The translations under genes and the position numbers were made by a program. The notes under the pieces were generated by a model. That model had not been told where the DNA came from, did not search any database, and saw only the letters and a list, made by a program, of their open reading frames with translations. From NCBI GenBank assembly GCA_949317995.1, contig OX439036.1, positions 8,412,356 to 8,476,355 of the forward strand: a stretch of DNA of 64,000 bases, in the 5' to 3' direction. Shown piece after piece: positions 1 to 64,000 of the stretch (its first letter is position 1; each line of letters begins with the position of its first letter). This stretch comes from Acholoe squamosa. Lineage: Eukaryota; Annelida; Polychaeta; Phyllodocida; Polynoidae.

Positions 1-372
1 TCGCTGACGTGTGGGAGACCTCGCTGACGTGTGGGAGACCTCGCTGACGTGTGGGAGACCTCGCTGACGTGTGGGAGACCTCACTGATCGTGTGGGAGAT
101 CTCATTGGTGTGTGGGAGATCTCACTGGTATGTGGGAAATCTCACTGATCGTGTGGGAGATCTCATCGATGTTTGGGAGATCTTATCGATGTGTGGGAGA
201 TCTCACTGATGTGTGGGAGATCTCATTGATGTGTGGGAGATCTCACTGATGTGTGAGAGATCTCATTGATGTGTGGGAGATCTCACTGATGTGTGGGAGA
301 TCTCATTGATGTGTGGGAGATCTCATTGATGTGTGGGAGATCTCACTGATGTGTGGGAGATCTCACTGGTGA
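1..372 (-). repeat. 20-bp tandem leader repeat
   Basis: About 18 units of a 20-21 bp motif (plus strand TCGCTGACGTGTGGGAGACC and variants with GGGAGATCTCA). It lies just inside the primer-binding site of the minus-strand LTR element. The same array in the same place is found in the plus-strand copy at 9325-9765, so it belongs to the element's 5' leader and is not a separate satellite. Units near the left edge are nearly identical, while those nearer the LTR are more diverged. Confidence 0.9.
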
Positions 373-1809
373 CCTTGGTGGACATGGTGTCAAGGTCACT
401 GGGTGGGTGGAGTGGTGTTTACTGTGTGTATGATTGTTTTCAGTAGTGTTGCCAGCTTAATTTTTAGAGAGCATTAGGTAATTTGGGATCTTAGTAGGAT
501 GTTCTCCACCACTTTGTCATACTAGTTTATTGGCATGATCAAGTTGTCATATGAGAAATATCATATGACTAGTGGTGTATGGAGTAATTACCTCAAGGCT
601 CTTATAAATAGTGTTATTTCCAGTTGTCACTGGTTTATTCAGCTTTAGGCAACATGTAAGAAATATCAATCATACAGTAGTTAGTATGTAGGTAATTTGT
701 ACATACAGTAAATATACAGTAAGTTATAAAGTATAATGTTCTGTTCCACTCCACCTGTGAGGTAATAATAATACAATGTCCAGCATAGTTCTAGGTGGGC
801 TCCCACACCTAGCTCCTGACCTGCTGCTTAGAGGAATAATGTAATAATGGATAACTTTACCCTCTGGTGGAAGTCTTGAGGAAGATACCCCCTGGCCACT
901 AATGATGGAAACCGATGCCTGTCTAGCATAGTTTCACCATAGTGCAGTGGTATAGCAGGTAGCATGAGATGACTGGAGATGTTACCTCTAGAGCGGTTCT
1001 TGGTGTTCTGTCCTCCTGGAGGTGCAGGCAGGCTATTTGTAGCAAATCTTGGAAAAGCACCTCCAGACTGACTGGGGCCAGTAGCATCTGCCTAACTCTA
1101 CAATTGTTAGAGGGGAGCCTTTCATGTGTCACTGAGTGCACAAAGGACCCCCATGGGCGCCGCTGTGTCCCCCATTGTCTTGGTCGGTTCTGTAACTTCA
1201 AACCCTCGTAACTCGGTCGTTTACGCAGCTACAACCGCCATTTTGCGCATGCGCGGAGTTGAATATGCCAATTTTAAACTGCCCGCTGGATAGGCGCGTA
1301 ACTTGCACCGGTTCGTCTGTAGTGCACTCGGAGGTCGATTCAGTCTCCATGGCGTAACTTCCTTAATAATGGGAGTTTTGATATTTGACCTAGCTTGCTC
1401 AGGAGCGACGCTAGAGCGACCGGACGGTTATGGCGTCGTGCTTATGTAACCCATTGTTCAGTTATTAGAGTGCTCAGACACTCATGACGGCGTCAGCGGT
1501 GCTCAGGCACCCGTGACGGCCGGTTGCATTCACTTACAACTTATTAGTTTGTGCACTGAACCATGAGGTCGCACACTGAGACCCTCATTTTTATTATATT
1601 GTGCAGTGAACCATTAGGTCGGAGCCTTTGATGTCAGAAACTCTGTCTAACTGACTCTGGCTGGTGTGCAGTGGGGCATGAACGCTCTTATACAAAGTTT
1701 GAGCGCTCTTATAGCTCTTAGAACCAACCTATGTATTAATTTCATAGATATTCTTTGATTAATACAGTAATATGTTACAATTTATGGAATAATAAAATGG
1801 TATATCATA
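1..1809 (-). mobile_element. 5' end of a minus-strand gag-env family LTR retroelement
   Basis: Read on the minus strand, this is the LTR (515-1809), a primer-binding site rc at about 499-512, and a tandem-repeat leader running off the left edge of the window. It aligns throughout with the complete plus-strand LTR at 7829-9177 and its leader at 9178-9765, but is clearly more diverged than the plus copies are from each other. The LTR ends are TATGAT and ATGACA (as read on the minus strand), imperfect inverted termini like those of the plus copies. Its gag and other genes lie outside the window. It sits head to head with the plus-strand array that begins at 3827. The short ORFs inside it are LTR sequence read by chance. 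Confidence 0.8.
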
Positions 1810-1856
1810 AAAGCATCCAAAATAAATGTTGTCTTGATAAGAGACAGGGTTGTCCC

Positions 1857-1992
1857 CTAGATGATCCTCTGATAGTTGTTAATTAGTACAGTGTGACTAG
1901 CAACCCTCTTCATCTGGTTATAGCTCTCACAGAGGTATTTACCTCCATCTTCACTCACTATGAAGTGTGCACATTGGGTATCCTGCTGACAC
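1857..1992 (-). CDS. Orphan last exon of a CTLD-PAN lectin-like gene
   Basis: This is a 136-bp terminal exon on the minus strand. It is preceded by a good splice acceptor (CTATTCCAG), starts with one nucleotide of a split codon, and ends at the TAG whose complement is 1857-1859. It encodes a CQQDTQCAHFIVSEDGGKYL-type segment, the PAN/apple-like C-terminal half that closes CTL-A and CTL-B. Its length is identical to the CTL-B last exon. No matching upstream exons are seen on the minus strand to its right; that side holds a plus-oriented minisatellite and plus exon. It is therefore an exon remnant or the end of a gene broken by rearrangement. Confidence 0.7.
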
Positions 1993-2112
1993 CTGGAATA
2001 GAGTGTAACTTTATAAATCATGCATCCTTACTGTGCCATATTTCAAGTAAGTATACCATATGACTACTCAGCAGAAAGCCTATTATTTGCATAAGCTGGA
2101 TCTGAGTGTGCT

Positions 2113-3453
2113 TGCAGGTAGGTAGTAGTAGTGGTTCATGAAGCTACCAGGTGGTTTGGAAACAAACCCAGCTGTTAGCCCCTTCTCTATACACAAAGTC
2201 AGGTCCAGGTTGGGGTGTGATTGGAGGTAGGTAGTAGTAGTGGTTCATAAAGGTACCAGGTGGTATGGACACAGACCAGGCTGTTAGCCCCTCCTCTACA
2301 CACACAGTCGGATCTAGGGTGGGGTGTGCTTGGAGGTAGGTAGTAGTAGTGGTTCATGAAGGTACCAGGTGGTATGGACACATACCCAGCTGTTAGCCCC
2401 TCCTCTACACACACAATTAGGTGCAGGGTGGAGTGTGCTTGGAGGTAGGTAGTAGATCTAGTAGTGGTTCATGAAGGTACCAGGTGGTATGGAAACAGAC
2501 CCAGCTGTTAGCCCCTCCTCTACACACACAGTCAGGTCCAGGGTGGAGTGTGCTTGGAGGTAGGTAGTAGTAGTGGTTCATGAAGGTACCAGGTGGTATG
2601 GACACAGACCCAGCTGTTAGCCCCTCCTCTACACACACAGTCAGGTCCATGGTGGAGTGTGCTTGGAGGTAGGTAGAAGATCTAGTAGTGGTTCATGAAG
2701 GTACTAGGTGGTATGCACACAGACCCAGCTGTTAGCCCCTCCTCTACACACACAGTCAGTCCAGGGTGGAGTGTGCTTGGAGGTAGGTAGTAGATCTAGT
2801 AGTGGTTCATGAAGGTACCAGGTGGTATGGACACAGACCCAGCTGTTAGCCCCTCCTCTACACACACAGTCAGGTCAATGGTGGAGTGTGCTTGGAGGTA
2901 GGTAGTAGATCTAGTAGTGGTTCATGAAGGTACTAGGTGGTATGGAAACAAACCCAGCTGTTAGCCCCTCCTCTACACACACAGTCAGGTCCAGGGTGGA
3001 GTGTGCTTGGAGGTAGGTAGTAGTAGTGGTTCATGAAGGTACCAGGTAGTATGGAAACAAACCCAGCTGTTAGCCCCTCCTCTACACACACAGTCAGGTC
3101 CATGGTGGAGTGTGCTTGGAGGTAGGTAGAAGATCTAGTAGTGGTTCATGAAGGTACTAGGTGGTATGCACACAGACCCAGCTGTTAGCCCCTCCTCTAC
3201 ACACACAGTCAGTCCAGGGTGGAGTGTGCTTGGAGGTATGTAGTAGTAGTGGTTCATGAAGGTACCAGGTGGTATGCACACAGACCCAGCTGTTAGCCCC
3301 TCCTCTACACACACAGTCAGTCCAGGGTGGAGTGTGCTTGGAGGTAGGTAGTAGTAGTGGTTCATGAAGGTACCAGGTGGTATGCACACAGACCCAGCTG
3401 TTAGCCCCTCCTCTACACACACAGTCAGGTCAAGGGTGGAGTGTACTTGGAGG
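2113..3453 (+). repeat. Minisatellite, 12 units of about 108-117 bp, derived from a lectin linker exon
   Basis: Twelve head-to-tail units; each contains AGCTGTTAGCCCCTCCTCTA and GTGCTTGGAGGTAGGTAGTA. Some units carry a short extra AGATCT-containing block, which accounts for the length variation. The unit matches, in the same orientation, the linker exon plus splice donor of CTL-A (27948-28065) and more distantly that of CTL-B. It lies directly upstream of a plus-strand linker exon at 3488-3542. Long minus-strand ORFs across it are artefacts of the periodicity. A second array of the same unit lies inverted at 55625-56339. Confidence 0.9.
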
Positions 3454-3487
3454 AAAGTAGTATTACATACATGAAACTTTATATTAG

Positions 3488-3542
3488 ATAAAACAACGGT
3501 GTACAGCCATAATCGGGAGTCAGTAGACGAATGTGCTCTGAG
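3488..3542 (+). CDS. Linker exon of split lectin gene CTL-L
   Basis: This is a 55-bp candidate coding exon. The acceptor is TATATTAG, followed by two nucleotides completing a split codon, then 17 codons ending in ESVDECAL, then AG followed by donor GTAGGC. Start and end phases match the linker exons of CTL-A and CTL-B, and the SVDECAL ending is the same as in CTL-B. It would splice in frame to the last exon at 24456-24591. The intervening intron is occupied by the retroelement array 3827-24325. Signal-peptide and CTLD exons for this gene are not visible to the left, where the minisatellite and the minus-strand LTR element lie. The exact 5' boundary is inferred from phase. Confidence 0.55.
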
Positions 3543-3826
3543 GTAGGCCCTCCATGCAGTGGCAGAAATATGTTTTATCCCAAAATGCTCCAGATAATAT
3601 CAAGTTATCCTTGATAGTCTGTAGGTAATTGAAAGAACCACCCTTATGGTCTGATAGTTTTGACAAGTCAGGAGAGTGTCATTGCTAAGGTTTGATAACA
3701 AAGATACAGAGCCATATCTAGATGGATAACTCTTTTATGAGTTCTAATAGATCAACCTTCAAACAGAATGATTTAGCAATTTAAGGCTATTCATAAGCAC
3801 TAGTCATTCCTCCTTTCACATGGAAT

Positions 3827-4758
3827 TATCATATACCATTTTATTATTCTATAAATTCTAACATATTATTGTATTAATCAAAGAATATATAAGAAATTAA
3901 TACATAGGTTGGTTCTAAGAGCTATAAGAGCGCTCAAACTTTGTATAAGAGCGTTCATGCCCCACTGCACACCAGCCAGGTCAGTTATACATAGGTTACA
4001 ACATCAAAGGGTCCGACCTCATGGTCCACTGTACAATATAATAATTCTGAGGGTCTAATTCAGCGACCTCATGGTTCAGTGCACAAACTAATAAGTTGTA
4101 AGTGAATGCAAACGGCCGTCACGGGTGCCTGGGCACCGCAGACGCCGTCATGAGTGTCTCAGCACCCAAAACACTGAACAATAGGTTACATAAGCACGAC
4201 GCCATAACCTTCTGGTCACTCTAGCGTCGCTCCTGAGCGACCTAGGTCAAATATCAAAGCATTTATGGAAAGCCCATAATTAGACGGTCAAAATGAACCC
4301 AAGATCAAGGCGGAACTCTTATTATTAAGGAAGTTACGCCATGGAGACGGATTCGACCTCCGCATGCACTACAGACGAACCAGCGCAAGTTACGCACCTG
4401 GCAAGCATTAGTAACTTGGCATATTCAACTCTGCGCATGCCCAAAATGGCGGTTGTAACGGCATAAACTTTTGAGATATGAGGGTTTGAAGTTGCAGAAC
4501 CGACCAGGACAATGGGGGACACAGCGGCGTCCATGGGGGTCCTTTGTGCACCCAGTGACACATGAAAGACTCCCCTCAAACAATTGCAGAGTTAGGCAGA
4601 TGCCACTGGCCCCAGTCAGTCTGAGGTGCAATGCCAAGATTTGGTACAAATAGCCTGACTGCACCTCCTAGAAGGCAAATCTCCAGAACCGCTCCAGAAG
4701 TAACATCTCCAGTCATCTCCTGCTACCTGCTATACCACTGCACTATGGTGAAACTATG
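3827..4758 (+). repeat. 5' LTR of copy A, truncated
   Basis: Matches the first two thirds of the complete LTR at 7829-9177. It then switches, after GTGAAACTATGCT, to sequence equivalent to 14647 onward (ACCTGCCTACAGCC) in the env tail of copy B. The junction shows only a few bases of shared sequence (CT/GCT), as expected for a microhomology-mediated deletion. The missing segment covers the rest of the LTR, the leader, gag and most of env. Confidence 0.85.
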
Positions 4759-5662
4759 CTACCTGCCTACAGCCAAAGCATTTAGACTAGTCACCGAGCT
4801 GCCCCTACACAAATTGCTCCCAGATAAGAATCCTACCAAATTAAACCCTACAGAGGAAACCCACACCCCTTTCCTCACAATTCAGGAAACCCACACCCTG
4901 ATAATTGCTTTATTATTCACCCTGACCATCTACTCAGCCTACAGAATAATGAAGTACCTTAAGAAATTTGCACAGACACACTGTGGCAAGAAAAATGTGG
5001 CCAAGCGCACAAATCCCACAATATTTCAAAATATATTGTGGAGACTCAAACTTCACGCTACCCTTGAGGCCAATACCACATGAATTTGATGAGATTAAAT
5101 CAGCAGCTGCCCCGACCTATAAGGATATAGTGGTTAAAACCTTCCCACTACCTAGGCTATATTTACCTGGAATGGACCAGCAGTTATAACAACACAGAGA
5201 GGAGAATTTGCTTATCACCTCCCTCAGGTGATACACCTACCTTGGCGCACTAGGTTCAGTACCATACCAGCCCTTAAAAACAAAGGACTGTACTACTCCA
5301 TCCTTCTCCAGAATGATTGTGGCACCAGCCCGGTGACCATGACAGCACTGGAAAATACAACAGATATAATTATTGATGAACAACAGGAGGAGACCGCAAG
5401 GTCAAACATGCAGACTATTGCTAATTTCCTAAACCACCAGCCCTCCCCGGTGACTGTGGAAACAGCCTTGACTGCCCACAGCCTAGACTGCCCCCAGTCC
5501 ACCACCAGGAGACAACATATCAGAGACAGTATTCAGAACTTTTCGGACAATTTGCCGGCCCTGAAAAGGGCCTTTGGGATGGCGGGTTTTTTTTACACCC
5601 TAGGTTTCAGTCAGTCGGGTTTTTACCACAGAGCCTCGGGTTCAACACTAACGGGAGAGTAG
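4759..5662 (+). pseudogene. env C-terminal tail, copy A (frameshifted)
   Basis: This is the tail half of the env-like gene, nearly identical to 14647-15550. The second hydrophobic segment (around 4895-4950) is present. The reading frame is broken by indels at about 5020-5030 and 5155 relative to copy B. In its last part the copy-A frame runs on to 5662, because copy A has a TTG codon where copy B has the TAG stop at 15355-15357. The natural C-terminus of the family is therefore probably longer than copy B shows. There is no promoter or start of its own, so it is a dead fragment. Confidence 0.75.
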
Positions 5663-6240
5663 GAGTCCGATCCATACATGTGGCTGTGGTCACAATCCCA
5701 CTCAATAAGTCGGGCCTCCATCGATCCCAGTCCGTACTCAGCTGCCATAGATGGGTCCCCGGACGCCGCAAGATCAATGAAGGAGACTACCATCAAATAG
5801 TCCCACAACACTCGCTCACGCGGCCCGAAGTTAGAATCCATGGGCCAGAACCCTATATTAGTCAAGGCCCTGGCCAAAAGGGCCACAGTGGCCCCCCGAC
5901 GTAAGACTGAACCCAAAAAGTAGTGGCAGGAGTACATGTCAACCAGCACATCACCATGCTCACAGATCTCTCTGTAATTTTTCACTATATAGCCATAGTG
6001 TAGGGTCTGGTTGGCCTCCACCAGGGCCCTAGCCGGACTCCCCACCACCATCACCTGGGAGACAGGCAATTCAAGGATAGCTTGAAAGTGAGCCATGATG
6101 TTGCAGCAAAGGTTTCCAGTGAGGAACTGATACTCCAATACCAGCCACTCCCTCCTTAAATGGACACACCCCCCCCCACCCTGAACTGTCCACTGACACC
6201 AAGCTAGGCACTGCCACAGACACATGCCAGAATCTGGCAC
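5623..6240 (-). CDS. Antisense ORF in the element's 3' region, copy A (205 aa)
   Basis: This is an uninterrupted minus-strand ORF of 205 codons lying downstream of env and antisense to the element. I do not recognise the family. The composition is protein-like, mixed and without low complexity apart from a short Gly run near residue 25. It contains segments such as SQVMVVGSPARALVEANQTL and HGDVLVDMYSCHYFLG. The same ORF is open in copy B (15511-16131). The two copies differ here by a CA dinucleotide and a C in a homopolymer, which together add three bases and leave the frame open. It could be an antisense accessory gene of the element or a captured gene; chance cannot be excluded because the copies are young duplicates. 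Confidence 0.4.
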   Translation of the reverse strand: MPDSGMCLWQCLAWCQWTVQGGGGCVHLRREWLVLEYQFLTGNLCCNIMAHFQAILELPVSQVMVVGSPARALVEANQTLHYGYIVKNYREICEHGDVLVDMYSCHYFLGSVLRRGATVALLARALTNIGFWPMDSNFGPRERVLWDYLMVVSFIDLAASGDPSMAAEYGLGSMEARLIEWDCDHSHMYGSDSYSPVSVEPEALW

Positions 6241-6869
6241 CTAACACCTCAAGTGCCACCACTGCATGAGCACATCAGGGAGGAGATTCACATCTCATTC
6301 CTGACACACCTCCACTGTCAATGAAATTATCAAAGTATTGAAAAGAAAAATTGATTTAGAAAAAATATACACAGCCACTTGTTGATGTATAATATGAAAA
6401 TCTATGGTATTCTCACAAAATCGATGATTAATGCGCGCATATACGCGCAAATTGCAAATTGCAAATTGTAAATTGTACAAATCTAACATTAATATACATG
6501 AATGCAGGTAGATAACTAAGACAGTTCTTGTACCCACTAGCACTTGTATACTATACCAAGGTTTACTTAAGGTAACACACTTTAGGTATCCAAGAAAATT
6601 GTTGGAAAAATGAATGAAAAAAAAAAAAAATGTGGAGAAAAATTGTTGACATGAAAAATGTTTACTTAAGATACTCACCAAATAAATCTTTTTCAGGGAC
6701 ACATACTCAAAAAGGCTAGGGAAAAGTCAATTAAAAGCAGCGGCCCACTGCAGAAATTGCCAATTAATACACCCATATAGCAAGATAACAGAGTAACTCA
6801 GAGACAAACGAGCCTATTGTACATGAAGTACCTTGTTTTTCCGGTCCTCGGAAAAATTTGTCTCAAATC

Positions 6870-7560
6870 CCAAAAATTGGATGTTTGCACACTACATTGT
6901 ACATTTGTACCCAATTTGCAAACTATATTGCTATTTTGCACACTAGATTGTACGTTTGTACCCAATTTGCACACTAAAAATTGTATGTTTGCACACCAGA
7001 TTGTACGTTGTACCCAATTTGCACACTAAAATTGTATGTTTGCACACCAGATTGTACGTTTGTACCCAATTTGCAAACTAAATTGCTATTTTGCACGCTA
7101 GATTGTACGCTTGTACACAATTTGCACACTAAAATGTATGTTGCACATTATACTGTACGTTTGTACCCAATTCATACACTAAATAGGATTTTTGCAAAAT
7201 CAATATTTTCATGTGTAACCAAACTGAACGCAAAATTATATATTTGCGTACTAAAATTGTCAATTAGACGCAAAATTGTATATTTGCATACTAAAATTGT
7301 CAATTGAACGCAATATTGTAGATTTGCATACAAAAATTGTGAATTGAACGCAAAATTGCATATTTGCATACTAAAATTGTGAATTGAACGCGAAAACTAT
7401 ATATTTGCATACTAAAATTGTCAATTGAACGCAATTACATGCGAAATTGTAAATTTGCACACTAAAATTGTCATTTATGTTCAATTGCACGCTAAATTGA
7501 ACATTTAATGCCAAAATTGCACGCTATTTGCCAAATTGTATGTTGTACATAAAATTGGAA
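6870..7560 (+). repeat. AT-rich 3' noncoding tandem repeats, copy A
   Basis: Two adjoining sets of short diverged repeats. The first has a unit near 50 bp built around TGTACCCAATTTGCACACTA and TTGCACACCAGATTGTACG. The second, about 40 bp, is built around GAACGCAAAATTGTATATTT. The block is duplicated at 16765-17455 in copy B and lies between the antisense ORF and the polypurine tract before the next LTR, so it is part of the element's 3' untranslated region. Confidence 0.8.
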
Positions 7561-7828
7561 ATTTGTACCCAAAATTGAAGATACATAAGCAAATACACCC
7601 ATGTATGGTAAGATATAGAATTACGGAAATGTACTTATACCCAGGAGAAAATTGTATATATATACTGACAAAGCTCTACCACAAAAATTGTATTTGAAGC
7701 ACTCCCCATCACTTCAAATCCTCTTACAAACAGTATATAACTCCAAAATAAGGTAAAAATATATATATTGTACATTCCCTCGGCGAAATGACGGAGTTTC
7801 GCATTTTCTCAGGGGAGAGGGAGTATTC

Positions 7829-9177
7829 TATCATATACCATTTTATTATTCCATAAATTCTAACATATTATTATATTAATCAAAGAATATATAAGAAATA
7901 AATACATAGGTTGGTTCTAAGAGCTATAAGAGCGCTCAAACTTTGTATAAGAACTTTCATGCCCCACTGCACACCAGCCAGGTCAGTTATACATAGGTTA
8001 CAACATCAAAGGGTCCGACCTCATGGTCCACTGCACAATATAATAATTCTGAGGGTCTAATTCAGCGACCTCATGGTTCAGTGCACAAACTAATAAGTTG
8101 TAAGTGAATGCAAACGGCCGTCACGGGTGCCTGGGCACCGCAGACGCCATCATGAGTGTCTCAGCACCCAAAACACTGAACAATAGTTTACATAAGCACG
8201 ATGCCATAACATTCCGGTCGCTCTAGCGTCGCTTCTGAGCAACCTAGGTCAAATATCAAAGCATTTATGGAAAGCCCATAATTAGACGGTCAAAATGAAC
8301 CCAAGATTAAGGCAGAATTCTTATTATTAAGGAAGTTACGCTATGGAGACGGATTCGACCTCCGAATGCACTACAGACAAACCAGCGCAAGTTAAGCGCC
8401 TGGCAAGCGGGCATTAGTAACCTGGCATATTCCATTTTGCGCATGCCCAAAATGGCGGTTGTAACGGCGTAAACTTTAGAGATATGAGGGTTTGAAGTTG
8501 CAGAACCGACCAGGACAATGGGGGACACAGCGGCGTCCATGGGGGTCCTTTGTGCACCCAGTGACACATGAAAGACTCCCCTCAAACAATTGCAGAGTTA
8601 GGCAGATGCCACTGGCCCCAGTCAGTCTGAGGTGCAATGCCAAGATTTGGTACAAATAGCCTGACTGCACCTCCTAGAAGGCAGAATCTCCAGAACCGCT
8701 CCAGAAGTAACATCTCCAGTCATCTCCTGCTACCTGCTATACCACTGCACTATGGTGAAACTATGCTAGACAGGCATTGGTTTCCATCATTAGTGGCCAG
8801 AAGGTATCTTCCTCAAGACATCCACCAGAGGGTAAAGTTATTCATTATTACATTATTCCTCTAAGCAGCAGGTCAGGAGCTAGGTGTGGGAACCCACCTA
8901 GAACTATGCTGGACATTGTATTATTATTACCTCACAGGTGGAGTGGAACAGAACATTATACTTTATAAACTATTGTATATTTACTGTATACGGAAATTAC
9001 CTACATATTAACAACTGTGTGATTGATATTTCTTACATGTTGCCTAAAGCTGAATAAACCAGTGATAACTGGAAATAACACTAATTTCTATGAGCTTGAT
9101 GTATTTACTCCATACACCACTAGTCATGTGATATTTCTCATATGACAACTTGATCATGCATAATTACTAGTATGACA
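7829..9177 (+). repeat. Complete middle LTR (1349 bp)
   Basis: Preceded by the purine-rich tract AGGGGAGAGGGAG (7811-7823). It starts TATCATATACC and ends CTAGTATGACA, forming imperfect inverted termini (TATCAT/ATGACA). Three bases later comes TGGTGGAGAA, a primer-binding-site start. It serves as the 3' LTR of copy A and the 5' LTR of copy B. AATAAA-like signals are present near 9050. Short ORFs within it have no support as genes. Confidence 0.85.
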
Positions 9178-9180
9178 AAG

Positions 9181-9195
9181 TGGTGGAGAACATCC
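9181..9195 (+). promoter_or_regulatory. Primer-binding site of copy B
   Basis: TGGTGGAGAACATCC lies 3 bp after the LTR end. TGG is the complement of the tRNA CCA tail. The first ten bases, TGGTGGAGAA, are the same as those of the TRIM primer-binding site at 31006, so a tRNA ending in TTCTCCA would fit both. The match is shorter here (10 bases). Confidence 0.65.
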
Positions 9196-9324
9196 TACTA
9201 AGATCCCATTTCTCACAGGCTCATAGAAATTAAGCTGGCAACATTACTAAAAACAATCATACACACACAAAACCCCACTCCACCCACCCAGTGACCTTGA
9301 CACCATGTTCAAAAAGGTCACCAG

Positions 9325-9765
9325 TGAGATCTCCCACATACCAGTGAGATCTCCCACATACCAGTGAGATCTCCCACACATCAATGAGATCTCCAACACG
9401 ATCAGTGAGATCTCCCACATGTCAGTGAGGTCTCCCACACGTCAGTGAGGTCTCCCACACGTCAGTGAGGTCTCCCACACGTCAGTGAGGTCTCCCACAC
9501 GTCAGTGAGGTCTCCCAAACGTCAGTGAGGTCTCCCAAATGTCAGTGAGGTCTCCCACACGTCAGTGAGGTCTCCCACACGTCAGAGAGGTCTCCCACAC
9601 GTCAGAGAGGTCTCCCACACGTCAGTGAGGTCTCCCACACGTCAGAGAGGTCTCCCAAATGTCAGTGAGGTCTCCCACACGTCAGTGAGGTCTCCCACAC
9701 ATCAGAGAGGTCTCCCACACGTCAGAGAGGTCCCGTACACGTCAGTGAGGTCTCCCCACACATCA
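9325..9765 (+). repeat. 20-bp tandem leader repeat, about 22 units
   Basis: The consensus is GTCAGTGAGGTCTCCCACAC, more diverged at the LTR-proximal end (ACCAGTGAGATCTCCCACAT). It lies between primer-binding site and gag, as in the minus-strand copy at 1-372. It can be read as an ORF from 9565, but the repeat explains that. A role as an RNA packaging or dimerisation leader is possible but untested. Confidence 0.9.
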
Positions 9766-10127
9766 AGGTCTTATCAGTCAAGCTGGCAGAACAACACACA
9801 AAGACCTTACGTAGTCAGGGACCTGTTGAAGAGGTCTCCCTCCCACCTAGATCTAGGAGACCCACAGGGGGCAACACAGCCTCCAATACAACAGACCCAC
9901 ACTCAGCAGACCCCACACCACCCACCCTGTCTACTCAGGGAACAACCAGTTCTCAGGGATCCAACATTTCCCAGGGATCTCTACAGGACGCTCAACTCAC
10001 GCTATCTACCTCAGGGGAAGAAGGATCTGCCTCAGGGGGTGGATCCACACCCTCATCTAGATCTTCCACCCCAGCTCCGGCCTTTGACAGCCACTCCTCC
10101 AGAGACACTTCTCCCACACCCTCCATC

Positions 10128-11864
10128 ATGGACACCGACGAAGGCCCCCAACCTAATCAGACAGCTGAGAAGATAAGGGCCTATGAGAAGGCCATCCAAG
10201 ATGCAGTTACTGCCCTAGAGGCCAACAAGTTCCAACAGGAAGAGAGGGAGAGGATCCTCAACCAACAATTGGCAGAGAGAAATGCGGCAATAGACACCCA
10301 GCAGAAGGCCATGGAAAACCAGCAGAAGGCCATGGAAGACCAGCGGAAGTCCCTAGAGAGACAACAACAACAGATAGCAGATCTCATGAAGATGGTATCA
10401 TCCCAAACCCCACAGCCTCCCACACCAGCCACCACACCTGTTGTCACACCATCTGCCTCTGGATCCAAGGATGACATCATAATCTCCATGGTGTCCAACA
10501 TGACCAAACTCATAGACAGAAAACAACAGGACGACAGAAAGATCAGGCTACATGAGGTAACAAAACCCAAAACTTTTTCACACCCATCACCACTCATGTC
10601 AACAGCATTATTCAGTGATCACAAATTCCCAGAATATCTGAAGATTAAGTACAAAGTAACAGACAGTGACACCATGGTTACATATTTGCCCAAGTACCTT
10701 GAAGGACAAGCACTAGCTTGGTTTGAATCCTTCAGGGAGAGTGCCACACCTGATATGTTGACATGGACCAATGTAGTGTATAAATTAAAAGAGTATTATG
10801 CTACTCGAGACAATATCATCTCCAGGACTGCACTCCGTGCACAAAAGATAGATGAACCTGTCCTAGACTATGCATGCCAACTCAGGAAAGTGTGTAATGC
10901 CCAACGCCAAAGCGATGAAATCTTAAGCAAAGCATTTACCCAAGGCATGAGGCCCTGGATCTCTGTAGCTCTTGAAAACAAGAAAATAGACTCTTTTGAC
11001 CAAGCTCTAGACCTAGCCTTGGAGGTTGAGACCCAAGAACGATCTAGGAGAACATTATATGCAGAGTCTAACCCACAGCCTACTAAGAAAAAGGTCCAGG
11101 AAATCAGCACTAGTGCAGATGAAGATGTTAACCTAATGTCTAGTGCCCATGTAAGGCAACAGGAAGCAAAGGTTACATCAAAAGACCCTACCGGTAGATA
11201 TAGAGGAAACTATGACCCCAACTACCAATCCAATAGAGGTAGAGGTAGGGGGGGCAACAGCAACAACCGGGGGGGTCACAACAGTAGAAAAGACAACAGC
11301 TCTTCCAACTCCAACAATGGTAACTCTTCATACAGTGATAGGAGAGACAGAACCCCAAGTAATGGCAGATCCTATAATAATCAGGGATCCAACAGTAGGA
11401 GCCATAGTCCACATAGGAACTACAACTCTGGATCCTACAACAACAATGGTTCCTACAACAGCAGCCAGGGTTCAAACAACTCTGGATCCTATAATAATCA
11501 AGGATCCAACAGTAGGAGCCACAGTCCACATAGGAACTACAACAGTGGATCCTACAACAACAATGGTTCCTACAACAACCAGGGTTCCAACAACTCTGGA
11601 TCCTATAGTCAAGGATCCAACGGTAGAAGCCAAAGTCCACATAGGAACTACAACAGTGGATCCTACAACAACAACGGTGCCTACAACAATCAGGGATCCA
11701 ACAACTCCGGATCCTACAGCAACTCTGGTCATTATAACCAGGGTTCCAACCCACATCAGGAGGATCACAAACCTAACACAAGAGGTTACCAGGGGAACCA
11801 ACACAGTAACCCCCAAACAATACCTCAAGTGATGGATCAACTCTGCAAGCTCCTTGGGAATTAG
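10128..11864 (+). CDS. Gag-like structural protein (578 aa)
   Basis: This would be the capsid-type polyprotein of copy B. The start ATG at 10128 begins MDTDEGPQPN. Residues about 15-85 form a Gln/Glu-rich coiled coil. Residues about 150-310 resemble the retrotransposon Gag capsid domain, with segments YLPKYLEGQALAWFESFRES and a helical stretch ending in LALEVETQERS. Residues 355-400 are RG-rich (NRGRGRGG). Residues 400-550 are imperfect repeats of SYNNNGSYNNQGSN and SRSHSPHRNYNSG. No CCHC zinc knuckle is present; Arg/Gly boxes may take over RNA binding, as in foamy-virus Gag. The ORF is intact. About 255 bp downstream the env-like gene starts; there is no protease or polymerase between. Confidence 0.8.
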   Translation: MDTDEGPQPNQTAEKIRAYEKAIQDAVTALEANKFQQEERERILNQQLAERNAAIDTQQKAMENQQKAMEDQRKSLERQQQQIADLMKMVSSQTPQPPTPATTPVVTPSASGSKDDIIISMVSNMTKLIDRKQQDDRKIRLHEVTKPKTFSHPSPLMSTALFSDHKFPEYLKIKYKVTDSDTMVTYLPKYLEGQALAWFESFRESATPDMLTWTNVVYKLKEYYATRDNIISRTALRAQKIDEPVLDYACQLRKVCNAQRQSDEILSKAFTQGMRPWISVALENKKIDSFDQALDLALEVETQERSRRTLYAESNPQPTKKKVQEISTSADEDVNLMSSAHVRQQEAKVTSKDPTGRYRGNYDPNYQSNRGRGRGGNSNNRGGHNSRKDNSSSNSNNGNSSYSDRRDRTPSNGRSYNNQGSNSRSHSPHRNYNSGSYNNNGSYNSSQGSNNSGSYNNQGSNSRSHSPHRNYNSGSYNNNGSYNNQGSNNSGSYSQGSNGRSQSPHRNYNSGSYNNNGAYNNQGSNNSGSYSNSGHYNQGSNPHQEDHKPNTRGYQGNQHSNPQTIPQVMDQLCKLLGN

Positions 11865-12119
11865 CCAGCCCACTTCTCCATTAGGAGAGACTGCACTAGG
11901 ATAAAGAACACACCTACTTCACCTTCAACCTGACCTTACCATTTATTGGTCAATCTTTATAGACTCACCGGACATATTGCCAAGACAGCTCAATCTTGCA
12001 AAGGTACAGTTTGAACCACTTCATTTAAAGTGTCACACCATACACTTACACTTTACCAGCACCAAATTACTACAAATTTGACAAGACTTTAAACAGCAAA
12101 CTTGCTTTACACAAGCACC

Positions 12120-15100
12120 ATGGGGAGACTGAGAGTTGCACCCATACTGCTAACTATGCTGTTATTATATATTATAGAACCACTTACTGCAGGTTATACA
12201 CCTGTGGTGAGACAAAACATAGGAGTAGTATTCAAACCTAGCCCTCAACCATTGGTCAATGGACATACAACCACAACACTGTTGTTAGCTATCCCCTACA
12301 AGATACCTCGGGCACCCGTTACCCAAGGATCCATAAGGGATAGAATACTCCAATTGACCACTCCTACTCTACAAGATCATACCTCTGGTCAAATTATCCA
12401 ACAAGCCAAGGAGCTTGACACCTTGCTGGAAATTGCAGACAAGGAGATAAATGAAACATTAGCCTCCATCAAATTGTTCTTATCCAACCCCATAAACACA
12501 TTGGACAAGGCCAAAAGAGAGGCCATACTGGGTTTTCTAGCACCCCTGTTTCGCGGTGTGCTAGGTCTAGCCACAGTAGAAGATGTAAACCAAGTAATGG
12601 GGGCCGATGATATACGAACGAGCTCCTCGTGTATAGAGGGACACTGTATACACGAGGCAATGAATGTCACAGGACAACCCCCATGAGGGGAGGTCACGGG
12701 ACCGCACAAGGAAGAGGAGGTCACAGGACAAACATACAGGGTTGGTTACAGGACAAGACGAGGGAGGGGAGGACACAGGACAAGACGAGGAATTGGAAGG
12801 TCACAGGACCACCTGATGAGGGTAGGTCACAGGACACCCCTTACTGGAGGGAGCTCTAGGGAGTTCACAGGACAGGATGAGGAAGGGTAGGTTCCAGGAC
12901 ATCCCCAGGGTAGGTCACAGGACACCCCTATTGGAGGGAGGTCAGAGGACAGGACGAGTAAGGGGAGGTCACTGTGTTGTCCTGTGACATCCATTTCATC
13001 AACTTGTCCTGTAACCTGCCCTACTTGTGTTGTCCTGTGACGTCCATTTCATCAACTTGTCCTGTAACCTCCTCTACTCATGTTGTCCTGTAACCAACCC
13101 TGTATGTTTTGTCCCGTAACCTCCCCTCCTGATGTTGTCCTGTAACGTCCATTTCCTCGTGTGAGCAGTGACACTCCATGCACGAGGAGCTCGTTCGTAT
13201 ATCGCTGGGCAGTAATGGGACAGCTCAAGAACATAGATGAAATACTAAGAAAATTTGCTAAACAAGATCAGGAAGCAGCTAGTCTCATTGAAAAGATCAC
13301 AGACAGACAAGATAAGTTTGTTAAAGCATACATCCAAGATAAGAAGGTACTGGACAGCACAATCAACACCATAGGTGACACCGTCAACCAATGGGCCTCT
13401 AACATGTCCAGGTCATTTGACTCATATTCAAGGCACGAGAAAACTCAAAGGGAAAAAATGCAAGTATTAAATGATGCATTGATCATCATAGCAGCAAGAA
13501 TGAATACAGTTCAATCACTGCAAAGAACAAATGCAGCCCTGAGGATGCTATCATCAGGAATCCTGACCCCTGATATAGTACCACCCTCAGACCTTGCTAG
13601 ATACTTAATTGACATTAATAACAAACTTAGGATCACACACCCTGGAGCACAAGTCGCAATTAATGACTTAGATTTCTATTATTCACAGAAGCTGACCTCA
13701 TACACTTACTCAGCTCACCATATATATATTCATCTGGACATTATAATTCAATCTACCACCTCGACCTTCAAACTGTACCAAATGATTACATCACCCATGC
13801 CTATAGACACACAGGAGACCCCCACCAGAGGAGTCACCAAATTGCAAACCACAACTGAGTTTCTAGCAGTATCTTACGACGAATCATTATTGATCGAGTT
13901 GGACAGATATGCAGGCATGTGAAGGTACTACAGTAAAGGTATGCAGAGATGTAAATGGTAGAATTTATAAACACAGGCCTACATGCCCTGTAGCCATTTT
14001 TACTAACCAGGCTCAATAGATTAAGGAACATTGCAAGTTTACAGTTTCACCACTGCAAGCACCTACCACCCATGCTATTTCCATTTCTGAAGATGAGTAT
14101 CTGGTCACTACTAATGAACCCCATTACTTTATCAACTGCCATGGTAAAACGTCTGAAACCCGAAAAGCCCAATCCTACTCAATCATAGGTGTACCCTGTG
14201 GGTGCACAATCAGTGTAGGAGAATTTTCTCTTCCAAACACAAGGTTGCCCTGTAACTCAACCTTATCATTTCATTACATTCTCAAGACTATTAATTTACC
14301 ATTCATGGCAGCACTTAACCAAATTTCTGAAACCAAACCAGATGAAAGAGAGAACCTTCCAAATTTCCCAGTAGTAAACCTTTCTAGAACCTTAGAGAAA
14401 CTACAGGAAAATCCAATAATGGATGATATTACTCAACTAAATCTAGAGCCCTTTGCCAAAACATTATTAAAAGATGCCTCCAACCTTGATAAGGAAATGG
14501 AATCACGTTACGTAGAATCACACCTACGTCGAGTTACAGAGCATCCAATCTTCCAAAGCTTAGGACTCATTCTAGGGATATCAGCTCACATTTTTATAGT
14601 ATACATACTACTCAAACTGTACAGACTAGGAGGGACTGTAGCCTACCTGCCTACAGCCAAAGCATTTAGACTAGTCACCGAGCTTCCCCTACACAAATTG
14701 CTCCCAGATAAGAATCCTACCAAATTAAACCCTACAGAGGAAACCCACACCCCTTTCCTCACAATTCAGGAAACCCACACCCTGATAATTGCTTTATTAT
14801 TCACCCTGACCATCTACTCAGCCTACAGAATAATGAAGTACCTTAATAAATTTGCACAGACACACTGTGGCAAGAAAAATGTGGCCAAGCGCACAAATCC
14901 CACAATATATTTTAAAATATATTGTGGAGACTCAAACTTCGCGCTACCCTTGAGGCCAATACCACATGAATTTGATGAGATTAAATCAGCAGCTGCCCCG
15001 ACCTATAAGGATATAGTGGTTAAAACCTTCCCACTACCTAAGGCTATATTTACCTGGAATGGACCAGCAGTTATAACAACACAGAGAGGAGAATTTGCTT

Positions 15101-15357
15101 ATCACCTCCCTCAGGTGATACACCTACCTTGGCGCACTAGGTTCAGTACCATACCAGCCCTTAAAAACAAAGGACTGTACTACTCTATCCTTCTCCAGAA
15201 TGATTGTGGCACCAGCCCGGTGACCATGACAGCACTGGAAAATACAACAGATATAATTATTGACGAACAACAGGAGGAGACCGCAAGGTCAAACATGCAG
15301 ACTATTGCTAATTTCCTAAACCACCAGCCCTCCCCGGTGACTGTGGAAACAGCCTAG
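12120..15357 (+). pseudogene. Env-like glycoprotein gene, broken
   Basis: The start ATG at 12120 sits in CACCATGG and begins a clear signal peptide (hydrophobic run at residues 7-20). A basic site followed by a hydrophobic stretch near 12505-12570 resembles the cleavage/fusion region of errantivirus and baculovirus-F-type Env proteins. Membrane segments lie at about 14560-14625 and 14785-14830, the second inside a long tail. Breaks are: a MITE at 12602-13210 with its 9-bp duplication (618 bp in total, a multiple of three), a frameshift near 13915, an in-frame TAG near 14026, and a TAG at 15355-15357 that is TTG in copy A. The gene cannot be expressed intact here. The class is inferred from architecture. 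Confidence 0.65.
12602..13210 (+). mobile_element. Mutator-like MITE inserted in env (609 bp)
   Basis: It is flanked by the 9-bp direct repeat AGTAATGGG (12593-12601 and 13211-13219). The ends form long inverted repeats sharing GATATACGAACGAGCTCCTC and similarity for about 80 bp. The interior is filled with short repeats of GGTCACAGGACA-type sequence, in one orientation on the left half and the other on the right. Nine-bp target duplications with long terminal inverted repeats are typical of Mutator-like elements. No transposase is encoded. Inverted-repeat ORFs inside are not genes. Confidence 0.8.
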
Positions 15358-15510
15358 ACTGCCCACAGCCTAGACTGCCCCCAGTCCACCACCAGGAGAC
15401 AACATATCAGAGACAGTATTCAGAACTTTTCGGACAATTTGCCGGCCCTGAAAAGGGCCTTTGGGATGGCGGTTTTTTTTTTACACCCTAGGTTTCAGTC
15501 AGTCGGGTTT

Positions 15511-16131
15511 TTACCACCGAGCCTCGGGTTCAACACTGACGGGAGAGTAGGAGTCCGATCCATACATGTGGCTGTGGTCACAATCCCACTCAATAAGTCG
15601 GGCCTCCATCGATCCCAGTCCGTACTCAGCTGCCATAGATGGGTCCCCGGACGCCGCAAGATCAATGAAGGAGACTACCATCAAATAGACCCACAACACT
15701 CGCTCACGCGGCCCGAAGTTAGAATCCATGGGCCAGAACCCTATATTAGTCAAGGCCCTGGCCAAAAGGGCCACAGTGGCCCCCCGACGTAAGACTGAAC
15801 CCAAAAAGTAGTGGCAGGAGTACATGTCAACCAGCACATCACCATGCTCACAGATCTCTCTGTAATTTTTCACTATATAGCCATAGTGTAGGGTCTGGTT
15901 GGCCTCCACCAGGGCCCTAGCCGGACTCCCCACCACCATCACCTGGGAGACAGGCAATTCAAGGATAGCTTGAAAGTGAGCCATGATGTTGCAGCAAAGG
16001 TTTCCAGTGAGGAACTGATACTCCAATACCAGCCACTCCCTCCTTAAATGGACACACACCCCCCCCCCACCCTGAACTGTCCACTGACACCAAGCTAGGC
16101 ACTGCCACAGACACATGCCAGAATCTGGCAC
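15511..16131 (-). CDS. Antisense ORF in the element's 3' region, copy B (206 aa)
   Basis: Counterpart of 5623-6240, open over 206 codons, minus strand, starting MPDSGMCLWQ. Differences from copy A are few: one extra residue from a 3-bp net insertion (CA plus C) and a handful of substitutions such as D/V in a LWDYLMVV stretch. No homologue is recognised. The position, antisense and downstream of env just before the repeat block and 3' LTR, is like that of antisense genes of some complex retroviruses and plant LTR elements, but that is analogy only. A minus-strand transcript would have to start within about 16150-17700 or in the 3' LTR. Confidence 0.4.
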   Translation of the reverse strand: MPDSGMCLWQCLAWCQWTVQGGGGVCVHLRREWLVLEYQFLTGNLCCNIMAHFQAILELPVSQVMVVGSPARALVEANQTLHYGYIVKNYREICEHGDVLVDMYSCHYFLGSVLRRGATVALLARALTNIGFWPMDSNFGPRERVLWVYLMVVSFIDLAASGDPSMAAEYGLGSMEARLIEWDCDHSHMYGSDSYSPVSVEPEARW

Positions 16132-16764
16132 CTAACACCTCAAGTGCCACCACTGCATGAGCACATCAGGGAGGAGATTCACATCTCATTCCTGACAGAC
16201 CTCCACTGTCAATGAAATTATCAAAGTATTGAAAAGAAAAATTGATTTAGAAAAAATATACACAGCCACTTGTTGATGTATAATATGAAAATCTATGGTA
16301 TTCTCACAAAATCGATGATTAATGCGCGCATATACGCGCAAATTGCAAATTGCAAATTGTAAATTGTACAAATCTAACATTAATATACATGAATGCAGGT
16401 AGATAACTAAGACAGTTCTTGTACCCACTAGCACTTGTATACTATACCAAGGTTTACTTAAGGTAACACACTTTAGGTATCCAAGAAAATTGTTGGAAAA
16501 ATGAATGAAAAAAAAAAAAAAATGTTGAGAAAAATTGTTGACATGAAAAATGTTTACTTAAGATACTCACCAAATAAATCTTTTTCAGGGACACATACTC
16601 AAAAAGCCTAGGGAAAAGTCAATTAAAAGCAGCGGCCCACTGCCGAAATTGCCAATTAATACACCCATATAGCAAGATAACAGAGTAACTCAGAGACAAA
16701 CGAGCCTATTGTACATGAAGTACCTTGTTTTTCCGGTCCTTGGAAAAATTTGTCTCAAATCCCA

Positions 16765-17455
16765 AAAATTGTATGTTTGCACACTAGATTGTACATTTGT
16801 ACCCAATTTGCAAACTAAATTGCTATTTTGCACACTAGATTGTACGTTTGTACCCAATTTGCACACTAAAAATTGTATGTTTGCACACCAGATTGTACGT
16901 TGTACCCAATTTGCACACTTAAATTGTATGTTTGCACACCAGATTGTACGTTTGTACCCAATTTGCAAACTAAATTGCTATTTTGCACACTAGATCATAC
17001 GCTTGTACACAATTTGCACACTAAAATGTATGTTGCACATTATACTGTACTTTGTACCCAATTCATACACTAAATCGGATTTTTGCAAAATCAATATTTT
17101 CATGTGTAACCAAACTGAATGCAAAATTATATATTTGCGTACTAAAATTGTCAATTAGACGCAAAATTGTATATTTGCATACTAAAATTGTCAATTGAAC
17201 GCAATATTGTAGATTTGCATACAAAAATTGTGAATTGAACGCAAAATTGCATATTTGCATACTAAAATTGTGAATTGAACGCGAAAACTATATATTTGCA
17301 TACTAAAATTGTCAATTGAATGCAATTACACGCGAAATTGTAAATTTGCACACTAAAATTGTCATTTATGTTCAATTGCACGCTAAATTGAACATTTAAT
17401 GCCAAAATTGCACGCTATTTGCCAAATTGTATGTTGTACATAAAATTGGAAATTT
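16765..17455 (+). repeat. AT-rich 3' noncoding tandem repeats, copy B
   Basis: Near-identical duplicate of 6870-7560, with the same ~50-bp and ~40-bp diverged units. It is followed at 17700-17719 by the purine tract GGGGGAGAGGGAG that precedes the third LTR. Confidence 0.8.
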
Positions 17456-17719
17456 GTACCCAAAATTGAAGATACATAAGCAAATACACCCATGTATGGT
17501 AAGATATAGAATTACGGAAATGTACTTATACCCAGGAGAAAATTGTATATATATACTGACAAAGCTCTACCACAAAAATTGTATTTGAAGCACTCCCCAT
17601 CACTTCAAATCCTCTTACAAACAGTATATAACTCCAAAATTAGGTAAAAATATATATATTGTACATTCCCTCGGCGAAATGACGGAGTTTCGCATTTTCT
17701 CGGGGGAGAGGGAGTATTC

Positions 17720-18860
17720 TATCATATACCATTTTATTATTCCGTAAATTCTAACATATTATTGTATTAATCAAAGAATATATAAGAAATTAATACATAG
17801 GTTGGTTCTAAGAGCTATAAGAGCGCTCAAACTTTGTATAAGAGAGTTCATGCCCCACTGCACACCAGCCAGGTCAGTTATACATAGGTTACAACATCAA
17901 AGGGTCCGACCTCATGGTCCACTACACAATATAATAATTCTGAGGGTCTAATTCAGCGACCTCATGGTTCAGTGCACAAACTAATAAGTTGTAAGTGAAT
18001 GCAAACGGCCGTCACGGGTGCCTGGGCACCGCAGACGCCATCATGAGTGTCTCAGCACCCAAAACACTGAACAATAGTTTACATAAGCACGACGCCATAA
18101 CCTTCCGGTCGCTCTAGCGTCGCTTCTGAGCAACCTAGGTCAAATATCAAAGCATTTATGGAAAGCCCATAATTAGACGGTCAAAATGAACCCAAGATTA
18201 AGGCGGAACTCTTATTATTAAGGAAGTTACGCTATGGAGACGGATTCGACCTCCGAATGCACTACAGACGAACCAGCACAAGTTACTCGCCTGGCAAGCG
18301 GGCATTAGTAAGCTGGCATATTCAATTTTGCGCATGCCAAAAATGGCGGTTGTAACGGCGTAAACTTCAGAGATATGAGGGTTTGAAGTTGCAGAACCGA
18401 CCAGGACAATGGGGGACACAGCGGCGTCCATGGGGGTCCTTTGTGCACCCAGTGACACATGAAAGACTCCCCTCAAACAATTGCAGAGTTAGGCAGATGC
18501 CACTGGCCCCAGTCAGTCTGAGGTGCAATGCCAAGATTTGGTACAAATAGCCTGACTGCACCTCCTAGAAGGCAGAATCTCCAGAACCGCTCCAGAAGTA
18601 ACATCTCCAGTCATCTCCTGCTACCTGCTATACCACTGCACTATGGTGAAACTATGCTAGACAGGCTTTGGTTTCCATCATTAGTGGCCAGAAGGTATCT
18701 TCCTCAAGACATCCAGCAGAGGGTAAAGTTATTCATTATTACATTATTCCTCTAAGCAGCAGGTCAGGAGCTAGGTGTGGGAACCCACCTAGAACTATGC
18801 TGGACATTGTATTATTATTACCTCACAGGTGGAGTGGAACAGAACATTATACTTTATAAA
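17720..18860 (+). repeat. 3' LTR of copy B, left part
   Basis: Begins TATCATATACC and matches the middle LTR to ACTTTATAAA at 18860, where the LINE begins. The rest of the LTR resumes at 24116. The two parts add up to 1351 bp against 1349 bp for the middle LTR. Confidence 0.85.
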
Positions 18861-19010
18861 TGAACCAACGACCATGGCACTGTATTAGGACATATACGAC
18901 TTTAAACATTGTCCTGGTCGGTTCTGCAACTTCAAACCCTCAGGAAGATTGACCTCAATGCACGTGACGACGATGTAAACAAAAACAAAGCGAAAGGGGG
19001 ACCCCAAGAA

Positions 19011-19730
19011 ATGGGCAATGACGTCATAGACAAGGGAAATCCGAAGCGCGTTCGGAAAACTGATAATGGTAAACTACTATTTAATGGTAAAGAAGCTGAG
19101 TTATCCAACTTCTTCCCGGCCTCCTTCAAAGTTCCCACTGGTGAGGAAGGCAAAACACAGACTTATCAAAGTGTAGAGCAATACTACCAGCACATGAAGT
19201 GCACAGAATTGGGAGCAAAGGAAGAGGCGGAAGCTATTCTCAGAACTGTCAATCCAGTACGAATGAAGTCGATTGGAGACTCCTTAGACATACCTACGGG
19301 GCATAAATGGCTCACAATGTGTGACAGAGTGATGTATGACGGAATGGAGTACAAGTTCAGAAATAATAGTGAACCGCGCAAGGTGCTGCTCGAATCCTAC
19401 CCCTTAGTGCTAGTGGAGACGACACCTGATAGTTACTGGTCCGGTGGGTTCTGGATAGAGAACCCAATCTACGATGATGATGAGAGATATAGAAACAACC
19501 AGAGAAGAGGCACGAACAGAATGGGGCAGCTCCTCATGAAGCTACGAAAGGTACTGAAAGAAGACGACCGTCTCGGTAAATTCCCGAAAGCCCCCAAGCC
19601 GAAGCCAGACGAAGCACAACCTACGGAGAAGGCCGAAGCTGACCCGAAACCCCCTGACCAGTCGATGGTGGCGGCAATTGCCGAAGGCGAGACGGATACT
19701 CCCGAAGGCAACGCGGAGGTGACCGAGTGA
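19011..19730 (+). CDS. NADAR (YbiA-like) domain protein, LINE ORF1 position (about 239 aa)
   Basis: The first in-frame ATG is at 19011; upstream sequence is partly inverted LTR, so an earlier start is unlikely. Residues about 20-175 carry the NADAR pattern: LFNGKEAELSNFFP, then TYQSVEQYYQHMKC with the conserved glutamate, then KFRNNSEPRKVLLES, LVETTPDSYWSGGFW and RGTNRMGQLLMKLR. NADAR proteins are N-glycosidases acting on ADP-ribose or riboflavin-pathway substrates; some bacterial members remove ADP-ribose from guanine. The C-terminal 60 residues are Pro/Glu/Lys-rich. It occupies the place where LINEs normally have an RNA-binding ORF1, followed after 670 bp by the RT ORF. Catalytic activity in this copy is inferred from the motif, not shown. 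Confidence 0.75.
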   Translation: MGNDVIDKGNPKRVRKTDNGKLLFNGKEAELSNFFPASFKVPTGEEGKTQTYQSVEQYYQHMKCTELGAKEEAEAILRTVNPVRMKSIGDSLDIPTGHKWLTMCDRVMYDGMEYKFRNNSEPRKVLLESYPLVLVETTPDSYWSGGFWIENPIYDDDERYRNNQRRGTNRMGQLLMKLRKVLKEDDRLGKFPKAPKPKPDEAQPTEKAEADPKPPDQSMVAAIAEGETDTPEGNAEVTE

Positions 19731-20403
19731 CTTCAATGGCGGACTTGTAGCGAATTTTGGTCAGCGCAAGCTGAACCAACGACCATGGCACTGTATTAGG
19801 ACATATACGACTTTGAACAATGGCTAAGCACGAAGCAATGGACATTAGGGGAGGGGCTAGTAACAAGAGGTGAGTTGAGGGGAGCCTAGGCTGTCAGTGA
19901 ACATTGAGTGAGAGACACCGATGTAGCCGGGCGATATTGCAGTAAGTTGACAATACCTACAACACTGCTAAGTGAATTGTGAATACACACAGGGCACGAT
20001 GCCTGTATGTATAAGCAGCAACTTATGTCAAAATTTGTGCATGTATAAGCAGTAACTTATTTCAAGATAATTAATCCACATATGTTTCTATTGCCCAAGG
20101 TGTTCTGGCTACCCTCACCCCCCCCCATATGATAAGTAGTAGGGATTTAAAGTATATGTTGGTTAGATAGTCATCGTATGTAATTGAGTAAGCAGGTATT
20201 AGGACTGTACTTGTTAGGAACTTATAGTGGTTTAACATAGGGCACCTGATTATACCGGTACAATCGTCTTATTATGTGTGTGTGTGTGAGGGAGGAACCA
20301 AGTCGCCCCCCCACTCAATGGATGGTGAGAATGGGACAAGGGGCCAAGATGAGGGTGGACAGGCGGACCAGAGGCAGAGGGATGGGACTTCATTGCAATT
20401 ACT

Positions 20404-23250
20404 ATGAATATGGCTGAATGTATCATACCAAGTGGGTTCAGCATTGTATTTATGAATTGTAGAAGTATCAGTGGTAAACTGGAGGACATAATGGAATGTA
20501 TAAGCACATCTGATGTTTTTTGTGCAAATGAGACATGGCTTAATGAAACCTTCGCCAACAGTGAAGTGCATTGGGGTGGGAGGACCATTTTTAGATTGGA
20601 CCGGGACTATAATAAAGGGGGAGGACTCATTACTTATGTAAACAATGAACTTGCTAGTTATACACGTATACTAAATGAAAATTCATTTATTAATGAAAAT
20701 ATCGAAATTCTTACGGTAATAATTGATCGTCCTAAAAGGCGCAAACGTGTAATATGTAATGTTTATAGACCACACACAAGCACTCCCCAGAGATTCTGCG
20801 ATGAGCTGGAGAATGTGATTGGGAGGTTGGATCTGTTGGGGCTTGATCTGTGGGTAGGTGGTGATTATAATATTGATTTCAGTAAAAAGAATGATGCTAA
20901 ATTTGAACCAATCGACACCTTATCTAAATCACATAATCTTAAGATCCTGATTAATAAATGGACAAGACCAAATGATAATGGTGGAACCACAATTGACAAC
21001 ATACTCACTAATGCAGAAAATATTTATTGTAGCAAGGTATTGCCAATCTTAATCAGTGATCATCTTCCTGTTCTAAGCGTACAAAAAAGAGAAAAAGTTA
21101 AAAATACTACCACCACTTTCACAGGCCGAACCTATCGTAACTATGTTACTGCGGAGCTTGAGGATAAGCTTGCCTATACTAATTGGAGAGCCTTTTATAT
21201 GGAAAAGGACCCAAATGCACAGTGGTCTATGATTGTTGATGTAATTAATGCATATCTAGATGAAAAATGTCCTGTTAAAACTATCACTATCAAAGGCAGA
21301 AATGCCTCATGGCTAACTCGCGAGATTAAAGAACAAATTGGAGATAGGTTAAGGTATATGGTTTCATACATGGCCTTTGGTATTGTAGAGGATCTTCAGA
21401 AAGCAAAAGTATGTAGGAATAATATCACAAGAATGTGTAAGCAAGCCAAGAAGGACGAAGTTATGGATGCCTTTGATAATGCCAATGATGGATATAAAAA
21501 GTTCTGGGAGAAAATAAATGCACTCATTAAAAAATCTGATACAGGCACTCGAGCCGATTTTGTGCACCATGAAACTGGTGAACAGGTAGAACCAGGTAAG
21601 GCTGCAGACTATTTTAATGAGTTCTTCGCCACAGTGGGAAAAAAAATGGCAGATAAAATGGGCTACGACCCAAGCACATATAATCCTGTACACTATGAAG
21701 TTGACTCACCGTGTCCTGAAATACATGTTAGTTTGGAAAGGGTTGAAAAACTTGTTTCAAATATTAATATCAACAAGTCTAGCGGTATTGCCGGTATCAA
21801 CTCAAGAGTGCTGAAAGATGCTCTTACGGTCCTTATCCCCCAGTTGAGATGCATATTTGTTAATTCACTAAAGTATGGTGTTTTTCCGGACGCGTGGTCA
21901 ACTAGTGTGGTTGTACCAATACCCAAAACTGGTGCACTAAATGCAATAGGAAACTGGCGGCCTATTAATTTGCTCCCCCTACCGGGTAAGATGTTAGAGC
22001 AAATAGTGCATGAAAATATCCTGAAGCATTTGCAAAGAAATAACCTGCTAGCTGATAGTCAATACGGTTTCAGGCCAGGGCTTGGAACATCAGATGCGAT
22101 ATTTGATTTTGTGTCTCATATATACTCAGAACTTGACCAGAACAAGAATGTGGGGGTGTGTTACGTCGACGGATCGAAGGCGTTCGATTCTATAAGTCAC
22201 CCTGTTTTATTGAAAAAGTGTGCAGCACTGAAACTACATCCTCAAATATTAAAATGGTTAAAATCTTACCTGTCAAACCGCAGACAAGTGACCTTGCTTA
22301 ATAATACCAGATCTAACGAACATATAGTTGAATATGGCGTACCACAAGGGAGTTCCTTGGGTCCTCTTATGTTCCTCATTTTTGTAAACGACTTCCCCAA
22401 ATGCATACAAGATTCTCGAGTTTTTATGTATGCTGACGATATTGTGATAGTTTCCAGTGGCGCAGAGCAGGAGGATGTCAGGGGTAGCCTGAGCAGGGAT
22501 GTGGCCAGAACAGCACAATGGTGTAACAATAATTGCATTACTATAAATAGTAAGAAGACAAAGGTAATGAGGATCTTTAGACAGCATATCAAGGTAGATC
22601 ACGCCCCTCTAAATATCAAGATCGGCGACGTAAACCTTGAAGAGGTTCATGACTATGCATATTTAGGTGTTAACATAGACAGCGAATTCTCTTTTACCGG
22701 TCAATGTAACAAGGTTATCAAGTCAGTTAACCATAAGCTATATATGTTGGGTAGAATAAGAAAGTATATGGACGAAAAACAGGCCATATTGGTGTATAAA
22801 ACCATGGTCACTCCCTACTCAGACTATGCTAGCTTCATGATTGATTGTTCAACGCAGCAATTGGGTATTAAGTTACAGCGCCTGCAGAATCGTGGGCTCA
22901 GAATTTGTAGATATAACAATATGTTTGAAAGGTGTTCAGCTACGGAGCTGCATGATTACTTTGGCTTAGAAACACTGAACATTAGGCGCTTTAAGCAATT
23001 ACTATTATTTATGTATAAGCTGTCAAGGACAAGGGGTACAAGAATAGAGCCAGAGTTGAGGAGGACGAGGGGTGACCACAAGGTGAAGTTTAATATCAAC
23101 AGATACAGGTATAAGCATACCTGTAAAAGTCCCTGGTGGAGAGGGGTCAATGAATGGGACAATCTAGCAATAGAAATCCAAACAGCTGAGACTAAGGATA
23201 AATTTAAAACGCTGATAAAAGCACTGAAGCCTAAAGAGCTTGTGCAATAA
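20404..23250 (+). CDS. LINE ORF2: endonuclease-reverse transcriptase (948 aa)
   Basis: The ATG at 20404 is chosen because the endonuclease fold begins at once (SIVFMNCRSISGK). Residues 1-230 are an exonuclease/endonuclease/phosphatase-type nicking domain with NETWL, GDYNIDF and SDHLPVL. Residues about 480-740 are reverse transcriptase, with NWRPINLLP, QYGFRPG, VDGSKAFDS, GVPQGSSLGPL and catalytic YADD near 22427-22438. The C-terminal part has the WWRGVNEWDNL element common in CR1/Jockey-type proteins. The frame is intact and the length normal for the group. It would carry out target-primed reverse transcription of the LINE RNA. Confidence 0.9.
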   Translation: MNMAECIIPSGFSIVFMNCRSISGKLEDIMECISTSDVFCANETWLNETFANSEVHWGGRTIFRLDRDYNKGGGLITYVNNELASYTRILNENSFINENIEILTVIIDRPKRRKRVICNVYRPHTSTPQRFCDELENVIGRLDLLGLDLWVGGDYNIDFSKKNDAKFEPIDTLSKSHNLKILINKWTRPNDNGGTTIDNILTNAENIYCSKVLPILISDHLPVLSVQKREKVKNTTTTFTGRTYRNYVTAELEDKLAYTNWRAFYMEKDPNAQWSMIVDVINAYLDEKCPVKTITIKGRNASWLTREIKEQIGDRLRYMVSYMAFGIVEDLQKAKVCRNNITRMCKQAKKDEVMDAFDNANDGYKKFWEKINALIKKSDTGTRADFVHHETGEQVEPGKAADYFNEFFATVGKKMADKMGYDPSTYNPVHYEVDSPCPEIHVSLERVEKLVSNININKSSGIAGINSRVLKDALTVLIPQLRCIFVNSLKYGVFPDAWSTSVVVPIPKTGALNAIGNWRPINLLPLPGKMLEQIVHENILKHLQRNNLLADSQYGFRPGLGTSDAIFDFVSHIYSELDQNKNVGVCYVDGSKAFDSISHPVLLKKCAALKLHPQILKWLKSYLSNRRQVTLLNNTRSNEHIVEYGVPQGSSLGPLMFLIFVNDFPKCIQDSRVFMYADDIVIVSSGAEQEDVRGSLSRDVARTAQWCNNNCITINSKKTKVMRIFRQHIKVDHAPLNIKIGDVNLEEVHDYAYLGVNIDSEFSFTGQCNKVIKSVNHKLYMLGRIRKYMDEKQAILVYKTMVTPYSDYASFMIDCSTQQLGIKLQRLQNRGLRICRYNNMFERCSATELHDYFGLETLNIRRFKQLLLFMYKLSRTRGTRIEPELRRTRGDHKVKFNINRYRYKHTCKSPWWRGVNEWDNLAIEIQTAETKDKFKTLIKALKPKELVQ

Positions 23251-24115
23251 TCAAACTGTAATCTCTTGTAAGAATCATGGCTCGATTCTTTTATTAGTTG
23301 GCTTGACCAGGTGTTAACCCCTCGCTTGATTCTCTGGAGTACAGATTTCAAACATGTATTATAACTGAGATACGGATTGTGCTATACCATGTGCATACTC
23401 TATTACCACTGATTACTGAACCTAGAGCCGTATGGAAGACAATTGTGATACATAGACCATGTTAGGGAAAATAAGGGGGAGGACGTATACAGCCTGGTCA
23501 TGTAACAACTGGCTTGTCTACCTTGTTATGCAACTGCATAATCCATCCACATCAAAATATTGACACATTAATTTGGTTGATGCGTTGATGTTTTGATAAG
23601 CATTAACATATTGTGGGGAATTGAGGAGATAATGTATGGAGAGGGTTATATTATATTATATTGAACACGGAGCTGAGTTGATATTTCGTTCATGTAATAC
23701 TGTATGAGTTATATGAAAAGCAGGCATGCCTTTATATGTTATTTTCTGACTAGAACATTTAATGAATTGTAGGGACCCTGGTGGGGAACTACCAAACCCC
23801 ATACGGTATGGGCAAGTAACTGAGGCTTTGCACCATGAACATCATGTACTATACCTAGCTTGGGTAGCACCGCGCGCCATATCGGTGGTCCTAGTGATCA
23901 CAGTAGATTTTTCTATAATGCAGACGTACTGTGTTATCCACTATTTAATTAATTATATTGAGATCATGCTATGATTTTGGTACGTGTATGTTGAAGGTAA
24001 TGTTTGAATTGTAAACCAGCAGGTACAAGGGTTAGCCGGCCCTGTATTGCTCCGCTAAAACCAAGTAATTGAACGGCTGCAATAAAATTCATTGAACTTG
24101 AACTTGAACTTGAAA

Positions 24116-24325
24116 CTATTGTATATTTACTGTATATGGAAATTACCTGCATATTAACAACTGTGTGATTGATATTTCTTATATGTTGCCTAAAGCTGAA
24201 TAAACCAGTGATAACTGGAAATAACACTATTTTCTATGAGCTTGATGATCTTACACTCTATTTACCACTAGTCATATGATATTTCTCATATGACAACTTG
24301 ATCATGCACAATTACTAGTATGACA
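24116..24325 (+). repeat. 3' LTR of copy B, right part
   Basis: Continues the LTR from CTATTGTATATTTACTG to CTAGTATGACA. The following GAAT (24326-24329) matches the GAAT before the first LTR at 3823-3826. Confidence 0.85.
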
Positions 24326-24397
24326 GAATTATGTATAGTGTCCATACTGTGCAGCACCACTCTGATTCGTTTAAGACCTTTTTGACTGATGAAAAAT

Positions 24398-24455
24398 GTT
24401 GAATATATATTGTACATCTATTCCAGGTTGAATATATATTGTACATCTATTCCAG
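24398..24455 (+). repeat. Perfect 29-bp tandem duplication of a splice acceptor
   Basis: A 29-bp block beginning GTTGAATATATATTG and ending CTATTCCAG occurs twice without change. The second copy ends exactly at the last exon of CTL-L (24456), so this intron has two identical acceptor sites 29 bp apart. Use of the upstream one would shift the frame. Confidence 0.85.
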
Positions 24456-24591
24456 GTGTCAGCAGGATGGCAAATGTGTGCACTTCATCATGAGTGAAGA
24501 TGGAGGTAAATACTACTGTGAGACCTACAGCTCCTTGTACAGACCTCCGACTTCTATTCAGACAGCTGGCAACTACCAGAAGGTTGTCTAG
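24456..24591 (+). CDS. Last exon of split lectin gene CTL-L
   Basis: A 136-bp terminal exon that starts with one nucleotide of a split codon, as the linker exon 3488-3542 requires, and ends TAG at 24589-24591. It encodes a CQQDGKCVHFIMSEDGGKYY segment with the PAN-like cysteine spacing of CTL-A and CTL-B. The exon is intact. The preceding intron contains the whole retroelement array, so expression would need a 20.9-kb intron to be spliced. The upstream half of the gene is not seen. Confidence 0.7.
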
Positions 24592-26150
24592 ATGCAGAGA
24601 ACAATATAAACCCAACATTGTGTGCCTTCAGGAATTATTATGACATGGATGTTATGATTGATGAAATGTGCTGAAATGTGCTGATATTCCTCTGTATTCT
24701 ACTCATAATGCAGGCCCATAATGTCATATGGCTGATAATCAAAACACCTGTGATTTGGAATTGGCCTGTGCATGGATATCTGTCAAATAATCTTCTAAAA
24801 ATCAATAGTCAATGTCACATAGCTGAGCTCTATGTTAAAAATAACAATAACGGGCATTTCTCAGTACAAGTAGGATGTGTTTTTTTTTGTTTAGACTGCT
24901 AAGGTTATTCATATATACACAGAATATATTCCACAAAGTGTTAGCTTTAATGAAGATCAGGAATTTCAGAAAGAAATGATTAAACAATTTAAAATGAATT
25001 AGGTCGTCTAGTCACCTTATGTTGTCAAAGTCTACAGTAAACTGTTGTGAAGATCAATTCAATTTCATTGTTTACAACCCGAGCACCACTGATGTCAATC
25101 AGGGGCTGGATCAAGTAGAAAAAAATCCTTCTCTAAGCCAGACCATAGCACCTTCTATGGAAAGACACTTTGCTTCTAGTTGCTCATAGTAAAGCACAAA
25201 GAAGTTTGTCTTCTTAATACAGTAGATTTTATTGATATTGCAAATTTACAAATTTACAGCCAGTGTATGTATGCCTGTAATTACAGTGTACCCCCAGTGG
25301 TGGAAGGTGTAACTAAGATAGTAATGCTTTCTAACAGTAGGTGAACATGATAGTTAAAAGGTATATTGAATCAAAGATAATAATCACATATTGATATATT
25401 TTAATAGCAAAAGATAAGGGATTTATCAATTGTTAGTATTTTACATGTCAGTGTTTTCTGACTCCTTCGTTTACCTCTGCATCATTTAAAACCCAATTTC
25501 CATAGATAACATATATAATGCAGTGTCAGAATGTAAAGGGTTAGAACATCCTCATCAAGTATGGCCCGTCTGGTGGAATATTGCATGTATTCAATATACC
25601 ATTAGCTGGACATTGTCATACAATCCTAATTACACAGTCTTTGTAATAAGATCATGTCAGTATACCCTGCTGTGAGAATTATCCTTGTCCATTAGGTACA
25701 CAGCCCCATGCAACTAAATATGTATGGCTGTATACATGTTGGATTCATGAGACCACATAGCCTTGATTCCGTGCCAGTGACTCAATGGTTGACTATGAAT
25801 AAGAATGTGACTGTTCCATACAATCAATTCTAGGGACAAGAAGCATTGAATTGTTTCTCATATATTTCAGACTAACTAACTTTATAACTGATGTTTGAAC
25901 ATTATCTTTAGTCCAACCTAAGTTGGTATTGAAGAGTTCATGTGAGAAATCTTTCAGTCACAAGAGTTAGGGGATTTCTTGGTTATCTTCTTCTCTAACT
26001 ATTTATGCAAGAGTAACCTAGAAAGCATGAAACAAATGTTTGAGGCGTTGCCAAAGGTAAAACTCTTATATTTTGTCAGCCTCATATTTTGCACACTATT
26101 CTGCTCAAGGAGATCATTCATACACAGGAGCTGGCCAGACTTCAAGAGGA
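24592..26150 (+). other. Intergenic, no gene seen
   Basis: AT-rich sequence between CTL-L and CTL-A. Only short scattered ORFs without recognisable domains. It probably includes the 3' UTR of CTL-L and the promoter of CTL-A, but no element stands out. Confidence 0.5.
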
Positions 26151-28413
26151 ATGGGGTTTGTTCTCTACACTGTGAATGTCCTTCTTTGGGCATCCTTATC
26201 ATGGGCTGGTATGTGTGTACTTGCATTATGAATAGTTTTAGCACCAGACAATATTTTGATCAACTATCTTTCGTTGATTATACTTACTCTGCCTGGCTGT
26301 CAATGCTATAAATTGTTTCACTCTGGATTATATTTCATGTTGTATTTTATGGCATCTGGGAGAGGAATAATGGGACTTTTGGGAGGCGGTTATTCACATA
26401 TTCTGCCACAGGTTATGTCTTTAAGCTTTGTAGGTTGTAGGTAATAGCTAATCATTTAAAAGCCTCATCTCATCAGGGGTTGAACTCATGATGTTAGGGT
26501 TTCCACTCCTTCACTTTGACCACTCAGCCAATGGGAAAGGCTTGGTTACAACAGACTAAAACATATACATAAATGATGAACCAAGATTAACTAACATCCA
26601 CATCAGAAACATGCATATAATGGTTTTCAAAACACACTGCATTATCATTTTTCATATGGAACATACCAAAAACGTATGGATGTATCTTATCCACAGGGTG
26701 CCTTAAATGTGGGGCACAATGGTATTTTCATCACTTGACTATTGATCCCACAGATATATGCTCTCATCTTAATGGATACACAGTTCATGGGACATCCTGC
26801 TTCAAGGTGTACACCATTTATAAGACCTGGTTTGATGCTGAGGCATCCTGTGTCGCAGATGGAGGTCATCTAGCCAGTATCCATACCAGTGAGGAACAAG
26901 ATTTCATAGCTAACCTTTTGTTAGTATTGTTATTTCACTAGATTTTATGAAAAAGGATTGTATGTGTTCATTTTTCCTAGATGCATGAAAAAACAAAACA
27001 AAAAAAACAACAACATTAAAGCATTGGTTCCACAGGTATAAATCGGTCGGATTAGCACTAATCCGACCGATTTTTTTCTATACTTTTGATATATTATAAA
27101 TCGTCGGATTAGGGCTGTGGAACCAACGCTTAAGACAAACTTCACATAACTTACATTGATACAAATAAAGAAAATGCAGGTGCTCATGGGGTGTATCATG
27201 ATATGGTATACATACTAACTTTGAGATGTAAGCAGACCACACAACATAGTATGCAAAGATTTCCGATCAATATCATTTGTTTGAAATACCACATAAATCC
27301 TTCCTGACTTGTTACAAGGGGGCCTCGTTATGGACCTTGGATAGGACTCAGAGGTACCCTTCATAATATGACCTGGTCAGATGGCACAGATGTGAACTAT
27401 GAGAACTGGTATGAAACAAACCCCGATGGGAATGGTGTTAGCTGTGTTAAAATGATGGCCTCTAGTGGACACACATGGAAAAACAAACAATGCTCTGCCC
27501 CCCACACCTACCTGTGTCGCATTGGTATGTTAATAGTTTTTGAGATATCTAAATCTATGTATCTGTATATGTGTAAAAAGGGGTATTCAGCCAAATAGAT
27601 ATATAGAATGGTTAGTTTCATCATTTTCCCAGTCCTAAGATAGATACATCATTAGGACCATACTTGACGGTGATATTTCCAACATGACCCTTGTCTTAGT
27701 TGAAGCACACCTTAGCATATATATAAATGCATATATAGGTACCATAAATCATGCTTATCTGAAAAGTGCATAATGACCTAGGTACCGTAGAGTTTTATTT
27801 TCTGGGTGGTGTAGTACAGTAATACTCACACAGAGATTTTCCTAGTTGATAAGTAAGGATTAATATGGCTCTTTAGACATTGTGGATTTCCTATTTCTGA
27901 ACCTAAAGACTTCACTGTACATCAAATGTTTACTAACTCTTCCTCAGAACAATCTCTAAATGAGGTCTACTTTAGGAAGGTACAAGGAGGTATGGACACA
28001 GATGCAGTTGTTAGCCCCTCCTCTACACACAGAGTCAGGTCCAGGATGGAGTGTGCTTGGAGGTAGGGAATTATTGCCTAAAGACAAATATAAATACAAA
28101 CCTAGGAAGTAAAATATATGTTCTCAGAGCTAATTCAGTAATTCTTATGTACAAATGTACAAAACCTATTGGTTGATTACTGAAAAAGATTATTTGTTAG
28201 CTCCAGTTCTACCCAGTGACATTTCTAATGTGCAATTTCATATTCCTGTATCTTTCCCCCCTTCCACTAAGATGCCTACAGGTCAATGGATGTAAGCACC
28301 TTATCATGACTGAAGATGGAGGGAAATACTTGTGTGAGACCTACACCACTCTGTATCGTGCCTCAACCCCTGCTTCTCCACCCACTGAGAACTACCAGAG
28401 AACATATCCATGA
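26151..28413 (+). CDS. CTL-A: secreted CTLD-PAN lectin-like protein (228 aa, 5 exons)
   Basis: The exons are 26151-26208, 26754-26919, 27319-27524, 27948-28062 and 28272-28413. All introns are GT-AG, all phases agree, and the total is 687 bp ending TGA. Residues 1-19 are a signal peptide (MGFVLYTVNVLLWASLSWA). Residues 21-143 are a C-type lectin domain with VHGTSCFK, CVADGGHLASIH, WIGL, WSDGTDVNYENW and CSAPHTYLC. Residues 144-177 are a Ser/Thr linker. Residues 178-222 have a PAN/apple-like pattern (ECAWRC, CKHLIM, CETY). The usual EPN/QPD and WND calcium-sugar motifs are not evident, so sugar binding is uncertain. Exons are inferred by comparison with CTL-B and CTL-D. It is likely a secreted defence or adhesion protein of an expanded family. 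Confidence 0.8.
27021..27129 (+). mobile_element. Small foldback MITE in CTL-A intron 3
   Basis: 109 bp with inverted ends GCATTGGTTCCACAG and CTGTGGAACCAACGC, bordered by TTAA on the right and TTAA plus one base on the left. It contains an inner hairpin, AATCGGTCGGATTAG against CTAATCCGACCGATT. TTAA targets are typical of piggyBac-type elements, but the family is not certain. Confidence 0.65.
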
Positions 28414-28601
28414 TCTACAAACAGAAAAAGGAAACATAATCTGACATATTAGACAGAAGACACACATAATTGCACCACAAAAGATGACACTTCAATAGGC
28501 CATTGACTCTGCCCATTTAGATTATACATAAGAAATGTATCATGTACTCATATGTCAAGTGTACAGCAGAAAAGGTTTGTTACACCTATACATGTGCATA
28601 T

Positions 28602-28607
28602 AATAAA
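28602..28607 (+). terminator. Poly(A) signal of CTL-A
   Basis: AATAAA 189 bp after the CTL-A stop codon, the first canonical signal downstream. Confidence 0.5.
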
Positions 28608-29271
28608 ATGAAATTCTCTCATATATTATACCACTTGGATTTCAACTGATGCAAAATAAAGATGTGTAGCTTACCTGAGCTTTTAGTCCCTTTCTGTATT
28701 GAAACTGTGAACTTGCACATTGAATGGGCCCCACCCGTGTTGCAGTGTCACCTGCACACGCCTTGTGAGTTTTGGTTGTGCTCAACAGGTGCATGTTGCT
28801 TCCTACACAATGGGTTGGCCCAATCTTTTTCCTAGATGGAATCCTCATCAGGCATTGCGCTAACCACTCAGGAATTCCTCATTCTGGCAAATTCTATTAC
28901 CTAGACATTCACCAAATTAGCTAGCTCTGACTGAGAGAGCCTTGCGGTGTTGTCGATGAGCTTAGCATCCCCTGCTGACCCTTACATTCAAAGCTCGCCT
29001 CAAAAATTATTCTTCTGAACAATTTCCTAGGATGTGGACAAAGCTGATACTCTCCAAGTTATCTATTTTAATTACTCCCATTCTCCATGGTTACATTTGA
29101 AGGAATCATCAGATTCATACCCAGTTTCCTGTTTACCTTCACTGTAAAATGTCTATGATCAAGCTGCTAGTACCCACTTTTTAAGCTTGTATGGAAAGGT
29201 CGCTGAATATCCTACATGTAAAAAGGATTAGGAAAATGTCACTTTGAAGGACATCTGTACAGAAGGCTTAC
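28608..29271 (+). other. Intergenic, no gene seen
   Basis: Between CTL-A and the minus-strand CTL-C fragment. No lectin linker or last exon for CTL-C could be found on the minus strand here. No repeat structure noticed. Confidence 0.4.
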
Positions 29272-29830
29272 CAACTTTGCAGACATAGTTATAAAGTTTT
29301 GAACAAAGACGATCTGCCCATAGAAATGAGAGAGAAGATGCTATACTAACACAGCCAACTCCCAGTTCATTAGGATCAGCGACATACCAAGCATCATAAT
29401 CCATCTTTGTCTTGTCTGACCAGGCCATAGTAGAAGGAGTACCAGTCAGTCCTATCCAGGTGTCGTAAGAGTTGGACCTTCATTAAACATGTAATTTATT
29501 CACACAGCATTTTTTTCATAAAAAAATTAAGTGGTGCTAGAATTGTTTCCAAGACATAAAGTAATATCACACATGGTTTATTATAACTCTTTATGTAAAC
29601 AAAAGAATAACTATATTGTTAATTTCTAAAAGCATCAATGAAAATGGTGTGCACACATGACAAACTACAAATTCCTGCCCTGCAGCACTGTGGATGCTGG
29701 CTAGGTGACCTCCATCTGCCACACAGGATGCCTCAGCTGCTGCCCGTGTCTTATGGCTTGTGTAGAGCTTATAGCAGGATGTTCTGCGCTTACTGTACCT
29801 AGGATAATCTAATCTGTTTTCAATGTTCAT
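29272..29830 (-). pseudogene. CTL-C: lectin gene fragment
   Basis: Two CTLD exons are visible on the minus strand. The second (29272-29477, 206 bp) has acceptor GAAG, donor GTAAGC, intact frame and correct phase, and encodes WIGLTGTPSTMAWSD and CSKLYNYVCKV. The first (about 29665-29815) has CVADGGHLASIHS but lacks the usual Cys and VHG stretch. Its open frame does not fit the exon phase used by the other genes. No signal-peptide, linker or last exon was found. It is best read as a decayed or partial gene. Confidence 0.65.
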
Positions 29831-30755
29831 TTGTTAATTCATAAAACACTGCCGCCTTTTAGGCTTGCTTTAAGCACCACGAACACTTGACACAACACCA
29901 CAAGCACTTGACATGTCAGGCTGCCAAGTGCAAACATAAAGACATTTTAGTTATTTTTTGCCATTAGTTTACCCATTCATTTATGTGTATACACACTACT
30001 GATTACACACTGGTAAGTGGTAGTATTGTTGCAGACAAAATCAAATTTTTGAATATACCACATGATGAAGGCTTATGTAGGACTGTGGGAAGCTACTTCA
30101 GAAGGTTTGCAAATATTTTTGATGTCTAGATAAGGGGACAGACATTTCTGGCAAGTTAATCTTGGTGAGAGTTATAATTTTCACTCTATGCTATTTCAGG
30201 ATTACCATCCAGAACTTGATTGATCCCAGTACTCTTATTTACAAAATACCTTATTTGATTCTTGTTATCTTATTCACCACTGAGAATAAGATAATCCCCA
30301 GTACTAAATGATGACCAGTTCCTGTGAATATTTGTAAATCTATCAGTTAAGGTCATTGTCCTTGCCACCTAAGTGTGACCAGTTGACGACTCTAACAAAG
30401 TGCTATTTAGAATTCATCAATCAAATAGTATTTAACCTAACTTCAGAGAGGGTGATAACCTTGCATAATTATAAGGTCCTTTTGGCCTAAGACATAAAGA
30501 CTATTAGTTTTGTGCATACAGTTCTAGAGAAACTGTGATTGGTTGCCAAGGGAGGCAGTAAGACTTAATTGATTGATTAATACACCCATATGTACATCAC
30601 TGAGCCATACATCGATCCTACCTATAGTATCAGCTACATGTTTGTTCGTCTACAGAGACTTTGATTAGCTAATTAGTAAATTTCTGGTACTAAATGATGA
30701 CCAGTTCCTGTGAATATTTGTAAATATATCAGTTAAGGACATTGTCCTTGCCACC

Positions 30756-31004
30756 TGTAGGGGCCAGCTCTGGCCGTAAGTCCATGGCGGTAGGCCATCT
30801 GCCCCGTTCCGGTTGCACCAGCCCTCAGGGGCTGGTCAGCTGGTATAAGCTGTCCCCCTTGTGTATTATACCGATCCAGATGTAGGTGGAAGGTAGAGAA
30901 TGTCAGACGGGGAAGTAGCTCAGCGGTAGAGCTTCCGCCTGCAGGTTGGAGGGTCCCGGGTTCGATTCCCGGTTTCTCCAAGACGTTTTCCGCCGACCTC
31001 TACA
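30756..31004 (+). repeat. TRIM 5' LTR
   Basis: 249 bp, TGTAG...CTACA. It holds the tRNA-like gene at 30909-30980 and a TTTT pol III stop at 30986-30989. The next base is C and then the primer-binding site. Confidence 0.9.
30909..30980 (+). tRNA. tRNA-Cys-like gene (anticodon GCA) in the TRIM 5' LTR
   Basis: 72 nt with full cloverleaf. The acceptor GGGGAAG pairs with TTTCTCC (G-T pairs allowed), followed by discriminator A. The D stem is GCTC/GAGC. The anticodon loop CTGCAGG gives GCA after T33, and its stem has one mismatch at the loop end. The T arm CCGGG/CCCGG is perfect around TTCGATT. The A box TAGCTCAGCGG and B box GGTTCGATTCC are intact, and a TTTT terminator follows after AGACG. CCA is not encoded. 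It may be a working pol III gene or a tRNA-derived remnant; the identity call rests on the anticodon only. Confidence 0.75.
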
Positions 31005-31005
31005 C

Positions 31006-31019
31006 TGGTGGAGAAACCG
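31006..31019 (+). promoter_or_regulatory. TRIM primer-binding site matching its own tRNA
   Basis: TGGTGGAGAAACCG is the exact complement of the last 11 nt of the LTR-encoded tRNA plus an added CCA tail: 14 consecutive bases. The following base differs (A for G). Confidence 0.9.
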
Positions 31020-31211
31020 AGTTGGTCCTGACCCGTGTGAGGGGGGACTACGAGAACTCGGTACCTGGGCTGGTATGACACGAATGACGATTCAATTTGC
31101 TAGTACTGGGGAGACTTGGAAACAGGTGGCGGGTATGCGACTCAGTACTAGTCCCGGGTATCTGGTACCTATAGGGTACTGAACCCTATATTGAATCTGG
31201 TAGGGAGGAGT

Positions 31212-31345
31212 GTAGGGGCCAGCTCTGCCGTAAGGCCAGCAGCCCCGTTTCTGGAGATCCCAGCCCCCAGGGGCTGGCATCCGGTGGTAGCTCCCCCCTA
31301 CGTGTGTGTCATACCAATCCAGGTGTAGGTGCCTGGAACGTTATA
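31212..31345 (+). repeat. Diverged LTR 5' fragment inside the TRIM
   Basis: Starts TGTAGGGGCCAGCTCTGCCG and follows the LTR for about 130 bp with gaps, up to the part before the tRNA gene, which is missing. It is preceded by its own purine tract GGTAGGGAGGAG, like the real second LTR. It may be a relic of an older element fused into this one. Confidence 0.7.
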
Positions 31346-31496
31346 ATACAGATACGCTTCGACCCTGGCAGTACTGTGTACTGGTAGGTCAACTGGGAAG
31401 TCAGGAGTGCCTCACACTGCTTGATAAAGCCCAATCGATCTGGTTGGGAGGAATGCTTGGTGCTGGTTGGCCATGGTTGAAGCTGGTTGGGAGGAG

Positions 31497-31745
31497 TGTA
31501 GGGGCCAGCTCTGGCTGTAAGTCCATGGCGGTAGGCCATCTGCCCCGTTCCGGTTACACCAGCCCTCAGGGGCTGGTCAGCTGGTATAAGCTGTCCCCCT
31601 TGTGTATTATACCGATCCAGATGTAGGTGGAAGGTAGAGAATGTCAGACGGGGAAGTAGCTCAGCGGTAGAGCTTCCGCCTGCAGGTTGGAGGGTCCCGG
31701 GTTCGATTCCCGGTTTCTCCAAGACGTTTTCCGCCAACCTCTACA
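31497..31745 (+). repeat. TRIM 3' LTR
   Basis: 249 bp, preceded by GGTTGGGAGGAG. It carries the second tRNA-like copy and ends CTCTACA followed by the target duplication CCACC. Confidence 0.9.
31650..31721 (+). tRNA. tRNA-Cys-like gene (anticodon GCA) in the TRIM 3' LTR
   Basis: Identical over 72 nt to the copy at 30909-30980, with the same AGACG-TTTT trailer. The differences between the two LTRs all lie outside the tRNA. Confidence 0.75.
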
Positions 31746-32085
31746 CCACCTTAGTGTGACCAGTAGACAACTCTAACAAAGCGCTCTTATAATATTTCGC
31801 CTGAGCTCAGGGGGAGACTATTTCCTTGCAGAATTATAAGGTCCTCTTGGCCTACGACATAATGGCTATTGGTTTTGTGCATACAGCTCTAGAGAAACTG
31901 TGAATGGTTGCCAAGGGAGGCAGTCAGACTTAATAGATCCATTAATGCACCAATATGTATATAATTGAGCCATACATAATCCCTGCCTTTAGCATCAGGT
32001 ACATGCTTGTTCATCTATAGAGACTTTGATTAGCTGCCTAAGGAGGTAGCCAGACTTTTGTAAATCATTAAACTGTGTAACTGAG

Positions 32086-33466
32086 GAACAATTGTCCATA
32101 TATAAAGTGTCCATATAAAGCTTGAGGAAGATTTTTTATACATTATCAATGTAGAATGCATTAAAGGAATGTTCACTTTAATTGCTGATTTTAGGTGGAT
32201 ATGGGGCATAAAAGAGTCAACCCTTGTAGGATGTTATTGTAATATTTATTAAATACATTCTGTTATTCATACTGAGCCTCAATCTATACTGTAGTTGTTT
32301 CTAGATCCTGGGATGGGGCACTCTGGTACTCTGAGTTATAAACTCGCTATCCTTCTTGTTATTTATGGCAGTGAACAGATATATTGGTTAGAATCAGTCT
32401 GTTATACTTGACTGATTCGGTTATTAAGTACAGGGGGCAGCACCTTAGCCTCCAGTCACCCTGGGTCAACTAGGTATGCAGTCAATCACTCACAGCTAGC
32501 AGGCAGGTAGGCATAGCTGGCAGTTTAATGTAATCTAGCTCCAGTAAGAAACCTTGTAAGGATAGGCCTATTGTCATTAAACCTCTTTGATTTACATATA
32601 TGAAATGCATATGTCAATAAATGTAGGTCTCTTCATATAGGTAATTCTTTACGTCCACTTTTACTTTGAATTTCTTTAGTGCTGAAACTGTTTTTTTTTC
32701 TCAAACACCACTTTATATACAATTAGAAGGGCTTTTTTTGCAATAGTTGTAACTCTTGGCTTTCACCTGTACAATCCCTGTCCCATACAAGGTCAACATA
32801 TTCAAACGTAGGTGAAAATCATGGTTTTAAAGATAGTAACAGCTATGTCCCTATTGACATATTTTCTTACCCTATAGCTAGTTGTACAGTTTTCTCTATA
32901 ATCTTATTAATAGTACTTGTTCTAATCAATTCAAATTCTAATCTAGACTCAAGCCTAGATCGAAAACTTTCTACTTTTTCTAACATGTCTAAAGACAGGG
33001 ATAAATGTTTTGACATTTTTAAAAATCATCCACCTTGTTTTCTTTTCATTAAAAGAAGCCATACTGTATCATCTACACTGCTAATACACGGTCCCTACTT
33101 GTATGATTATGATACCATAGTTTCATGTACCGACATTAGGGATCATGCCAATCGGTCTTCGTACATATACCAGCTGTCTCCAGAGCTCATGCAGACCAGC
33201 ACCTGGTAACACTCACCCTTAAAGACTCTGCAAAGTGAACATTGGTCAGCATTCTTCTTGTCCCAAATGCATAAAAGCGTATATCCTCATTTAACACATT
33301 GTCTTAATCTGGCAAAGTTATCTCGTTCAGTTTCTTTTTTCACAGAATTTCTAATGTTGGAGTTCAATAAATATACATAATAATCATTTATGTCGGGAAC
33401 TGGCACTCGGACTATCATTTTCTCAAATTGTCATCTGGTACATTTTGAGGACACCAAAAGGATCCC
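32086..33466 (+). other. Intergenic, no gene seen
   Basis: AT-rich sequence between the duplicated block and the end of CTL-B. It should include the CTL-B 3' UTR near its right end. The ORF at 32985-33209 has no recognisable domain. No repeats stood out. Confidence 0.45.
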
Positions 33467-35307
33467 CTAGATCACCCTCCGGTAGTTGTTGATTATTGCA
33501 GCATTATTGGGGGCCCTCTTCATAGTGGTGTAGGTCTCACAGAGGTATTTACCTCCATTCTCACTCACTATGAAGTGTGCACATTTGGTATCGGGCTGGC
33601 ACCTGGAAGTCAGGGAAGAAACACGTGAAGTAACATTTTCATACCTCATTGATGTTACACACTGAGGATAATACCAAAATAGGATTAACAAGTGCTTTTT
33701 TTCTTCTTTTTTTTTCTCCTTTTTTTTTTTTAGCAAAATCTATACTTTAGATATTTATTTTGATAATTGAGTATCATCCGAATGAAGGCCCCCTGTATTG
33801 ACTCATTTCAACAAGTATATAGTTTTGGCTTTTATCTGAATAACCAACATATTTTATGTGAGAGCTGATGATGTCCATTGCCATACTGTGCAGCCCAGCC
33901 TCAACTTGTATTGAGTAGTTTCAAAGAGGGCAACTTTGTTGCTATCAGTACTGTGCCACCTAAACTAAGAGATAAGTTCCACAGCTTGTAGACCACCTAC
34001 CTCAGAGCACATTCATCTACTGACTGCACCTCCTGTGTAGATGAAGGTACAACAGCTGCATCCACAGGTACACCACCTGGTATCTTGGTGAAGAATGTCC
34101 GTCTTAAATCAATCAACAAATCTGGAATACCAAAGTTTACAGTGAATATTGTGCTTGCCTCCATAAACCCTCACCAAAAGGCCACATTATTTCTTGACTT
34201 CTCATTTCTATTATGATCCCAATTTTGCCATAGTTCAATTTTGGCTTATGGTGGAGGCATTGACATAGCAAGTTTGAAAAAAAGTGAATTCTGCTATAGT
34301 CTAATTGTACACATATTAAAATGTACGTTATGCACACTAGCATTAGGTATGGTGCACAGCACCGCCATGCTCCAGCTACTTAGTGAATGCTTAGAACTTG
34401 TGCTGCTGCTGCTCAGATTGTTTTTGTACAGGATGTGGCCTCAGTCTGTTAACTCACCAACATGACATATGAAGGTCATTGTATTGTAGCACCAGATATC
34501 TCTCCACAGGAATAAGTTTTTGTTTACTTTGGTGCAGCTGTAGCTTTCACGAGCAGGTCTTGACTGGTCCCAGTTCTCGTAGTCAAGAGCTGTTCCATCT
34601 AACCAGGCCATGTTGGGACGGGTACCAACCAGTCCTATCCAAGGTCCCCAATTAGATGTTGATGATCTTATCATATTAAGACAAAATGGGAAAACAAATT
34701 AATTTCTGTAAGCTACATTAGAAAAGGAAATATATCTGCCACCCATCTGTATAACTAATCGATGATAATTGTTGTCATGTTCAGAGAATTAAAAAAAAGA
34801 GAATTAGTTCAACACTGAATGCATCCTTCATTTATGACTAAAATACACTGAGACATGGCATTATTTGATCAGTTTACTTGCTTGTATACCTACATGAGGC
34901 TGGAAAGAAATGCCTGCTCCTCATTGCTGTGGATGCTGGCTAGGTGACCTCCATCTGCCACACAGATTGCCTCAGCATCTGCCCAGTTTTTTGCAATGTC
35001 ATAGAATTTAAAGCAGGACGTTCCATGGACTGTGTATTCAGGTAGGTGTGAGCAGATATCTGAAAGAATGAGGAAGCAGCAGTAAAATACTATAACACCT
35101 TCTGTTTAAGATGGTCCTGTGTAAAGGCAAATCCTATACATAAGGTTTCATGGTATCATAGACAGACAATTGGAGGAAAAGATCAAAACTACTTGAAAAT
35201 TAAACCCTAGGAACAAGCAGCGTTGGACTGTGGAAATACTTTTACACACCAGCTGTGGAAGTAGATGCCCAAAAAAGGAAGTTGATGATACATAGAATGT
35301 GCCTCAT
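33467..35307 (-). CDS. CTL-B: secreted CTLD-PAN lectin-like protein (229 aa, 5 exons)
   Basis: On the minus strand the exons are 35250-35307, 34894-35059, 34458-34666, 34001-34121 and 33467-33602. All introns are GT-AG with consistent phases, 690 bp in total, ending TAG. Residues 1-19 are a signal peptide (MRHILCIINFLFWASTSTA). Residues 21-144 are a CTLD with VHGTSCFKF, CVADGGHLASIHS, WIGLVGT and WLDGTALDYENW. The linker includes VVPSSTQEVQSV. The C-terminus has ECALRC, CAHFIV and CETY, a PAN/apple-like cysteine set. A QSRPARES stretch replaces the usual sugar-binding loop, so ligand specificity is unknown. Exon lengths match CTL-A closely (166 bp for the first CTLD exon in both), supporting tandem duplication followed by inversion. 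Confidence 0.8.
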
Positions 35308-36138
35308 GTCTTCTCTGCTCAAATGCTTCAAGGGTTGGACTGCTATACCAACCTGACCATACACAGTGAAGTGTCAACCAGTACATAGCGTTACATGAAC
35401 CCTACAGGCTTGGGCCATATTGAGCATTGGTATGCAATATTTAATTGAACGCAAGACAGTAAATATATTTGCAGTCAAGAAAATGTGACACCCAAGGCCG
35501 ATAGACCACAAATAAAACTCATGTGTTTCACTCTATTGAACTCAAGAGGGAGCTATAAATTGAATTTTGCATTAGTAAACGTCCACTGGATGTTCTTTGA
35601 AAATGAAAATAACTTTTAGATCATCCTGGGACTTGTACTTGAAATATGATGGTAGCAAAGGTTTAACCAAGGAACAATATGACACATTCCTGCATTATCT
35701 CCCTGATCTTAGCCCCAGTCTTCTCAAGTCACTTAAATAGATTATTAATCTATTATGCTGATCTAGTTATATAAGACATATATAATGGTAGACTAAAGTT
35801 GGTCACCACTGAAGATCAGTAACAATGAATGCTGACTGCTTGTCTATCTCTGTATATTTCTAATCAGAGAACAATTTGCCATCCTAGTGTGATGTGTGAC
35901 AGGTTGTCAATTGTAAAAAAAAGAAAAAATGCTTATAATTAATAATCAAAGTTGACATTAACCAAAATTCTTGGGAAGAGTCTTCACTAAGTTATTATTT
36001 TCTTGGCCTGAATCAAAATTGCTTTTGGCCTGTGGCTTAATCTGGAGAAACCGTCGTTAGTGCCAGAGGAATGGAGACAGACGTAAGTAATCCATTGAAT
36101 TGGGCAATTTAGCCATAAGTCAAACCTGCTATTAGCCT
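35308..36138 (+). other. Upstream of CTL-B, no gene seen
   Basis: Probably holds the CTL-B promoter (minus strand). No ORF of interest and no clear core promoter motif identified. Confidence 0.4.
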
Positions 36139-36404
36139 CAGGAGGCCATTTCTTAAGGCACTACGACTGCTTACAGCCACTGCGACTTCAAAACCTAAAA
36201 GTTTGTGCCAGTGATCGTAGGTAAGCCCGAACGACTGCTCTGTATGATCGCAGTTATGTAGCAATCACATAGCTTTTGGTAGGGCTGTCGTAGTGCTGCA
36301 GGGGCTACATGAACAATGCTATTGGGCTGTGTTGTCACTAAGTTAAGGCTTCCCACTATGACTTGAAAGTGGGCAGTCGTAGCCTGTTAAGAAATGGCCT
36401 CCTG
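36139..36404 (+). mobile_element. MITE with 18-bp terminal inverted repeats
   Basis: 266 bp beginning CAGGAGGCCATTTCTTAA and ending in its inverse. The similarity continues inward (CTACGACTGC on the left, GCAGTCGTAG on the right). No ORF. The target duplication is unclear. Confidence 0.7.
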
Positions 36405-37337
36405 GCATCATGTACACGTATGCAGAAACTGTGATTAATTGCCCTGGGAGGTAGCCACAGTCAATCACTCCATTGAACAGTGTTATTAAGGATCAATCGT
36501 TCAAATACATTGTCCAAATACAGGGGCCAATTTTGGGTACTACCCTTGAGTGTTTATTATAAATGCATGATCCCTCAAGGAAACATTTACAATCACTATT
36601 AACAGGGGGAGTAGGTTTAGTCTAATGATGAAAAAGTCTTTAGATATTGGAACAAATGAAAATGGTGGGGCAAAGATAACACGATGATTGATTTGTAAAA
36701 TATTTCCAAGAATGATGATCGCGGTAAAAGGAATGGTTAGGTTTATGTTTAAATTCTGATCAGAGAATAACAAATATAGATGCAGTTTTCAGGTTGGCAA
36801 CCAGTTATTTATTAACAAGAGTATTATTTCCAAGTCTTGGCCTGTACCAGTACTTGTGGAGCCACTGGGTTTCAAAAAGATTGGACACTCTGTGGGCAAA
36901 GATAACTGATTGTACATAATCTACATGAAATATCATACCCGTAAAATACATGCATAAATGATAAAAGATGTAACTGGAGAGGAATAAACACCTCATGATT
37001 AAGGAACCATTTTAGAGAAATCTTTACCTTTTTCATCCTAGTATTAGTTTTAGGTACATTAATTCGCTTCAACCTCAAGTCTGGTTCTGTACATTGAATG
37101 CTCCTCAGAGTAAATTACAGCCATACCTCACATGTAAGGTGCACACCATGTATATGACCTGCTGGTATGATGGAAGACCCTTTAAGTGCATTTAGAGTAA
37201 TATTTTGAATAGTTTAGTTGGCTGTTGTTCTATATCAATCCTCCTTAGTTTCAGGCACCCCAACTCCATTTACAAGTCTACAATGCAATAGACAATTTTT
37301 ATTATGTATCAAGAACAAAATGTAAATTTGAAGCGTG
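36405..37337 (+). other. Intergenic, no gene seen
   Basis: AT-rich. It contains a diverged relative of the 30.5/31.9-kb duplicated block near 36425-36500. It ends with CGTG at 37334-37337, the left target duplication of the Gypsy element. Confidence 0.5.
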
Positions 37338-37715
37338 TGTAGAGGTACACTTTACTAAACCATAGGAGTTGGGTACCGTCTGACGTGGCGGGTGAGTCGA
37401 GTCGTCGACGTTCCTCAGGTTCCGGATAGGTGGCAGCACCGATCCGGGTCTGTGGGGACATCTGACGACGAACACCTGGGTCCGTATATAAAGCCCAGGG
37501 CTCAGCCGCTACGTCAGAGGCCCTTCTGGCCTCCACACTATGTAAACCACTGTCTTTTAATATTAGCTGCCTCTTTGATATCATCCGGCAGCCGTGAGTG
37601 TGCATTAAGTAATAAACCTAACCGTTGGCATACACTTGGAATACTGTCTTACTCTTTCTTTCCGAACCGTAAGACCCGAACCCCCCCCAGGTCCGTAAGG
37701 CCACAAACCCTTACA
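37338..37715 (+). repeat. Gypsy 5' LTR (378 bp)
   Basis: TGTAGAGG...CTTACA. A TATA box, GTATATAAAG, lies at about 37485-37494, and AATAAA-type sequence (AAGTAATAAACC) near 37608, placing the transcription start and poly(A) site inside the LTR as usual. Confidence 0.95.
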
Positions 37716-37716
37716 C

Positions 37717-37731
37717 TGGTGCCGTGACCAG
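37717..37731 (+). promoter_or_regulatory. Gypsy primer-binding site
   Basis: TGGTGCCGTGACCAG, one base after the LTR. TGG pairs with the tRNA CCA end; the primer tRNA is not identified. Confidence 0.8.
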
Positions 37732-37854
37732 TTAATTCTGGTGTATAGCCCGGACGTTATAACGTCCGAACGGCTAGTACATGGGTTAGACACCCTTAGG
37801 GAAGCCAACCCAGCAGGGCAATCACTTGCCCAAGAGAATGGAAATGGATCGCTA

Positions 37855-39408
37855 ATGCTCCAAGCCCATTCGGACTCACAAGATGCGGAATCAGCATCTT
37901 GGAGAGATCCCGGACCCCACTATAATGATAGTGAGGAGAATCTGCCAGACTCAGTACGACGTGAACAGTCCATACAGAGACATAGTAACTTAAAAGGCCA
38001 GCAATCAATTGTTGACGAATTATGTGATTCGATGTTCGAAGTCGGTGGTAGTACTAACCCAGAACATCCGGCACCAATGCGAAAAAGGGTAACATTCGGA
38101 GAACTACCTTATAGGTTACCCAGGCCCGAATTACCAATATTAGATTATAGCGCTATAGATGGCGACTTAACCTATGCGGTACCGGAAGGTGAAGAATTAA
38201 AACGACCGGATGTCCTGTTGTTGAATGAAACTTATGTAACTTTGAACGAGAATTTAAATACCTTGGTCAAAGCTAAGGATGAAGTATTGCATGAAAAACT
38301 TCAGATGGAAGAGGACCTAACTGGCATGCGAAAGGAATTCGAAGCCAGAAGGAGCGAATACATGAAAGAACTCGAGAATGAAGAACTAAAACTTCAATCT
38401 ATGAGAGAATCATTCAATAAAGAATATGATAATAGGCACATTCATATCCAAACATACATAGATACGAACGACCAACTAAACCTTGATAAGACAAAATTCG
38501 AATCCGAAATTCGCCATTATCAGGATGAGTTGGATAAATTAAAACTTCAGTGCAGTAAACAAGCTGAAGACAATGAAACCATCCGGGTAGGCATCATAGC
38601 TTACAACAAACAACTGGAGGAGGATAGACAGAAACTCACAAATGAGCTTCAGGAATTGCAAGCCACTGCAATAACCCTAGATAAATATGTAGAAGCAGCC
38701 CAGTTAACTATAGGTAATATAGACCCAGCTGTGGTATCTACAATGTTGGGAAAGACATCTAAAGATGCAACCCCAATTAGATACAGCCCATTCGTTGATG
38801 ATGGGGCTGACAAGAATGTGGTATCCGGAATCTATAAGAAACCGGATAATGCTGCAGTAAATGGAACCGCATCTAAACCAGTAATTCCAATGCTGGATAC
38901 GATAGGTCCGGCACCACCTATACCAGATTTGAGTCACAAAATCAAAGCGACTCACGATGGCGCTACAGGGAATAATAATAATACACCCGTGGCACAACCA
39001 AGAGCACCCGGACCAATGAGGCATATGTTGACACCACCTTCATATTTCCCCCAACCCGGCCACAGTACACCAGCAGTACCAAGATTACCGAATCCAACCC
39101 TAGGTTCTGGTAATGGTCCTACTGATGGACGTTTTCCGAGACCAAATCCGCCACGAAATAATATTAATGGCGGTACGTATCAACCGAGAACATCGTCCTA
39201 TGGATATAGAAATAATTATAATCCATCGGGAAGTGGCAATTATCAGAATGGTAATAGCTATAACCAGGGATGGAATCAAAATGATTCTTACCCTAGATAC
39301 GCTTCTTCTGGAAACACCGGTCACAATAGTGGATGCCCTGGTGGTTCATCTGGAGGCTATAATAATAATGGTCCACCAGGAGGAAACCCTCCAGGCGGCC
39401 CAGGATGA
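37855..39408 (+). CDS. Gypsy gag part 1: coiled-coil, Gly/Asn-rich protein (about 517 aa)
   Basis: The frame is open from the primer-binding site. The first ATG is at 37855, and the ORF ends at TGA 39406-39408. Residues about 140-290 form a long charged coiled coil (KEFEARRSEYMKELENEE and neighbours). The C-terminal 130 residues are Pro/Gly/Asn-rich (YGYRNNYNPSGSGNYQNG). No zinc knuckle. After the TGA the same frame stays open into gag part 2, so the TGA may be read through in some translation events. Alternatively the two are separate proteins, or the TGA is a mutation in this copy. Confidence 0.75.
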   Translation: MLQAHSDSQDAESASWRDPGPHYNDSEENLPDSVRREQSIQRHSNLKGQQSIVDELCDSMFEVGGSTNPEHPAPMRKRVTFGELPYRLPRPELPILDYSAIDGDLTYAVPEGEELKRPDVLLLNETYVTLNENLNTLVKAKDEVLHEKLQMEEDLTGMRKEFEARRSEYMKELENEELKLQSMRESFNKEYDNRHIHIQTYIDTNDQLNLDKTKFESEIRHYQDELDKLKLQCSKQAEDNETIRVGIIAYNKQLEEDRQKLTNELQELQATAITLDKYVEAAQLTIGNIDPAVVSTMLGKTSKDATPIRYSPFVDDGADKNVVSGIYKKPDNAAVNGTASKPVIPMLDTIGPAPPIPDLSHKIKATHDGATGNNNNTPVAQPRAPGPMRHMLTPPSYFPQPGHSTPAVPRLPNPTLGSGNGPTDGRFPRPNPPRNNINGGTYQPRTSSYGYRNNYNPSGSGNYQNGNSYNQGWNQNDSYPRYASSGNTGHNSGCPGGSSGGYNNNGPPGGNPPGGPG

Positions 39409-40638
39409 TCCGGATTCGGAGGATCAGGATCAGGAGGAGATGGCAGGAAACCTAACAGGAGAACTTCTATGCCTGCAGGGATGCAAACCATCTTTGATAG
39501 AAGCCAATGTATACAAAACCTTGGCATTGACTGCTACCGAAAGGGAGCGGACGGCATGGAAGTCATGAACTGGAGCATGCGAGAAGCAGATAGACTACGC
39601 GGATGTAATAATCCGGCACGTAGACAGGCACGGATACCCCCTCCATATGATTCTAATGATCCATGGAAGGACAGGTACCAAGCTTTTGTCGACGAAGTCA
39701 ATTGTAGTGGATGGACAAAAGAAGAAGCTCTGCCATATTTGATTTGTTGGTTAAATAAAGGCGGAAAAGTAGCTCTCAACCAATGGAGAGCAGCTTACGG
39801 AATATATGGTACCTATGATCAATTGGTCGAATGTGCCGCATACCTTTTCGGATCAATCGTTAGAGAAGATCCGTGGGTAAGCTTTAAGAAGAGAACACAA
39901 AAACCTAAAGAATCACACAAAGTCTTTGGTTTGGAGCTACAAGACTTGCTTTCGAAAGCACGTCCAAATTGGGCTCATGATGATGATTGTTATCTACAAG
40001 AATTGTTCATACAATTCTATAGTGGATTGCGAGATCCGGATCATAAGCAAGTGGTGTGGGACTCCTGGAAAGATGACACTTCATTCAGTGATCTGTTCAT
40101 AGCAATTGATGGACATGACATGAAGAAACGTTTGGTAGGTCTTGGACCTAGTCCAGTAAGAGCAGCTCCTTTCCAATACGGGGGTACACCTGCCCCAGTA
40201 TACGATACTTCCCAATCAGCTCCGGTTGAATCGAATGAAGTTAATGAGGAAGATGAATATATCTCCGATGAAAACGGAGAATATATTGGTTCAGTCCATG
40301 TGGCCGGAAAGTATTACCGACAAAAGCGGTATAGGAAAGTACATTCGAGAGGGAGAGGAGGATCTGTTGCTGGTAAAACAGCTTCCGGATCAACTCAACA
40401 TGGTAGTGCAGCCTCTACGGCGAACTCAACTGTAGCAGCCACTGTTGCTCCGACTAACATGATGGAAACATTAATAGCCGGATTAACAGAAGCTCTAAGG
40501 AGACCAAGAGTTGATAAATCTCAAAGGAGATGTTTCAGATGTCAGAAACTGGGGCATTTTGCTCCCGAATGTATGGCTGAAAAGCTTGTTCCACGTAAAC
40601 AGGAGAGTGTCTCTGGGATAAGTACAGAGGAAAACTAG
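39409..40638 (+). CDS. Gypsy gag part 2: capsid domain and CCHC zinc knuckle
   Basis: Open frame from the codon after the gag-1 TGA; the first ATG is at 39469 (389 aa to the TAG at 40636). The middle part resembles a retrotransposon Gag capsid (WTKEEALPYLICWLNKGGKV, then helices to SYSGLRDPDHKQVV-like sequence at about residues 185-200). A CCHC knuckle, CFRCQKLGHFAPEC, lies at about 40530-40571. It binds the RNA genome and assembles particles. A -1 frame open from about 40590 to 40833 overlaps the end of this ORF and the start of pol, which would suit translational frameshifting. Confidence 0.8.
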   Translation, partial: SGFGGSGSGGDGRKPNRRTSMPAGMQTIFDRSQCIQNLGIDCYRKGADGMEVMNWSMREADRLRGCNNPARRQARIPPPYDSNDPWKDRYQAFVDEVNCSGWTKEEALPYLICWLNKGGKVALNQWRAAYGIYGTYDQLVECAAYLFGSIVREDPWVSFKKRTQKPKESHKVFGLELQDLLSKARPNWAHDDDCYLQELFIQFYSGLRDPDHKQVVWDSWKDDTSFSDLFIAIDGHDMKKRLVGLGPSPVRAAPFQYGGTPAPVYDTSQSAPVESNEVNEEDEYISDENGEYIGSVHVAGKYYRQKRYRKVHSRGRGGSVAGKTASGSTQHGSAASTANSTVAATVAPTNMMETLIAGLTEALRRPRVDKSQRRCFRCQKLGHFAPECMAEKLVPRKQESVSGISTEEN

Positions 40639-40791
40639 AAAGGGATCTCCCGAGGGGCAAAGAAGGGGATCCCAGTGACAAATCTTGCCATAATATCACC
40701 ATCCGTGACGATAGTTCGCATTTAGTAACAAGATCGCCTAACACCGAGGTGGTTGTAGACACCCGGAAGGTTAGGGAAGCTGATATAACAG

Positions 40792-43700
40792 GTGCCACGG
40801 GCGCACTGGGGAAACCCTATAGATATCAGTAACGAGGCAGGCGGCTATGAATTAGCCAAGGTCTGTGGTGCCCACCTGCCCCCGGGTCATCCTTGTCTTG
40901 AATTCTTGAAAAGATGTGGATCGACTCCTGGTGTGAAAAATGATGTTCCGATTGTCACGGACATACCCTCTGTTCTAAACGGAAGGCGGTGGTATGTTTG
41001 CCTCACTGTTAACGGAAGATCTGCCGAATTCCTTGTGGATACGGGAGCTAGCCACTCTTGTATCTCCAGGGGGTTCTACGATCTTATACCGGATGAACAT
41101 GAGACTCTCAAATCGGGAGGAAGTGCTCAGACGGCCGACGGCAGTACCTTGCAAACGTATGGTAGAACTTGTGTGAAACTACAGTTGGATGGTATCCATG
41201 ACTATGTCATGAGCACCACCGTTGCGGATATAGCAGATGAGGGTATACTCGGGTTGGATTTCGCATCCCTGTATGGTGCCGTGTTGGAACCCCAAACAGG
41301 AGTGTTGAGTGTGAGATACCCGTATCCCGTGAAAGTTAGATGTGTACTTAGACAAGTGAGCAGTATGGCTAGTGTGGCACACACTGTGCGAATCCCTCCA
41401 GGAGTAGCCTGTGATGTGCTTGTAAGAAGTGATCCTGCAATGCGTAATAAGCCTGCAGTGATAGAACCGGATGTAGTTACGTTATCAAGTATCGGATTAA
41501 ATTCTGTAGACACGATAGTAGCGAATGCATCCTGGTCGGTAGTACCTGTCTCCAATACTGGAAACACTACTATCTACTTGAAAAAGGGACAAGTTTTTGG
41601 AAATGTGACCCTTTCGGAAACTGTAACGGATAGTAAGCTAAGCTTACAGAAGGTAACAGGAGATGATGAAATTTCGGAAGACTTACTTAAGTTGTATGAA
41701 GAAACTTCATTAGAAGATCCGGAACACCGGAAAGAGTTCTATGATATGCTCTGTCAGTATCATACTGCCTTTGCCAAACCTGGTGAAAAACTAGGTACGA
41801 CAAATAAGGTATTACATAAAATAGATACTGGAGATGCGGAACCCTTTAAGATACCGTATAGACGGCTACCTTTAGCGAAAAAGAGAGTAGCTGAAGATGA
41901 AATAAACAAGATGTTGGAACAGGATGTAATAGTCCCTTCCAATAGTCCATGGAGTAGTCCTGTGTGTATGGTAACAAAAAAAGACGGTACTATCCGTTTC
42001 TGCATAGACTACAGGAAGTTGAATGGAATAACGAAAAAGAATTCGTATCCATTACCGAGAATAGATGAAACCATTGACTCCTTAGGGGGAAACAGTTGGT
42101 TTTGTACCCTAGACTTGCAATCAGGCTACTGGCAAGTGGGAATGAACCCTTCAGATATGGAGAAAACTGCATTTTCAAGTCATATTGGATTATTCCAATA
42201 TAATGTAATGCCGTTTGGATTGTGCAATGCACCTGCAACATTTGAAGCAATGATGGAAACAATTCTAAGTGATTTATTGTGGAAAAGATGTCTTGTATAT
42301 CTAGACGATGTCATTGTCTTCGGAAAAACATTCGAAGAATGTTCTAATAACCTGAAAATGGTACTAGAACGTATTATTTCTAATGGTCTCAAATTGAAAC
42401 CTAAGAAATGCCACATGTTTAGAAAGTCCATAAATTATTTGGGCCGCATCATCAGTGATGAAGGAATAAAGGCTGATCCGGAAAAAATCGAATCAGTTAC
42501 GAATTGGAATAGACCCAAGGAGGTGAGGTCCTTTTTAGGATTCTGTTCCTATTACAGGGAATTTATTCCGAATTATTCTAGAGTCAGTTACCCATTACAA
42601 GCAATAGCTAACTGGACTCCAGGAAGTACCAAGGAAAAATTTCCTTGGACACATGAACAGGAAAACGCTTTTCAAAAGCTAAAAGACCTGTTCACGAGTA
42701 CTCCCGTATTGCAATATCCGAATGAGACGGATCATTTCATACTGGATACTGATGCTAGTAATGATAGCATTGGTGCAGCTCTCTCGCAAGTCCAAAATGG
42801 GAGAGAAGTACCAATTGCCTTTGCCAGCAACACACTGAGCAAGACTCAGCGCAATTACTGCACAACCAAAAGAGAGTTGTTAGCAGTAGTCGTATATACC
42901 AAGAAGTTCAAACATTTTCTATGGGGAACGAACTTTACTTTGCGTACGGATCATTCCTCTTTAAGGTGGCTACTGAACTTCCGAGATGCTGAAGGCATGT
43001 TAGGCCGATGGCTAGCCCATTTATCCGAATATGGGCTTGAACATCAACAGATTCAGCATAGACCCGGAGTTAAGCATTTAAATGCTGATGCTTTGTCTCG
43101 AATACCAATCCGGAAATGTGATAATCCGGATTGTACTGATTGTGGAGCTCATAAGGCAGTGTTAGCAGGGATTCGAAGACCATTCGTACCCCTAGCTGCC
43201 AGTATACTGGATTGGTCTATGGATCACATACGACATTTCCAGGAAGCTGACTCGATAACTGCGCAGCTACTGCAATTAGTACCAAAGGGTATACGTCCAG
43301 TTAGACCAGAGGTCTCTCTGGAAAATCGAGAAATGAGAAGGTTTCTTGCTCAATGGACCGAGCTTGAAGTCCGGAAAGGCGTGTTATACCGTTGGAAGCC
43401 ATGTAATAATGGTGATAGAATCATGCAAGTGGTGATACCACATGCCATGAGACATGACATTATGTACTTCTGTCATGGACATCGGACCAGTGGTCATTTC
43501 GGAAGGAAACGCTCGCTAGCACGACTTTCCAAGAAATACTATTGGCCTGGCATGACACAGGACTTGCAAAGATGGGTAACCACCTGTCCGGATTGTTGTA
43601 AAAACAAACCCGGACCCGGGATGGGCAAACTTCCCCTATCCCAAGAACTTTTCGGAGTTAGATTCGCAAGAATCGGGGTAGATATTATTAGTGGATTTAA

Positions 43701-44829
43701 TACAACCGCTAATGATAATACCTGTATGATGGTAGTGTGTGATTATTATACAAAATACACTAAAGTATTTCCACTACGGGACCACAAAGCAATTACTTGT
43801 GCCGAAGCTTTTGTAAAAGGTTGGGTACTAAGCTTCGGTGTACCATTAATGTTACACAGTGACCAAGGCAGAGAGTTTGAATCAAATCTCTGGCAGGGTA
43901 TGTGCGAATACTTAGCTATTTGCAAGACTAGAACCAATCCGTATAGACCACAAAGCGACGGATTGGTGGAAAGGTTCAATAGAACCCTCATCCAAGTCCT
44001 AAAGTCACTCGTTAATGAACATATGGATGACTGGGATGAGCAATGTCATTTTGTGACACATGCTTATAATAGTACGGTACATTCAAGTACAAATTGTTCT
44101 CCGAACCTTTTAGTATTCGGAGAGGATTTGATAATGCCTGCTGACCTAGTTTTTGGAGTCGTAGGAATGGACCCTGAACTACCTTGCCATGTAGTTTTTG
44201 TGGAATGTTTAAGAGACAGATTTAGAAAAGCATATGAGTCTGTCCGAATTGATTTGGAGAAAAGTGCCAAATGGCAGAAAGTAGGATACGATACCGATCT
44301 GAAGCATCGGAAATTCCAATCCGGAGACAGAGTCCTCAGATTACATGAACCGCTTAGACACATAAAATTAGCGTCTAATTGGGACGGTCCCTTTACTATA
44401 ACACAAATTATCAGTGATTGTACCGTAATTATTAAGTCTGACCTTGGTCGACTCTATAAGTCAAATGTGGCTAGATCAAGGAGATGGTCTGGGAGGGAGA
44501 CCTCCACAGAAATGTATGGTGAAGGTTCCGGAAAGATCCTGAACCAGAATCGCATAATAGACCAGGTAGAGAACACTACAGTGAAGCGCGGCCGTGGCAG
44601 ACCCAAGAAGTGTTCCGAATCAGTGACACCCACGCCAACACCGATTAAGCGTGGGGGAGTTAAAAAAGTCTCGGCAGGTGAAGACAAAAAGAAGAGGAAA
44701 GGTGTTTCTAAGGCTAAGAAGCACCTAGAGAAAGCTCTTCAGACTGTCAGGTCCGATAAAGAACTATCCGAGAAGGGGAGATACGTTCGCCGCAGCCCCC
44801 GAATTGCCCAGAGGACTGCAGTGACCTAA
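40792..44829 (+). CDS. Gypsy pol: protease, RT, RNase H, integrase (1345 codons)
   Basis: The frame opens just after a TAA at 40786. The first codon is GTG, so pol is probably made by fusion with gag rather than from its own start. The aspartic protease motif LVDTGAS is near residue 81. RT has FCIDYRKLNG, LDLQSGYWQ, MPFGLCNAPATFE and catalytic YLDD near residue 502. RNase H has LDTDASNDSIGAAL (about 652) and ends before a zinc-binding HHCC region (GHRTSGHF, CPDCC, about 895-945). The integrase core has GVDIISGF, HSDQGREFES and GLVERFNRTL for the D,D,E triad. The C-terminal tail has an AT-hook (KRGRGRPKK, about residue 1265) and many Lys/Arg. The ORF is intact. Confidence 0.9.
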   Translation: MPRAHWGNPIDISNEAGGYELAKVCGAHLPPGHPCLEFLKRCGSTPGVKNDVPIVTDIPSVLNGRRWYVCLTVNGRSAEFLVDTGASHSCISRGFYDLIPDEHETLKSGGSAQTADGSTLQTYGRTCVKLQLDGIHDYVMSTTVADIADEGILGLDFASLYGAVLEPQTGVLSVRYPYPVKVRCVLRQVSSMASVAHTVRIPPGVACDVLVRSDPAMRNKPAVIEPDVVTLSSIGLNSVDTIVANASWSVVPVSNTGNTTIYLKKGQVFGNVTLSETVTDSKLSLQKVTGDDEISEDLLKLYEETSLEDPEHRKEFYDMLCQYHTAFAKPGEKLGTTNKVLHKIDTGDAEPFKIPYRRLPLAKKRVAEDEINKMLEQDVIVPSNSPWSSPVCMVTKKDGTIRFCIDYRKLNGITKKNSYPLPRIDETIDSLGGNSWFCTLDLQSGYWQVGMNPSDMEKTAFSSHIGLFQYNVMPFGLCNAPATFEAMMETILSDLLWKRCLVYLDDVIVFGKTFEECSNNLKMVLERIISNGLKLKPKKCHMFRKSINYLGRIISDEGIKADPEKIESVTNWNRPKEVRSFLGFCSYYREFIPNYSRVSYPLQAIANWTPGSTKEKFPWTHEQENAFQKLKDLFTSTPVLQYPNETDHFILDTDASNDSIGAALSQVQNGREVPIAFASNTLSKTQRNYCTTKRELLAVVVYTKKFKHFLWGTNFTLRTDHSSLRWLLNFRDAEGMLGRWLAHLSEYGLEHQQIQHRPGVKHLNADALSRIPIRKCDNPDCTDCGAHKAVLAGIRRPFVPLAASILDWSMDHIRHFQEADSITAQLLQLVPKGIRPVRPEVSLENREMRRFLAQWTELEVRKGVLYRWKPCNNGDRIMQVVIPHAMRHDIMYFCHGHRTSGHFGRKRSLARLSKKYYWPGMTQDLQRWVTTCPDCCKNKPGPGMGKLPLSQELFGVRFARIGVDIISGFNTTANDNTCMMVVCDYYTKYTKVFPLRDHKAITCAEAFVKGWVLSFGVPLMLHSDQGREFESNLWQGMCEYLAICKTRTNPYRPQSDGLVERFNRTLIQVLKSLVNEHMDDWDEQCHFVTHAYNSTVHSSTNCSPNLLVFGEDLIMPADLVFGVVGMDPELPCHVVFVECLRDRFRKAYESVRIDLEKSAKWQKVGYDTDLKHRKFQSGDRVLRLHEPLRHIKLASNWDGPFTITQIISDCTVIIKSDLGRLYKSNVARSRRWSGRETSTEMYGEGSGKILNQNRIIDQVENTTVKRGRGRPKKCSESVTPTPTPIKRGGVKKVSAGEDKKKRKGVSKAKKHLEKALQTVRSDKELSEKGRYVRRSPRIAQRTAVT

Positions 44830-45068
44830 CCTGTATACACAACGAGTGTAATGTTTACATTTAGAGGAACGGATGACAACTGACCCTAAAGGCTTATTTG
44901 TCGCCCCCGCATGATGTACCAACGGGTAGTGGACGGATAATCCGGTGGATTTGCTTAAGCTTTCCATAATCTCCACTTAAATCCCCAGTCGAGTCATCGG
45001 GGTGAGCGATAATTACCTAAAAACAATCAGTTTGTTGATGTACCGCCTGTAGCACGTGCGTTTCCGCA

Positions 45069-45158
45069 TGACGTCACCGTGTCCAGTCTCGGCTGACCTC
45101 TCGTGACCTCGCGGACCGCGGGGAAATGACGTCACGAAAGCTGGCCCGTCGCCATATT
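45069..45158 (+). promoter_or_regulatory. Probable internal promoter of the extra ORF
   Basis: Two perfect CRE palindromes TGACGTCA at 45069-45076 and 45127-45134, followed by CGCCATATTG (YY1-like) at 45150-45159. They lie in GC- and CpG-rich sequence 180-270 bp upstream of the ATG at 45339. No TATA box, in keeping with a TATA-less promoter. Inferred from motifs only. Confidence 0.5.
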
Positions 45159-45338
45159 GTTTTTTGGTAGCGTTTGGGACAGTCGGGTCACCCCTTCTCT
45201 CTTGAATTCTACCATCTAGCAAACCCCTTGTGCGCCCTCAGAGTCTGTCTCTCAGCAGGCAGACTCCGCTTGTGTCGGCCCCGGCGCCGTAAAAGCCGGA
45301 AAAAGGAGTAGTTTACTCCCGTGGGCGATTCCCCAGTC

Positions 45339-48287
45339 ATGGCTGAGGAATCCATAGCTGCAGCCAAGCTATCCGGTGACCCGGATAAGCTGACTCCGTC
45401 CGCAGAAGCTTTTCCGGAAGCTTTGTCGCCTGTTACACAGGAAGAGAGCGAGATGATGGACGTGGAGGAACCCACGGATCGCTCGTTCGAGGAGAAGCTG
45501 GCTTCATTCTCACTAAATGAGCCAGAGAAACTATTATCTCCACTCCCGGCCGAGGGATCCGGAGCGACTGCGAGTGCTGAACCCGCAGCGACAGAGTCCG
45601 AAACTACCCAAGTTGACGGACAGAAGGATGAGTGGAAGCCAGCAGTGGCGGAGCCTTTTCCAGCTAGCTATGATGGTCGCTACCTGTATGTCCACCCGGA
45701 ACTGCAGGCACAAGTGACCTACGCGGACGGGACACCAGTCAGGATGGACCCGAAAGTCAGGATAGCTATCGAGGGCGTCATGGCTCCCGAACAGCTGACC
45801 AGGACGCCTCCCGAGTGGCTTCGAGACTGGCCGTGGTTCCAACGGGGACTTATGGTGGACGCTGGTTTCCGTGAAACCGTGTACGCAGCTAACCGAGCCT
45901 TCGAGCTCGGAGCGTATCCGAAGCCTGACAAGTCCCTGTGGAACGTCAAGGCTACGAACATCAACTGGGTAGGCTGTGTCTGGGATACCGATGGCCAGAC
46001 CTACCCACGCCCTAGTGCTATCCGGACACCGTGCCGGACCACTAAGGAATTCCGGGAGGCCGCTGCTAACTTCGAGCAGTGGGATGACGGTTACTACATA
46101 ACCGAACAGGAATTGGTGGATGTCCAGAACAATTCACTAATCGGATTGGACCGAGCTGCAGCCCTTCGGACGGTTATTGTCCGCCGTATGACTGCCGAAC
46201 AGGAGGCACAGGAAGAGGCTAAGAGGGCCGCGGAAGCACCCGCACCTCCTATCCCCGACCTGAAGCTTGCCACCAGAAGCTCCGCCAGTGCTACATCAGC
46301 TACCGGCAGCACTACTACCCCAGTAGAAGCCACGACCTCCAGCACATCCGGAACCCAGGAACCGGAGGAAGACTGGAAGGTCAGTAAGAACCGACGATCC
46401 GCTGCTCGGAAGCTCAAGAATCTCCCGGATTCTGCGAGAGCCGAGCCGAAACCCAGCACCTCAACCACTGGTAGTACTGCCATGGAGGTTGAGTCGTCTG
46501 ACGAGGAGTCGGTGCACGAATCCTCGGTTGAGTATGATGAGAAGGCCACTCCATCAACTCAAACCGAGGCCGAACGTTGGGCTAACGCCAAATCCGGATT
46601 CAAAACCCGGATCCCGACGTGTTTCTCCAACTGTGCGTACGGAGTTAAGAAGGACGGCTCTACCCTCTATGCCTGTCCAGACTCAATCAATAAGAACGAT
46701 GAGTCGGATGATGAAGATTGGATGCGTCTTTCGGACGAGGACCCCAATCCGAGCAAAGCCTATCGAAAGATGTGGCTTATGCTAAACCACACCGAAGGGT
46801 ATTACACTTATACCCAGAGGAGGAAGCTGCGTTGGGCTTTAGAGAAGTGGTACGGCGACGATCAAAAGTCTTGTCCCTTCTCTATCTGCCAGGATGCGAG
46901 TGATGTCTCGATCCAGACCTGGAGTACTCCAGCCCGGTTCCAAAGGCATCTGGTAGAGGCCCACTTCCACCATCACCCGGTTTACATTTGTGATCCGAGT
47001 TATGGTAAGAAGGGCAAGAAGTGTACTACGAAGGTGCAATACAACCGACGTAGTGATCTGGCTAGACACCAGAAGAAATGCCACGCAGAAGGTTTGGACG
47101 GGGCACGGAAGCGCATCATGGAGCTTCATCAGGAACTCATGAAGGAGTTCGACAGCCTGAGCGAGGATGCTTGGTCTAAGATCCGACCAGGGGACCAAGT
47201 CCTCTGCGAAGTTCCGAAGACCAAGGATTCGAAACTCCGAGCAAAGATAGTCCTGACTCCTGGAAAGGGTAAACTGGACATGCACGAGTCTCTCTGGCAG
47301 AAATGCGAGGAATCCGGAAAGGATGCAAAGAGAGCTCGTGAAAGGAGCAGGAGAGACCAGAACCGTGGCGGCAACGGTAATGGTCAGAGCACGACGAAAT
47401 CGAAAGTCAGAGCAGAGGACCGTTCCAGGTCCCCTCTGTCAAGGCACCCCGCAGAACAGGCTCAGGGCACTCCGGTGTTCAAGAAGCCCGAACCTGCCGG
47501 ATACGCTGGAGCCGTATCTAAACCTGGGAAAGTGAGTTCTCGAAACTTTCCGTCCTTAAACCAGGGACCTGGACCTGAGAGCCAGACCTTGGTGGTAGGA
47601 AAGGATGGTCGCCTTATGCCAAAGAAGACCACCGCATCTGCTGCCGCCGGATCTGCATCCGCTCCAGCCGCCCCACCAGTTACCTTTACCCAGGAGCAGT
47701 TAAACATGTACCTGCAAATGGGACTGAAACAGAATGTACCACCTGCCTTCTGTGTACCAACGACAGGTGTGTCCGGAAGTCCTAAACCCGGAAGTGGTCC
47801 ACAGGCCGCCTCGACTCCTCCCAAGGCTGTCGCGGCACCTGAGAAACCAAAGGACGCTATTACCATTAAAACCGGTAATGCGGAAGTTTGGTTCGAGAAG
47901 TCTCGCCAAGGGGAGGCAGATGTCCAGAAGGCCATCTACACCCATTGGGAGAAGAGCGTTCGTGAGAAAGCGATCGAGTTTCATCAGGGTCTCCTAAACG
48001 AAACTCTGTTGTGTATGAAACAGGTGGGCGACGCTGAAAAGCAACGTCTCGAGACTCTCATCCGGGACGATGTGAAGGCCCAGGAGGAGGCTGCCGCAGC
48101 TGCCCAAGAAAAGGCAGCTATGGATGTACACGTGTTGGAAAAACGTGTAAAGGAGGAGATCACTCGGAACACCAATCTGAACACTAAGTTCATGAGGGTG
48201 TTCGGAGTCGACTTGGACGAGTGGGACGGCACTCCCGAGTCGGCTTTAGCTCTTCTGAAGAAGAAGCATGCTAAGAAATCCGTTTAA
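45339..48287 (+). CDS. Extra Gypsy ORF: zinc-finger-like, coiled-coil protein (982 aa)
   Basis: The ATG at 45339 (MAEESIAAAK) is taken as start. Residues 1-100 are acidic. Residues about 105-290 are an unrecognised globular part (YDGRYLYVHPELQAQVTY, WPWFQRGLMVDAGFRET). Then comes a Ser/Thr-rich linker. Residues about 505-585 contain two C2H2-like fingers with unusual spacing: CPFSIC...RFQRHLVEAH, and YIC...KKC...RSDLARHQKKCH. Next is a basic region (KRARERSRRDQNRGG). The C-terminal 150 residues form an Ala/Glu/Lys coiled coil. No retroviral env features, signal peptide or membrane span. Codons are more GC-rich than in pol. Same strand as pol, 510 bp after it. A DNA- or RNA-binding accessory role is likely; the exact function is unknown. 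Confidence 0.7.
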   Translation: MAEESIAAAKLSGDPDKLTPSAEAFPEALSPVTQEESEMMDVEEPTDRSFEEKLASFSLNEPEKLLSPLPAEGSGATASAEPAATESETTQVDGQKDEWKPAVAEPFPASYDGRYLYVHPELQAQVTYADGTPVRMDPKVRIAIEGVMAPEQLTRTPPEWLRDWPWFQRGLMVDAGFRETVYAANRAFELGAYPKPDKSLWNVKATNINWVGCVWDTDGQTYPRPSAIRTPCRTTKEFREAAANFEQWDDGYYITEQELVDVQNNSLIGLDRAAALRTVIVRRMTAEQEAQEEAKRAAEAPAPPIPDLKLATRSSASATSATGSTTTPVEATTSSTSGTQEPEEDWKVSKNRRSAARKLKNLPDSARAEPKPSTSTTGSTAMEVESSDEESVHESSVEYDEKATPSTQTEAERWANAKSGFKTRIPTCFSNCAYGVKKDGSTLYACPDSINKNDESDDEDWMRLSDEDPNPSKAYRKMWLMLNHTEGYYTYTQRRKLRWALEKWYGDDQKSCPFSICQDASDVSIQTWSTPARFQRHLVEAHFHHHPVYICDPSYGKKGKKCTTKVQYNRRSDLARHQKKCHAEGLDGARKRIMELHQELMKEFDSLSEDAWSKIRPGDQVLCEVPKTKDSKLRAKIVLTPGKGKLDMHESLWQKCEESGKDAKRARERSRRDQNRGGNGNGQSTTKSKVRAEDRSRSPLSRHPAEQAQGTPVFKKPEPAGYAGAVSKPGKVSSRNFPSLNQGPGPESQTLVVGKDGRLMPKKTTASAAAGSASAPAAPPVTFTQEQLNMYLQMGLKQNVPPAFCVPTTGVSGSPKPGSGPQAASTPPKAVAAPEKPKDAITIKTGNAEVWFEKSRQGEADVQKAIYTHWEKSVREKAIEFHQGLLNETLLCMKQVGDAEKQRLETLIRDDVKAQEEAAAAAQEKAAMDVHVLEKRVKEEITRNTNLNTKFMRVFGVDLDEWDGTPESALALLKKKHAKKSV

Positions 48288-48855
48288 AGCATGCTAGGGT
48301 TATTTCTTCCATAATTTTTTTTCCAACACCAAATGACCAGATATAGTCTTTGCGGAACCCTATAGGTCTGCGAATGTTTTTCTAGTGCATGAACACCTAT
48401 GGTATGTGTTCCGGGTTCCTTTGACCAGTCTATTATATAATTCAGGTTGTATAACATTTATTGCACCCTGAATAGCCTATTCGGATTTATAATTTCATCC
48501 ATGAACAATCCGATAGTAGACTTGCTGCTGTGAGACATATCCGGATGCCAGTTCCGGACTCCTGCTGTTACCTGTGCTAACCAATTACTAGGATGGACTT
48601 TACGATTTACCTCTACAACTCATCTGTACTCCCGAATGGACTTATACCAACTACTACTATTACTTCCGGACCGACCTATATTGGACTATTATCTACTGAT
48701 GTCAACTAAGCTTAAAAAGGATTACGTTTTCTACATAGTTGACACATCCGGACTATTATTCTACAATCTACACCATTCGGATATACTATAAACTTTAGCA
48801 CTACTAGAGGATTGTGGGTAGCTGCCCCAAATCAACTACCGTGTTCACTCTATAT

Positions 48856-51627
48856 AAGGGGGGATTCAACTTATGATGTATTTGGCCCTTTTTGGCTTCT
48901 GGGAGCTACAGCAAAATATTCAAAGCCCCATTCTTCTTTATTCTAAACATATTTGATAGAAAACATATAGGGGCTTAAAAAAAGGGCAAATTTGCGTATG
49001 TCGGCCTATTATTTTGAGAGATATAGGCCTTCGAAGGTGAAAATTCACCAAAAAATGCCATTTTTTCACCTTTTCCTCTATGTTCAAGGTCATGTATTAT
49101 ATGATAAATCATTTCTAGGACATCCTGATTTATTTTTTCCATGACGGGACACTCCTAGCTAATATTTAAATATCGTTCGGAGTTGATTGATCTCGTAAAT
49201 TTTCCGCGGGAAGGCCTACTATGAAAAATGACAGGTTTTCTAACCACGAGGCATATAATAAAAGTAGATTAGCTAGCCTGCTAAAATACTAGCTTTATTC
49301 TTATAAATAGCCACAATGAAAGGGGTCCTTATAGGGGTCTATTGGGCAGAAAAAAAATTGGCACTACCTTGGAACCCAACATCACCACAGCCATCAACGT
49401 AATTTTCAACTTTGAGAGTGTGACCAACGCTGAACGGTCATTTTCCTCAATTAATCAACAAATACTGGTCATTTCTATAATTATTCTACCCAAGCTATGT
49501 CAAAATATGTAGTTTCTCACCACAGAAGCAAAAAAGCGAAGAAAGGTTTCACAGGCTGGCCATAAGGGGGGGTTCTTCGTATGTTTCAGCGTTGGTCACA
49601 CTTTCACGCTGAAATCAGCGCGGGAACGAAAAACGACTTCCTGTTAACCGGCGGAAATGACCTACATCCAGGTGTCTTTGTAAAAAACTCAGAGGAACCC
49701 AAGCTGTGAAACCATAGCGGTTTTCTGCAATTTTTCCTCAACTTTCGGGTCAAAAATCAACACAAAGGTAAGGAAATTTGATGAAATTTTCATGAAATGT
49801 TGTTGTGGAAGTGTGCAGGGATATGTAGATTGCTTTTTGTGTACTGCAATGATGTAATTTGGATGCTAGGGGGTAAAAATGATCTGGGAATGAAGTTTCC
49901 TAACCGCTACGGCCATTGGCTTGCCCGGGATGAGCGACTAGGCTTGGTCCGGTCCCTCTCCCCGGTAGCTTCAGCGTTGGTCACACTTTGCTCGCATGGC
50001 CGAGAATGGTCGAAATAGGTGGAATTTGGTGGGATTTTGCTGTAATTAAAGACTGTATCTGTAGATTAGGGTCTGTACTACATCTTTGAATGGTTTAGCA
50101 CCCTTTTCTTCCATTTTGAGACAACCCCCGGGCACTTACGAAGCCAGGGTGGCGAAAATCAGCTGAAAAATACATGTTCTTAGGCCCAACACTTGCTTAT
50201 TTTACAAATTTTCATGGTTTTTGCATGTTAAAAATCCTGAACAGGCCTCCCTCCATTGTTTTATTCTATTTTGCTCATGTTTGAATGGTCAGCTTTCCCT
50301 CAGTGCAAGCCTATAGGTATTTAACCCGAAAATGTGACCAACGCTGAAGCCGAGTCAAGTTCGGCCCCACGTTCGCCCATACATATACACCGGAGTAAAT
50401 TCTAGTCATCATTACTTAGATAGGACTAGTATCTAACCTCCTGGCCACATATATTCACTATTTGACATTCCCCCTCTTCTTTATGGCACATTTTTGAAAG
50501 TGTGACCAACGCTGAATCGATAAATTTTGGGCTATAAGGTATGTACGGTACACTTCCACTGCACATATGTCATTTATATTTAGCCATAAGATGGCCCTAA
50601 GGTTCCTCTAACTTATAGAAGTACCAACAAGTACATCCTGAATACTTCCTAAAAAAAAAAAATTCTGGTGGTTATATTTTTGGTTTTCACAAGGTGTTTG
50701 GTAAGTATTTTTCCGTGTCATGTCTGTATGCGCTCATTTTTTTTCTTATACCTATAGGACATCACTAACATCATATAAGTGCCCCATAATGTGTGTTTCC
50801 TGCAATTTGTCACTCATTATTTACATTTTTCACCTGGTACCAAAATTCTCAAAATCTATTAAAAATACCAATTTTATATTTGTAGACTAACCTCGGACAT
50901 TGTATAACATTATATAGACATCGTATATATTTGGAATTATTTTCTGAGGGTTTTTATGTGTTTCTGGCTATATTTTAATCACTATTGGAATGTAACAGGG
51001 ATGTAATCCAATAAGTTATATTGAGTGTATGGTGGAGTAATCAATATGGTGTCACCGCTTCAGCGTTGGTCACGTTTTCGGGAGTTTGCGAGGGTTCGGT
51101 GAAGGCCAAGATAAGTTCCTTGAGTTACTCATAGATGGCCAAGGGTCCTTTTCCTGTATAATAGACCTTCTTAAGATAAAGCAGAGTACTTTTCAAGAGA
51201 ATATTATGAGTTTTAGTGAACTGAGGGTAAAGTTAAAATTGTGGATCGATTTTCACCAAATTTTACACCTCGCGCTATATTACACAAGACCCATAAATCC
51301 AAAAGTTTAGATCCCCGGTTTTTGATTTTTGGTCAACTTAAACTACTATATTGTAGTATTATTGAAACAGCATTTGGTGACAATCCAAGCATTACTCAGT
51401 GTGGTATTGATGTTATATCTAAAAACGTGACCAACGCTGAACGATATTCTAAGGGTTTTACGCCATGGGCTATAAAAACTGAACCCCTGGGAGTTGAATC
51501 CTTGAACGGACCTTTCTGATATGCCAAGATATAGGGCTTTCAATAAAATAAAGTGTTATTAAGTAATACTGAGTTTGTAAATCTATCAGTCCTGAGCCAG
51601 ATATGCATAGAAAGTTGAATCCCCCCC
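48856..51627 (+). other. Segment bounded by 16-bp inverted repeats in the Gypsy tail
   Basis: AAGGGGGGATTCAACTT at 48856-48872 is mirrored by AAGTTGAATCCCCCCC at 51612-51627. The enclosed 2.77 kb has no convincing ORF and holds all seven copies of the 15-bp motif. Outside it, ATAAACTTTAGCAC occurs on both sides (48788-48801 and 51638-51651). It may be a nested non-autonomous DNA transposon or a native part of the element; no clear target duplication was seen. Confidence 0.45.
49420..51441 (+). repeat. Seven exact copies of GTGACCAACGCTGAA
   Basis: Plus orientation at 49420-49434, 50334-50348, 50502-50516 and 51427-51441. Minus orientation at 49585-49599, 49970-49984 and 51059-51073. The sequence before the core is also similar (AAAG or AAAA then T/C). 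The rest of the sequence between copies is not repeated, so these are isolated conserved sites, as expected of protein-binding sites. Confidence 0.9.
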
Positions 51628-52560
51628 TAAAGGAACCATAAACTTTAGCACGTCCATCCCGTGGTTAGCTGACCACACCTACCTACTAGTACCCGGAGGA
51701 TACAGCAGAAGACTTCAGCAGCATTTATAATTTCTGTATATTGTATATAATGTCATATTTCTATTTTTTTATAATATTATGTATATATCCACTAGATACA
51801 TATTATAATACGGGTACATAGACATTTCCTGATACGGATCTCTAATTACTATTAGTATTTATATTATAAGATCCGTTAAACTTTACCAGATAACACATAT
51901 TATTGTCCTGCGAGACAAATTATATAATAAGTATAATGATCTGGTGCTATAAAGGTTATTAGGTACACGGTGATAATATATTATTATATTCATTACCACA
52001 CCGTGATGTTTTTTTTCTTTTTTTTTCAAGTGTATGGTATAAATAATCCTATTCGTACTACTCACGGAATCTTTAACGGATTCGTATAATATTAATATAC
52101 GACATGTCATTAGATAGTGATGTTACTATAACAGTCTTCTTTAAGACTACATATTCAAATGTGGTGTCAATGACTACAAACACACATACGGATGTTATTA
52201 TGTGATATGTTTTATTATCGACAGTTCCGTTACATATAGCTGTCATCATCACATGTATACGATTCATATTACTTGTCTTATTAATTATACCTGAAATATA
52301 ATAGAATATTATGTGGTATAATAATTAAACAGACAGTTCCGTTTCACATAACTGTCTCTTGTTCAAGTAATTCGTATAATATTACAACATCCTAATCGTT
52401 ATTTGTAACTAAATTTCACTATCGAATATATATATATGACATCTGGTTCACAATTTATTTAGTGTTAATGTTATACCTATGGTTGTACCTCTATTACTAA
52501 AGGTTTAGACATGTAGAAATGTTATCCTAGTAATATTATATGTATAACACCCTCCTAAAT

Positions 52561-52574
52561 GTCTGGGGGAGTGG
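52561..52574 (+). promoter_or_regulatory. Gypsy polypurine tract
   Basis: GGGGGAGTGG directly before the 3' LTR at 52575; primer for plus-strand DNA synthesis. Confidence 0.8.
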
Positions 52575-52953
52575 TGTAGAGGTACACTTTACTAAACCAT
52601 AGGAGTTGGGTACCGTCTGACGTGGCGGGTGAGTCGAGTCGTCGGACGTTCCTCAGGTTCCGGATAGGTGGCAGCACCGATCCGGGTCTGTGGGGACATC
52701 TGACGACGAACACCTGGGTCCGTATATAAAGCCCAGGGCTCAGCCGCTACGTCAGAGGCCCTTCTGGCCTCCACACTATGTAAACCACTGTCTTTTAATA
52801 TTAGCTGCCTCTTTGATATCATCCGGCAGCCGTGAGTGTGCATTAAGTAATAAACCTAACCGTTGGCATACACTTGGAATACTGTCTTACTCTTTCTTTC
52901 CGAACCGTAAGACCCGAACCCCCCCCAGGTCCGTAAGGCCACAAACCCTTACA
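52575..52953 (+). repeat. Gypsy 3' LTR (379 bp)
   Basis: Identical to the 5' LTR except one extra G in GTCGTCGGACG. Followed by CGTG. Confidence 0.95.
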
Positions 52954-53537
52954 CGTGTTTTAGGTCACAAAGATAGCTTTTCATCCTTGGCATTCCCACT
53001 AATACTATTGGCCGGTAAAAGTATATCTACGTTTGAATTTTTTTTTTTTTTACATTTCTTTGTCAAGTGTGTTTGTTTAGTTCTCCACTCTGCCAACTAA
53101 AAGGACATGCAATGGTTAAGTTTGCACTTGTGTGTCAGACATTAGCAGAAGACAAAACAAATTGTATCTGCAACCTTGAAACCTTTGCCATTGCCGATTT
53201 AATAGGGGATTGTAGAGTAGGCGGGAAAACATACAGTCTGCAAAATTGTCTGTCATCATATATCTCAAAGCCAACAGCATGTAGACGTCAGAGGTTGCAC
53301 TTTTCCTTCCACACATACATGTGTATTCTTTTTGGAAAGTCTTGCATCAACGAATGGGTCATGGTGGGCTGAAAAAAGAGGTGCCATTACTCAAACCGAA
53401 CTGGCTGAAGACAGTAAATGATTTCATGCTTCTAGAAGAGGAGATAACAAAAAAGGAGATTTATACCAAACTTTTTTTGGTAGCAATAGTAGATTGCTGA
53501 CAATCTAGTCCTCAGATGAGATAAGACTACATGTATA

Positions 53538-53579
53538 CATGTGTCCCAACCTACCCTATAGGGTAGGTTGGGACACATG
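53538..53579. repeat. Perfect 42-bp palindrome without spacer
   Basis: Starts CATGTGTCCC, centre CCCTATAGGG, ends GGGACACATG; every base pairs with its mirror. It could extrude as a cruciform. No flanking target duplication noticed. Confidence 0.9.
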
Positions 53580-53730
53580 CAAATATACATGCACTCATAG
53601 CTGCTAGGTGTTTTATATTTAACTATCCTTATTATGTGGCTCTTATACCTCCATATGACAGTAATAAGTCCTGTGAGTTTGTTTAATAGATTCTGCATAG
53701 AACCAGAGATAACATAAGAAAAGGCTTAGC

Positions 53731-54770
53731 GAGGACACATCTACGACCATGAGGACACGTCTACAACCATGGTCACATCTATGATTGCCGACAAATGCTG
53801 CTTATAAGATCACATTCCCTGGTGGGATTGGGGTCGTACATAATGTCCCAGTATTTTATGGTGTGATGACATGTTCAATAAATTGTATTTGTTTGTTGTT
53901 ACATGTATGTGTCCCTATTCTTAGCAGGAAACCTTCAAAATTATCAAAGGAGGGCGATGTCTAAGGATAGTGCCAAATGACCAAGGCAGGTTGAATATAG
54001 TTACATGAAGAAGTAATTATGTATAGGTATCCCAGGAAGGCAATACCAGGTCATAACTCTCATTAGAAAAGGTACAGTGGCAATAGTGTTAAGTTCTTTA
54101 ACGATGCAAGGACATGTCTACGACCACGAGCACACGTCTAAGACCGCATATTAGGCATCTTAGCCCACTGTGCCCACTTAGCCCACTAAGTAAGAAAATC
54201 ATAATTAATGGTTTTCCTATGAAAAATACTATATAGCCAAAAAATTGACCAAACATGTAAAACCTTTATTACATCAAACCAGGCTAACTCCACTATAACA
54301 GGGTGATGAATAGTAAACAGTTAAGAACATAACATATCAATGGAATATCATAGGAACCAAGTACAGGCATTTTAGTTTACTCAACTTAGCCTACTTGCGG
54401 AAGCTCGCAGAGGCCGCGAGGACACGTCTCCAACCTTTTTCCATCTGTTCTGCAGCAGACACATCAATCCAATGCTCTCATATCTATATACCACTGTAAA
54501 CCTGAAAGGATTATCTATCTGTTCATGGTAAATAAGTTGCATATTCTTTTCAAGGAGTGGTGCTAACTGGAAAGACTTTTCAGAAGACGTGTTATCCTCT
54601 CTGTAGCCAAAAAAAGCATAAAATGTCCAAAGGTGTATAAGAAAAGTGATTTACTTTAATGCTTGGGAAGTTTTGTAACATATTATTAACAATCTTTGGG
54701 GTATACTTTATGTGAAACATCTGGTTCCTATGTATCTCTGCTTAGAGGTAAGGTCGTAGATGTGTCCTCA
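53731..54770. repeat. Six copies of a 20-bp motif, GAGGACACRTCTACGACCAT
   Basis: Copies at 53731-53750 and 53751-53770 (tandem), 54108-54127 and 54128-54147 (tandem), 54418-54437, and an inverted copy at 54751-54769. Each differs from the consensus at a few positions. A weaker match follows at 53771. The intervening sequence is not repeated. Confidence 0.75.
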
Positions 54771-55624
54771 CAGTATTTGACATACCTCACTTTCGCTAGC
54801 TGGTACAGAAATACTTAACATATTTAACTTTCCCTCATATATGGGCCCTATGCACCAACACTTGTAGTTTATGTATGCAAAATTAATAGATGCTACTGCT
54901 GACTTTTTTTGGGACCCCCTTGCCAACCTTTTTGACAATGATCTGTGACTATTTTGCAAATCTGAACTGACTCTTTGGTTATTCCACATAAGACATAAAA
55001 CTGGTAAATGTTATATCTAGCTGTATCCTAAATATTAAAGCTGTAAGAGGAAGGGGTAATAAAACTGAACCAATGAAGCTAAGTCCTATGTCAATCAATT
55101 ACTTACTGCCACAACAATGTGACAAAGTTATTTGAAATGAAAAAACATACAGGGTCTGGGGGCTGATCTCACCACTGCTTCTGGCCTGTCTGTCTTAGCT
55201 GCTGGGGTGCATCTGAAAGTCACCACCCTGGCCCCCTGGGGTATAGGTCCCCTCCCAGTTCTGGAAGGAGTCCCTCCCAGGGTGGGTCCTGAGACCAGTC
55301 CCCAAAGTAGTGGTAACCTCTCTGGATTGGCTCAGACCACATTACAATTCAACATGACCATCAATTGAACATCTCACTCCAGTCTGACCATTCTCGCCAG
55401 CCCCCCCCCCCAACCTTGTGATGCTAAAAATTTTGAGTAGGGAAGATGGTGAGGGAGAGTCTACCACCAGGCACACAAACAAGGCAATCAATCAACCCAT
55501 TTTGTGAGTACAATTATAACAATATGAAATACAATATAATACATATGTTTCATGGTTATGTTACAAATCTATTGGTGCATTCCAGTTACCCCTCCCTACT
55601 TCCAAGAACAATCAATCATAGACC

Positions 55625-56339
55625 TGTCTGTGTGTGTAGAGGAGGGGCTAACAGCTGGGTCTGTGTCCATACCACCTGGTACCTTCATGAACCACTACTA
55701 CTACCTACCTCCAAGCACACTCCATCCTGGACCTGACTGTGTGTGTAGAGGAGGGGCTAACAGCTGGGTCTGTGTGCATACCACCTGGTACCTTCATGAA
55801 CCACTAGTATAACCTACCTCCAAGCACACTCCACCCTGAACCTGACTGTGTTTGTGTAGAGGAGGGGCTAACAGCTGGATCTGTGTCCATACCACCTAGT
55901 ACCTTCATGAACCACTACTACTACCTACCTCCAAGCACACTCCACCCTGGACCTAACTGTGTGTATAGAGAAGGGGCTAACAGCTGGGTCTGTGTCCATA
56001 CCACCTGGTACCTTCATGAACCAGTACTATTACCTACCTCCAAACACACTCCACCCTTCACCTAACTGTGTGTGTAGAGGAGGGGCTAACAGCTGGGCCT
56101 GTGTTCATACCACCTAGTACCTTCATGAACCACTACTACTACCTACCTCCAAGCACACTCCACCCTGGACCTGACTGTGTGTGTAGAGGAGGGGCTAACA
56201 GCTGGGTCTGTGTCCATACCACCTGGTACCTTCATGAACCACTACTGCTACCTACCTCCAAGCACACTTCACCCTGGACCTGACTGTGGGTGTAGACCAG
56301 GGGCTAATAGCGGTGTCTGTCTCCATACCACCTTCAACT
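55625..56339 (-). repeat. Minisatellite, about 7 units, linker-exon type, inverted
   Basis: Same unit as 2113-3453, here on the minus strand, i.e. again in the sense orientation of the local lectin gene (CTL-D). The rightmost unit (56256-56358) can be read as a 103-bp linker exon with phases that fit, though its acceptor (GATGAG) is weak. Plus-strand ORFs across the array are antisense artefacts. Confidence 0.85.
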
Positions 56340-57728
56340 TTGTGAAGCATGCCCAGGACTCATCTACAGGCTGATCTAAAAAGAGTTAAATAAACATTTC
56401 ATTTAAGAGTGTGATGTCTTTATGTTTGAAAAAGAACCAAAAAAAAAACAGTTGTGACATATGCTAAAGTGGAATATATCCTTCTGTATAAAGCATGGTT
56501 TATGTATGGGAGAATGACTGTAGCTGAGCTTTAAAGGATGTTCAGAAACTATGGCTTCATTTTATATTAGCTACTGATGTTCTATGAAGTTATATGAGTG
56601 TAGTGACCACCCAAACAAGATCACAGCTTGTCTCTTATTCCTGTTGGATATTGAAGTTTAATATAGTCAGACTAATGCAAGGTATGTATTTGTGTTATAA
56701 ATAATTATAGACAACTCCTTCATTTCGACACAGAATGATGTGGTGTAATGAATGAATGCATCTGACCCAGACCCTGCTTCTACATCAGAGGGTAAATGTG
56801 TCCAGTTATTTTTTTTTGTGCCCATTTCACTTTTAAGGAAGAAATTCCTATCCAGTAATTAACTGAGCACAGTGGTTAAATAAAAGTTCCTTAACTATGA
56901 ATTTAGGAAAGAAAATCTCAAAACAATTAACAAGATGGGTATTCTCACCAATGCGACACATGTAGGTGTGGGTGGCAGAGCACGGTTTGTCTCGCCATGC
57001 ATGTCCAACAGGGGCCCACATTTTGGTACAGCTGATACCATTCTCATTGGGGTTTGTCTCATACCAGTTCTCAAAGTCCACACATCTACCGTCTGACTAT
57101 ACCCCTCAGTCCTATCCATGTTCCATAGCTAGCGCCGCTTATCATGAATTAGAAAGGACTCATTAAAAATAGTATTCTGATGAATGATACTGAGTAGAAA
57201 TCTCTGCATGTTGTGTGTAACCCCCAGTACATCAAAATAAAATGCATAAAATCTTTGATCTGAATGACAATGAAAGGAATATGCGGATATTTAAATGCTT
57301 TTATGTTTCCCATAAGTGCTTAAGCTGTTATGGCTGAAACAAGTTTTTTTTTTGTTTTTTTTTGGACTCGCTCATTGCATCAATGAACTGTTATGTTCAT
57401 TTAAGTGAAGCTATAGAGCAGACCAAGTTTTATTAGATTTTTCAACAACAAACTAAGGAACAGCAACTACAAAACACAAAACATGACAATAGTCAATTTG
57501 TATAAGATCAACAACATTGAAGAGTTCAGGAGCTGGTCGACTGATCATAGTAACATACACACATGCATTTTTGTTATAAGATAGTATAAGATATAATGTA
57601 CTGGTATAGTAGCTAAGGTTTACATAACATTTGACATTCATGTTAGTGTATTAGGCAGTAACATAATGGTAATTAGGATTCAACACAATTATCTGGAAGT
57701 GGCGCGGTAACTACACCTGCTTCATATA

Positions 57729-60700
57729 CTAGTTGTAACCAATTTTCAATTTCTGCCTCAAATTATCTATCTTCAGTATTTCAGTTTTAAATTTGACTTT
57801 AGTGATGGCTTTCTGGATGTTCTCAGGTAGGATATTCCAGGGCGCCACCCCTCCATACCATGGAGATCTCTTGTAATGCCTGGAAATTTTTCTTGGTAAT
57901 TCAAAAACAATTTTATTTTGTGACCGTGTATTATGTGCATGTGGCCTTTGCTCTATATCTTTAGATTTTTTGTACATCAGACACAATAGAAGCATATCAA
58001 ACCTTTTTTCCAATAGAGTTATATCACACAGCATATGTAATTCTTTAACATTGTATTTTCTAATGTTGCATTTTAGACATATCCTTAAGGCTCTATTGTG
58101 TAAGTGTTGTAAAGCTTTCAAACCTTCCTCATTACAGCTAGTTGAAATGAAGGAACAATATTCTATAATTGGTCTTATTGTACTACAATATATCTTTACA
58201 CTCTGATCTTGAGTCAGAAATTTTCTTAATTTGACAAAACGAAATAATTTATTACATATGTAGTGTTCTACCCCTCGATGTTCAATCGAATCTTTCGATA
58301 AACAATGAAGAACAACTATTCAGGTTCCAGTTAAAACTTTATTGTCTAATAACACATAGGCATCAGCCGTTCTCGATCACAGTTACAGGTGGCAGAGTTT
58401 GAACTCTATAACAAGTTCGACACTAGGCCTTCTAGTGTCTACAGTTGATATTCCACATACACCTCCTCTGTGCAGCAGCACAGAGGAGTATTAGAATATG
58501 GTAGCCGGGCAGCCGCCAACCATAGCTCACGATGGTCAGTCGGGGCTGGACTGACCCTGAGGAAGGCCGTACAACGGCCTTATATACACCAGAGTCGAGG
58601 GCCACGTGACCAAGTGGTGACGTGGCGCTGGACTCCAGCGCCCCCAGGCGTCGCGTTATAGAGGTGCTCTCAATGTCGCCCACAAGGACCACGAAGGTAC
58701 CTCGAAGACGACGCGGGACCACCACACATACATTTCTTTTAACTATTTTAATTTGCTTGTCAAAGCTCAGTTTGCTATCAATGTGGACTCCCAAATAAGG
58801 GAAGAAGGTCACTGTTTGAACAGTACTCTCATTGAATTCTATTTTTGGATCAGGATAGTACTTTAATTTAAATGCACTACATAACCACATAAATTTGGTC
58901 TTATTTGGATTTACTGTTAGTCTGTTTTCTAGAACCCATGCTTTGAAATGCTGAACATCATTATACATCATGTTCTTAATGGATTCCGAGTCCTTTGCAG
59001 CACAATAGATTACTATATCATCAGCATACAATTTTATCTTACAAGATTGCAACACATTAACAACATCATCTATATATAAAACAAACAACAGGGGGCCCAG
59101 AACTGAGCCTTGTGGTACACCATACTTTATACATTTCTTTTTAGATATTTTATTACCATAACTCATTCTCTGTTGCCTGTTTTCTAAATAACTTTTGAAC
59201 CACATAAAATTTGTCCTACTTAGCCCAAGCTTACCAAGTTTGACCAGCAGTTTTGAGTGAATTACACTATCAAAGGCTTTAGTGAAATCAATGAAAAGGG
59301 CCCCTGTTATGTACCCATTATTTCTATTCTCAAACAATTCATTTACGAGATCAAAGGTAGCCTGTTCCAGTACCTTTTTTATAACCATATTGATTGTCAC
59401 AAAAGGTGTTATTTCTTTTTATACTTTCACTTAAATGATAATACATAATTTTTTCAATAATCTTTGATGGCATTGGTAGGAGGGAAATAGGCCTCCAGTT
59501 TTTGACCTGTGATAAATCTCCATCCTTAGGTAATGGTTTTACTAGGGCAGAGGCCCAGTCTCTTGGAAAAATACCTTTATCTAAACTAGTCTGAATCAGG
59601 TGAGTAAATTGATGTATTAGGCATAGTAATGCTTATTGTAATATATCACCCCTTATGCCTTCAATCCCAGATGATTTATTTTTGTCTATTTATTTTATAG
59701 CGTAATGAACATCCCATTTATTCACCTTAATGTTTGTTTCAGTGAAGTTTCCATTTATGAGTATATTTTCAATACTTTGATCATTATCAAGTTTACATTG
59801 ATCATCACCAACCGCTGTAATATGTAGCTCTCTTCCAATATTACAAAAGTACTCATTCACATACTCACATGCTACATCAGAAGCAATATCAATCCCAGTC
59901 TCATGGTGTTTCATATCGGGGTATATAATGGATTTATTATTCTTAAACATGTCATTAATATGCTTCCAGAACCTCTTAGGATTTCCATTACATTCATGTA
60001 ACTCTAGCATTACTCCTCCAATTTGATTTGCTTTAATCTTTTTTCTTATTTTCCTTCTGCAGTCTTTGATAGCCTGTCTCTCCGTTGTACCCTTGTTAAC
60101 ACTATATAATCTTAACCATCCTTCCCTTTCAAATACTAAATCCATTACTTCATCATCAATCCAAGATTTATGAGTTTTCTTGATTTGACGTTCAACATAA
60201 GGATGATATTTGTTCAGATATTGGTTTATAGGAGTTACAAGCATTTCCCATAATAAATCTGGATTATCTTTAATATCAAAATATGTTTTCCAATCACAGG
60301 CATTTAAAAAATCTTTGAAATTATCTTCTGAAAAATTTCTATAATCCCTTCCCTTATACACTGATTTTTCATATGTAAAATTGTTATGCCCTCTGCAAAC
60401 ATACACAGGCACATGATCTGAAATCAAAGCCGAAATAGTACCTGAATCTATAACATTAAGGCTATTGGTAATTACATTATCAATACAGGTTCCACTGAAG
60501 GGTCGGGCTATTTCATTTATCAGAATTTTCCAACCAATATCTTTACACAAGGATCTGAAGCTTTCACAACCCACATCAGTATCATCATACATATTTAAGT
60601 TTATGTCACCTAAGATCCATGTCTCATGTCTACCTCTATTACCGTTAAATTCAAAACCTGCAATTTTCCTTAAAAACGCAATAAAATTAGGGACATTTGT

Positions 60701-61159
60701 ATTAGGAATTCTGTATATAGAGATAAGAAATATATCTTTCTCACCAGGCACACATAACATACATGCTATACTTTCATAATCAATTGTTTGAACAGTGAAT
60801 TCAGGTATGATCTTAATGTATTGACCTAAACCAGATTTCACACTGAGACCCACACCTCCACAATTTTTACCTATTCTGTCTTGTCTATATAATAACCTAT
60901 CATCTTTATTTATCAAACCCTCAGGAGACCCTGGTTTTAGCCAGGTCTCACATAAGCAGATAATGTCACTCCTATCTAATATCTTATATACCTCACTATA
61001 CTTGTCTTCAAAGATCCTACAATTAATAGAAGATAAAACCAGCCCCCTCTTCTCTCCAAATTTGCTAATCAAACAGACCATGAGTTGAATACAGTAATAG
61101 AAAACGAAAAATGTACACAAATGGTATTTAATAACAAGACAAATAAACAATAAATTCAA
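57729..61159 (-). pseudogene. LINE endonuclease-reverse transcriptase, broken
   Basis: The endonuclease part (59690-61159) has SSINCRIFED, CETWLK, GDINLNM and SDHVPVYV. The RT part (58731-59400) has LFIDFTKAFDS, YGVPQGSVLGPL and catalytic YADD near 59012-59023. The C-terminal part (57729-58258) has HNRALRICLKC and WYGGVAPWN. The section 59401-59690 carries several stops and frameshifts (remains of NWRPISLLP), and a solo LTR interrupts the coding region at 58259-58726. It cannot produce a full protein. Confidence 0.85.
58259..58726 (-). mobile_element. Solo LTR (468 bp) inside the LINE
   Basis: Bounded by TGTAGTGTTC and GACCACCACA with target duplication CATA (58255-58258 and 58727-58730). 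On the minus strand it has a TATA box (GTATATAAGG, about 58585) and AATAAAGTTTT (about 58340), so it is oriented minus. It differs from the 37338 LTR in sequence. No internal region remains, so it arose by LTR-LTR recombination. Confidence 0.8.
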
Positions 61160-62146
61160 ATCAATATGTACATAAATAATACAGTGTATTTCTTTCCATA
61201 AAATTAACCTCGTGGAAGAAGAGACTGGTCTGTGAGCCTACTTAATTTCAGCTGTACACAGCTCAGAGGAAAACCCACCCACCCTAATTTTAGTTATAGG
61301 ACTATAGTACAAGATAAGTGATTTGATAATAATAAAAAAAACGCTGTTAGTACAATCCTGGAATATCCAATCAATAGAATACCAACTCTGTACCACATTT
61401 GTAGTTCCATGGCTATGTTATATGTGACTCACTTCCTAGCTGCACAAGATTATTATACCTAAGCACTATACATGTGTGCTACTATGGTCAATTACTTTTT
61501 TAAGGGTATACACTCCCCTCTGTTTCACAGGTTCACAGGTTTATGCCAATCATATAGGGATTTCATGCAAGATGACCTAGCAGAGCAAAATAATAAGACA
61601 ATAATAAGACAATAATGAAGATGATGATAAATATTGTAGTACCGATATAAATACATTTTTTTATATATCAAAGCCATATTCACTGATCAAGGTTTCCTTT
61701 TTCATAAACTTTACAGAAAGATGATTCCATGTAAACAGAACTTACGAAAGTTTAGCTAAAAAGTCCTGTTTCTCACTGCTGTGGATGCTGGCTAGGTGAC
61801 CTCCATCTGCCACACAGGTTGCCTCAGCTGCTGCCCAGTTTCTCTTTTTAGTGTAAAATTTAAAACATGATGTACCATGAACTGTGTATCCAGGCAGGTG
61901 AGGGCAGATATCTGAGAAATATGATTTCACTATTCATCATTCACAAATTGATAGAGCCACTTGGAACTGCTCAGATTGTTGGGTTCAAATATTCTCTTGG
62001 TGAAAGCGAAGTAACTGATAAATTGAAATCAGTAAGTAAGATATCAATAACAATTGATGATATCAAGTTAGAAAGAAATGTGACCTACCTGCTACTGATA
62101 GCTTGGTCCAGATAAGAACAATAGTCATGAATAGCAGGTGCCACAT

Positions 62147-64000
62147 TTCTCCTCAGTATGTGAGTGATACTTCTGCTCAGTTCAGATATACATTTAAGTA
62201 GGTGGTAAGAATAACTTTGACTGAGCAAACCTCAATTGTTTCTCAGTTAACATGAATGGTGCCAAGCCTAAGGTGAGCAAATCTGAGACTATCAATAATT
62301 TTCATGGGCAAAGTATGTAAGGGAAATATGTTTGTATATAACATCACCATCGACTTTTCTCATTTGGTTTATTCTAATTACACCACAACAGAAATGTCTA
62401 CTACCATAAGAAGACACATTTTATGATGCTTGAGAATGCACAATTAAAAACAACATTTATTTTTATGAAAGATACTAAGATCTGGCTTAGTGCATACTGA
62501 TTTCTTTCTACTTAACCCATGCCCTGCTTTATGTTTGTGGTACTTAGGTTGTAGACAAATGTTATTAGATTGACCTGTATGACTGTTTGACATAGATGAC
62601 TGAGATAACATTAGATTAACATTTCACATATAGGACATGACTGGTGGTTGGGGAACCCAATGTCATTTTGACACATAACAATTCTATAGGGAACTAAATG
62701 GTAAATAATTTAGATACCTGAGGTAATGTGGATGACAATAGCATTTCTTCCTAAGAAATCATGTAAGTACTACAATAAACACATGGTGGTTTGTCATACC
62801 AACACTCTCAGTCCCAATTTGGCTATGAAGACCACTGTAGTGGGTACAGAACAACCCACATCAGGCCATTTGATCTGTAGTGACAGCAACTAACACTGTT
62901 TTCCAAAAATAGAAGCAATCTACTGCAAAACCCTTCACACAGTCAAATAGTAAATAACATTACTCCATAGAGAGCCACCACTGTATCACATAGTCAATCT
63001 CCCAACAGGAGGCAGTCCAACATAGGCATATCCTAATGAGTGTCATTATTCAACATTTGGTGATAAACAACTGAGTCATCTAAAGCCCTCAGTTGTAGAC
63101 CATGAGTAATTTTGTATGATGCAGTTCATGGCGATATACAGTGTAGTGAAAGTAGGTTGGATAACTCATTTTACATTTCATTAAATTTACTTTTTTTAAA
63201 CATTAAAGGTACTTATATGATCTGCCAACAATATCGCTTAATTAATCTGGATTATTTTATTTTATTGTATCTTGATGCCATAAAAGCAAATTAATCAGGA
63301 CTCCATAGATTTATGGAATGCTGAAGAAAGGACACCTATAGTTCCCTGAACAGAACACCCTGATGTTTCCACATGTTTTATTCTCTTGAGAAAATAACCA
63401 ACACTATTGAAACAAAACCTCTCCAATATTTAGGGGAGATCATGGGGGACAAGACCGAATAATTAAAAAATGTAGTAATGATAAATCACCTGTCTCTACT
63501 GTACTCATAGTCATATTTATCTTATGAGGGCGGTGATTACCATCTGGGAAACGCTCTGTATGGTGCTACGATCTGGTGTTGGAAATTTGCACTGCTGCCA
63601 ATACATTTCCTATCTTGTTCCTAAGGCTGCTGTGCATATCTTTGTCTCCGCTGTATGCTTCGCTTGTCATTTCTTTTTTTTTGTTACGGAATAAAGGCCT
63701 TCTGTTATCCAAGGGCAAAGTTATGTCATGTCTTCTTGTGTGTGTTAGGGAGTATACTGTGTATTTACACTGATATGACTCAATTATCTGCCTTTGAAAA
63801 CATGAATACTCAGAAACAAACTTAATTCTATGTGTACTTAATACCCTGTCACATGTTTCCAAGTATATTAAATATTATCCTGAACTGATTGCAATAATTT
63901 GTATGGGCTTTACAATATTCCCTAAAGGTCCAAACTTGTATATATAGGCTTATTGGTCAAGGATTAGAAAGCAACTAGACTCTACTATTAGTAGGGAGTT
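62147..64000 (+). other. No gene seen
   Basis: Upstream of CTL-D. Only short ORFs (for example 63566-63862 minus, 98 codons) without recognisable motifs or splice context. It may contain the CTL-D promoter just right of 62146. Confidence 0.45.

Follow-up and report, generated by a model that had tools for sequence, protein, structure and literature searches.

A family of short LTR retrotransposons in the genome of the annelid Acholoe squamosa, non-autonomous and of the Helenus type, is best explained, with a good degree of probability on the sequences at hand, as supplying its own primer for reverse transcription. In retroviruses and most LTR retrotransposons this primer is a cellular tRNA borrowed from the host (PMC10886601). 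Here the LTRs themselves carry a tRNA gene, and it appears reasonably likely that the family encodes the primer, with the tRNA gene and the primer-binding site (PBS) co-evolving in more than 1000 copies and at least three primer 'alleles' in circulation (base 67 = T, G or A). The idea of a TRIM that provides its own primer tRNA had been put forward in an earlier note on this DNA, and it is now supported by genome-wide co-variation between the LTR tRNA and the PBS.

The copy in the window, by which we mean the whole 64-kb stretch of DNA that was analysed, is confirmed as an intact TRIM of 990 bp at 30756-31745, with 249-bp LTRs, TG..CA ends, a TSD and one tRNA gene per LTR (Table 1). Its two LTRs differ at 3 positions in a repeat comparison, and a single reading frame of at least 130 amino acids overlaps the element (143 aa, antisense, in the ORF list). 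Paired LTRs, a PBS, a polypurine tract (PPT) and a short TSD place it outside the definition of a SINE. The PPT-like tract and the truncated LTR head within its internal region (31201-31331) are also present in many other family-A copies.

Table 1. Features of the window TRIM and of its target site, in window coordinates; A and B boxes are assigned by consensus.
Feature	Position	Strand	Description and basis
Adjoining tandem unit	30301..30407	.	Empty target site GCCACCTAAGTGTGACC; repeat families D3 and D6
TSD, 5' side	30751..30755	.	CCACC; sequence and TSD tally
5' LTR	30756..31004	+	249 bp, TGTAG...CTACA; direct repeat with 31497-31745
tRNA gene, 5' LTR	30909..30980	+	72 nt, anticodon GCA, acceptor GGGGAAG/TTTCTCC, A73; ARAGORN; Rfam RF00005, 53.5 bits
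A box (presumed)	30916..30926	+	TAGCTCAGCGG; sequence
B box (presumed)	30959..30969	+	GGTTCGATTCC; sequence
TTTT, candidate pol III terminator	30986..30989	+	5 nt past the tRNA; sequence
PBS	31006..31019	+	TGGTGGAGAAACCG; 14/14 complementary to LTR tRNA 3' end plus CCA; co-variation
Internal region	31020..31210	+	PPT-like tract TAGGGAGGAG at its end (31201-31210)
Divergent truncated LTR-like segment, in internal region	31211..31331	+	71% to LTR 1-133
Polypurine tract, 5' of 3' LTR	31489..31496	+	GGGAGGAG; sequence
3' LTR	31497..31745	+	249 bp; direct repeat of 5' LTR
tRNA gene, 3' LTR	31650..31721	+	Sequence identical to 5' copy; ARAGORN, Rfam
TTTT after 3' LTR tRNA	31727..31730	+	Sequence
TSD, 3' side	31746..31750	.	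CCACC; sequence and TSD tally

Elsewhere in the window, the segment 37337-52954 is a long Gypsy element whose 381-bp LTRs are 99.7% identical and which is flanked by the 4-bp repeat CGTG. Its frames include Pfam matches to reverse transcriptase, RNase H, integrase, protease and zinc knuckle, together with a 991-aa frame (45312-48287) that has no Pfam match, and its PBS, TGGTGCCGTGACC, differs from that of the TRIM. Two long arrays of a unit of ~110 bases (2104-3465 and 55592-56333) are related in sequence, one being inverted relative to the other, and a shorter piece akin to them lies at 27976-28067. The segments 3827-8969 and 14643-18860 are 97-99% identical, and sequences related to them occur in inverted orientation at 1-1812 and 7826-9688; between the two segments (9669-11864) lies a gag-like frame resembling the Ty3 capsid below the cut-off.

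A full tRNA-like gene had been claimed for both LTRs of the window TRIM, and ARAGORN and Rfam indeed call one at both places. The accompanying claim of a cloverleaf needs correcting: when the type-A tRNA is folded as a single sequence, the structure of lowest energy is something other than a cloverleaf, although both tRNA models accept the sequence. The anticodon in the window is that of Cys (GCA), and the G3:U70 pair and A73 of this tRNA are identity elements that we take to be alanine-like; the LTR tRNA of subfamily type B reads as tRNA-Ala(TGC), and anticodons GCA, CGA and CAA all occur among copies sharing the type-A acceptor end. Since the anticodons vary while the acceptor end is either fixed or changes with the PBS, translation is an unlikely purpose for these tRNAs. 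Nearly all LTR copies read contain the tRNA (in L009 the 3' copy ends before it), and a T4 stretch lies 4-8 nt past the tRNA in 99 of the 100 relatives listed, compared with 211 of 5000 shuffles. These features bear on a different reading, quite improbable in our view, in which the element uses its LTR tRNA as a pol III promoter (TRIMp3; Helenus has been proposed, and Cassandra reported, to do so, PMC10886601), while the match of the tRNA to the PBS arises as a by-product or serves to form a hairpin in cis within the RNA. The A and B boxes are present as a promoter would have them, but pol III would be expected to terminate at the TTTT that comes right after the tRNA. A pol III transcript of the whole element is accordingly unlikely, as is the role of second promoter for the element that the earlier note had envisaged for pol III, and the tRNA has the appearance of a product in its own right.

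The PBS was said to follow directly on the LTR and to match its tRNA over 14 bases; the complementarity is borne out, extending for exactly 14 bases before it stops, although one base (C, 31005) separates the LTR from the PBS. The first 11 bases of the complement of tRNA plus CCA have no second match anywhere in the 64-kb window. In the copies read, the usual PBS consists of a 14-nt match followed by AG where the tRNA would give GG, which argues that bases 15-18 were not recopied from the LTR tRNA in most of them. All 11 encoded bases match in 66 of 100 listed places, and part of the mismatches look like CpG decay. A hairpin of 11 bp between LTR and PBS is possible, in keeping with the cis-hairpin form of the promoter reading; such a hairpin has no need, however, of the PBS TGG that pairs with the non-encoded CCA, a motif which the search pattern described below itself required.

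The genome searched comprises 1.48 Gb in 63 contigs, some of them longer than 100 Mb. A query with the LTR returned 2,570 candidates; scoring covered 40 of these, and among the 41 matches listed 40 were 99-100% identical and one was a partial match at 81%; the tRNA-end pattern GGTTCGANTCCCGGTTTCTCCA, allowing at most 2 mismatches, found 6,061 genome matches (reversed control, 1). An open pattern, in which a tRNA end ...CTCCA is followed within 15-40 nt by TGGTGGAG......A, leaving six tRNA and six PBS bases free and demanding the TGG of the PBS, fits 1,406 places genome-wide, and its reversed control none. LTR, PBS-junction and tRNA-end patterns each gave 0 matches in viral contigs. The copies form several subfamilies that differ in LTR heads and spacings: the best tRNA-family hits (30 fetched of 63 scored) belong to type B, with the tRNA end CGGTGTCTCCA and the PBS TGGTGGAGACACCG, and the two type-C elements read have tRNA ends CAATATCTCCA and CGGTATCTCCA and the PBS TGGTGGAGATACC. 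Among 30 distinct full elements at the fetched loci, 20 are flanked by a 4-bp TSD and 8 show no TSD in the range of 3-7 bp; the TSD of the window copy is 5 bp long and that of one element 6 bp.

Co-variation of LTR tRNA and PBS, proposed earlier as a check, was followed genome-wide, and tRNA base 67 and its PBS partner were found to change together. In the 100 places listed (the first of the 1,406, all on contig C1, with related copies that are not independent of one another) the two bases are paired in 97, as T/A in 77, G/C in 18 and A/T in 2, the unpaired three being G/T, A/C and T/G. No permutation in 100,000 reached 97 (the highest gave 79), and when each distinct combination is counted once 45 of 48 are paired. 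Genome-wide, G67 accompanies a PBS C at 204 of the 224 places with a base 67 other than T, and 12 places combine T67 with a PBS base that is not A, at least one of which (the L101 place) is an inverted-LTR junction. From the sequences, the acceptor pair 6:67 is A-T in type A, T.G in type B and T-A in type C; position 6 is occupied by A in type A but by T in the other two types, so that pairing is kept throughout. It would be possible to ascribe the match to chance complementarity, or to shared descent without function, and the copies are indeed related, so that conserved matches alone count little; yet the joint changes at base 67 involve three states (0/100,000 permutations), occurred more than once on a tree and are joined by a tracking of base 59 in 9 of 10 copies (both below), and the genome-wide off-diagonal counts of base 67 against the PBS also disfavour such an origin, which we regard as extremely improbable.

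A tree of 36 rows, built from LTR heads and internal sequence, requires at least three gains or losses of the T/A type on supported branches, and the joint change of base 67 and PBS thus happened more than once. On the same tree the labels can be accounted for by a total of 4 changes, compared with 14.4 after shuffling, a contrast inflated by near-copies in a tree where support is weak for 21 of the 33 inner branches, the bootstrap is unsettled, and L046 (a 3' LTR flank with no PBS) and L016 (with a damaged PBS) are included. Single mismatched elements are L046, L059, L078 and L088; in L078 (positions 649-719, complement) a type-B LTR is joined with a type-A PBS, which suggests recombination between subfamilies. 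The tRNA and the PBS lie ~25 nt apart, a spacing at which recombination or template switching could move both as one block.

Reverse transcription of a tRNA is normally stopped by m1A58, and if the LTR tRNA acts as primer some PBSs should therefore have been recopied up to base 59. A 17-base complement pattern fits 47 places genome-wide (reversed control, 1), of which 27 were read. Ten of these are copies with a PBS of ~18 nt, which complements this type of tRNA for about 17-21 bases and then gives way to other sequence. In 9 of the 10, base 18 of the PBS is complementary to base 59 in the copy's own LTR tRNA (G-C 5, C-G 3, A-T 1), a score reached by 137 of 100,000 permutations; the sorting behind this count, including base 59 of L113 and L117, was done by eye, an unsorted script count that takes in inverted junctions gives 15 of 20, and the remaining 17 of the 27 places (15 antisense-tRNA junctions and the rearranged L109 and L118) were set aside. 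Sequence beyond the PBS is shared by L099 and L100 and by L117 and L120, so that neither pair is independent. In L099, L113 and L117 the copy's own tRNA now carries a mutated base within the paired stretch, and in L115 (= L073), of type B, the PBS complement ends at exactly 18.

The 15 places set aside as junctions continue as antisense tRNA for ~50 nt or more. Junctions of this kind, composed of LTR, TGG and antisense tRNA, were considered as cDNA of the primer tRNA and rejected, as the two that were read further enter antisense LTR past the tRNA 5' end; the other 13 are presumably inverted-LTR junctions as well, and in two of them, L098 and L103, the tRNA itself appears to be rearranged. An LTR joined at the PBS to antisense tRNA is found at 26 places (14 partly read, L096 and L107 among them); the two read further form palindromes. 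Inverted-LTR palindromes may arise by fold-back priming at the complementarity between PBS and tRNA, and the 26 places are a point in favour of the promoter and hairpin reading.

The main rival to a primer supplied by the family is that priming is done by a host tRNA, most likely one of the tRNA-Ala isoacceptors, whose 3' end is the same, the LTR copy being derived from it and serving as a promoter or relic only. We consider this unlikely, and it has several points to its credit: the type-B LTR tRNA reads as tRNA-Ala(TGC); the acceptor features G3:U70 and A73 look alanine-like; a tRNA-Ala(AGC) pattern fits 125 places, 79 of 100 listed lying in one tandem array (C12:51.45-51.48 Mb); and the AG at PBS bases 15-16, a misfit to the LTR tRNA, hints at another ancestral primer. 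A host primer would, however, need host tRNAs that vary at base 67 in step with the three variants of the LTR, and that vary at base 59 in addition. Moreover, the 30 RF00005 hits fetched (the best 30 of 63 scored, from 97,417 candidates) all lie, by their flanks, in LTR copies, and one candidate host Ala end (GGCATCTCCA after TTAGCATGC) has one genome match, in a sequence that is not tRNA-like. The array fitting the tRNA-Ala(AGC) pattern (G000:C12:51451300-51480597) is dense and tandem, with a spacing of about 290/390 bases.

Under the preferred reading, in which the family provides the primer, pol III would transcribe the LTR tRNA gene from its A and B boxes and stop at the downstream TTTT, and the transcript would be trimmed and receive its CCA as any tRNA does. 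The mature tRNA would anneal to the PBS one base past the 5' LTR, a step to which both complementarity and co-variation point, and, on the genomic RNA made by pol II, would prime synthesis of the minus strand, putatively inside the particles of a Gypsy element. Mobilisation by Gypsy elements is suggested by the 4-bp TSDs together with what PMC10886601 states about animal Helenus. The primer would probably be supplied at the level of the family, many LTR copies contributing in trans to one pool of tRNA.

The window element is filed as Helenus-like by its anatomy rather than by sequence kinship with the named Helenus families. Helenus elements are TRIMs with a tRNA in the LTR and have been described in animals (Kojima 2024, PMC10886601); common to them and to the present element are two LTRs, an internal tRNA-like gene with boxes A and B, a PBS, a PPT and a length of ~1 kb, and in both groups the tRNA isotype and the anticodon often disagree. 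Animal Helenus have TSDs of 4 bp, and their mobility is presumed to depend on Gypsy elements (PMC10886601); the TSDs of the window family are likewise mostly of 4 bp. The two part ways at the PBS, which in Helenus was assigned to cellular tRNAs (PMC10886601) and here matches the LTR tRNA over 14 bases (rarely ~18) and co-varies with it. PMC10886601 raises self-priming and rejects it, reporting no complementarity between LTR tRNA and PBS, a reported property that stands outside its definition of Helenus and to which the window family would be an exception. With animal Helenus already described, the earlier suggestion that an animal TRIM with a self-supplied tRNA primer is undescribed must be narrowed: TRIMs with an LTR tRNA are known in animals, and only the match of that tRNA to the PBS is new. 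A search of titles and abstract openings in the open-access literature, covering few subscription journals and no bioRxiv, yielded besides PMC10886601 no report of a tRNA-bearing TRIM or of an LTR-borne primer tRNA.

Other systems share parts of this arrangement. Cassandra, a plant TRIM, also has a small-RNA gene in its LTR, which is a 5S rRNA there and a tRNA here, and its transcription starts and ends in the 5S (PMC10886601), whereas in the window element TTTT follows directly after the tRNA. No 5S rRNA was found in the window LTRs, the Rfam scan of the window giving two tRNAs only. The biv-TRIM of bivalves is an animal TRIM too, for which PMC6934838 identified no canonical PBS, and Tf1 is named in that paper as a self-priming LTR element. 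Like the window family as proposed here, Tf1 is independent of a host tRNA primer. Self-priming of the Tf1 type uses the element's own RNA, not the product of a tRNA gene.

Many apparent tRNA genes of the host genome, where 6,061 near-matches to one tRNA end were found, are probably parts of transposons. If the primer is self-encoded, its supply becomes a trait under the parasite's control, and primer switching, primer specificity and the expansion of tRNA genes by mobile elements would become testable in one genome.
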